Notes under the pieces: generated by a model
Seen by the model: only the letters and a program-made list of their open reading frames with translations
Databases searched by the model: none
Told to the model about the DNA's origin: nothing
Program-made: the position numbers and the translations under genes
DNA from: Deltaproteobacteria bacterium
GTDB lineage: Bacteria; Desulfobacterota; Desulfobacteria; Desulfobacterales; Desulfosarcinaceae
Assembly (NCBI GenBank): GCA_021824175.1
Contig: JAKALP010000045.1
Coordinates: forward strand, 1-37,039
Reading direction: 5' to 3'
DNA: 37,039 nucleotides
Shown: in pieces, positions 1 through 37,039 of the stretch
How the letters are laid out: every line of letters starts with the position of its first letter
Numbering within the stretch: the first letter of the stretch is position 1

Positions 1-25
1 ACAGCCATTTACTTTCATTGTGGAG

Positions 26-59
26 GGTTGGATCTGTTCCCGCACCCCCCAATCCAACC
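26..59. repeat. Short inverted repeat ahead of the first gene
   Basis: GGTTGGAT at 26-33 pairs with ATCCAACC at 52-59, an 8-bp stem with an 18-nt loop. It lies about 85 nt upstream of the peptidase start at 144. There is no T-tract, so it could be the end of an upstream unit outside the window or a 5' leader structure. Nothing else is recognisable in bases 1-143. Confidence 0.35.
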
Positions 60-143
60 AACTCTAAAATTCAAAACGGCTTGACCACTATATGTTGGGG
101 GTACCCATTAAAAAGCCGGATGCGGCAAGAAAGGAGAACCGCA

Positions 144-851
144 ATGATCAGACTCAGGGATGGAAGTCAAACCAAAGACATCCGGCTGGACCGCATCATC
201 TTATTTGATGAACGCAGTAGAAAGTTCCCGGTTCGCGCCATGGTCGCCGAGAAGAAGTTGCGCTCCTACACCTGGCGTTGCAACGCCTTTTTGGACCAGG
301 GCCAGGAGGGCGCGTGCGTGGGATTCGGCATCGCCCACGAACTGGCCGCCAGACCCGCGGAAGTAAAGGGTTTGACCAATAAGTATGCTCGCGAGTCCAT
401 TTACTGGGAGGCCCAGAAGATTGACGAGTGGGAGGGGGGGTCCTACCCCGGCGCCAAACCCAAATATGAAGGCACCGCGGTGCTGGCCGGTGTAAAAGTC
501 GCCCAGGGCAAAGGCTTTTTCGATTCTTACCACTGGGGATTCGGATTGGATGATTTGGCCTTGGGAGTAGCTTACAAAGGGCCGGCGGTTTTGGGGTTGC
601 CCTGGATGGAGGCAATGTATGAACCCGATGCCAAGGGCTTCATCCATGCCACGGGGGAGGTCGAGGGCGGCCATTGTATTCTATGCCGGGGAGTCAATGC
701 CAAGGAGGAGTACTTTTTGCTGCACAACTCCTGGGGGAAAGATTGGGGCGATAACGGCGATTGCAAAGTGTCCTTCGCTGACATGAAGAAATTGCTCGCC
801 AACGGCGGTGAATCGGTCTTCTTCGAAGGGCGGCACACTGTAAGGCTTTAA
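144..851 (+). CDS. Papain-like (C1 family) cysteine peptidase, cytoplasmic type
   Basis: A 235-residue C1-fold thiol peptidase. The catalytic set is visible in order: oxyanion Gln52 and nucleophile Cys58 in DQGQEGACVGFG, His177 in EGGHCILCRG, and Asn195 in LHNSWGKDWGDNG. The Gln-to-Cys spacing of six matches papain. I place the start at ATG 144 because AAGGAG precedes it and homology-like sequence starts soon after; an in-frame ATG at 18 would add 42 residues with no family resemblance. There is no signal peptide and no obvious inhibitory propeptide, so it probably acts in the cytoplasm or is exported by an unknown route. Peptidases of this short type occur in bacteria and phages. The substrate is unknown. 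It lies 30 nt ahead of a membrane protein on the same strand and may be co-transcribed with it. Confidence 0.85.
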   Translation: MIRLRDGSQTKDIRLDRIILFDERSRKFPVRAMVAEKKLRSYTWRCNAFLDQGQEGACVGFGIAHELAARPAEVKGLTNKYARESIYWEAQKIDEWEGGSYPGAKPKYEGTAVLAGVKVAQGKGFFDSYHWGFGLDDLALGVAYKGPAVLGLPWMEAMYEPDAKGFIHATGEVEGGHCILCRGVNAKEEYFLLHNSWGKDWGDNGDCKVSFADMKKLLANGGESVFFEGRHTVRL

Positions 852-881
852 ATAAATAACGGGCGGGTTCGCGCAAAAAAC

Positions 882-1628
882 ATGATTTGCCCCAAATGCC
901 ATCAAGTACAAGAAGATGGCCGCACGGAATGCGCGGCTTGTGGCATTATTTTCGCCAAGATCCGGTCGCACCCCGATCCGCCCGCACCCGGTGATGAGCT
1001 GGCGGCGCAGCCGGTCGAATCGGAACAGGATCGGGCAGCGGTCTTAAAGGCGCTTTTCTTCCCGAAACCTGCTGATCCCAATTCCCTGATTGTCGGGCTC
1101 AAAGCTTTGCTGCTGCTTGTGTTGGCGATCTGGAGCTGCAAATTCATCTTCGCATCCATCGAATCCAATGTTGTGGGCGAGAGTTTCATGCACCTGGTGA
1201 ACCTGCCGTTTCACGAGGCCGGTCACATCATCTTCAGCCCTTTGGGCCGATTTCTTCAGGTGTTGGGCGGCACGTTGGGGCAGTTGCTCATGCCGGCCAT
1301 TTGCGCGGGGGTATTGCTCCTCCAAACCCGGGATGCCTTCGGCGCGGCCGTGGCCCTCTGGTGGCTGGCCGAAAGCTTCATGGATATCGCGCCTTACATC
1401 AATGACGCCAGGGCGCTGAAATTGGTTCTTCTGGGAGGCGTCACTGGTCAGGATGTGGCGGACTATCACGATTGGGAGTATTTGCTCGGAACTTTGCGTC
1501 TGCTGAAAATGGACCATGCCCTGGCCTATCTGGCCCAGGGCATGGGGATTGTGCTGATGATTGCTGCCTTGGCGTGGGCGGGTGTCAACCTTTGGGTGCA
1601 GTTCAAAGCGCGAAACTTCACTTCCTAA
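882..1628 (+). CDS. Zinc-ribbon, M50-like (site-2-protease-like) membrane protein
   Basis: A 248-residue protein. The N-terminus is a zinc ribbon (Cys3, Cys6, Cys17, Cys20). A linker follows, then hydrophobic segments near residues 70-92, 105-148, 155-172 and 215-240. HEAGH at 111-115 is an HExxH metal site at the membrane edge, as in M50 intramembrane metalloproteases. DIAPYINDAR at 169-178 may supply the third metal ligand (Asp175). At 248 residues it is short, with no PDZ domain, so it resembles the minimal M50 group. It probably sits in the inner membrane, and its substrate cannot be told. It follows the C1 peptidase by 30 nt and ends 9 nt before a convergent gene, with no obvious terminator between them. 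Confidence 0.65.
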   Translation: MICPKCHQVQEDGRTECAACGIIFAKIRSHPDPPAPGDELAAQPVESEQDRAAVLKALFFPKPADPNSLIVGLKALLLLVLAIWSCKFIFASIESNVVGESFMHLVNLPFHEAGHIIFSPLGRFLQVLGGTLGQLLMPAICAGVLLLQTRDAFGAAVALWWLAESFMDIAPYINDARALKLVLLGGVTGQDVADYHDWEYLLGTLRLLKMDHALAYLAQGMGIVLMIAALAWAGVNLWVQFKARNFTS

Positions 1629-1637
1629 AAGTTGCGC

Positions 1638-2444
1638 TCATGGGTAAACCACCTTGCAATTGGGTAGCTTTGTTTTGAGTGTGCCGATGGCCCCTGGCGT
1701 AATGGTTTGGCTCTGGATCTTGAAGTACTGAAGCTTTTGCAGGTTATAAAGATGGGGCAGGCCGGCATCGGTTATCTTGGTGAAAGAGAGCGTCAAATTC
1801 TCCAGATCCGTATTCTGGCCGATGATGGGCATGCTGGCATCGGTGATTGGCGCATACTGAAGGCCCAGGACTTTTAGTTTCTTCAACCCGGTTAGTTTGG
1901 CAAACCCAGCGTCCGTGATTTTACAACCGTGGATCATCAACTGGATCAGTTCCGGCATGTTGGCGAAGACCGCCGCGCTGCGGTCCGTCAGGTTGGAAGC
2001 CGGCGACATGACAAAACTGCGCAGCTTGACCAGTCCGGCCGCATTGGCCACCCAGTCGTCATTGCCGAATTGGGCCAGCTCCAGGGTTTCAAGGTTCTTG
2101 AGCACTTTCAAGTGCCGCATGTTCTCCGTGGTCAGGGCCTGGGCGCGTTCGATGGTGCCGCCAACGGCGCTCAAAGATTTGAGGTTACGCACCTCATCGG
2201 TGGTTTTCAGGTTGTAGCCCAGTTGGTTGAGCCAGAGACGGGCCTCCTCCAGAGCGGCTTCTTCCGCCGCCTGATCCATGATCGCCTGGCGTCCCGCGAC
2301 TTTGCTGCTGCTGGGTGGCACCATCTTTGAATCGATTTGCGGCTTGACGGTGGTTGCAATGGGTGCTTTGGCAGGGGTTTCTGCATATACCAAAGTCGCG
2401 AACAAAATGATTAACAGGATCAGTAGACCGGATTTTTGTTTCAT
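1638..2444 (-). CDS. Secreted leucine-rich-repeat protein
   Basis: A 268-residue protein starting with a clear Sec signal peptide (MKQKSG, a hydrophobic stretch to about residue 20, and cleavage probably after VYA-E). Residues about 100-260 hold leucine-rich repeats of the ITDAGLPHL type, with repeated ITDA and TDAG turns spaced about 24-26 residues apart, like the cysteine-containing or RNI-like repeats common in environmental bacteria. Residues 25-95 are a low-complexity linker and helical region. The start has a good ribosome-binding site (AAGGAGAATTAG). It probably binds a protein partner in the periplasm or at the cell surface; no catalytic motif is visible. It is convergent with the zinc-ribbon membrane protein gene. 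Confidence 0.7.
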   Translation of the reverse strand: MKQKSGLLILLIILFATLVYAETPAKAPIATTVKPQIDSKMVPPSSSKVAGRQAIMDQAAEEAALEEARLWLNQLGYNLKTTDEVRNLKSLSAVGGTIERAQALTTENMRHLKVLKNLETLELAQFGNDDWVANAAGLVKLRSFVMSPASNLTDRSAAVFANMPELIQLMIHGCKITDAGFAKLTGLKKLKVLGLQYAPITDASMPIIGQNTDLENLTLSFTKITDAGLPHLYNLQKLQYFKIQSQTITPGAIGTLKTKLPNCKVVYP

Positions 2445-2603
2445 CTAATTCTCCTTTGGGGGGTAATGATATGGTGTTGGTTACTTGTATGCCATGCCGC
2501 CAATCGTGTGTCGGAAATCTTCATCGTATTTATCATGACCATAACGGCCTGTAAATATTATTCAAAGAAGGCCATGGGCACTGACAAAACGTGAGGAGCG
2601 GCA

Positions 2604-3344
2604 ATGAGTTGGAAGCAATCATTTAGAAGGGAAATAGCGAAGTTTGACGGCCGGATCGTTGTCACATTCATGCTTGCCTGCATGGTGATCATCACCTATC
2701 AATACTATTTTCAGAGCCCCATTGATTACTTTCAATCTCTAGTGAGAAAAGTTTCAGCCGATGAGGCACTGCTTTACCAATCCATGGCTTGGCATTTGGG
2801 AAGTTTCTTCATGCTCATGATCGTGCCGATCACATCCATGGGAATTATGAACCGCTTTTCGGCCCGCAAATTCTCCCCATACAAATATACATTTAAGCTC
2901 GGTGACTATAAGACCGGTATCAAGTTGGCTTTGCTATTTGCCGTGATCACGGTGGGCATCCATCTTCTGTTGGTGGCATTCGGGGTCATTGTGGCCGATA
3001 TTTATCCGGCCTGTAAAAGTCAATTGATTCGGCGCTACTTTCTGGTTTTTGTGCTGTTCGAATGCTCCCAATGTTTATACATGACGGGCTTCGAATACTT
3101 CTTCCGGGGCTTTTTGCTCATCGAAGCCCAGGCAGTATTTGGCAATAATGCCCTGGCCATTACTTTGCTGCCCTACATCATCATCAAGTTCGGCAAGCCG
3201 CCCGTTGAAATCTACACCGCCATCATCGTGGGCCTGGTCCTAGGGTACATGACGATCCGGACCCGCAGCTTCTGGTATGCTGCCCTGGCCCACAGTCTGC
3301 TGGCGACCGCCGTCGATGTTTTTGCGGTCTATGCGGGTGGATAA
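2604..3344 (+). CDS. CPBP-family (CAAX-like) intramembrane protease homologue, possibly inactive
   Basis: A 246-residue multi-pass membrane protein with hydrophobic spans near 18-34, 62-82, 106-132, 145-162, 166-195, 203-217 and 222-240. It carries CPBP landmarks: FEYFFRGF at 163-170 (motif 1, Glu164 and Arg168), IIKFGKPPVE at 193-202 (motif 2), and HSLLATAVD at 230-238 (last His motif). In this subgroup motif 2 normally reads with His before FGKP; here that position is Lys195, so a metal ligand appears lost. The start ATG follows GAGGAG. Family members process or protect membrane proteins. With the His replaced, activity is doubtful and a structural role is possible. Confidence 0.65.
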   Translation: MSWKQSFRREIAKFDGRIVVTFMLACMVIITYQYYFQSPIDYFQSLVRKVSADEALLYQSMAWHLGSFFMLMIVPITSMGIMNRFSARKFSPYKYTFKLGDYKTGIKLALLFAVITVGIHLLLVAFGVIVADIYPACKSQLIRRYFLVFVLFECSQCLYMTGFEYFFRGFLLIEAQAVFGNNALAITLLPYIIIKFGKPPVEIYTAIIVGLVLGYMTIRTRSFWYAALAHSLLATAVDVFAVYAGG

Positions 3345-3417
3345 GGAAGGTTCCCTGGAGGACTTTCGTATAAAGCGCATTGCCATTAATCTAAGAGCCT
3401 TCAATGAAGATCCAAAT

Positions 3418-3505
3418 CGTACTCGTACTCAGCGAAGCGGTACTCGTACGCGTACTCGAATGGGTTTAGAAAGTCATTTCGAGTACGAGTACGCGTACGA
3501 GTACG
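3418..3505. repeat. GTACTCG-type palindromic repeat element, copy 1
   Basis: An intergenic block made of GTACTCG units and their complement CGAGTAC. GTACTCGTACGCGTACTC at 3440-3457 is the exact reverse complement of GAGTACGCGTACGAGTAC at 3487-3504 (18-bp stem, 29-nt loop), and the arms themselves contain internal palindromes. A shorter direct unit lies at 3418-3430. A related hairpin occurs at 21591-21620. It looks like a dispersed REP-like element and carries no open reading frame of its own. Confidence 0.75.
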
Positions 3506-3571
3506 AAATACACGCACGCTATGGAAAAAAGCTTAAGTTAATGGCATTGAACATAAAATGGTAAAAAAGAA

Positions 3572-3614
3572 GGCACGAAGAAGAGAGAGTTGCCATTCTT
3601 TGCTTCTTCGTGCC
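3572..3614. terminator. Hairpin between convergent genes, likely terminator
   Basis: GGCACGAAGAAG at 3572-3583 pairs exactly with CTTCTTCGTGCC at 3603-3614, a 12-bp stem with a 19-nt loop. It sits between the CPBP gene and the convergent acyl-CoA dehydrogenase gene. An A-run lies on its left side at 3563-3568, which is a U-run when read on the minus strand, so it could end the minus-strand dehydrogenase transcript. Confidence 0.5.
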
Positions 3615-3657
3615 AGAGGAATGGGAGAGGTTAAGGGCTCTCCCATCGTATGGAAGG

Positions 3658-4815
3658 CTATTTTTGCTTGCCCAGCAAGGTGCTGGCGATGGTGTTCTTC
3701 TGGATCTCTTTGGTCCCTTCGTAGATTTCGGTGATCTTGGCGTCGCGGTAGTAGCGCTCTACATCATACTCTTGCATGTAGCCGTAGCCGCCCAGTAATT
3801 GGATTGCTTCATCGCATACTTCCACCGCCGTGCGGGCGGCGTACATTTTGGCCATGGAGGTTAATTTGGGATCGATGCGGCCCTGGTCGAAATTCCAGGC
3901 GGCTTTGTAAACGAGCAGGCGGGCCGTTTCGATTTTGGTGGCCATGTCGGCCAGTTTGTGCTGGGTGATCTGGAACTGGGCGATCTTCTTGCCGAACTGT
4001 TCGCGCTGTTTGACGTAGGCCAGGGCGCGGTCAAAGCCGCCTTGGGCAATGCCCAGGCCCTGGGCCGCCACCAGGATGCGGCTTTCGTCAAAGAACTCCA
4101 GCAGGTGGTAGAAACCTTTGTTTTCTTCGCCGATCAAATTCTTCATGGGCACGCGCACATCTTTGAAAGTGACTTCGGCCGTATAAGAGAGTGTAATTCC
4201 CATTTTGTGGCCTACATCCTGATAAGACACGCCGGGCCGGTTGGCTTCCACCAGAATCATGCTCAGCCCGCGATGGGGCGGATTGGCGTCGGGATTGGTT
4301 TTGCACAGCACATTATAAAAACCGGCCAGCGGCCCGCTGTTGGTGATGAAGATTTTGCTGCCGTTGATGACCCAGCTATCGCCATCCTTGACGGCCGTGG
4401 TTTCCACGGTAGTAATATCCGAACCATGATCGGGTTCGGTGAAGGCGCCGCAGGAAAGGCATTTGCCCTCGGCCACCTTGGGTAGCCAGGCGGCCTTTTG
4501 TTCTTCCGTGCCGTGGTGCAGGATCAGTTCGCTGGCGAAGTCGGCGATGAGCAGGCAGGTTCCCACCGTGCTGTCGCCGCGGGCCAGTTCTTCGGCCACC
4601 AGGATGTTTTCAATGACCCCCATGCCCTGGCCGGAGTATTTCTCGGGAAAATGGATGCCGATGAATCCGAGCTCAGCTGCCTTTTTCCATAGTCGTTCAG
4701 GGTAGGCGCGCCGCTCCAGCAAGTCGTGGATCTCTTCTTTTTTAAATTCGCCTTTGACGAAATCCCGGACCGCTTTTTGAATCTGGGTCTGTTCCTTGCT
4801 TAATTCAAATTCCAT
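3658..4815 (-). CDS. Acyl-CoA dehydrogenase
   Basis: A 385-residue FAD-dependent acyl-CoA dehydrogenase, the usual length for the short/medium-chain group. Family signatures include FTEPDHGSD near 120-130, the region ending IFITNSG near 155, and QLLGGYGYMQEYDVERYYRD near the C-terminus. The catalytic base is Glu366 in ITEIYEGTKEIQ, the position used by short- and medium-chain and glutaryl-type enzymes. It oxidises a CoA ester to the 2,3-enoyl-CoA and passes electrons to electron-transfer flavoprotein. The start ATG follows AAGGAGGGCAAA. It is divergent from a sigma-54 activator gene, and a -24/-12 promoter lies about 110 nt upstream. Chain-length specificity cannot be read from sequence alone. 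Confidence 0.92.
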   Translation of the reverse strand: MEFELSKEQTQIQKAVRDFVKGEFKKEEIHDLLERRAYPERLWKKAAELGFIGIHFPEKYSGQGMGVIENILVAEELARGDSTVGTCLLIADFASELILHHGTEEQKAAWLPKVAEGKCLSCGAFTEPDHGSDITTVETTAVKDGDSWVINGSKIFITNSGPLAGFYNVLCKTNPDANPPHRGLSMILVEANRPGVSYQDVGHKMGITLSYTAEVTFKDVRVPMKNLIGEENKGFYHLLEFFDESRILVAAQGLGIAQGGFDRALAYVKQREQFGKKIAQFQITQHKLADMATKIETARLLVYKAAWNFDQGRIDPKLTSMAKMYAARTAVEVCDEAIQLLGGYGYMQEYDVERYYRDAKITEIYEGTKEIQKNTIASTLLGKQK

Positions 4816-4936
4816 TTTGCCCTCCTTGTTTTGGCATGGCTATTTTGGATCATGGGTTGGATCAACCGCAATCCGCCGGCGCGGGGATGGTAGCGGGGCA
4901 GGGGGGGCGGATGAGGCTGAAACCTCAGGGATAATC

Positions 4937-4952
4937 AGCAAGTAGCATACCA
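4937..4952 (-). promoter_or_regulatory. Candidate sigma-54 promoter of the acyl-CoA dehydrogenase gene
   Basis: On the minus strand this reads TGGTATGCTACTTGCT, matching TGGCAC-N5-TTGCW except at two of the -24 positions, with correct GG/GC spacing. Transcription would start near 4926 and leave a leader of about 110 nt. The two palindromes at 5004-5019 and 5055-5070 would then be centred about 86 and 137 bp upstream, typical for an enhancer-binding activator. Confidence 0.65.
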
Positions 4953-5003
4953 TCACCTTTTTCCTATTAAAATCAAAATTTTAAAAAAATGCAGGCAATC
5001 CAG

Positions 5004-5019
5004 CTGTTCCATGGAACAG
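5004..5019. promoter_or_regulatory. 16-bp palindrome, candidate activator site 1
   Basis: CTGTTCCATGGAACAG is a perfect 16-bp palindrome in the divergent region between the acyl-CoA dehydrogenase and the sigma-54 activator gene. An almost identical copy lies 51 bp away at 5055-5070. It is most simply read as a binding site of the adjacent activator, serving the dehydrogenase promoter as an enhancer and possibly autoregulating the activator. Confidence 0.65.
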
Positions 5020-5029
5020 AAATTGGCTG

Positions 5030-5055
5030 GACTATAGTACAGAAAGTCTATAGTC
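5030..5055. promoter_or_regulatory. Inverted repeat between the two activator palindromes
   Basis: GACTATAG at 5030-5037 pairs with CTATAGTC at 5048-5055 across a 10-nt spacer. It lies exactly between the two CTGTTCC palindromes. It could be a third site for a dimeric regulator or part of the activator gene's own promoter (TATAGT at 5035-5040 resembles a -10 box). Confidence 0.35.
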
Positions 5056-5070
5056 TGTTCCCTGGAACAG
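5055..5070. promoter_or_regulatory. 16-bp palindrome, candidate activator site 2
   Basis: CTGTTCCCTGGAACAG differs by one base from the copy at 5004-5019. Centre-to-centre spacing is 51 bp, close to five helical turns, so both sites face a similar side of the DNA. It ends 17 nt before the activator's start codon at 5088, so binding here could also block the activator's own expression. Confidence 0.65.
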
Positions 5071-5087
5071 AAAAACAGGAGGTGGCA

Positions 5088-6647
5088 ATGGATGCCAACG
5101 AATTTTTCCGCGAATCCACTTTACGGATCTGCGGCAGCCTGGACATTGAAAAAGCCATGCAGCGCTGCCTGCACTATTGGGCGCAATTCATTCCGGCCAG
5201 CCGTTTGTGCTTTCACGTCTACGACCGCGAATCGGGGATCGTGGAGACCGTGGCCATGTCCACCCTGGACCACGGCGAGGCCTTGACCCTGCGCACGCCC
5301 CTGTCCGAGCGCGGCCGGCGCCAGGTGGAGGAACAGCGCCGCTCGCGCACCAAGCTGGTGGCCCGCATGGGCGACGATGCCGTGGCCGGCCCGGTGGTGC
5401 GCCATTTTGATGCCGAAGATCTTTCCGGTCTGTTACTCGATCTGGCCTTGGAGAAGAAGTTCATCGGCACGGTGTCAGTCTTCGGTGAACCGGGCCGGCA
5501 GTTTAACCAAGAGCATGTGCGTCTGCTCTCCCTGCTGAACCGGCCCTTTGCAATCGCCTTGGCCAACAGTCTCCGTTACCGCGAATTGCGCAAACTGCGG
5601 GACATGCTGGCGGACGACAATCGCTACCTGCGCGATGAATTGCGTCAGATGGCCGGTGAAGAAGTTGTGGGGGCCGGCGGCGGTCTGGGCACGATCATGG
5701 AGATGGTGCGCCAGGTGGCGCCCTTGGACAGTCCCGTTTTGCTTCTGGGTGAAACCGGTGTGGGCAAGGAGGTGCTGGCCAATGCCATCCATAATCTCTC
5801 CGCGCGCCGCAATGGGCCGTTTATCCGGGTCAACTGCGGCGCCATCACCGATACGCTGATGGATAGCGAGCTGTTCGGGCATGAGAAGGGGGCCTTTACC
5901 GGCGCGGCAACCCGCAAGCGGGGACGGTTTGAGCGCGCCGACGGGGGCACCATCTTTCTGGATGAAGTTGGCGAGTTGTCCTTGGAAGCCCAGGTGCGTC
6001 TGCTGCGGGTGCTGCAGGACAAGACCATTGAGCGCGTGGGCGGGACCGAAACCATTCGCGTCGATATTCGCATCATCGCCGCCACCCACCGCAATCTGGA
6101 GCAGATGCTGACCGACGGCCGCTTTCGCGAAGATCTTTACTTCCGCTTGCGGGTCTTCCCCATTGTGATTCCGCCATTGCGGCAACGCAGCGAAGATATT
6201 CCGGCTTTGGTGAAGCATTTTGTGAGCAAAAAGGCGCGGGAGATGAAGTTGTCCGAAGTGCCGGAACTGGCGCCGGGCGCTCTGGAGCAATTGATGCGCT
6301 ACTCCTGGCCGGGCAATGCCCGTGAGTTGGAAAATGCGGTGGAGCGGGCTTTGATCGTCAGCCGCGGCGCGCCTTTGACTTTCAGGGATATTGTTCCGAC
6401 CGTGCCGGGGCCAGCACAATCCAAATCGCCGCAACCTGCTACCCAGAAGGCTTCGCCGCGGACATTGGATGCCGTCATGGCCGGGCATATCCAGACCGTG
6501 CTGGACGGCTGCTCGGGACGGATCGAAGGGCCCAAGGGGGCCGCGTCTCTGTTAGGCATCCATCCCTCCACTTTACGAAAACGAATGCGAAAACTCGGGA
6601 TCGATTTCGGAAGAAAAAGAGCCGGCCGGCCGGCGGCGGGGGTTTGA
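5088..6647 (+). CDS. GAF-domain sigma-54-dependent transcriptional activator
   Basis: A 519-residue enhancer-binding protein. Residues about 1-165 resemble a GAF sensor domain and a helical linker follows. The AAA+ domain (about 195-430) has GETGVGKE (Walker A), GAFTGA (the loop that contacts sigma-54) and GGTIFLDEVGE (Walker B). The C-terminus holds a Fis-type helix-turn-helix (AASLLGIHPSTLRKRMRKLG). I choose ATG 5088 because AGGAGGTGGCA precedes it; the in-frame ATG at 4989 would put the coding region over the two palindromes. GAF domains of this class sense small molecules, here perhaps an acyl-CoA or fatty acid. Its gene is divergent from acyl-CoA dehydrogenase, which has a -24/-12 promoter, so that gene is the likely target. 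Confidence 0.93.
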   Translation: MDANEFFRESTLRICGSLDIEKAMQRCLHYWAQFIPASRLCFHVYDRESGIVETVAMSTLDHGEALTLRTPLSERGRRQVEEQRRSRTKLVARMGDDAVAGPVVRHFDAEDLSGLLLDLALEKKFIGTVSVFGEPGRQFNQEHVRLLSLLNRPFAIALANSLRYRELRKLRDMLADDNRYLRDELRQMAGEEVVGAGGGLGTIMEMVRQVAPLDSPVLLLGETGVGKEVLANAIHNLSARRNGPFIRVNCGAITDTLMDSELFGHEKGAFTGAATRKRGRFERADGGTIFLDEVGELSLEAQVRLLRVLQDKTIERVGGTETIRVDIRIIAATHRNLEQMLTDGRFREDLYFRLRVFPIVIPPLRQRSEDIPALVKHFVSKKAREMKLSEVPELAPGALEQLMRYSWPGNARELENAVERALIVSRGAPLTFRDIVPTVPGPAQSKSPQPATQKASPRTLDAVMAGHIQTVLDGCSGRIEGPKGAASLLGIHPSTLRKRMRKLGIDFGRKRAGRPAAGV

Positions 6648-6692
6648 TTGTCGTGATCGTCATCATAGAAAGGGCGTGTTGATTGGTTGTTT

Positions 6693-6900
6693 CGTTAATT
6701 GGTTGATTCGTTGATTGGTTGATTCGTCAAAGGAATTCTGCCATTTTTAAAATGCTGAATTTTGATGCCCTTGTGAAAAGTAGCACAGTGGTCATTCAAG
6801 TCATCCCCGCGAAGGCGGGGAACCAGTACATTCAGTCGATTCTGGATATGACCTAAATAGGAAAATTCTTCTCACCAATCAACGAATCAACCAATCAACG
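6693..6900. repeat. Element bounded by 26-bp inverted repeats with a central REP-like hairpin
   Basis: The left arm at 6693-6718 and the right arm at 6875-6900 are inverted copies that match at 25 of 26 positions. Each is built from a GATTGGTTGATTCGTT-type unit that also occurs in partial tandem copies at 6679-6728. The 156-bp interior has no reading frame but carries CCCCGC-GAAG-GCGGGG at 6805-6820. Together with the start of the next feature it fills the 307-bp gap between the activator and the acyl-CoA ligase gene. It looks like a non-autonomous mobile or REP-type element. Confidence 0.55.
6805..6820. repeat. REP-like GC-rich hairpin
   Basis: CCCCGCGAAGGCGGGG forms a 6-bp GC stem with a GAAG loop. 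Similar short palindromes of the form TCATCCCCGCGAAGGCGGGG are dispersed in many proteobacterial genomes, so this is probably one copy of a genome-wide repeat. Only one copy is seen in this window. Confidence 0.5.
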
Positions 6901-6911
6901 AACAAACGCGG

Positions 6912-6935
6912 GGGGCAACCCTTCCGGATTGCCCC
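6912..6935. terminator. Hairpin downstream of the acyl-CoA ligase gene
   Basis: GGGGCAA at 6912-6918 pairs with TTGCCCC at 6929-6935 (7-bp stem, 10-nt loop), 20 nt after the stop codon of the minus-strand ligase. TTTT follows it on the plus strand, and a GTTTGTT stretch follows it on the minus strand. It probably acts as a terminator for the ligase and perhaps in both directions. Confidence 0.55.
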
Positions 6936-6954
6936 TTTTGCTTCTCACTATCGG

Positions 6955-8604
6955 TTATGCGCCGAACTGCTTGCGCATCTCCTTCTTGTTCAGCTTGCCC
7001 ACGCTGGTCTTGGGCAGGGCATCCATGATCATGACCTTATCAGGCACGCCGTACTTTGGAATTTGGCCTTCGGCGGCGAATTTGGCCACAAAGGATTTGA
7101 TCGTATCCTGGGTGAGGGTGGCTTTAGCCTCGGGCTTGGGCACCACCAGGGCCATGGGCCGCTCGCCCCACTTCTCATCGGGCACGCCGATGACCGCCAC
7201 TTCGCTGACGCCCGGGCAGCGGCTGATGATATCTTCCAGTTCCAGAGAAGAGATCCATTCGCCGCCCGTCTTGATGACATCCTTGAGCCGGTCGGTAATC
7301 TGCAGATAGCCTTCGGGATCGATGTAGCCGATATCGCCGGTATGCAGCCAGCCGCCATCCCAAAGGGCTTCGCCTTTTTCGGTGTCTTTCAGATAGCCCT
7401 GGGTCAGCCAGGGGGTGCGTACAACGACTTCGCCAGTGCTCTTGCCGTCGTGGGGCAGGGGTTTGGCGTGGGCATCCACTACTTCCAGCAGTACATTGGT
7501 GACCGGCAAGCCGGTGCGGCAGCGGATCTTGACCTGTTCTTCTTCTTCCCATTTCAGCATATGGGGTTTGAGCATGGCGATGGTCAGCAGCGGGCAGGTT
7601 TCGGACATGCCGTAGCCGGTGTAGACATTGATACCCAGCGCCATGGCGGCTTTGCACAAGCCGCGCGGCAGGGCCGAGCCGCCGATGATCACTTTCCAGC
7701 CGCTCAAGTTGAAGTTCTTGATCGCCGGGCTGGAAACCAGCATGTGCAGAATGGTGGGCACGCAGTGAGAGAAGGTGACCTTTTCGGTCAACTTGAGCTT
7801 GAGCAGCATTTCCGGCTCATAGCGTCCAGGGTAGACCTGCTTGGCGCCCAGCACAGTCATGGCATAGGGCATGCCCCAGGCATGCACATGGAACATGGGC
7901 GTGATGGGCATGTAGACATCGCCGGAGTTGATATTAGTCTGGGAGACATAGCCGGCGGAGGCGACGATTACTCCATAGGTGTGCAGCACCAGTTGGCGGT
8001 GGCTGAAGAAAACGCCCTTGGGCAGACCGGTGGTGCCGGTGGTGTAGAACATGGTGGCCATGGTGTTTTCGTCCAGCTCGGGGAAGTCGTAGGACGTGGG
8101 CTGGCCGGCCAGCAGGGCCTCATACTCGCAATCGATCTGTAACGGGGTGGCGGGTTTGGTCTTGGTGTCGGAGATCAGCACGATCTTCTTCACCGTGGAG
8201 AACTGATCCTTGACCGCCGCCAGCATGGGCAGGAACTCTTCGTTAACTAAGATCACATCGTCTTCGGCGTGGTTGATGGTGTAGATCAGCTGCTCGGGCG
8301 AGAGGCGGATATTGATGGTGTGCAGCACCGCGCCCATCATGGGAACGCCGAAGAAGCATTCCAGGTAGCGATGGCTGTCCCAATCCATGACCGCCACGGT
8401 GCTGCCCGGCTCGACCCCCAGGCTTTTCAAGCCGTTGGCCAGTTGGGCCACCCGGCGGCCGAAATCGGCATAGGTGTAGCGGAACTTGTCGCGATAGACA
8501 ATCTCCTGATTGGGCGAGTAGATCAACGGGGTCCGCAGTAGGTTTTTGATCAGCAGGGGAAAACCATAGGCGGATGGGGATGGTTGGATCAGTCTTGCCG
8601 GCAT
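6955..8604 (-). CDS. AMP-forming acyl-CoA synthetase (fatty-acyl-CoA ligase)
   Basis: A 549-residue ANL-superfamily ligase, the usual length for medium/long-chain fatty-acyl-CoA synthetases. It activates a carboxylic acid with ATP and CoA through an acyl-adenylate. Signatures: P-loop-like YTTGTTGLPKG at 187-197, TGYGMSETCP in the middle, the hinge GWLHTGDIGYIDPEGYL near 430, LKDVIKTGGEWIS, and the catalytic Lys537 in PKTSVGK. The C-terminus is complete. The start ATG follows AGGAGGCATC. A consensus sigma-54 promoter lies 70-85 nt upstream and a PAS-type sigma-54 activator gene is the next gene upstream. It would supply CoA esters to the acyl-CoA dehydrogenase nearby. Confidence 0.92.
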   Translation of the reverse strand: MPARLIQPSPSAYGFPLLIKNLLRTPLIYSPNQEIVYRDKFRYTYADFGRRVAQLANGLKSLGVEPGSTVAVMDWDSHRYLECFFGVPMMGAVLHTINIRLSPEQLIYTINHAEDDVILVNEEFLPMLAAVKDQFSTVKKIVLISDTKTKPATPLQIDCEYEALLAGQPTSYDFPELDENTMATMFYTTGTTGLPKGVFFSHRQLVLHTYGVIVASAGYVSQTNINSGDVYMPITPMFHVHAWGMPYAMTVLGAKQVYPGRYEPEMLLKLKLTEKVTFSHCVPTILHMLVSSPAIKNFNLSGWKVIIGGSALPRGLCKAAMALGINVYTGYGMSETCPLLTIAMLKPHMLKWEEEEQVKIRCRTGLPVTNVLLEVVDAHAKPLPHDGKSTGEVVVRTPWLTQGYLKDTEKGEALWDGGWLHTGDIGYIDPEGYLQITDRLKDVIKTGGEWISSLELEDIISRCPGVSEVAVIGVPDEKWGERPMALVVPKPEAKATLTQDTIKSFVAKFAAEGQIPKYGVPDKVMIMDALPKTSVGKLNKKEMRKQFGA

Positions 8605-8673
8605 GATGCCTCCTGTAAGGTAAGTGGGTTGTTGTGAAGGAACGGGTCGCTTTGGCGCATTGGGGCGAATAAG

Positions 8674-8689
8674 AGCAAGGAGGGTGCCA
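8674..8689 (-). promoter_or_regulatory. Consensus sigma-54 promoter of the acyl-CoA ligase gene
   Basis: On the minus strand this reads TGGCACCCTCCTTGCT, an exact match to TGGCAC-N5-TTGCW. Transcription would start near 8663 and leave a leader of about 58 nt before ATG 8604. The adjacent sigma-54 activator is the obvious candidate regulator. Confidence 0.8.
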
Positions 8690-8847
8690 GCCGCGGAGCT
8701 CGTGGCGCGAGATAGCGTGTGTGCGGGTTTGGAGGTGATTTGCCGGGAGTGAGGTAATTATGCGCGTGTCAAAAGCGCCCCATTCTTTTTTGGACCTAAG
8801 GTATAACAATCTGGAATATCATCGATTATCTTCTAATGGTGTCATTT

Positions 8848-8883
8848 AACCCGATCTGAGTCATTAGTGACTCAGATCGGGTT
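8848..8883. promoter_or_regulatory. Perfect 16-bp inverted repeat between the PAS activator and the ligase promoter
   Basis: The arm AACCCGATCTGAGTCA at 8848-8863 and its exact complement at 8868-8883 enclose a 4-nt TTAG loop, and the inner part is itself a TGAGTCA/TGACTCA palindrome. It overlaps the stop codon of the minus-strand activator. No T-run follows on either strand, so it is not a classical terminator. It could be an RNA hairpin ending the activator mRNA, or an enhancer site centred about 200 bp upstream of the ligase start point. Confidence 0.55.
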
Positions 8884-10759
8884 ACCCTTGCAGTCCCAAT
8901 ACCTTCATTTTCAGGTAAAGCGTCTTGCGCTCAATGCCCAGGACCGCCGCTACCTTGGTGCGGTTCCATTGGTATTTGTTGAGCAGCGAACTCAGGTAAG
9001 CTTTTTCAAAGGCCTGGGCCGCGCTTCGCAGGGATTGTTCCACCGGATAGTATTGCAGCGGCAATCCGGCGCCGGTGTCGGTGGTGCGGTTGGGAAAGCC
9101 CATGAAATCCAGGGAGTTCAGGTTGATGTAGCGTTGCAGGGTGTTCTCCAGTTCGCGCACATTGCCGGGCCAGTCATGGTTGATCAGGGCCTCGATTTCA
9201 TGGCCGCGCAAGGTGGTGGCGCCGCGGCCGCGCCCGTGTTTGGCCAGGAAATGTTCGGCCAGCAGCGGAATATCTTCTTTGCGTTCGCGCAAGGGCGGCA
9301 GGGCTATGGGGAAGATGTGGACGCGGTAGAAGAAGTCTTCGCGCATGACGCCCTTATCGAGCAATTGCACCAGATTCTTGTTGGTGGCGCTGATGACCCG
9401 CACATTGGTCGGTTTGACTTCCAGACCGCCGATGGGTGTAAAACCGCTGCCTTCCAGTACGCGCAGCAGTTTGACTTGCATCTCTTCCCGGATCTCGCCT
9501 ATTTCGTCCAGAAACAGGGTGCCGCCGTCGGCATGTTCGAACAGGCCGGGCTTGTCCTGGGCCGCACCCGTGAACGCGCCGCGTTTGTAGCCGAAGAATT
9601 CACTCTCCATTAAATTCTGGGGAATGGCGCCGCAGTTGACGGGCACGAAGCGCAAGGTGCTGCGGTCGCTCAGCTGATGGATAGCCCGTGCCACCAGCTC
9701 CTTGCCGGTGCCTGACTCGCCGTAAATGATGACGCTGGCATCGGTGCCGGCGGCCCTGAGAATCAGTTCATAGACTTTTTGCATGGCCGGGCTTTTGCCC
9801 ACGATATCGCCGAAGCGGTAGCGATCCTTGATGGCCGCGCGCAAGCGGAGGTTCTCCTTCTTCAGGGAGGCCTCTTTTTCCTTGAGGTTCAGCTCCGCCT
9901 GTTTGCGTTCGTGGATATCGATGAGCACGGTTTGGGTTTCGATGACTTTTTCGCCGGCGCCGAATACCGGCGAAGAGATTGCGTAGTACCAGCGGCCGTC
10001 CACGGGATTGAGGAACTCCTGCTTGGCCGTTTCACCGCCCAGGGCAATATCGCGATGACACCAGGCGCAGGGCTGCTCCTGGTTGTAGATGACCTGGTGG
10101 CAGCGCCGGCCGAGGCCCTCGCGGCCGATGAAGCGCTGCAGGGTCTTGTTCAAAAAGGTGATGTTCAGATCCGGTGTGCAAGTGTAAGTAAAACCGCCAA
10201 AAGCTTCCAGCAGGCCGCTGAGTTTGGCTTCGCTGGCGCGCAGGTTGCGTTCGGTCTTTTTCAGCTGGGTGATATCGAACAGCGACGCCACGCTGCGGTC
10301 CGTGCCGCTGATCATGTCGATGCGCAGCCAGATGTCCTTTTTCTGGCCCGTGATGTCCAGCAGCTTGAATTCATACTCCAGGGGCGCTGCATTGGGCCGC
10401 GTGCGCCGAAGCTCATGGAAGCGCAACATCTTTTCGCGATCGGCGGCTTCGGCGATGAGCGCCGGCCATTTGATTTTGCCCTCGATCTCCTCCTTGCCGC
10501 AACCGAGCATGGCGGCAAAGCCCGCGTTGGCCATGGAGATGGTGGTGTCTTTTTCGATGATGATGGTGCCGGCCCCGGTGTTTTCAAAAATACTGCGGTA
10601 TTGGGCCTCGCGGTGGCTCAGGGTCTGGGCGAGGCGCATCTGCACGCCGGCATCCGTGACAAAGCCTTCCAGGTCTTTGAGCATGCCGGTGATGTTGTCG
10701 TGGAGAAGGCCGGAGGGTGCGGCCTCGGATGGGACCTGGGCAGTGTCGGTTATGTCCAT
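8882..10759 (-). CDS. PAS-domain sigma-54-dependent transcriptional activator
   Basis: A 625-residue enhancer-binding protein. Two PAS domains are visible: about 50-165 ([19 protein letters not shown], then FDITQLKK at its end) and about 175-288 (ending [10 protein letters not shown]). The second holds Cys220, Cys231 and Cys234 (RRCHQV, then PCAWCHRD), a Cys pattern common in PAS domains of sulfate reducers and possibly redox or metal sensing. A coiled coil at 288-312 leads to the AAA+ domain: GESGTGKE (347-354), GAFTGA (394-399), [11 protein letters not shown] (412-422). The C-terminal helix-turn-helix is near 593-620 ([19 protein letters not shown]). It is the next gene upstream of the acyl-CoA ligase and probably controls it. 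Confidence 0.92.
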
Positions 10760-10768
10760 CTGCGCTCC

Positions 10769-10920
10769 TATTTAGTGCTCAACCGAAATGCCCCTATTTT
10801 CCCAATTTCTACGTTGGGGCAAAATTTTAATCCTCGAAATACTACTTGTATGTCTGCGGTTAAAAATTTGCCTCCGCCTTGAACTAGAAAAATATGGACT
10901 TTTCGGTTAAGCACTATTTA
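10769..10920. repeat. 150-bp segment with 20-bp terminal inverted repeats
   Basis: TTTAGTGCTCAACCGAAA at 10771-10788 is matched in inverted orientation by TTTCGGTTAAGCACTATTTA at 10901-10920; about 17 of 20 positions pair. A smaller nested pair, TGCCCC and GGGGCA, lies inside near 10789-10822. The segment fills the AT-rich gap between the PAS activator start and the radical SAM stop codon and has no reading frame. It may be a small non-autonomous element or a regulatory leader of the activator. Confidence 0.5.
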
Positions 10921-10948
10921 CAACCTAATTATTATCTTTCGGGACGAC

Positions 10949-12367
10949 TTAAAAATAATCCTGCAACCCCGGAGCAATCAGCTCGAAGGAGAGAATTTCC
11001 ATGAGCCCCGGAGATTCCCCGGATGGGTCAGAAGAAGATAAGCCCAACGCCCGCGCTTCGAAAATGGGTCGTTCGGCCGGCGCCAGCGGCAGGTCGATGC
11101 GCACCGGACGCTTCTCGATGAAAATCTTCTTGCCCGAATCCAGGCGTACTTCTTTGAAAGCGCAGCGGTAGGAGATATTGGGCGCCAGAACCGCTTCGGC
11201 ATAGGTGATTAACAAGCGCCCCGCATTGAAATCGATGAACGGCCACAGGGATTCATGAAACTGCAGCCGATCCTGGTTGGTATTGACGGCCCAGCGCTGT
11301 TTGGCGGGGTCCTGGCGTTGCAATCCGAGAAGCATGGGCGCTAATGCTTCGGGCGCGGCGTTGAGCGTCAGGCAGCGGATAAAGCCGTTTTCCGTGATCG
11401 ATTCCCACCCTTTGAGCACGTCGCCGGCATTGCGCCGCCGGGTGGCGGCTTGCTGATAGCGGCGCTTGTAGACAAACGAGCAGTAATTGACGGGCAGGCA
11501 GATATTCTTCTCCCCGGCGGTCAGCAGTATTTGCAGCGCGGTGAGTTCCGACTCCAGTACCGTGACGCTCTCGCCATGCAAAAAACTGTAATCGCGCGCG
11601 GTCAGATGGGGCAAATTGTGGGGCGTCAGCCGCAGTTGGTGCAGGTTGAGGTGCTTGACGCCGGCCGCGGCCATGGACGGCAGCAAGGCTGCCAGGAGAT
11701 CGGCATCTTCGGGAATGGCCGGGATCTCCACCGTAACGCACTCGATGAGGCCGGCGGCCATCTCCACCTTGCTAAGGTTATAATCCACGGCGCTGAGATC
11801 GAACCGGATTTCATTGAGCCCGGCGGCCTGAAGCGCGGCCAACCGTTCCCGGGTGGCCAGGGTGCCGTTGGTGTACAGCCAGATGTGAAGCTGCGGGCCC
11901 AGCTCCCGGCGCACGGTTTCGATATAATCGATGGTGCGCTCAAAGGTCAGCAGGGGCTCGCCGCCGCTGATGCTGGCGCCGGTAAAGCCAAAACGGCGCA
12001 CATATTTGGCGTAATCCGCGGCCGTGGCAAACGGCACGCGGTTGGTGGTGGGTACGCTGATCTCGTCCTGGGAAGTGGGGCAGTAGAAACAGCGGCAATT
12101 GCAGCGGCCGTTAATGAACAGACACGACCATTGACCGGAAGCGCACACCCGGCATCCGGGGGATAGCTCCCCGAAATGGGGTTTGGTCTGTTTGGCGGCT
12201 TGGGTCAAAAAGGCTGCGGCGGTCTGAAGGAGCTCGGCGCGCCGGGTTGTGGCCGCCGCCATGGTGGCCGGCGCGGCCCAATGGATCGCGCCGGCTTTGT
12301 CCCCATATTCCGCCAGGTTGGCGGCGGTCAATTTGGCGCGCAATTCATGGACATAAGTAGATGTCAT
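10949..12367 (-). CDS. Radical SAM protein with extra N-terminal cysteines
   Basis: A 472-residue radical SAM enzyme. The SAM-binding cluster motif C-x3-C-x2-C is Cys89, Cys93 and Cys96 in RCNCRCFYCPTS, and GGEPLL at 135-140 is the SAM motif. Before the cluster lies CRVCASGQWSC (Cys72, Cys75, Cys82), and Cys91 sits inside the motif, enough for another metal site. Residues 97-300 fit the partial TIM barrel (GASISGGEP, LHIWLYTNGTLA, EIRFDLSA). The C-terminal 150 residues match no domain I recognise, and no SPASM Cys set is visible. Substrate unknown. It is divergent from the dehydratase-like gene, 204 nt away, so it might mature or act with that enzyme; this is only suggested by position. Confidence 0.8.
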   Translation of the reverse strand: MTSTYVHELRAKLTAANLAEYGDKAGAIHWAAPATMAAATTRRAELLQTAAAFLTQAAKQTKPHFGELSPGCRVCASGQWSCLFINGRCNCRCFYCPTSQDEISVPTTNRVPFATAADYAKYVRRFGFTGASISGGEPLLTFERTIDYIETVRRELGPQLHIWLYTNGTLATRERLAALQAAGLNEIRFDLSAVDYNLSKVEMAAGLIECVTVEIPAIPEDADLLAALLPSMAAAGVKHLNLHQLRLTPHNLPHLTARDYSFLHGESVTVLESELTALQILLTAGEKNICLPVNYCSFVYKRRYQQAATRRRNAGDVLKGWESITENGFIRCLTLNAAPEALAPMLLGLQRQDPAKQRWAVNTNQDRLQFHESLWPFIDFNAGRLLITYAEAVLAPNISYRCAFKEVRLDSGKKIFIEKRPVRIDLPLAPAERPIFEARALGLSSSDPSGESPGLMEILSFELIAPGLQDYF

Positions 12368-12571
12368 GCCCGTGGCCTCATAAAGAAACCATTAAATCCC
12401 ATTCAAGCGGGGGCGAATATAAGCCGCCGCCGTCGGCGATGCAAGCCAGTTTTGCATTGATTTCCAGTAGGATCCTGGTACATCTTTTTCGATCCAATAT
12501 GGTTTTTGACAAAACCCGTCAGACTAAAGCGCCGCTGAATCCAAAGCAAAATCAACGAAAGGATGTGAACC

Positions 12572-14107
12572 ATGATCCGAACAGTCGCCCAATATTTGGA
12601 AAGTTTGAATGATGGCCGTGAAATGTGGTGCATGGGAGAAAAAGTCAAAGACGTGCGCACCCATCCCACCCTCAGCGGCATCATCCGCACCGCGGCCCTG
12701 GATTATGTGTTGCCCCATCGGCCGGAGTACCGCGATCTCTTCGTAGCCCAGGACGAAGAGGGCGAAGATGTCAATTATCTTCTCACCGCGCCCAAAAGCG
12801 CCGAAGATCTTCTGCGAAGACGGGAGTGTTTTGCCACCGCCATGCGTTCCGGCGGCGGCGTGCTGCTGCACTGCATGGGCGCCGATGCTTTGGCGGCGTT
12901 CACGGTCACGGCCAATGTGATGGACAAGCAGTTGGGAACCCATTACTCCGAGCGGGTGGAGAATTACCGCAAGCTTCTGATGAAGCAGGACCTGGGCATC
13001 ACCGGCGCCATCACCGATGTCAAAGGCGACCGGGGCCTGCATCCTTCCCAGCAGAAGCAGCATCAGGATTACTACCTGCGAGTCGTAGATAAGCAAAAAG
13101 ATGGCATCATCGTACGCGGGGCCAAGGTGCACATCAGCGCCTCGCCCTGCGCCAACGAGCTGCTTTGCTCGCCGTGCCGCACCCATGGCGAAGCCGATAA
13201 GGATTATGCCCTGGCCTTTGCCGTGCCGTGCAACGCCAAAGGCGTAAAGATGCTGGCCGTGGAACCGGTCTCCCGGACCTACGGAGAGGAAGGATTATTT
13301 GACTACCCTAAGACCAGTACCTTGCAGCCCACCGAGTGTCTGATTGTCTTCGATGATGTCTTCGTGCCCTGGGAGCGGGTCTTCATGTGCGGCGAGTGGC
13401 AGTTCTCCCGCACTTTGGCCTATGCCTTCGGCAGTTATCACCGGCTCTTCGGCACCTGCAAGATGATCGGCAAGCTGGAGGCCATGACCGGCGCCGCGGC
13501 TCTCGTGGCCGAATACAACGGCGTCGACAAAGTCGACCACGTCCGCAAGAAGCTCGCCTGGATGGCCATGATCACCCACATGGTGGCTGAATTGGGCAAA
13601 GCCGCCTGCCTGGCGCCGGTCAAGGAGTTCGGCCATGACGTGGCCATGCCCAACCCCATGTCCATCAACGCCGCCAAGTACACCTTTGCCAGCAATTTTC
13701 ACCAGATGTGCCAGCACATGCAGGATATCGCCGGCGGCCTGTGCACCACCGTGCCCGCCTACCGCGACTGGCAAAACGCCGAGATCCGGCCCTACATCGA
13801 AAAATACCTCAGCGCCAAGGCCGGCGTATCCACCGAAGACCGACTGCGGGTCATGCGCCTGATCAAGGACATGACCGGCAACTATTGGCAGATTGACACT
13901 ATCCACGGCGAAGGCTCCATGGCCGCCCAGCAGATGCATCTCTACGGCAGCGCCGATTGGAGCTTGCTCAAGGCCGCGGCCAAGCGCGCCGCCCACATCG
14001 ACGGCTGGCAGGACCACCCGGTCTACGGCAAACTGGTATCGGCCCAGGATGTGGCGATGCCGCCCGTGGATGAGAGCTACGCGGCCTTTGCGGTCACGGC
14101 CCGGTAG
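12572..14107 (+). CDS. 4-hydroxybutyryl-CoA dehydratase-like flavoprotein (HpaB/AbfD superfamily), cluster ligand missing
   Basis: A 511-residue protein that resembles clostridial 4-hydroxybutyryl-CoA dehydratase over its whole length: TVAQYLESL near the start, TDVKGDRGL (148-156), IVRGAKVHISA (180-190), EADKDYA, LIVFDDVFVPWERVF (257-271), an AEDIAGGL-like DIAGGL, and TIHGEGSMAAQQ. AbfD binds a [4Fe-4S] cluster with Cys99, Cys103, His292 and Cys299. Here Cys101, His290 and Cys296 align, but the Cys99 position is Val97 (GVLLHCMGADA), and the His-to-Cys spacing is one residue shorter. FAD-binding regions look intact. It may therefore be a paralogue with altered or no cluster, acting on a different acyl-CoA. 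The start follows AAAGGATGTGAACC. Confidence 0.85.
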   Translation: MIRTVAQYLESLNDGREMWCMGEKVKDVRTHPTLSGIIRTAALDYVLPHRPEYRDLFVAQDEEGEDVNYLLTAPKSAEDLLRRRECFATAMRSGGGVLLHCMGADALAAFTVTANVMDKQLGTHYSERVENYRKLLMKQDLGITGAITDVKGDRGLHPSQQKQHQDYYLRVVDKQKDGIIVRGAKVHISASPCANELLCSPCRTHGEADKDYALAFAVPCNAKGVKMLAVEPVSRTYGEEGLFDYPKTSTLQPTECLIVFDDVFVPWERVFMCGEWQFSRTLAYAFGSYHRLFGTCKMIGKLEAMTGAAALVAEYNGVDKVDHVRKKLAWMAMITHMVAELGKAACLAPVKEFGHDVAMPNPMSINAAKYTFASNFHQMCQHMQDIAGGLCTTVPAYRDWQNAEIRPYIEKYLSAKAGVSTEDRLRVMRLIKDMTGNYWQIDTIHGEGSMAAQQMHLYGSADWSLLKAAAKRAAHIDGWQDHPVYGKLVSAQDVAMPPVDESYAAFAVTAR

Positions 14108-14125
14108 GACTGAATCGAAGAGCGC

Positions 14126-14828
<703 letters not shown>

Positions 14829-14836
<8 letters not shown>

Positions 14837-15590
14837 GGACCTCTCCCCCCAGGTAGGCTTCGATGACGGCCTGATTGCTCTTGATTTCTTCGGGACTGCC
14901 TTCGGCGATTTTCTTCCCATAGTTCAAAACCACGATGCGGTCGGCCAGCCCCATGATCATCTGCATTTTATGCTCGATGATGCACACCGTGGTGCCCTGG
15001 TCGCGGATGCGCTGGATCAGGCGCGTGATGCGGTCGGTCTCTTCCTGGATCAGGCCGCCGGTGGGCTCATCCAGCAGCAGCATGCGCGGTTTGCCCATCA
15101 TGGCGATGCCGATGGCCAATCGTTTCTGTTCTTCTTGGGACAAGGCCGGGATGAAAAATTCGCTTTTATCGGTCAGTCCCAGAAATTCGAGGATCTCCAT
15201 GGCGCGAAGAAATGCTTCGGTCTGGTAGGCCTTCCATTTGGGGGTATGCAGCAGAGTATTCCAAAAACCAAGGCCGGTGCGCCATTTATAGCCGATCATG
15301 AGATTGTCTATTACCCGCAATTGATCGAACAGGCTGGTGGTCTGGAAGGTCCGGGCCATGCCTTTGGTGACGATGCGGTATGGCTTTAAGCCGGTGATAT
15401 TGTGCCCGTCCATGAAGACCAAACCCGAAGTGGGCTTGAAGGTTCCGGTCATCATGTTGAACAGGGTGGACTTGCCGGCGCCGTTGGGGCCGATGATGGC
15501 CAGAATTTCTCCCTGCTTGATTTCAAAGCTGACGTCCTGTACGGCCGCCAGTCCGTCGAAAAGCTTGGTTAAGGATTTAGCCAGAAACAT
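14829..15590 (-). CDS. livG: Branched-chain-type amino acid ABC transporter ATP-binding protein LivG
   Basis: A 253-residue ABC ATPase of the LivG type. Walker A is GPNGAGKST, GMARTFQTTSLFDQLRV is the LivG-type Q-loop, and Walker B is MLLLDEPTGGL, ending with the LivG-typical VIEAYLGGE. The signature reads LSQEEQKRLAIG: the Gly that normally contacts the partner's ATP is Glu here, while the partner LivF keeps a canonical signature. One degenerate site is tolerated in many two-subunit ABC systems. It overlaps livM by 14 nt and livF by 8 nt. Confidence 0.92.
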
Positions 15591-16581
15591 GCACGGCCTC
15601 CGATTTCTTCCGCCGGCGACGGTCGGCGATAATTTGATTCAAACGACGCAGGCCGCCCACAAAACCCATGGGGAAATAGATGATGACCACCACCAGCAGC
15701 GCCCCGAAAATCAGGAGCTGATAGTCCTGCAGGAACTGCAGAGATTCCATGAGGATGGGTATGGCGAAAGCGCCGATCACCGAACCGGACAGGGTGGCTA
15801 TGCCGCCCAGGATCAGATAGATCAGAAAATTGAAGGTCAGTCCGTAGCCGGCCGCGCTGGGGCTGACCGCGCCGATCACGATGGCATATAGCCCGCCCGC
15901 CAGGGCTGCGATAAAATTGGCGGCCTCAAAGGAGATCAATTTGGTTGTAAATGTGTTGATGCCGACAGCATCGGCCAGGGCCTCGTTGTTGCGCACGGCC
16001 ATGAACGTCAGTCCGAAAACGGAATAGACAATGCGGTACAGGGCCCACAGGGTGAGCAGGAGGAAGGCCAAGGCCAGGTAGTACTGCGCGGCCTGGGAAG
16101 AAAAGTCGATGCGGCCGATCAGAGGCACCAAGATGTCGCCGGGCGGCGCAATGCCGAAAATTCCGTTTTCCCCGCCGGTCAATTCGATCCAATTGCCGGC
16201 CACGATCCACATGATGACGCCAAAGCACAACGTGACGATGGCGAAATAGTGCCCCCGGGTTCGCAGCGAAATCAGACCGACCGGCAGACCGATGAGCACG
16301 GCCATGACCGCCGCCGCCGGCAGGGCCAGCCAGAAGGAGACACCGGCCTTGGTCAAAATGGCCACGCCGTAAGCCCCGATGCCGAAGAAGGCGCCGTGGG
16401 CCAGGGAGGCCTGGCCGGTGAAGCCAATGATCAGGTTCATGGCGCAGGTGGCGATGGCGAAAAGGATGCTCATGATCACGACTTGGAACATATACGCATC
16501 CGATATGAAAAGAGGCAGGAGCAATGCCGCGATCAGCACGGCCAGGAAGAACAACTTGATATGGATCGGCTTGGTGAACAC
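15577..16581 (-). CDS. livM: Branched-chain-type amino acid ABC transporter permease LivM
   Basis: A 334-residue polytopic inner-membrane permease with about eight to ten hydrophobic spans. LivM features are clear: NLIIGFTGQASLAHGAFFGIGAY near 50-72, LPVGLISLRTRGHYFAIVTL near 100-120, the EAA-like VRNNEALADAVGINTFTTKLISF near 197-220, and GGIATLSGSVIGAF near 262-275. It pairs with LivH to form the pore and contacts LivG/LivF through the EAA-like loop. The start codon follows the livH stop by 3 nt and the stop overlaps livG. Confidence 0.93.
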   Translation of the reverse strand: MFTKPIHIKLFFLAVLIAALLLPLFISDAYMFQVVIMSILFAIATCAMNLIIGFTGQASLAHGAFFGIGAYGVAILTKAGVSFWLALPAAAVMAVLIGLPVGLISLRTRGHYFAIVTLCFGVIMWIVAGNWIELTGGENGIFGIAPPGDILVPLIGRIDFSSQAAQYYLALAFLLLTLWALYRIVYSVFGLTFMAVRNNEALADAVGINTFTTKLISFEAANFIAALAGGLYAIVIGAVSPSAAGYGLTFNFLIYLILGGIATLSGSVIGAFAIPILMESLQFLQDYQLLIFGALLVVVIIYFPMGFVGGLRRLNQIIADRRRRKKSEAVHVSG

Positions 16582-16584
16582 GGA

Positions 16585-17448
16585 TCAGGCCTCCTTTTTA
16601 CCGAATAACCCGGTGGGCTTGATGGAGAGAATGAGGATGAGCGCGCCGAAGGCGAACACGTTTTTATATGCCGCGGACACATAGCCGCCGCCCAGGGCTT
16701 CGATCAATCCCAGAATGTAGCCTCCCAGGATGGCTCCCGGGATGCTTCCCAGGCCGCCCAGAATGACGATGATAAAGGCTTTCATTCCCAGAATGGCGCC
16801 CATGGAGGGTGAAAGCATGAAGATCGGTGACAGGAAACTGGCCGCCAATGCGGCCGTGGCCGTGGAAATGGCAAAGGTGATGGCCGATACACGGTTGACG
16901 TTGATACCCGTCAACATGGCCCCTTCGCGATTCTGGGCCACGGCTTCGATTGTTGCTCCGAGAACGGTCTTTTTCATGAAAAAATGCAGCCCGACGATCA
17001 GGGCCGCGGCGGCGACGATGACCAGCACCCGCTGCACGGTCATGGTGATACCTAAAAATTGGAAGGTCTCGGGATATGGATTGGTGATGCGCAGTCCCTG
17101 TGGCCCCCACACCGCCAGGGCAAATGCTTCCAGAAAGACCAGCGATCCGATGGCGGCGATAAAATCATTGATAGGCGGCTGGCCGGTCAGCGGGCGAAAG
17201 ACCACGCGCTCCATGACCACGCCCACCATACCTAAAATGATCATCGAGGCCAGCAGGCTGAGCCAGAAGCCCAGGCCCAGCGTAGCGAAGAAGAAGTAGG
17301 TGACATAACCGCCCAGCATGTACAAGTGTCCGTGGGCGAAATTGGGGATGTTCAAAATTCCCATGACCAGCGTCAGTCCCAGCGCCACGATGGCATAGGT
17401 GCTGCCGAACATGATGCCGTTGAACACCTGTTGCAGAAATAGCTCCAT
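16585..17448 (-). CDS. livH: Branched-chain-type amino acid ABC transporter permease LivH
   Basis: A 287-residue permease. It begins MELFLQQVFNGIMFGSTYA, the usual LivH start, and holds GLTLVMGILNIPNFAHGHLYMLGGY (23-47), the EAA-like VAQNREGAMLTGINVNRVSA and GGLGSIPGAILGGYILGLIE. I choose ATG 17448, preceded by AAGGGGAATTC; the frame stays open to 17556 but the extra 36 residues run through a strong hairpin and look non-coding. It is separated from livK by 180 nt holding two hairpins, and by 3 nt from livM. Confidence 0.93.
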   Translation of the reverse strand: MELFLQQVFNGIMFGSTYAIVALGLTLVMGILNIPNFAHGHLYMLGGYVTYFFFATLGLGFWLSLLASMIILGMVGVVMERVVFRPLTGQPPINDFIAAIGSLVFLEAFALAVWGPQGLRITNPYPETFQFLGITMTVQRVLVIVAAAALIVGLHFFMKKTVLGATIEAVAQNREGAMLTGINVNRVSAITFAISTATAALAASFLSPIFMLSPSMGAILGMKAFIIVILGGLGSIPGAILGGYILGLIEALGGGYVSAAYKNVFAFGALILILSIKPTGLFGKKEA

Positions 17449-17471
17449 GAATTCCCCTTGCGGTCGGTTAG

Positions 17472-17506
17472 TGTCCATCCAGAAACGGCCAATTTCTGGA
17501 TGGACA
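17472..17506 (-). terminator. Strong hairpin between livK and livH, likely attenuator
   Basis: TGTCCATCCAGAAA at 17472-17485 pairs exactly with TTTCTGGATGGACA at 17493-17506, a 14-bp stem with a 7-nt loop. It stands 24 nt upstream of the livH start. No U-run follows, so it probably stabilises the upstream livK message or causes partial termination, which would give more binding protein than permease. Confidence 0.6.
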
Positions 17507-17560
17507 TCAGTTGCCGGTCTGCGGCCAACCGGCCTGACCCTATCGAAGTTGGACAACGGC

Positions 17561-17597
17561 CGGGGCCGAAAAGTCCATGGCGGACTTCGAGGCCCCG
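17561..17597 (-). terminator. GC-rich hairpin just after livK
   Basis: CGGGGCC at 17561-17567 pairs with GGCCCCG at 17591-17597, and an inner AAGTCC/GGACTT pair extends the stem. It lies 30-70 nt after the livK stop codon. With the hairpin at 17472-17506 it forms a tandem structure between the binding-protein gene and the rest of the operon. Confidence 0.55.
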
Positions 17598-17628
17598 GGA
17601 TAGGTATTTACCTTGCCATAAATTGAGA

Positions 17629-18894
17629 TTACTGCAAATAGCCTTTGAGCGGCAGCCAGGAGGTCACGACATTGTCGCTGGCCGGAATGCTCTTGAGCAA
17701 CTCCATATACGCGGCTTCGTCTTTCGTCCACCAGACATATTGATTCACCTTGGTGTACTTTCCATCAATAATTTCGCCCGCCGTGGTCGTAATGAGCAGT
17801 TTCGGGCCCAGGGTGCCGATAAACGGGGTCGGAACCTTGGTCGGATCCTGCGGCAGAACCTTGGCGAAAGCCGCCTTGATGGCTTGGGGATTATCGATGG
17901 TTCCGGCTTTTTCCATGGCGTGAACCACGATCATCGTCGCCGAGTAGTTCAGCAAGGCTTCGAAAGTGTCGTGCACGCCGTACTCCTTCTCGTAGCGCTT
18001 GTTCCATTCGGGAATGACCGGGGAGGGAAGCCCCACTATTGGCGCCACGCCAATGACATTGCCCATCTTGGAGAGGTCGCCCTTGAACACGACATCGGCG
18101 ATGTAGTCCATTTTGGCCTGGTCCACCAGGACGAAACCACCATTGAAGCCCAGATTGTGAGCCTGCTCGATCACCAGACCGGTCGGCTCGGAAGGGCCGC
18201 CGATGAGAAGAAATTCAGGATGGGTGGCGATGACGGCGCTCAGCTGCGCGGAAAAGTCCGTTTCGGTGTAGTAATTGGCCGGCTTGTCGGCCAGGATCTC
18301 ACCGCCGATTTCCTCCCAATGGTGTTTGAAGGCTTCGCGCCACTCGTCCCCATAGGCGCCGAGGGTGACCATCATGGCGCCTTTGCGCCAACCCTTTTTC
18401 CAGGCCATGTCGCAAAATGCATTCACATAAGCGGTAAAGGGCGGAGGGATGGACACCGTGAGATCGTTGGGAATCTGCTCGATTTTGGGCGTGCTGCTGT
18501 ACGCCATCAAAAGGAACTGGGAAGTCTTCTGCTGGTTGATCTGCATCAAGGGCGCGATGGTGTTGAACACGGGATTGAATATGACGCGCGCCTTGGATCT
18601 CGAACTCAATCGCCTGGCATTGTTCACCGCGATGGTAGGATCGATCCGGTCGTCGAGCCCTTCGACCTTCACTGTATATTTTTTCCCTTTGACGGTGATT
18701 CCGCCGCCTTTGTTGATATCGTCGGCGGCCATTTTAATTCCGTTGAGAACATCGCGCCCATACCCCGCGCCGGGACCGCTCAAGGGTCCGGTGAAGCCGA
18801 TTACCACATCCTTGGCCAGGGCATTGGTGCTCAACGCGGCCCATGCAAAGATCCCAATTACCGCCATCCGCATAGGAAGTATTAGATGTTTCAT
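17629..18894 (-). CDS. livK: Branched-chain-type amino acid ABC transporter substrate-binding protein LivK
   Basis: A 421-residue periplasmic binding protein of the type 1 fold. A Sec signal peptide covers residues 1-27 (charged start, hydrophobic core, cleavage after NALA). The mature part starts KDVVIGFTGPLSGPGAGYGRD, typical of the Leu/Ile/Val family, and the second lobe (GEILADKPANYYTETDFSAQLSAV) is also typical. The ligand could be a branched-chain amino acid, an aromatic acid or an amide; the family is broad. ATG 18894 follows AGGAGGAAATGCC. A possible -35/-10 pair (TTGACC at 18973-18978 and TTCTAT at 18950-18955, 17 bp apart, minus strand) lies 55-85 nt upstream. First gene of the operon. 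Confidence 0.92.
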   Translation of the reverse strand: MKHLILPMRMAVIGIFAWAALSTNALAKDVVIGFTGPLSGPGAGYGRDVLNGIKMAADDINKGGGITVKGKKYTVKVEGLDDRIDPTIAVNNARRLSSRSKARVIFNPVFNTIAPLMQINQQKTSQFLLMAYSSTPKIEQIPNDLTVSIPPPFTAYVNAFCDMAWKKGWRKGAMMVTLGAYGDEWREAFKHHWEEIGGEILADKPANYYTETDFSAQLSAVIATHPEFLLIGGPSEPTGLVIEQAHNLGFNGGFVLVDQAKMDYIADVVFKGDLSKMGNVIGVAPIVGLPSPVIPEWNKRYEKEYGVHDTFEALLNYSATMIVVHAMEKAGTIDNPQAIKAAFAKVLPQDPTKVPTPFIGTLGPKLLITTTAGEIIDGKYTKVNQYVWWTKDEAAYMELLKSIPASDNVVTSWLPLKGYLQ

Positions 18895-19376
18895 GGCATT
18901 TCCTCCTGCTCACAGTTGAATGGTTCACGCCCATACGACGGCTCACCGAATAGAAGAGCCGCAAAAATCATTGGTCAACTCGCTGCAAAGGTGTCGGAGT
19001 TTTGGTCCCAGAATCGCACCTTAGGCCGTAAAGATGGTTCACTATAAGACAGGATTAAATGGTGTGTAAAATGTAAACTTCAGAACCTGGGCAAGTATTT
19101 TGGTATAGACGGCCGGCCGCCGGCGGCATTTCAGCCGCTGATGGACCGCGGCGTAAGAAGTATGGCCTTCGACGGCAATGAGTCGGTTGGAGGGCCGCGC
19201 GCGTCACCATTGCAAGCGGTCCGGGAAGACCTGATAAAGCCGGTCTGGGGCTGAAATAGGTTAAAGACAGTATTGGTTCCGTGGCTATAACTGGTTAGAT
19301 TTTGCCTCTAATACGAAGTAAATATGGATTCAGGTTCGGATTGTGATGATGCTACAACCATAGAAAGGAGAAGGGC
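18895..19376. other. Divergent intergenic region between livK and the ferredoxin gene
   Basis: 482 bp without a supported gene. The left part should hold the livK promoter (weak TTGACC-N17-TTCTAT match on the minus strand at 18950-18978). The middle, about 19090-19260, is GC-rich with GGCCGGCCGCCGG at about 19111-19123. No sigma-54 motif, no convincing RNA gene and no coding frame was seen. Confidence 0.5.
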
Positions 19377-19574
19377 ATGGCCAAACGAGTTGTTATCAAC
19401 ACAGAAGAATGCATTGGCTGCGAATCCTGCGTTGAACTATGCAGCGACGTTTTTGCTTTCAATTCCGATTCGGAGAAAGCGGAAGTCATTTTGCCGGAAG
19501 GCGGTCCCGAAGATTGCATTGAAGAAGCCATCCAAACCTGCCCGGTGGAGTGTATCACGTGGGAAGAGGGCTGA
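19377..19574 (+). CDS. Desulfovibrio-type single [4Fe-4S] ferredoxin
   Basis: A 65-residue ferredoxin. Cys12, Cys15 and Cys18 (CIGCESC) and Cys55 (TCPVECI) form one [4Fe-4S] site, the pattern of Desulfovibrio ferredoxin I. The second half has lost its CxxCxxC motif and is filled with acidic residues (EEAIQT). Extra Cys22 and Cys47 could form the disulfide seen in relatives, and Cys59 is additional. Length and acidity fit a soluble low-potential electron carrier. AAGGAGAAGGGC precedes the start. It is followed after 160 nt by a stress-protein gene on the same strand. Confidence 0.92.
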   Translation: MAKRVVINTEECIGCESCVELCSDVFAFNSDSEKAEVILPEGGPEDCIEEAIQTCPVECITWEEG

Positions 19575-19734
19575 GGCATCCTTGATCAAAGCCATCTCAT
19601 AACGCGGTCATAAGGCCTGCACTTAAGCAAGCCAAGCGATTTGCAGAATGCAGAGAAACCGCTTTGCATTGCAGGCGCGGCGCTTTAGGCTCAAACCGTC
19701 GCAACGGATCGGCAATGATCACAAAGGAGGCATT

Positions 19735-20179
19735 ATGGATAGAATCTTAGTTGCGGTGGATAATTCAGATGCCGCCACAGTAGTGATTGGCAAGGCCATT
19801 AAGCTTTGTAAAGCGCTCCAGGGCCGAATTCGTGTCCTGCATGTTGAGGATTCGGCCCCCTTTTCTTACGCGCCTCAAGATCCTTTGGAACCGGTTTCCG
19901 GTCTGCCTAACAGGGTAGATCTGAGTCAGCATAGGGATTTGAAAAAGATTCAGGATCGACTGGTCGAAGAAGGCATCGAAGCTGATTTTCGCGAGCTTTC
20001 AGGGCCGGCGTCAAATAATATTTTAACGGCCGCCAAGGAATTTCAGGCCGATTTGATCGTGATCGGCGGCCATCAACATGGCCATTTTTTTTCAATGCTT
20101 TTTCGGAACCAAGACCGAATCTGTGATCCGGGAAGCGCCCTGCCCGATTCTGGTAGTGCCGGCCAATGTCGCCCGATGA
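19735..20179 (+). pseudogene. Universal stress protein (UspA family) with a C-terminal frameshift
   Basis: From ATG 19735 (after AAAGGAGGCATT) the protein starts MDRILVAVDNSDAATVVIGK, continues to VLHVEDSAPF and reaches DLIVIGGHQHGHFFSMLF near residue 123, all typical of a UspA fold. The frame then runs into RNQDRICDPGS and ends at 20184 without the family's end. Dropping one T from the T5 run at 20099-20103 (or the T8 run at 20085-20092) restores FGTKTESVIREAPCPILVVP and a stop at 20177-20179, the expected family C-terminus. So either the gene is broken, or it is a homopolymer error, or the run is slippery. The lost part includes nucleotide-binding residues. Family role: stress response, ATP or AMP binding in some members. 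Confidence 0.8.
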
Positions 20180-20240
20180 AATGATCTTCCCTGGGCGTTA
20201 TTTTTCTCCAAAATACATGCTCGACCCCATCCCCCTGAAT

Positions 20241-21566
20241 TTAGATTTTGAAATCCGTTTTTTTGCCCCACACGCCGAGCGCAATCCCCAACTCTTCATG
20301 CTCTTTGCCATACTGCTCCACGGGGATTCCCTTGACGGCTGCGTCGATGGCCTGCCGCAGGGCGCGGGCGCCGGCGCGCGGCCCCTTGGGATGGGCATGG
20401 ATGCCACCGCCGGAGCCGATCATGATGTCCCGGCCCAGCGATAGCAGGATGTCGGCCACGTTGGCCGGCGTGATGCCGCCCGAGGGCATGGGCATGGTGG
20501 GTTTGAGATTGCCCATGGGATAGGTCAGGCAGCGGGTGGTGGCCATGAAACGGTCGTGCAGGTAGATCGCCTTGCCGCCCATGGAAAAGGGCAGCACGAT
20601 GGCGTCGGCCCCGCACAGACGCGAAATCTTACCGAAGATAATGGGTGATGAGATCCCCTGGTGGGGCGACATGAAATAGGCGCCAGCCAGATCCATGTGG
20701 GCCAGGATGGGCACGTTGATGGCCGGGTCGTCGGCCAGGGCGCGCATGGCTTCGGGGCCCACGGCCAGATAGTTGACCATCATGGCATTGGCGCCGGCGT
20801 CGATGCAGCGCTTGGCCAGCTCGAACATGCGCGGCAGGCGGTCGGTGACGTTGACCGTGTAGAGGGTGTGCTCGCCGGTTTCTTCGAAGACCTGCTTTTC
20901 GATGGCCATGTAGGTCTTCACCCGCTGGACCGCGTCGTTATAGCGCATGTTGGCGATCAGTTCGTCATCTTTGATCACGTCGCAACCGCCCAGGGCCGCT
21001 TCTTTGAAAAGTTTGGCCCCTACTTCCAGGGGATAGCCGCTGCACGGCTTGATCATGTTGTTGAGCAGCGGCCGGTCTTTCTTCAGTCCCAGGGCCTCCC
21101 ACCAGCCGGCTAAACCGAATTTGGGGCCGTTGTACTGCGCCAGGGTGGCCTTGGGGATGCGCAGATCCAGCAGCTTGAAGTTGGGCACCAAAGAGATGTT
21201 GCCGATGGTGGCGGTCAGCATCATGGGCAGTTGGTCTTCGACGTTGGCCGACGGAAAAGCGACCTGCAAAATATACTGCCGCCGCTTGACATCTTCGGGC
21301 ACCCCATACTCATAGTACGGCGCCTCATAGATGCCGATCACCTTGGCTACATGTTTGGCCCGGATTTCCGGCGTTTCGCCCGGCACCGGTACCCAGGTGC
21401 CGGTGGTCTGCTCGATGGCCAGCACCTGCCCCATGAGGGCCATATCCATGGTCCGGTCGGATTCGATCCAGTAGGTGGCGATGACGTGATTCTCCATGTC
21501 AATGCCTTCGGGCAGGGCAATGGGTTTATCGGCGAAGGCGTCCATTGGCTTTTGAGATTTTTCCAT
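20241..21566 (-). CDS. RuBisCO-like protein (form IV-type)
   Basis: A 441-residue RuBisCO large-subunit homologue. Residues matching RuBisCO sites: Glu52, Thr57 and Trp58 (EQTTGTW), Asn123 (IGNIS), Lys173 (MIKP), Lys199, Asp201 and Glu202 (VIKDDE, metal and carbamate), His290, Lys332 (MGGK, loop 6), Ser362 (PSGGI) and Gly-rich 385-388 (GSGGG). Altered: the Lys177 position is Cys175, the Arg295 position is Met291, and the His327 region reads GISSP. The phosphate-binding side looks kept while carboxylation residues are lost, the pattern of RuBisCO-like proteins that enolise, isomerise or decarboxylate phosphorylated sugars. Last gene of the cassette, 107 nt after the aminotransferase. The kinase upstream could make its substrate. 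Reaction unknown. Confidence 0.88.
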   Translation of the reverse strand: MEKSQKPMDAFADKPIALPEGIDMENHVIATYWIESDRTMDMALMGQVLAIEQTTGTWVPVPGETPEIRAKHVAKVIGIYEAPYYEYGVPEDVKRRQYILQVAFPSANVEDQLPMMLTATIGNISLVPNFKLLDLRIPKATLAQYNGPKFGLAGWWEALGLKKDRPLLNNMIKPCSGYPLEVGAKLFKEAALGGCDVIKDDELIANMRYNDAVQRVKTYMAIEKQVFEETGEHTLYTVNVTDRLPRMFELAKRCIDAGANAMMVNYLAVGPEAMRALADDPAINVPILAHMDLAGAYFMSPHQGISSPIIFGKISRLCGADAIVLPFSMGGKAIYLHDRFMATTRCLTYPMGNLKPTMPMPSGGITPANVADILLSLGRDIMIGSGGGIHAHPKGPRAGARALRQAIDAAVKGIPVEQYGKEHEELGIALGVWGKKTDFKI

Positions 21567-21590
21567 ATTCTTTTCTCCTTCACTTCGTAC

Positions 21591-21620
21591 TCGTACTCGA
21601 AGAATCTGACTCGAGTACGA
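21591..21620. repeat. GTACTCG-type palindromic repeat, copy 2
   Basis: TCGTACTCGA at 21591-21600 pairs exactly with TCGAGTACGA at 21611-21620 across 10 nt. It is built from the same GTACTCG/CGAGTAC unit as the block at 3418-3505. It lies in the 107-nt gap between the aminotransferase and RuBisCO-like genes, where it may alter mRNA stability inside the operon. Confidence 0.65.
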
Positions 21621-21673
21621 TTTAAGAGGGGCTATAACATTTCCTTTCAGGCGCCTACAGAACCAGCCACCAA

Positions 21674-23083
21674 CTAACTCTTCGGTATCAAATCAAGCAA
21701 ATACTGCCAGACCTCCAAAGTCTTCTTCAGCGCGGCGTCATCGTGCTGCATGCAGGTGTACATGCGTGTGCCGGCCAGGGTGCACAGACCGTGAGCCATG
21801 GTGATCACCTGATAATCGTCGGCCACCTGCTTACGGTCTAAAATTTGGAACAGGGCGTCGGGCGCGCCGAGGTCCACCGAGAAAAAGGCGGTGGTCATGT
21901 AGTGCATGATCGGGCCGAAATTGTAGACGAAGAAGCCCAGGTCGGCACGGGTGGCGAACAGATCGTTGAGCGCCTTTGTGAGCCGGTTGGCAAAAGCAAT
22001 GGATTTGCCCACGGCGTCGTGTTCTTCCATGAGTTTGAGGGCATGGTAGCAGGCAGCCGTGGAGATGGGGTTGGCCGCCAGGGTACCACCCACGAAGACT
22101 TTCTGGCCCAGGCTGCCGGCGCAGGCGCCCATCACGTCCTTGCGGCCGCAGACCGCGCCCGAGGAGGGATAGCCGTGGGTGATGATCTTGCCCAGCACCG
22201 TGAGGTCGGGTTTGATGTTGAAGTACTTCTGGGCTCCGCCCATATCCAGGCGGAAGCCGGTGACCACTTCATCGAAGATCATCAGGGCGCCGTACTGATC
22301 GCAGAGCTGGCGGATGGTCTTGTTCCAGTCGGGATGCACCGGGTGGGCCCCGGATTCGCCGCCGATGGGTTCCACGATAATACCGGCGATGCCGCCCTTG
22401 TCCTGGTTCTCCTTGAAGGCTTTTTCCAGGGCGTCGAAGTCATTGGGCGGCACGTCCACGATGTGGCTGAAGCATTCATTGGGGATGCCCTTGGATTCCA
22501 GGGCGCCGGTCTGGGGGATGTGGATGGAATAGACCATCTGGTCGGACCAGCCGTGGTAGCTGCCGCCGATCTTGATGATCTTCTGCTTGCCGGTGAAGGC
22601 CCGGGCGATGCGGATGGCGGCCATGTCGGCCTCGGTGCCCGATTGAAGAAAACGCACCATCTCCACGCCGGGCATGTGTTTGATGATCTGCTCGGCGGCC
22701 AGCAGTTCGTACTCCGAAGTCAAACCCGTGGCCGGGCCCTTTTCCTGGATGATCCGGACAATTTTGTCATCCAGCTCCTTGAAGCAGTGGCCGAGGATGA
22801 TGGGCGCGCCGCAGAGCAGATAGTCGATATACTCGTTGCCGTCCACATCCCAGATCTTGTAGCCTTTGGCCCGGTCCATGGCCAGGGGAAAGGGCTTGTT
22901 CTGGCTCAGGTTGTGTTCGACGCCGCCGGGGATCAGATTTTTGGCCTTCTCAAAGATCTCCACCGAGCGCCGGGTGCGCGCGGCGTAGCGTTTGTGTTCT
23001 TCCGCCAACTTCTCCTTGGGAATGCGGCGGACCGGGCGGGAAAGAATCTCTTTTCTACGCGCCACGATTTCCTGATATTCCAT
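21674..23083 (-). CDS. Class III aminotransferase (glutamate-1-semialdehyde aminomutase-like)
   Basis: A 469-residue PLP enzyme of fold type I. Visible: IPGGVEHNLS near 51-60, WDVDGNEYIDYL near 78-89, FLQSGTEADMAAIRIARA (145-161) as in glutamate-semialdehyde aminomutase, SYHGWSD (175-181), FDEVVTGFR (270-278, Asp271 contacts the PLP nitrogen), and Lys299 in VLGKIITHGYPSSG forming the Schiff base. The N-terminus is about 40 residues longer than in heme-pathway HemL. The context (sugar kinase, RuBisCO-like protein, transporter, regulator) argues for a catabolic aminotransferase or aminomutase rather than tetrapyrrole synthesis. The substrate is unknown. GAGGCTCAT precedes the start; it follows the kinase by 60 nt. 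Confidence 0.88.
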   Translation of the reverse strand: MEYQEIVARRKEILSRPVRRIPKEKLAEEHKRYAARTRRSVEIFEKAKNLIPGGVEHNLSQNKPFPLAMDRAKGYKIWDVDGNEYIDYLLCGAPIILGHCFKELDDKIVRIIQEKGPATGLTSEYELLAAEQIIKHMPGVEMVRFLQSGTEADMAAIRIARAFTGKQKIIKIGGSYHGWSDQMVYSIHIPQTGALESKGIPNECFSHIVDVPPNDFDALEKAFKENQDKGGIAGIIVEPIGGESGAHPVHPDWNKTIRQLCDQYGALMIFDEVVTGFRLDMGGAQKYFNIKPDLTVLGKIITHGYPSSGAVCGRKDVMGACAGSLGQKVFVGGTLAANPISTAACYHALKLMEEHDAVGKSIAFANRLTKALNDLFATRADLGFFVYNFGPIMHYMTTAFFSVDLGAPDALFQILDRKQVADDYQVITMAHGLCTLAGTRMYTCMQHDDAALKKTLEVWQYLLDLIPKS

Positions 23084-23143
23084 ATGAGCCTCCTTTACTG
23101 CCCATCGGTCGGGATTATTTGAAAGGGATCATGCCTTTAATTT

Positions 23144-24736
23144 TCAGGTGACATCCAAATTTTTGTTCAACCGCGCGCAGGCCTTTTTTTGAGACTTGTA
23201 GTGCGCCAGGTACTCCTTGAAAATTTCATCGTAGATCTTGCGGTGTTTCGGGTTGGGGGTGTATTCGGCTTTGATCTGGATGCATTTCGGGATTTCTTCG
23301 GCAGTCAAATGGCCCAAAGCGATGGCGGCCAGAAATGCGGCCCCACGGGCATTGGAGAAGATGGGGTCCTTAACCTGGCGGATCTTGCGGTCGAAGATAT
23401 CGGCCAGAATCTGCGACCAGACATCGGAGTTGGCGCCGCCGCCGATGAAGTTCAGATAGGAAAATGGCCGGCCCATGAATTTCTCCACGGGCTGCAACAG
23501 CCATTTGGCATTGAAGGCCACACCTTCGAAAACCGCCCGTACGATATCTTCGCGGGTGTTCTGCAAGGAGAGATTAAACAGGGAGGAGCGGATGTGGTGG
23601 TTTTCCACCGGCGAGCGCTCTCCATAAAGCCAGGGGGTAAAAATCACGCCATTGGCGCCGGCCGGCACCCGGGCCACAATCTGGTCCATGACCTTGAAGA
23701 TGTCCGGCGCATTGGTCTCCCGAAGCAATTCATCCTTGTGATAGAGTACATTGTCGCGCAGCCAGGTGAGACATTTGCCGGCGGACTCCTGTTCGGACAA
23801 AATCAGATAGCGACCGGGGAGGGGGCTGGGAAATGAGCCGAAGTTGTGGAAAATGTCGGTCTTTTTGAAAGGCACATGGCCCGAGATCCAGGCCGAGGTG
23901 CCGATGTACAGATGGCCCTCATAGTCCCGGACCGCGCCCGAACCCACGCCGGCTGAAGGCACGTCGGGCGTGCCGCCGATCACCGGCGTGTCCGGTTTAA
24001 GACCCAGCTCACGGGCTACATCTGCTTTTACCGGCCCGAGGATATCCAAAGCGCCCACCAGATCGGGAAGCTTGTCGCGGTCGATACCCGCCAGCCGCAG
24101 CAATTTGTCGTGATAGGCGATTCGGGCCGGGTCGCGGTTGTCGGTAACCCAGTGGAGCAGGATCGAATCGTAGGTGGCCGCGAACCGTCCGGTGAGGCGC
24201 AGGTTGATGTAGTCCTTGGGATCGAGGAATTTGTAGGTTTGCCGGTAGAGGTCCGGCCGGAGCTTCTTCAGCCACAGGATGTGGCACAGAGGGTCCTTGC
24301 CTGAGCGCGCCGGCGCGCCGCCCGTGAGTTTGAGCCAGGTGCGGAACTTGAAAAGCGAGTAACCCTCGACATTGATCAGGCCCGTGAGCCGCTCGCGGAT
24401 GGCCTCGGCCCCGCGCGAATCCATCCAGATGATGCCGTTCATCAAATGCTGGCCTTCCCGGTCCACGGGCACGGTCCCCGACCACTGGGCGGTTACGCTG
24501 ACCGCCGCGATCTGTTCGGGCGGCGCCAGCCCCGCGGCCAGCAATTGCTTGGCCGTGGCCATGATGCTCTTCCACCACTGCTCCGGGTCTTGCTCGGCGC
24601 CGCCGCCGGGCAGCAGGATGACGTCATTGGTCTGGAATCGGCTGCCGATCACTTCTCCGCGGATGGAAATTAGGGCGCTTTTGGGTCCGGAGGTTCCCAG
24701 GTCGATGGACAGTATATACTTATCTTTGCTATTCAT
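23144..24736 (-). CDS. FGGY-family carbohydrate kinase (xylulokinase-like)
   Basis: A 530-residue kinase with both FGGY actin-like domains. N-terminal IDLGTSGPKSALIS (11-24) is the phosphate-1 motif. GGAEQDPEQWW follows (45-55), and QWSGTVPVDREG and MNGIIWMDSRG resemble the sugar-site segment. GGTPDVPSAGVGSGA in the second domain carries the likely catalytic Asp, with YIGTSAW, FIGGGANSDVWSQILAD and NARGAAFLAA for ATP binding. The length suits xylulokinase or related ketose/polyol kinases. It would phosphorylate a sugar, polyol or acid sugar for the downstream RuBisCO-like protein. It lies 38 nt after the TetR gene. Confidence 0.9.
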   Translation of the reverse strand: MNSKDKYILSIDLGTSGPKSALISIRGEVIGSRFQTNDVILLPGGGAEQDPEQWWKSIMATAKQLLAAGLAPPEQIAAVSVTAQWSGTVPVDREGQHLMNGIIWMDSRGAEAIRERLTGLINVEGYSLFKFRTWLKLTGGAPARSGKDPLCHILWLKKLRPDLYRQTYKFLDPKDYINLRLTGRFAATYDSILLHWVTDNRDPARIAYHDKLLRLAGIDRDKLPDLVGALDILGPVKADVARELGLKPDTPVIGGTPDVPSAGVGSGAVRDYEGHLYIGTSAWISGHVPFKKTDIFHNFGSFPSPLPGRYLILSEQESAGKCLTWLRDNVLYHKDELLRETNAPDIFKVMDQIVARVPAGANGVIFTPWLYGERSPVENHHIRSSLFNLSLQNTREDIVRAVFEGVAFNAKWLLQPVEKFMGRPFSYLNFIGGGANSDVWSQILADIFDRKIRQVKDPIFSNARGAAFLAAIALGHLTAEEIPKCIQIKAEYTPNPKHRKIYDEIFKEYLAHYKSQKKACARLNKNLDVT

Positions 24737-24774
24737 CCGTTCACCCGTTTCGGGCTGGAGGTGTTATCAAGCGC

Positions 24775-25410
24775 TCATCCGGTAATGTTGCGCGTGGTAT
24801 TCTCCACGATTTGCTTCAAAGTCGCCTCAGGGTCGGCCGTAATCTGCGCGAGCACGCCGCTGTTGTATAAGGAGATAACCCCGTGCAGGATGCTGGTGGC
24901 CTGGATGGCCAGGAATCTGGCATCCGGCGCTCGGCCGTCTTCCTTGGCGTCGCAAACTTCCTGGATGACGCCTTCGGCAAAAGCGCGCACCCGCAAAGAA
25001 CTACGAAACTCATCGTCCGACAACGCCTCCTGGGGCGTGCCGATATAGTCACTGTGCTGCCGGATACGCCGGTTGAACATGATGTCGTAGATATTGATGT
25101 TTTGCGTGCCGAAGGTCACGAAGGCCTGGGTCAGCTTCTGAAAACGCGCCTGGGGCGTTTTGGCCTTTTGGACGGCGTCGCCCAACTGATCATACAGCAT
25201 GGCGTAAGCTTTTTTATGGATGGCGATCAGCAGTTCGTCCTTGTTGGCGTAGTAATTGTAAAGGTTGGCGGCCGTCATTTTCATGCGGGCGCCGACCTTG
25301 GCCATGGACAGGCCTTCGTAGCCGTTCTTGACAAGGATCTCGAAGGCGCAAGCCAGGATCTTTTCGCGTACGGCATCGACTTCTTCAGTACTTCGGGTCT
25401 TTTTAGGCAT
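24775..25410 (-). CDS. TetR/AcrR-family transcriptional regulator
   Basis: A 211-residue regulator. Residues about 9-60 hold the TetR DNA-binding domain: VREKILACAFEILVKNGYEG, the helix-turn-helix GLSMAKVGARMKMTAANLYN and the typical ending YYANKDELLIAI. The C-terminal ligand domain (about 65-205) is variable, as usual. The gene lies between the MFS gene (2-nt gap) and the kinase (38-nt gap), so it is part of the operon. The perfect palindrome at 26729-26757, over the promoter of the MFS gene, is the best candidate operator, which implies autorepression relieved by a pathway compound. Confidence 0.9.
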   Translation of the reverse strand: MPKKTRSTEEVDAVREKILACAFEILVKNGYEGLSMAKVGARMKMTAANLYNYYANKDELLIAIHKKAYAMLYDQLGDAVQKAKTPQARFQKLTQAFVTFGTQNINIYDIMFNRRIRQHSDYIGTPQEALSDDEFRSSLRVRAFAEGVIQEVCDAKEDGRAPDARFLAIQATSILHGVISLYNSGVLAQITADPEATLKQIVENTTRNITG

Positions 25411-25412
25411 CT

Positions 25413-26660
25413 TTAGATCTCATCGGTTTGAACCAGTTTCGATTCTTTTAATTTGGAAATAAAGAACAGGTTGAGCATGGTCAGGGCAATAAAAACGATC
25501 ATGGCCGGCGTCTTGGACGCGTCCGCCGCGCTCCAGAGATCCATGCCGAAGACAAATAGAATCCCCGAAATCTGCCCGGCGAAAAGAAGCAATCCCTGGG
25601 AGGTGGCTTCAGGGGCCGGGTACGAAACCTCGGCGGAGTACTGATAGCAAATCGGGCCGCCGGCCAGCAGAAAAAAGCCCATGATAAAGCAGGCCCAAAG
25701 AAGCAAGCTGTAGTGAGTCGCAAAGGTCATCCCCACCAGACCGGGCAGGGCAAAGAGTGTAGTAATGAGAATGAAGACTTTGCGTTTGCGCAGCTTATCG
25801 GAAAGCAAAGGCAGGATGGAGGCGCCGATGATCCCGCCGATCATGAGCATGGCCCCGGCAAATCCGGCCTGGGTAGTAGTGAATCCGCGCGGCTTGAGAA
25901 TCTGTTCGATCCAGGTGGTGATGGCGTTGAAAATGCCCAGACCGATGAAGAAAACCAACAGAAGATAGCGCATGTCCTTCTGTTGCAGGATATGCTTCAG
26001 GCCGGCCAGGGCCGGGATGCGTTCGTCATGGCCCGGCGGACAGGGTGGCGTCGGCGGGTGCTCCCGGTTGAAGAGCAGGAAAAGCGTGGCGCCGGCAAAG
26101 GTTACCAGCCCGTAGATCAACAGCATTTTTTTCATGCCCCAGCTCTGCAAAAGTAGCGGCGTGGCCGCCATGGCCGCGATGATCCCCACAAACTGGGCCA
26201 GCACCGAGATGCCGGCCTGGGTGGCCCGCTCGTGCAGCGGAAACCAGCGCACGCCGAGCTTGGTGACCGCGTTGAGAATGAACGGCTGCGCCACGGCCAA
26301 ACCGACCTGGGACAGTACTACCATCGCGTAGCTCGCCCCGCCCAGGCCTTTGAACAGTCCGAAAATCCCGAGCAGCACCGCGCCAGCGCCGATGCCGATT
26401 TTAATGCCCCAGGTGTCGATGACGTAGGAGGCCGGGATGGAAACGAAGATGTAGACGATCATGAAGATCAGGGAGAGCAGATCGATTTGCAGGGCGGATA
26501 CCTTATAGAACGCCACCGCCTCGCTGGTGATGGGTGCAAAGGTGATCCACTGGACTTGAATCAGGGCGTTGATCAGAAAGAAGAAGAGCAGAATGACCCA
26601 ACGATACCCGTAAACCTTGATGGGGACCGGTTCCGCTGTTGCTTGAAACGTCTGCGCCAT
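25413..26660 (-). CDS. MFS transporter (FLVCR/oxalate-formate-like group)
   Basis: A 415-residue secondary transporter with about 12 hydrophobic spans. The first span is YRWVILLFFFLINALIQVQW; the loop 2-3 signature resembles IPASYVIDTWGIKIGIGAG; the central cytoplasmic loop (RKR at the start of half two, SDKLRKRKVF) gives the usual six-plus-six layout. I choose ATG 26660 (MAQTFQATAEP) because GGGAGGTCG precedes it; the upstream frame from 26717 adds 19 residues and lies in the promoter region. It probably imports the substrate of the cassette. The operator palindrome lies 69-97 nt upstream. It is the first gene of the TetR-controlled unit. Confidence 0.87.
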   Translation of the reverse strand: MAQTFQATAEPVPIKVYGYRWVILLFFFLINALIQVQWITFAPITSEAVAFYKVSALQIDLLSLIFMIVYIFVSIPASYVIDTWGIKIGIGAGAVLLGIFGLFKGLGGASYAMVVLSQVGLAVAQPFILNAVTKLGVRWFPLHERATQAGISVLAQFVGIIAAMAATPLLLQSWGMKKMLLIYGLVTFAGATLFLLFNREHPPTPPCPPGHDERIPALAGLKHILQQKDMRYLLLVFFIGLGIFNAITTWIEQILKPRGFTTTQAGFAGAMLMIGGIIGASILPLLSDKLRKRKVFILITTLFALPGLVGMTFATHYSLLLWACFIMGFFLLAGGPICYQYSAEVSYPAPEATSQGLLLFAGQISGILFVFGMDLWSAADASKTPAMIVFIALTMLNLFFISKLKESKLVQTDEI

Positions 26661-26728
26661 GAAACGACCTCCCGCTGCATTATCTATTCGGTCTCGGCGA
26701 GCCGAGATTTTGAGCAAGAAAGAGCCGT

Positions 26729-26757
26729 CTATTAATTTAATAGTATTAAATTAATAG
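26729..26757. promoter_or_regulatory. Perfect 29-bp palindrome, candidate TetR operator
   Basis: The arms are CTATTAATTTAATA at 26729-26742 and TATTAAATTAATAG at 26744-26757, exact inverted copies about a central G. Reading the minus strand, TTGACT (26771-26776) and TAATTT (26748-26753) form a -35/-10 pair 17 bp apart, so the -10 box lies inside the palindrome. A repressor bound here would block transcription of MFS, TetR, kinase, aminotransferase and RuBisCO-like genes. Confidence 0.75.
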
Positions 26758-26776
26758 GCTTAAACTGAATAGTCAA
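26748..26776 (-). promoter_or_regulatory. Sigma-70-type promoter of the MFS-to-RuBisCO-like operon
   Basis: On the minus strand TTGACT at 26771-26776 and TAATTT at 26748-26753 are separated by 17 bp. Five of six and four of six positions match the -35 and -10 consensus. The promoter overlaps the candidate TetR operator and is about 90 nt upstream of the MFS start. Confidence 0.5.
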
Positions 26777-26837
26777 CCATAATTTGGAGATGGTTGGGTG
26801 ATCGATCAGCGCCGGAAGCAGTCAGGGCTTGTTTGGC

Positions 26838-27758
26838 TTAAAAGGCAACTTCATGCAATCCCTTCAAATTCAATATCCGCCGGGTCTCCTGGGGCGTGGC
26901 CGGCTCGATGCCCAGTTCGCGGGCAATGCGGATGATCTTCCTCACCTGGTCGGCATTGCTTTTGGCCGGCACTCCCTTTTCCAGGTAGAGATTATCTTCC
27001 AGACCCACGCGGGCATGGCCGCCCATGAGCAGGGATTGGGTGCACATGGCAAATTGGGCCTGGCCGGCGGCACACACCGAAAATTCAAATTGACCGATCT
27101 GTTTGCGGGCCGTTTCCACCAGAAATACCAGGTTTTCCGGCGTGGCCGGAATGCCGCCCAAAATGCCCATGACAAATTGCAGGTAGATGGGCGGCTTCAC
27201 GATGCCTTCGGCCATGAGAAAGGCCAGATTGTTGAGCATGCCCACGTCATAGATTTCAAATTCGGGCTTGGTTTGCGTAGCGGCGAAGATCTCCAAAAAT
27301 TCGCGCATGGTTTTGAAGGTGTTGGGGAAGATAAAATCTTCGGTGGCGCGCAGGTATTGTTCTTCCCACTCATATTTAAATTCCTTGAATTTCCCCAGCA
27401 CTTGGAACAAGGCGAAATTGAGTGATCCGGCATTGAGTGAGGCCAGCTCAGGCTTGAGGGTCGAAGCCACCTGGACCCGTTTGGCCACCGGCTCGCCCAG
27501 GCGTCCGCCGGTAGTGGTGCACAGGATGATATCGCAATGCTTCTTTACTTCGGAGGCAATGCGCCGGAAACTCTCCTGGTCCGCGCTGGGCAAGCCATTG
27601 GTTTCTTCGCGTACATGCACGTGAGCCACCGCGCCGCCGGCCTGGTGCACGGCCAACACCTCATCGATGATCTGTTGGGTGGTGATGGGCAGATAAGGAC
27701 TCATGCTGGGAGTGTGGACCGAGCCCGTAATGGCGGCGGTAATGATGGCTTTGCGCAT
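26838..27758 (-). CDS. BKACE-family beta-keto acid cleavage enzyme (DUF849)
   Basis: A 306-residue TIM-barrel enzyme of the 3-keto-5-aminohexanoate cleavage family. These condense a beta-keto acid with acetyl-CoA and release acetoacetate plus a new CoA ester. Visible: KAIITAAITGSVHTPSMSPY at the start, zinc ligands His46 and His48 in AHVHVREE, DIILCTTTGGRLGEP (76-90), PELASLNAGSLNF, and EFSVCAAGQAQFAM. ATG 27758 follows CAGGAGATTAACC; the longer frame to 27836 covers the promoter and looks non-coding. Position 14, a catalytic-site Glu in the lysine-pathway enzyme, is Val14 here (GSVHTPSM), so the substrate group differs. It has its own strong promoter and lies 177 nt upstream of the MFS gene. 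Confidence 0.9.
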   Translation of the reverse strand: MRKAIITAAITGSVHTPSMSPYLPITTQQIIDEVLAVHQAGGAVAHVHVREETNGLPSADQESFRRIASEVKKHCDIILCTTTGGRLGEPVAKRVQVASTLKPELASLNAGSLNFALFQVLGKFKEFKYEWEEQYLRATEDFIFPNTFKTMREFLEIFAATQTKPEFEIYDVGMLNNLAFLMAEGIVKPPIYLQFVMGILGGIPATPENLVFLVETARKQIGQFEFSVCAAGQAQFAMCTQSLLMGGHARVGLEDNLYLEKGVPAKSNADQVRKIIRIARELGIEPATPQETRRILNLKGLHEVAF

Positions 27759-27807
27759 GGTTAATCTCCTGAAAGGGTTATTCCGTCGGCGAAATGATGC
27801 ATTGACA

Positions 27808-27836
27808 TTTATAAAATTGGACTTTAAAGTTGTCAA
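27808..27836 (-). promoter_or_regulatory. Strong sigma-70-type promoter of the BKACE gene
   Basis: On the minus strand TTGACA (27831-27836) and TATAAA (27808-27813) are exactly 17 bp apart, a near-consensus promoter. The leader to ATG 27758 is about 43 nt. TTGACA also occurs on the plus strand at 27802-27807, so the segment is nearly symmetric and might serve the divergent flavoprotein gene too. Confidence 0.75.
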
Positions 27837-27895
27837 CCGTTTGGATTGAAAGGAAATTTTTAGGGACCGGGCTTGTTTAATAAGGAGAGTATTCT

Positions 27896-28471
27896 ATGCA
27901 TGTCATGGCCATTAACGGCAGTCCGCGCAAGAAAGGCAACACCACCACTTTGATTCACGCCATGCTGGAGGGCGCTCAAGCAGCCGGCGCCGAGACCAGC
28001 GAAGCCCATCTGCACACCATGGATATGAAGGGGTGCATGGGGTGTCTATCATGCCGCAAGATTCATGGGGTGTGTGCCCAGAAAGATGCCCTCAGCCCCT
28101 TTCTGGAAGGTATGAAAAGCTGTGATGCATTGATTTTGGGTTCCCCGATTTACATGTACCGCATCTGCGGGCAGATGAAACTCTTCGTCGACCGGCTTTA
28201 TTCGCTTTATGCTCCCAAGCCGGAAGGCGTTGGCTACAATCCGGTGGTGACGCCGGGCAAGCGGTTTGCAATAGTGATTTCCCAGGGCGCGCCCGGCCCG
28301 GAGCAGTACCAGCGCTCGGTCCGCTGGTTGGCCGGCATGGCTGGTACTGGCCTTGGTTTTGTGGAAGTGGGCCGAATTATTCACGCCAACAGCCACGTTG
28401 AACCGGCCGTAAAAAACGAAGCACTGTTGGTCCAGGCGCGGGATATCGGCCGGAAATTGGTCACCGGGTAG
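27896..28471 (+). CDS. Iron-sulfur flavoprotein / NADPH-dependent FMN reductase
   Basis: A 191-residue flavodoxin-fold protein. GSPRKKGNTTTLI (8-20) is the FMN phosphate loop, GSPIYMYRICGQMKLFVDR contacts the isoalloxazine ring, and a compact Cys set, Cys47, Cys50, Cys53 and Cys60 (GCMGCLSCRKIHGVC), matches the [4Fe-4S] motif of archaeal and anaerobe iron-sulfur flavoproteins. It probably moves one or two electrons between ferredoxin and a small acceptor. AAGGAGAGTATTCT precedes the start. It is divergent from BKACE and is followed after 7 nt by the PPC-domain gene. Confidence 0.88.
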   Translation: MHVMAINGSPRKKGNTTTLIHAMLEGAQAAGAETSEAHLHTMDMKGCMGCLSCRKIHGVCAQKDALSPFLEGMKSCDALILGSPIYMYRICGQMKLFVDRLYSLYAPKPEGVGYNPVVTPGKRFAIVISQGAPGPEQYQRSVRWLAGMAGTGLGFVEVGRIIHANSHVEPAVKNEALLVQARDIGRKLVTG

Positions 28472-28478
28472 GCAAATC

Positions 28479-28922
28479 ATGAAATTCTCTCAAGCCAAAC
28501 AAGGCCGGGTCTTTGTTATCCGTCTGGAAGATGGGGATATGGTCCATGAGACCATCGAACGCTTTGCCGTCGAGCAGGGCATTCAGGCCGCGGCCCTGAT
28601 CATCATTGGCGGTGCCGACGGCGGCAGCAAGCTGGTGGTGGGCCCGGAGGAGGGGCGCGGCGCGACCATCGTCCCCATGACCTATCCCCTCGACGAGGCC
28701 CATGAGGTTGCCGGTACCGGCACGCTTTTTTGCGATGAGGCCGACAAACCGCTATTACATATGCATATGGCCTGCGGCCGGAAGTCGGACACCATCACCG
28801 GCTGTGTTCGCGAAGGCGTCAAGGTCTGGCATATCATGGAAGTGATTTTGTTCGAGCTGGTGGATTGCAGCGCCCGGCGCGTGTCTCAGCCGCCCATGGG
28901 ATGGAAGTTTTTAAGGCCGTGA
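28479..28922 (+). CDS. PPC-domain (DUF296) protein
   Basis: A 147-residue protein made almost entirely of one PPC domain (plants and prokaryotes conserved). FVIRLEDGDMVHETIERFA (12-30) and ALIIIGGADGGSKLVVGP (39-56) are the typical first halves, and LHMHMACGRKSDTITGCV (93-110) holds the His pair that may bind metal. In plants the domain lies beside AT-hooks; bacterial forms stand alone and form trimers of unknown role. It overlaps nothing but sits 7 nt after the iron-sulfur flavoprotein, so the two are probably one operon. No convincing Shine-Dalgarno sequence is seen, consistent with coupled translation. Confidence 0.85.
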   Translation: MKFSQAKQGRVFVIRLEDGDMVHETIERFAVEQGIQAAALIIIGGADGGSKLVVGPEEGRGATIVPMTYPLDEAHEVAGTGTLFCDEADKPLLHMHMACGRKSDTITGCVREGVKVWHIMEVILFELVDCSARRVSQPPMGWKFLRP

Positions 28923-28946
28923 ATTATTGATACGCTCGCATCTCGT

Positions 28947-31900
28947 CTATACATACCTCTTCATCGCTTCCAAATAGCCCTGATAATTGGAAAGGTAGAA
29001 TGAGAGTGCCTTGGCAAAGTCGTCGCCCAACACGCCGTCGATGAACATCTGACTGATTTCACGTTGGCGCAGCAGGGTAAATTGGGAGGTGACCAGCAAG
29101 TGCCGTTCTTCTTCATTGGCTTTTGCCAATAGATGGTCCAGGGCCACTCTGGCCCGGGGTTGATACATCCAGAAGTAGAGTAAATCCAGGGCGTGGATGG
29201 TGATGATCTTCTCCAGGTCCTGGGCTTCCATATTGTTGCGTGGATGAAATTTTTTAGATTGGTCCAGCAAGGAATAAGTATCGGTTTCGGGGTAAAGCAA
29301 TTCCAGTTGGGTATAGATATCCAACAGCTCCGCCAGTTTTAGACGGTAGTCCCGGAAGCGTACCTGGATGTTGTTATAGCGGTCGGCCGCGCCTTCGATA
29401 AGGCCAGCCATCATGTCCGAGGCGGTTTTGGAAATGATGGCGGCCCATTTCTGCAGCACATTCGTTACGGCTGGTACACCCGATATGGTCAGGAAATAGC
29501 CCACGCTAGCATTCAATAGGATGGCAATGGGAATAGAAAGGGCGCTGCGGAAAAGGTTACCGTAAACCGCTCCTTTAGGCAGTCCGCGAAAGGCATTATG
29601 GGCTGAAAGGTAAAGCCCATTGGTAATCGCCATGATAGTGTACAGCAGAGCTGGTTGCGTGGCTGTTGTTATGTCAAACATGCGTTCCAGGACAACGGTT
29701 TTTGTGAGATAGTCCAACAGGGGGACTGAAAAGCCAGTAAAGAGAAGGGAGTCTGCGATGCGGTCCCAGCTCACATAGGCGTTCCAGCGCAGCATGGGCG
29801 AGCGCCGCAACCCGCCGCCGCCCAAGACTGATTGCAGGACATTGCGGATACCCGTGATGGCAAACCAAATGAAGGCCCCGCCATAGGCCAGCAGCCACCA
29901 ATCTTTGGTTAAGAAAAAGGTGGCAAAAGCGGGAATAAACCCGGCCGTCACCTTGAGCAGGTTGCGCAGGTTGGAATTAATGTAGGGCCAGTTGCTTTTC
30001 TTTTTAACGTTATCCCCGCTTACTGGAATTAAATGGATTTGATTGTTAATGCGCTTGTCCACTCCGCCCAAAGTGACCACATTGCCGTTGGTATCGATGC
30101 GGGTTAACTCGCTTTGAACCGCCCAATCGACTTTCTTAACGGTCCCGATGCGCCAAAGCCAAGAGAGTTTATCGCTGAATTTGCTGGACTGAATAGGACG
30201 ATGGTTCAGCGAGGAACGTTTGATAAAGGTCTGGCGGCGATGGACAGTTATGGAAATGGGGATCTGTTCGCGTCCGGAACCGATATCCCGCTTGACTTGC
30301 CGGCGCGCCTTGGGCGGCAGGGTATCGGTGACCACCAGTCCCATGCCGTGAAATCGGGGTGAGCGACCGGTGGAGTCGCTGCCGATGCGGGCTTTGAGGG
30401 GCCTGACTTTGTACATATCCTGCAATGAGGAGATGTCGTGAAGAATGGCCTTAAGCTTGGCGATGCGCTCGTTAGCGTCAGCGCTCTTGGAACTTTCGAC
30501 TTTCTGGATGATTTTTTGAATGACCCGCTTGAGTTGAATGGGGTTACGGCCGTTGATGACCTCCTTAAGGCGGCTGATCTCGGGAATATGGTCCGTATGG
30601 CCATGGGACCAGTCTTTGAGATTGAACAGCTCCAGGCGCGAGATCATGCCATTGCAATCATAGAGCAGCTCCAACACATCTTCGATGGTCAGATCCGAGA
30701 GATTCAACGTAATTCGATAACCTGATTGCAAAGCCACTAGCTTGGCCAGCAACTCAGTGGGTGACAGTTTCAGAAATCCAGGCGCCTGGGGATCGTTAGG
30801 CGGCGCCTTAAGATTGGCAATGTCTGGGTTGCGGCCGGGTTTGAGGTATTGGGCCACGGTGGCTTCCAGATCCAGGCCATTGACCTCCTCAAACCATTTG
30901 CGGATTTTTTGCTGATCGTCGGTGTTGGCCTTGGGGTAAAGTTGTCGCCATTGGTTTCCTTTGTGTTGCAGGGCCTCCAACAGCTTCTGCTCGATAAATT
31001 TTTCCAGGTGCAATACTGATTTTTGGCCGACGCCGACAAAGGCTAAGAACTCCTTAGGGTCCAGAGGGACGATCTCCACATCATATGCCCGATTCAGATC
31101 GAGGCGATGCCGGCTATTAAATGCCTCCAATAAGGCCATGACTTGGGCCTGCTGGTAAGCCGAGGCGGCACGCCCCTCATTCATTAGCGCAACTACCGAT
31201 GGCTCCTCCAGAAAGCATAAAAAGGCCTGGGTGTCAGGAAAGCCCCTGGGCACCCAGATGAGGTTGATATATTTGCCGCGAAAACTGGCATAGAATTCGA
31301 TGCCAATGCGGAGGTCGATCTGCATGATCGTGGCTGCCTCCGCCAGTTCGGCGGCCGAGCGCGGTTCGATATAATTATAATGCACCACCCGTAAACGCCG
31401 GATGCCCTTGATCCAGGCATCCATGATTAAATGGGTGGAGGATTTGCGGCCCTTGGTGTTGGCGTCATGTACATGATCATCAAAAGAGATCTGGTTCCAG
31501 GCTTCGGGCATTTCCAGCAGATGGTACTTGCGCAATTGTTTGCGGATTATCCGCGGTTTTCCAGCAGCGGTAATGCGAAAGTCATGAGCCAGTTCAAGCT
31601 GCCGCCGTGGATTGTCTCGGGCACGCACCAGTTCCTTCATGATCTGCATCAGTACTCGGGCCGCGTTCTTGGGCAGGGGCCCGATAGCTGTGTCGAGCAC
31701 TTCAGCTCGCAAGGCCTGCAGGGCGCTCAGACGATCGTCCATGCCGCCGATTTCTAAGGAGGCTAGCAGGTGTACCATGGCGTAGCCGATGCGCAAGCTG
31801 CGCGATTCAGCCATCTCTTTAATGCCGTGGGGATGGAAATAGTTGTAGTATTGTTTGCGGATATAGGCCAGATCGCGGATTCTGACGCTTACGTTATTGA

Positions 31901-32033
31901 TAATCCGAACCAGTTCATAGTCGCGTCGGTCGAAAAGGTATTTGGGAATCCCGAGAGCGGCATTGGCTGACTTTCTTGAGATGGGAATGGCGGGGAGATG
32001 AGTGGCGCCAATATGCGAAACGCTCGATTTCAT
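28947..32033 (-). CDS. Large membrane protein with PHP-phosphoesterase-like motifs
   Basis: A 1028-residue protein I cannot place in a named family. Residues 180-565 hold, in order, motifs like those of a PHP metal-dependent phosphoesterase: SFDDHVHD (183-190, HxH), VVHYNY (216-221), AAELAEAATIMQIDLRIGIEF (227-247, Glu246), LELFNLKDW with HGHTDH (467-482), and IGSDSTGRSPRFHGMG (550-565). The spacing is larger than in normal PHP domains, with helical inserts. Residues 600-690 look like a beta-rich domain. Hydrophobic spans follow near 693-708, 713-730, 757-778, 795-812 and 828-852; residues 880-1028 are helical and soluble. It may be an inner-membrane enzyme acting on phosphodiesters or nucleotides. 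There is no clear ribosome-binding site at ATG 32033, so the start is uncertain. Confidence 0.7.
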   Translation of the reverse strand: MKSSVSHIGATHLPAIPISRKSANAALGIPKYLFDRRDYELVRIINNVSVRIRDLAYIRKQYYNYFHPHGIKEMAESRSLRIGYAMVHLLASLEIGGMDDRLSALQALRAEVLDTAIGPLPKNAARVLMQIMKELVRARDNPRRQLELAHDFRITAAGKPRIIRKQLRKYHLLEMPEAWNQISFDDHVHDANTKGRKSSTHLIMDAWIKGIRRLRVVHYNYIEPRSAAELAEAATIMQIDLRIGIEFYASFRGKYINLIWVPRGFPDTQAFLCFLEEPSVVALMNEGRAASAYQQAQVMALLEAFNSRHRLDLNRAYDVEIVPLDPKEFLAFVGVGQKSVLHLEKFIEQKLLEALQHKGNQWRQLYPKANTDDQQKIRKWFEEVNGLDLEATVAQYLKPGRNPDIANLKAPPNDPQAPGFLKLSPTELLAKLVALQSGYRITLNLSDLTIEDVLELLYDCNGMISRLELFNLKDWSHGHTDHIPEISRLKEVINGRNPIQLKRVIQKIIQKVESSKSADANERIAKLKAILHDISSLQDMYKVRPLKARIGSDSTGRSPRFHGMGLVVTDTLPPKARRQVKRDIGSGREQIPISITVHRRQTFIKRSSLNHRPIQSSKFSDKLSWLWRIGTVKKVDWAVQSELTRIDTNGNVVTLGGVDKRINNQIHLIPVSGDNVKKKSNWPYINSNLRNLLKVTAGFIPAFATFFLTKDWWLLAYGGAFIWFAITGIRNVLQSVLGGGGLRRSPMLRWNAYVSWDRIADSLLFTGFSVPLLDYLTKTVVLERMFDITTATQPALLYTIMAITNGLYLSAHNAFRGLPKGAVYGNLFRSALSIPIAILLNASVGYFLTISGVPAVTNVLQKWAAIISKTASDMMAGLIEGAADRYNNIQVRFRDYRLKLAELLDIYTQLELLYPETDTYSLLDQSKKFHPRNNMEAQDLEKIITIHALDLLYFWMYQPRARVALDHLLAKANEEERHLLVTSQFTLLRQREISQMFIDGVLGDDFAKALSFYLSNYQGYLEAMKRYV

Positions 32034-32272
32034 ATCTAAATAAGTATCGGCATGACTTTGCTTTTAATGAGCCCGAGGATATTGGATATCGGCCCGTGGA
32101 GGTCAGCAGGCAAAGTCGGACCGTTATTAACAGGCTGCTGTCCGTCTGCCGGGCCCACCAGATCTGTGGTAGCTATTTGGTAATATTAGTTAAATTAGAA
32201 TCTAAAAGCAACGGTGATTATTGTGATTTATTATTCTGTAGAGAGGTCCGCGAAAAAATCATGAAAATGAAA

Positions 32273-33109
32273 TCACGTCCTGCCCGTTCGCCATTCGATT
32301 GCGGGTTGTTTACGTAGGGGCAACCGATGGTAGCGGTATTTGGGGTAGCCGACCATCATGGCCCCGAAGACGGCATGCCCCTGAGGCAGCTTAAGGGCAT
32401 GGATCAAGGGAGGGTAAAGGTTAGACGCCGCCATGAAATAGCCGGCCCAACAGGTCCCCAGACCAAGGGCCGGGGCCATGAGCTCTAAATAGCTAAGCGC
32501 GAGGATTGTGCTCGATTGACTGGTCCGCAGCGCCTGGGGGCAATGGGCGATGATCAGATGGGGGGCACCTCTGAAAATCCGGTCACTGCCGGCTTCATAG
32601 CTCTGGATCAGGCGCGCCATGTGAAACATCTGGGCCATGGGTGAATTCTCTTTGACCATTTGGCGCATCCAATCAATCACCAGCTTGATCAGGTCGCGGA
32701 CCTGATCACGGTCGTAGATCACTATCCACTCCACTGGTTGGGTGTTGTGACCAGAGGGCGCGTGGCGCGCGGTATGGATAAGCCGTGTCAAAAGATTACG
32801 GTCTACCGTCGTTTTTTTATATACTCGGATGGAGCGACGGCTACGCAGGAATTGTTCAGCCTGTTCGCTGCTGATCGACAGTTCTTTGCGGATCGGGGGG
32901 CAATCGCCAGATTGCATAGCCGCGTGGTTCATGGCGTGGTGGGGGCATACCGCTACACAGTGGCCACAGTGGATGCATAGGATCTCACCGCCACGGATCA
33001 TGGTGGGCAAAGCATCTTTGGTTTTGAACTCCAGAATGGCCAGTGGGCAGGTTTCGATGCAAATTCCATCTTTTTTGCATTGATCCGCATCGACTCGAAT
33101 AAGAGCCAT
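32273..33109 (-). CDS. Ferredoxin-nitroreductase fusion protein
   Basis: A 278-residue protein. The first 65 residues form a two-cluster ferredoxin domain: CKKDGICIETCP (Cys11, Cys17, Cys21) and CIHCGHCVAVCP (Cys45, Cys48, Cys51, Cys55). In the first motif the middle Cys is Asp14, so that cluster may be [3Fe-4S] or Asp-ligated. Residues about 85-270 are a nitroreductase domain: SRRSIRVYKK (90-99) and ARHAPSGHNTQPVEWIV (114-130) bind FMN. Such fusions feed ferredoxin electrons to FMN. The substrate is unknown. AAGGTGCC precedes the start. It is followed by a 239-bp gap and then the large membrane protein gene on the same strand. Confidence 0.9.
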   Translation of the reverse strand: MALIRVDADQCKKDGICIETCPLAILEFKTKDALPTMIRGGEILCIHCGHCVAVCPHHAMNHAAMQSGDCPPIRKELSISSEQAEQFLRSRRSIRVYKKTTVDRNLLTRLIHTARHAPSGHNTQPVEWIVIYDRDQVRDLIKLVIDWMRQMVKENSPMAQMFHMARLIQSYEAGSDRIFRGAPHLIIAHCPQALRTSQSSTILALSYLELMAPALGLGTCWAGYFMAASNLYPPLIHALKLPQGHAVFGAMMVGYPKYRYHRLPLRKQPAIEWRTGRT

Positions 33110-33214
33110 AATGGCACCTTAACAACTGATTCTTAACAGCTTCAATAATGGCAATAAGGGAACGGGCAAGTGGAAGCGGTCCATTTACCGATAATCATCA
33201 CCCTTTGGCGTTCA

Positions 33215-33658
33215 TTACGCAGCCAACTCCGAGGTACAGTGCGGACAACGCTTGGCTTTAATCGAAATTGCTGAAAAGCATTGGGGGCACTCTTTGGTGG
33301 TCGGCACTGGCTTTGCTTTGCGCTGCAATTGATTCATACCGCGCACCAGCAGGAAGACACAAAAGGCCACGATGATAAAACTAATGATTTTGTTGGCAAA
33401 AAGTCCATAATTAATGCTCACCGCGCCGGCTTTTTGTGCTTCCGCTAGAGAGGCATATGGACCGGCAGTGGCGCCATCCTTGAGCACCAGGAAGAGGTTG
33501 GAGAAGTCCACATTTCCCAGGATCAACCCGATGGGTGGCATGATCACATCAGCAACCATGGATTGAACAATGGCACCGAAAGCCGCACCGATGATAATAC
33601 CTACGGCCATGTCCACCACATTGCCTCGCATGGCAAATTCTCTGAATTCTTTAAACAT
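33215..33658 (-). CDS. mscL: Large-conductance mechanosensitive channel MscL with C-terminal zinc ribbon
   Basis: A 147-residue MscL. The N-terminus [20 protein letters not shown] leads into TM1 with the pore constriction residues in [21 protein letters not shown] (24-44), a periplasmic loop (55-85) and TM2 (88-107, [17 protein letters not shown]). The cytoplasmic end differs from the usual helix bundle: it carries CPQC (124-127) and CPHC (138-141), a zinc-ribbon pair. MscL opens under membrane tension to release solutes. AAAGGGGGC precedes the start. Confidence 0.95.
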
Positions 33659-33871
33659 AACGGCAAGCCCCCTTTAGTTATTGGTTAATGCAAAGGATTC
33701 GTTTGCGGGAAATGGCCCTCCCTCGAATTATAAAGATGGCGATGGTAAGAGATGTCTTTCTTTTGTTCAACTGTTATCGAAGCAAATGCTTCATGAAGCC
33801 TATTAGTATTTAGAATGCACCTGAGTTTTAGCAGGAGCTGAGGTTATAACAAAACGAGAGACTTAGCTATT

Positions 33872-35749
33872 TTATTCAAGGTACAATTTCTGCCCAGGAT
33901 AAATCCTGCTGGCAGGTGATAGCTGATTGAGTTGAAGGAAGCGCTCCAGGGCCATGTTGTGTTTTTGGGCAATATTGAAAGGCGTGTCTCCCTGCTGGAC
34001 GTAATATGTGCTTAACTGATCAGTTTCAGGTAGTGGTTCAGGCTTGCTTCCCGGTATTTTTAGCTTTTGACCGATTTGCAGATCGCTAGAATTCAGTTTG
34101 TTCATATTGACGATCTGTTGCACTGTGGTGCCATAACGACTGGCGATGTTCCAAAGGGAATCTCCCTTATGAACGGTATGAATTCCCGATGAGCCAGTGG
34201 AAGCAGGCGCAGCTGGTGTTGCTGCCGCGGCCACGGTAATGCCTTCTTGAGTTGGGATCTTGATGGTTTTGCCAGCTCGAATTTTTCGTGACCGACCCAA
34301 GTGATTGGCCTGTATTATTGCGTTTGTACTGACATTGTATTTCCGGGCAATTGTACGCAATGTTTCACCGGAGCGTACGCGATGGTACGTAAAGGTCCTT
34401 TGCGGGGGCAACATACATGTGGGCAGTGTGTCTAAACTATCCAGGAATTGGTCTGATCGCCCATCCGGTATTCTCAATCGGTAAGGTTCCGGAGGCAGTA
34501 TTTGGTAACGAAGCTCTGGATTCAGGTTCTGAAGCGTCTCGACGTCTATGCCCATGTTGGAAGCGATATCTTTTAGGTGAACTTGGCGATTGATGTCCAC
34601 CTCATCAAAATTGAGGGGTTGATCCACCACCACATTTTGCAGCCCATAGCGTTCGGGGTTTTTAATAATATGCAGGGTAGCTAAGAAGCGAGGCACATAG
34701 CGAGCAGTTTCCTGTGGCAAGCGTTGGTACAAATCCCAGAAATTATCCAGGTAGTTCACTTTTTGCGTGCGGATCACCTCTAATACGCGACCTTCGCCAC
34801 AGTTGTAAGCAGCCAGCACGGTAGACCAGTCACCAAACATACTGTGAAGTTCATTTAGATAAGCGATGGCGGCTTGGGTAGACTTGATGAAATCCATGCG
34901 CTCATCGATGTAGCTGGTTCGTTTCAATCCGTATTTGTACCCAGTGGAAGGAATAAATTGCCAAAGGCCAAGGGCACGGGCCCGAGAGAGGGCTTTGACT
35001 TTATAACCACTTTCAATCAAAGGTAACCAGGAAAGCTCTTCCGGTAATCCTGCGTCTTTAAGGGCCTGAACAATATAGGGACGGTATTGCCCTGAGCGCT
35101 GATAGGCTTGTAAAAAGAATTCTTTTTCCATGCCGACGGTAAATGAGTTGAGCTCAGCCTGGATATGACTATTCATTTCCATCGGAATTTCATCGTGGTT
35201 GCCGTTTGCCACCGTATTGCGAGATGCATAGATTTCCAAAATCCTTTTGGAAATCAAAAAGCGTAAATCCTCTTTTTGTTGAATCAACTTTGCGTCGTCT
35301 TTGGTTTCCGCCTCCAGCACCAGTCCATAGGCTCTGTCGAGGGCTTCGAGGGCTTGGCCAAGCTCGCCTTTTTGCCAAAGGGTCTGGGAGAGTTCACAAA
35401 AGGTGAGTGCTTCATCCAGTTTGGATTGTGAAGCTTTCTCCGAAGTCGATAGATCCTTATCAGTTTCACAATCAGGATCGCCATCATGGCAGTTATCATT
35501 TGCTATGGCGTCTGCCTCGTCATTATCGGATTCGGTGGCTTCCTCATCGGAATTAGCAATTTCACTTTGTTCAGCGGAGGAAAGATCAGGGGTTATGCGC
35601 TGTTTCGTCGAGGACGATTCTTGTGGCTGCACCGATCGATTTGTAGGGGCAGTGGGGGGGGGTGAGAAATGGCTACAATTGATGGTTCCTAAAAACAGAA
35701 ATACAATAATAATGTTTAAAATGCGAGTTTTCAAAATGTAATCCACCAT
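33872..35749 (-). CDS. mltD: MltD-like lytic transglycosylase with three LysM domains
   Basis: A 625-residue cell-wall enzyme. The N-terminus has one hydrophobic segment (8-24) ending TINC at Cys25, a weak lipobox, so it is probably an outer-membrane lipoprotein. Residues 30-110 are acidic and low complexity; 112-175 are helical and TPR-like. The SLT domain (about 220-350) has catalytic Glu246 in LPLIESGY, ALGLWQFIPSTG (259-270) and LAAYNCGEGRV (312-322). Three LysM repeats bind peptidoglycan at about 454-498, 523-566 and 581-624. It cleaves glycan strands to 1,6-anhydro ends. E. coli MltD has the same order but fewer LysM units. The start lacks a clear ribosome-binding site. Confidence 0.9.
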   Translation of the reverse strand: MVDYILKTRILNIIIVFLFLGTINCSHFSPPPTAPTNRSVQPQESSSTKQRITPDLSSAEQSEIANSDEEATESDNDEADAIANDNCHDGDPDCETDKDLSTSEKASQSKLDEALTFCELSQTLWQKGELGQALEALDRAYGLVLEAETKDDAKLIQQKEDLRFLISKRILEIYASRNTVANGNHDEIPMEMNSHIQAELNSFTVGMEKEFFLQAYQRSGQYRPYIVQALKDAGLPEELSWLPLIESGYKVKALSRARALGLWQFIPSTGYKYGLKRTSYIDERMDFIKSTQAAIAYLNELHSMFGDWSTVLAAYNCGEGRVLEVIRTQKVNYLDNFWDLYQRLPQETARYVPRFLATLHIIKNPERYGLQNVVVDQPLNFDEVDINRQVHLKDIASNMGIDVETLQNLNPELRYQILPPEPYRLRIPDGRSDQFLDSLDTLPTCMLPPQRTFTYHRVRSGETLRTIARKYNVSTNAIIQANHLGRSRKIRAGKTIKIPTQEGITVAAAATPAAPASTGSSGIHTVHKGDSLWNIASRYGTTVQQIVNMNKLNSSDLQIGQKLKIPGSKPEPLPETDQLSTYYVQQGDTPFNIAQKHNMALERFLQLNQLSPASRIYPGQKLYLE

Positions 35750-36279
35750 CTGTTCGAGAAAGAATAATAGGTCATAAACTTTGCAGTTGAAGTCGCTCCG
35801 TATTCGCTCTATAAGGGCTCAACCGCGCCAACTATTGGACATTCCTCGCAAGATACTATAGTTAGGTCAGGTTTTGTCAAGCATTTATGCGCTTTTTGGG
35901 CTATTCTGCAGACAGCGCTCTCATTGTCTTGTTGAGAGCATTGCTCCCACAGGAAGAGCCATGTGTCATTCCGGACCATAATCTCGCAATAGATAGCATC
36001 GGCGAAATTTGCTGGAGCTTTAGGGCTGACTTGGATGGAGTGGCAACACGTACGCCGATAATGCTGATTGAAGTTAAAAAACAACGAAAATGAAAGCTAT
36101 TCAACGAAAATTTACATTTATTTGATAATTTAAGGCATTAATTTAGAAATTCAACATTAATTCAGATTTGTTATTTCCTGCGGTTATGATTAGAAAGTCC
36201 AATTTTAATAACCTTGGCACCAAAACAAAACGGTGATTCTCGGTCGATCTTTCATACGCTTTGACTAAAGGTGTTTGGT
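35750..36279. other. AT-rich intergenic region upstream of the tRNA operon
   Basis: 530 bp between the transglycosylase start and the first tRNA. Short open frames on both strands (about 35809-36104) have no ribosome-binding site, no family resemblance and overlap each other, so I leave them out. The last 200 bp (36080-36279) are AT-rich and should hold the promoter of the tRNA-tuf unit, but no confident -35/-10 pair was found. Confidence 0.45.
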
Positions 36280-36355
36280 GCCAGCGTAGCTCAGTTGGTA
36301 GAGCTACTGATTTGTAATCAGTGGGTCGGGGGTTCGAGTCCCTCCGCTGGCTCCA
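36280..36355 (+). tRNA. tRNA-Thr (anticodon UGU)
   Basis: A 76-nt cloverleaf. The acceptor arm GCCAGCG pairs with CGCTGGC, the D arm has GCTCAGTTGGTAGAGC, the anticodon stem is CTGAT/ATCAG with loop TTTGTAA (anticodon TGT), and the T arm has GGGGGTTCGAGTCCCTC. CCA is encoded (36353-36355). First tRNA of the tuf operon. Confidence 0.96.
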
Positions 36356-36367
36356 AGGTATGCATGC

Positions 36368-36452
<85 letters not shown>

Positions 36453-36616
36453 GAGTTTTAATGGCAAATGTAGGAGATGTCCGGTTTTCGGAATCGTTTC
36501 TGACTACATGGCTTCCTGCACGCGAAGCGCACTTCACGGCCATCAATGTTGACCATTAGTGCGGCGAGTATTGTGAATGCGGGGGTTCAGAATTCTGATC
36601 TGATTTGAAAGATTGA

Positions 36617-36692
36617 GCGGGAGTAGCTCAGTTGGTAGAGCTTCAGCCTTCCAAGCTGAATGTCGCGAGTTCGAAACTCGTCTCCCGCTCCA
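36617..36692 (+). tRNA. tRNA-Gly (anticodon UCC)
   Basis: A 76-nt cloverleaf. The acceptor GCGGGAG pairs with CTCCCGC, the D arm is GCTCAGTTGGTAGAGC, the anticodon stem-loop CAGCCTTCCAAGCTG gives TCC, and the T arm contains GAGTTCGAAACTC. CCA is encoded (36690-36692). It is separated from tRNA-Tyr by 164 nt. Confidence 0.96.
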
Positions 36693-36751
36693 AACTTCAC
36701 TCTGAACTTCAAACGGCCTTCAATCAGAAAATCCGAAATTGAGAACATACT

Positions 36752-36828
36752 GCCCACGTAGCTCAGACGGTAGAGCGCTTCCTTGGTAAGGAAGAGGTTC
36801 ATCGGTTCGATTCCGATCGTGGGCTCCA
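36752..36828 (+). tRNA. tRNA-Thr (anticodon GGU)
   Basis: A 77-nt cloverleaf. The acceptor GCCCACG pairs with CGTGGGC, the anticodon stem-loop CTTCCTTGGTAAGGAAG gives GGT, and the T arm contains CGGTTCGATTCCG. CCA is encoded (36826-36828). Last tRNA before tuf; the second threonine acceptor of the cluster. Confidence 0.96.
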
Positions 36829-36961
36829 TCATTTGCATAAATCTCACTTAGTGCGGAGTGGCGGTTACTGCTACCATTTGCTTCAGCGCTTAGTCGGAGC
36901 GACATGAAATTAGAATATTACATTTTTGAACCACCTTATTGAATGAGCATGGGAGGTCACG

Positions 36962-37039
36962 ATGGCGAAGGCAAAATTTGAGAGAAAGAAGCCGCATGTG
37001 AACGTAGGTACGATCGGTCACATAGATCATGGCAAGACG
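36962..37039 (+). CDS. tuf: Elongation factor Tu, 5' part
   Basis: The first 26 codons of tuf, cut by the window end. It reads [20 protein letters not shown] and continues IDHGKT, the EF-Tu N-terminus with the GHxDHGKT P-loop that binds GTP. Ile replaces the more common Val in the HVDHGKT segment. GGGAGGTCACG precedes the start. EF-Tu delivers aminoacyl-tRNA to the ribosome. The four upstream tRNAs and this gene follow the order of the E. coli tufB operon. Confidence 0.97.

Follow-up and report, generated by a model that had tools for sequence, protein, structure and literature searches.

The RuBisCO-like protein (RLP) encoded in the 37,039-nucleotide stretch of contig JAKALP010000045.1 analysed here (the window) belongs to a conserved unit composed of an FGGY kinase, a class III aminotransferase and the RLP itself. 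Accompanied in this genome by a TetR-family regulator and an FLVCR-like MFS transporter, the unit may serve to break down an amino polyol or a small amino alcohol, a reading whose substrate and reaction are predicted from sequence and to which we assign roughly even chances.

Gene unit and its conservation

Six genes lie on the minus strand of the window, separated from the RLP to the beta-keto acid cleavage enzyme (BKACE) by 107, 60, 38, 2 and 177 nt:

20241..21566, minus strand: RLP, 441 aa (PF00016, 4.1e-41; PF02788), terminal gene of the unit
21674..23083, minus strand: class III aminotransferase, GSAM-like, 469 aa (PF00202)
23144..24736, minus strand: FGGY carbohydrate kinase, xylulokinase-like, 530 aa (PF00370, PF02782)
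24775..25410, minus strand: TetR-family regulator (PF00440), optional member
25413..26660, minus strand: MFS transporter related to FLVCR1/FLVCR2 (PF07690), optional member, starting at an ATG within the listed frame
26838..27758, minus strand: BKACE (PF05853, 1e-99), starting at an ATG within the listed frame

The one-strand arrangement, families and gaps described in an earlier, sequence-only reading of this DNA are recovered, the families by Pfam matching and the gaps from these coordinates. The RLP is the one PF00016 match in the genome (6.07 Mb, 99.5% complete). A scan for promoters and terminators gave counts close to shuffled expectation (6 versus 4.2 and 15 versus 10.1). ABC transporter genes adjoin the unit; among 18 first-round loci, Liv-like matches are present in three (L024, L036 and L037), of which L024 alone also carries the kinase-aminotransferase-RLP trio.

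Those 18 loci, used for a first look at linkage, include several identical to records among the 66 loci compared later (L020, L021 and L030 were checked). The 66 comprise 29 close loci, with RLP identity of at least 80%, and ten intermediate loci at 65-79%; L103, a partial gene, was left out of all counts. Neighbours were counted from tblastn matches at E 1e-10 and at least 70 bits, with at least 30% identity also required for FGGY, which excludes the 25% FGGY matches in L091 and L096. Absences are perhaps overstated, since contig ends were left uncorrected. Queries for the class II aldolase and for gene cluster c3 came from L020 (= locus L039) and L043, which count themselves, and L073 supplied the HAD query.

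Three genes make up the conserved unit: FGGY kinase, aminotransferase and RLP. Kinase orthologs are positioned upstream of the RLP on the same strand in 26 of the 29 close loci and in nine of the ten intermediate ones; aminotransferase orthologs (73-93% identical) are likewise upstream and on the RLP strand in 26/29 close loci, the L064 copy being a fragment, with match-to-match gaps to the RLP of 21-716 nt. Judged from the raw neighbour counts alone, this linkage is far beyond accident. Seven of 395 phylum-sample genomes encode an aminotransferase ortholog at 75% identity or above, and all seven are among the nine that carry an RLP at 81% or above. TetR (13/29 close loci) and MFS (12/29) are optional parts with a weaker linkage than the three core genes, and an AraC regulator is found near 9/29.

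Three loci with RLPs of 81-85% identity (L044, L063 and L070) have no aminotransferase ortholog; in its place, L063 and L070 have an opposite-strand 36% kinase, a GlpD-like dehydrogenase and a different class III aminotransferase. Seven of the ten intermediate loci lack both the aminotransferase and a saccharopine-dehydrogenase-like gene over the stretch examined, some of them on short contigs. Two of these seven genomes encode a 68-71% aminotransferase ortholog elsewhere, four hold just a 38-40% homolog, and one has none at E 1e-60. Five genomes with no RLP match (E 1e-60) encode 44-47% aminotransferase paralogs, accompanied by the kinase in 5/5 and the aldolase in 4/5; aminotransferase, kinase and aldolase also co-occur in the absence of the RLP.

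The six genes had been read as a single catabolic cassette. BKACE is near the RLP in 0/66 related loci, and it occurs in eight of 11 genus genomes (E 1e-60 or better), five of which have no RLP match, and on a different contig from the RLP in both genus relatives that encode one. From these counts and this separate occurrence we judge it to lie outside the conserved unit; its closest substrate family, NF053538, is matched at 400 against a cut-off of 430. The neighbourhood search that the sequence-only reading proposed thus upholds the kinase-aminotransferase-RLP linkage, retains TetR and MFS more weakly and removes BKACE.

Active site and relatives of the RuBisCO-like protein

The RLP keeps 15 of 19 RuBisCO active-site positions compared: E52, T57, W58, N123, K173, K199, D201, E202, H290, K332, S362, G363, G364, G386 and G387 in its own numbering. 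The four lost positions, in RuBisCO numbering, are K177, R295, H298 and H327. Among the 29 clade members, R295, H327 and K177 are replaced by M, V and C in every case, whereas E60, N123, K175, K201, D203, E204, H294 and K334 (RuBisCO numbering) are kept in every case. All three replaced residues are expected in RuBisCO forms I-III and are present in both form I references compared. We take R295 and H327 to be phosphate ligands of RuBisCO, for the second phosphate, and their loss suggests a substrate bearing a single phosphate.

The structure model (pLDDT 91.6) has MtnW as its nearest solved fold (2oej/2oem, E about 1e-43), and MtnW is also the best NCBIfam match, although the RLP scores under every NCBIfam cut-off listed. 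The protein falls outside the reference clades compared in two trees, with DeepYkr represented in the first tree only, by one cupin-linked 357-aa fragment assigned by judgement and placed on a very long branch. The first tree was built without L064, L075, L089, L095 and L097, and the second without 31 further rows, including that cupin-linked reference. IV-Photo membership was rejected on a separate clade and on E123 and R334 in two Photo-type rows.

MtnW, a DK-MTP-1-P enolase of the YkrW clade, resembles the RLP in fold, in acting on a single-phosphate substrate (predicted for the RLP) and in a pathway with a kinase upstream and a phosphatase downstream of the RLP step. Its two references have K123, S334 and G60, in contrast to N123 (29/29 clade members), K334 and E60 here; the Lys at position 123 is presumably the general base in G. 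kaustophilus MtnW. The MtnW reference adjoins mtn genes (a phosphatase and MtnB), whereas the window neighbours belong to other families. MtnW membership was rejected on scores of 322 versus 409 bits (NF007095) and 277 versus 514 bits (TIGR03332), together with residues and clade. Despite the family and fold matches, a methionine-salvage enzyme of MtnW or R. rubrum type with coincidental neighbours is thus scarcely credible, given sub-threshold scores, differences at positions 60, 123 and 334, a clade separate from MtnW (with DeepYkr sampled by a single fragment) and conserved neighbours.

Rlp1 (DeepYkr) of R. rubrum and R. palustris is, in the excerpted account of PMC5893883, a 5-methylthioribulose-1-P 1,3-isomerase, catalysing a ketose 1-phosphate isomerisation. 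This is the reaction type proposed for the RLP, but Rlp1 partners with a cupin methylsulfurylase and no cupin was noticed among the neighbours identified here.

Retention of K332, N123 and E52 leaves room for CO2 chemistry. By analogy with OiaX and its substrate 3-oxo-isoapionate 4-phosphate, the RLP might carboxylate or decarboxylate a keto compound bearing one phosphate, instead of merely transferring a proton. The eight residues kept in 29/29 clade members favour this, K334 being shared also by 7/7 OiaX-type references; however, those references retain R295 (7/7) and H327 (6/7) and separate in the tree, and the kinase beside the five annotated ones is of the four-carbon acid sugar type, not FGGY, making the alternative improbable. 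OiaX-type RLPs also lie beside a dedicated kinase, but of another family, and have F for W66; no aminotransferase was found within 2-2.5 kb on either side of them. OiaX and the four-carbon acid kinase-linked RLPs form their own seven-row clade (support 99/94, second tree), and OiaX (3-oxo-isoapionate-4-P decarboxylase) membership was rejected on this separation, on residues, on 173 versus 700 bits (NF042437) and on the FGGY kinase of the unit. A bolder version would make the clade a new RuBisCO-family class that adds or removes CO2 on a mono-phosphorylated, amine-derived ketose through intact enolising and CO2-handling residues (E52, N123, K173, K199, D201, E202, H290 and K332), in a pathway common to anaerobic bacteria and, by way of RLPs ~51% identical, Thorarchaeota; we regard it as distinctly improbable.

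Partner enzymes, transporter and other neighbours

The kinase contains both FGGY domains above cut-off (PF00370 and PF02782) and scores under the XylB cut-off (281 versus 380 bits); D258, which we take to be the catalytic Asp, is invariant in 32/32 aligned rows, window included. The aminotransferase exceeds the PF00202 cut-off, falls under that of HemL (glutamate-1-semialdehyde aminomutase, TIGR00713; 314 versus 527 bits) and carries in 28/28 aligned rows, window included, K299, presumably the PLP lysine. GSAM sequences are its closest solved homologs, with amino acid aminotransferases also among the nearest.

The MFS transporter matches FLVCR2 at 1.6e-32 (phmmer). Its W38, Q125, F244 and Q363 correspond to W125, Q214, F348 and Q471 of FLVCR1, with N245 in place of Y349, and all five residues are identical in 13/13 aligned rows, window included. 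Compared with FLVCR1/FLVCR2, which transport choline and ethanolamine, this bacterial homolog keeps the Trp but not the Tyr of the ammonium cage (W125 and Y349), and both hydroxyl ligands (Q214 and Q471). This pattern points to small amino alcohols as candidate ligands.

A saccharopine-dehydrogenase-like gene occurs in five of the 66 loci, each without an aminotransferase match (Fisher p 0.06 across the 66 loci and 0.0012 across the 40 with kinase, the loci not being independent). Three of the five come from archaea related to one another, while aminotransferase homologs at 39-44% identity are encoded in the genomes of the remaining two. The gene is a possible non-homologous replacement of the aminotransferase, and its confinement to aminotransferase-less loci fits an amine-to-carbonyl step. 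The FLVCR residues and this gene pattern favour an amino-type substrate, probably amino-polyol-like, in line with the sequence-only reading.

The class III PLP family also contains phospho-lyases, such as human ETNPPL, which acts on a phosphorylated amino alcohol. The adjoining kinase would suit an aminotransferase-like enzyme of this kind, with the RLP in a parallel step, but the saccharopine-like pattern (5/5) and the nearest solved homologs argue against it, and we hold it very unlikely.

A class II aldolase, absent from the sequence-only reading, probably belongs to the pathway. It lies near 11/29 close loci, with none nearby in 18/29; its closest PDB entry is L-fuculose-phosphate aldolase, and an ortholog 74% identical is encoded in this genome, unlinked to the unit (G000:C5). 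Pathways of fucose and rhamnose type use an FGGY kinase and a class II aldolase to convert a ketose 1-phosphate into DHAP and an aldehyde. The present unit resembles them in its kinase and in the aldolase near some of its loci but adds the aminotransferase and RLP, and none of the neighbours identified is a sugar isomerase.

Other neighbours are more scattered. An amidohydrolase, which looks exported, is near four RLP loci, with a 54% identical copy in one RLP-free locus; a FadL-like outer-membrane protein is near six loci, and short-chain dehydrogenases are near some. The c3 gene (about 360 aa) follows the RLP in 21/29 close loci. Its product has no Pfam or NCBIfam match, and Foldseek returned nothing at E <= 0.001 for its moderate-confidence model (pLDDT 73.6), the top matches, at E 0.17 and worse, being zinc phospholipase C and P1-type nuclease structures; by eye, its His/Asp pattern resembles that superfamily. 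No c3 match was found in this genome, in a search run without a positive control.

The unit might instead run biosynthetically, its aminotransferase aminating a ketose phosphate to an amino polyol, for instance one used as a compatible solute or as the head group of a lipid. The reactions of aminotransferase and kinase are compatible with both directions, and the outer-membrane and short-chain dehydrogenase genes would suit biosynthesis; however, uptake and breakdown fit better with the transporter and regulator (12-13/29), the aldolase near 11 loci and the exported-looking amidohydrolase, leaving biosynthesis unlikely.

The FadL-like protein (six loci), the short-chain dehydrogenases and the N-acyl amidohydrolase-like protein could also accompany breakdown of a sphingoid-type base (a 2-amino-1,3-diol or 1,3,4-triol) to DHAP and a fatty aldehyde. 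This is highly improbable: the FLVCR-like transporter indicates small amino alcohols, the L040 short-chain dehydrogenase scores 141 bits against a KdsR cut-off of 400, and KdsR is not among the best 25 matches of the L057 enzyme. The Pseudomonas sphingosine genes sphBCD, as presented in an excerpt of PMC11893366, are of types differing from this unit.

Proposed amino-polyol pathway

In the favoured amino-polyol route, the FLVCR-like transporter would import the substrate and the kinase would place a phosphate on a terminal hydroxyl; the aminotransferase, acting before or after the kinase, would convert the amine to a carbonyl, yielding a ketose phosphate. Holding the single phosphate and a carbamate-Mg centre (K199, D201 and E202), the RLP would abstract the proton beside the carbonyl, generating an enediolate, and re-add it elsewhere, behaving as an isomerase, epimerase or enolase without CO2. 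The class II aldolase, encoded elsewhere in the genome, would split the product, probably into DHAP and an aldehyde.

The RLP reactions known so far are few, and they are informative about the origin of RuBisCO. The group described here combines fixed kinase and aminotransferase partners, nearly complete RuBisCO catalytic residues and a guessable transporter ligand class; the fixed partners, the ligand class and the possible step replacement make its function directly testable with a short substrate screen. If the proposal is true, the RuBisCO fold would be tied to amino-polyol breakdown in anaerobic microbes.

Genes of the window and their conserved linkage

Six genes on the minus strand had been proposed as a catabolic cassette by the sequence-only reading, and gene positions and Pfam confirmed their strand, families and gaps. 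They and their neighbours are:

20241-21566, minus strand: RuBisCO-like protein (RLP)
21674-23083, minus strand: class III aminotransferase
23144-24736, minus strand: FGGY kinase
24775-25410, minus strand: TetR regulator
25413-26660, minus strand: MFS transporter, FLVCR-like
26838-27758, minus strand: beta-keto acid cleavage enzyme (BKACE)
14126-18894, minus strand: branched-chain amino acid type ABC transporter cluster adjoining the unit (binding protein by Pfam, other subunits by eye)
17629-18894, minus strand: periplasmic binding protein of the ABC cluster (Pfam)
12572-14107, plus strand: 511-aa protein resembling the 4-hydroxybutyryl-CoA dehydratase / 4-hydroxyphenylacetate hydroxylase family (by eye)
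28947-32033, minus strand: 1028-aa open frame with a membrane-like C-terminal part (by eye)

The RLP is the sole PF00016 match of the window genome. Only 3 of 97 relative genomes (own counted) carry the RLP, all inside the same 11-genome genus, which includes G006 and G008 (uncultured Desulfatitalea, locus L039; Desulfobacterales bacterium, locus L040); the unit is thus patchy. Among 395 genomes of the phylum samples, the RLP occurs at ≥81% identity in nine and the aminotransferase at ≥75% in seven, every one among those nine.

A named-genome scan yielded 67 loci, 66 of which were counted after exclusion of the partial L103. Most are metagenome-assembled, so taxon labels (e.g. Spirochaetes for L043) may reflect mis-binning, and gene absences are uncertain where contigs are short. 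Of the 29 close loci (RLP identity ≥80%), 26 have a same-strand kinase ortholog (67-89% identity) no more than 3.5 kb upstream, and 26 likewise have an aminotransferase ortholog (73-93%), the L064 copy being a fragment (raw counts), with a match-to-match gap of 21-716 nt between aminotransferase and RLP. Other genes recur less regularly: TetR in 13, MFS in 12, a class II aldolase in 11, an AraC regulator in nine and an uncharacterised ~360-aa gene, c3, in 21. The c3 gene (L043:11380-12465 and 20 further close loci) follows the RLP and has an invariant W/H/D pattern; it has no Pfam or NCBIfam match, and in a structural search its similarity to zinc phospholipase C and to P1 nucleases fell short of significance.

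The six-gene linkage therefore holds for kinase, aminotransferase and RLP, which form a real conserved unit, but extends to TetR and MFS in fewer than half of the close loci and to BKACE in none. Eight of the 11 genus genomes carry BKACE at E 1e-60 or better, five of them without an RLP match, and in the other two RLP genomes of the genus it lies on a different contig from the RLP. BKACE is a neighbour of the unit, not a component. Across 26 loci, pairwise RLP distances correlate with those of the aminotransferase (r 0.83) and of the kinase (0.81), and the latter two correlate with each other (0.86), which fits a shared history of the three, although species relatedness alone would also yield such values.

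At 65-79% RLP identity (n=10), the kinase lies upstream on the same strand in nine loci, the tenth contig beginning 288 nt upstream of the RLP, and the aminotransferase is present in two. At 49-53% (n=12), a kinase is nearby in three, all archaeal (two Thorarchaeota, one unclassified). Below 49% (n=15), nine loci have a GlpA-like FAD dehydrogenase nearby; this group includes L090, L093, L094 and L099 (RLPs at 39-48%, many from Lachnospiraceae), and some of these RLPs have galactitol-type PTS genes nearby (by eye), together suggesting polyol phosphate breakdown. Syntrophomonas-type loci (L077, L084 and others; e.g. L077:9878-15230) encode RLPs ~51% identical in an unexplained neighbourhood, with two related TIM-barrel-like proteins and a Tm-1-like protein after the RLP, and in L077 also a ComB-like protein (names by eye).

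Placement and active site of the RLP

The RLP scores under the cut-off of every NCBIfam model among those listed, the best being a MtnW (DK-MTP-1-P enolase) model at 322 versus 409 bits. It falls inside a 29-row clade in an 82-row tree (SH-aLRT 100) and inside a 23-row clade in a 51-row bootstrapped tree (100/100). The 51-row tree separates its clade from form I, the four-carbon-acid-kinase/OiaX group (OiaX, 3-oxo-isoapionate-4-P decarboxylase), the Photo type, and MtnW plus 4nas; DeepYkr is represented by one fragment, and no other published clades were knowingly included. MtnW groups with lower-identity RLPs on a long branch, making its exact placement unsure. Locus L019 (G380), from the same phylum, has a Photo-type RLP, its match containing a single in-frame TAA, that the trees place with the Thiodictyon reference. 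An AlphaFold2 model of the window RLP (pLDDT 91.6) matches MtnW best, followed by other RLPs and form III RuBisCO.

Fifteen of 19 RuBisCO positions are kept (E60, T65, W66, N123, K175, K201, D203, E204, H294, K334, S379, G380, G381, G403 and G404), and four are lost: K177 (C), R295 (M), H298 (A) and H327 (V). Within the close group (29 rows), 18 of the 19 do not vary; position 298 has A in 24 rows and G in the other five. The MtnW references (n=2) differ in having G at 60, K at 123 and S at 334, whereas OiaX-type references (n=7) keep R295 in 7/7 and H327 in 6/7. R295 and H327 are the residues that bind the second RuBP phosphate in RuBisCO. Given their loss, and on the accepted roles of these residues and of K175, K201 and K334, we infer that the RLP substrate would carry a single phosphate and an uncharged far end.

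Proposed amine-step genes and exceptions

A saccharopine-dehydrogenase-like gene (copies 53-65% identical) occurs in five loci (L044, L065, L076, L078, L086), none with an aminotransferase match. This exclusion is weak over all 66 loci (Fisher p 0.06) and stronger over the 40 kinase-bearing loci (p 0.0012), with three of the five loci from related archaea. We read the gene as an alternative route for the amine-to-carbonyl step. The genomes of L044 and L065 have aminotransferase homologs elsewhere (39% and 44%, respectively). The archaeal L076, L078 and L086 (two Thorarchaeota) combine the RLP, an opposite-strand FGGY kinase and the saccharopine-dehydrogenase-like gene.

Some loci speak against a simple pathway picture. 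L044, L063 and L070 (RLP 81-85%) are without an aminotransferase ortholog; L063 and L070 carry instead another class III aminotransferase, together with a GlpD-like dehydrogenase and an opposite-strand kinase at 36% identity. Seven of the ten 65-79% loci have neither aminotransferase nor saccharopine-like gene within the stretch examined; elsewhere in those genomes, two have a 68-71% ortholog, four only a 38-40% homolog, and one no homolog at E 1e-60.

Further substrate clues come from two other genes. An amidohydrolase whose relatives include N-acyl-D-glutamate deacylase and D-aminoacylase, and which by eye carries a twin-arginine-like signal, lies near the aldolase or c3 in L045, L046, L047 and L062, and is partial at a contig end in L053. 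In the RLP-free L143, a 54% identical copy sits between aminotransferase and kinase. A HAD phosphatase-like gene lies immediately upstream of the RLP in two 65-79% loci.

Transporter, RLP-free groups and proposed pathway

The MFS transporter is homologous to FLVCR1/2 (E 1.6e-32). According to a Nature 2024 paper (PMC11168923), FLVCR holds the ammonium/amine group by W125 and Y349, the choline hydroxyl is contacted by Q214 and Q471, and the ethanolamine hydroxyl by Q214. W38, Q125 and Q363 of the window MFS correspond to W125, Q214 and Q471, whereas N245 replaces Y349; all four are identical in 13/13 aligned rows (window counted).

Five phylum-sample genomes without an RLP match at E 1e-60 (loci L141-L145) encode aminotransferase paralogs 44-47% identical, with an FGGY kinase alongside in 5/5 and a class II aldolase in 4/5. 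Aminotransferase, kinase and aldolase can thus form their own unit, to which the RLP seems to contribute an extra step. The window genome has an aldolase ortholog (74%) on a separate contig; among PDB entries, L-fuculose-phosphate aldolase comes closest to the unit-linked aldolase of relatives.

Among the open papers searched, we found no description of the RLP-aminotransferase-kinase unit; one may exist elsewhere in print. An actinobacterial RLP with epimerase-domain and DeoR-type neighbours, of function unknown there, is reported in PMC7325909.

In the pathway that we propose, an amino-polyol would be taken up and phosphorylated by the kinase, the amine would be removed, in this or the reverse order, the RLP may catalyse proton transfer on the resulting ketose phosphate, and the aldolase would cleave the product. 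The RLP group lies outside the described ones sampled, and the substrate clues together suggest a pathway that would break down some amino-polyol.
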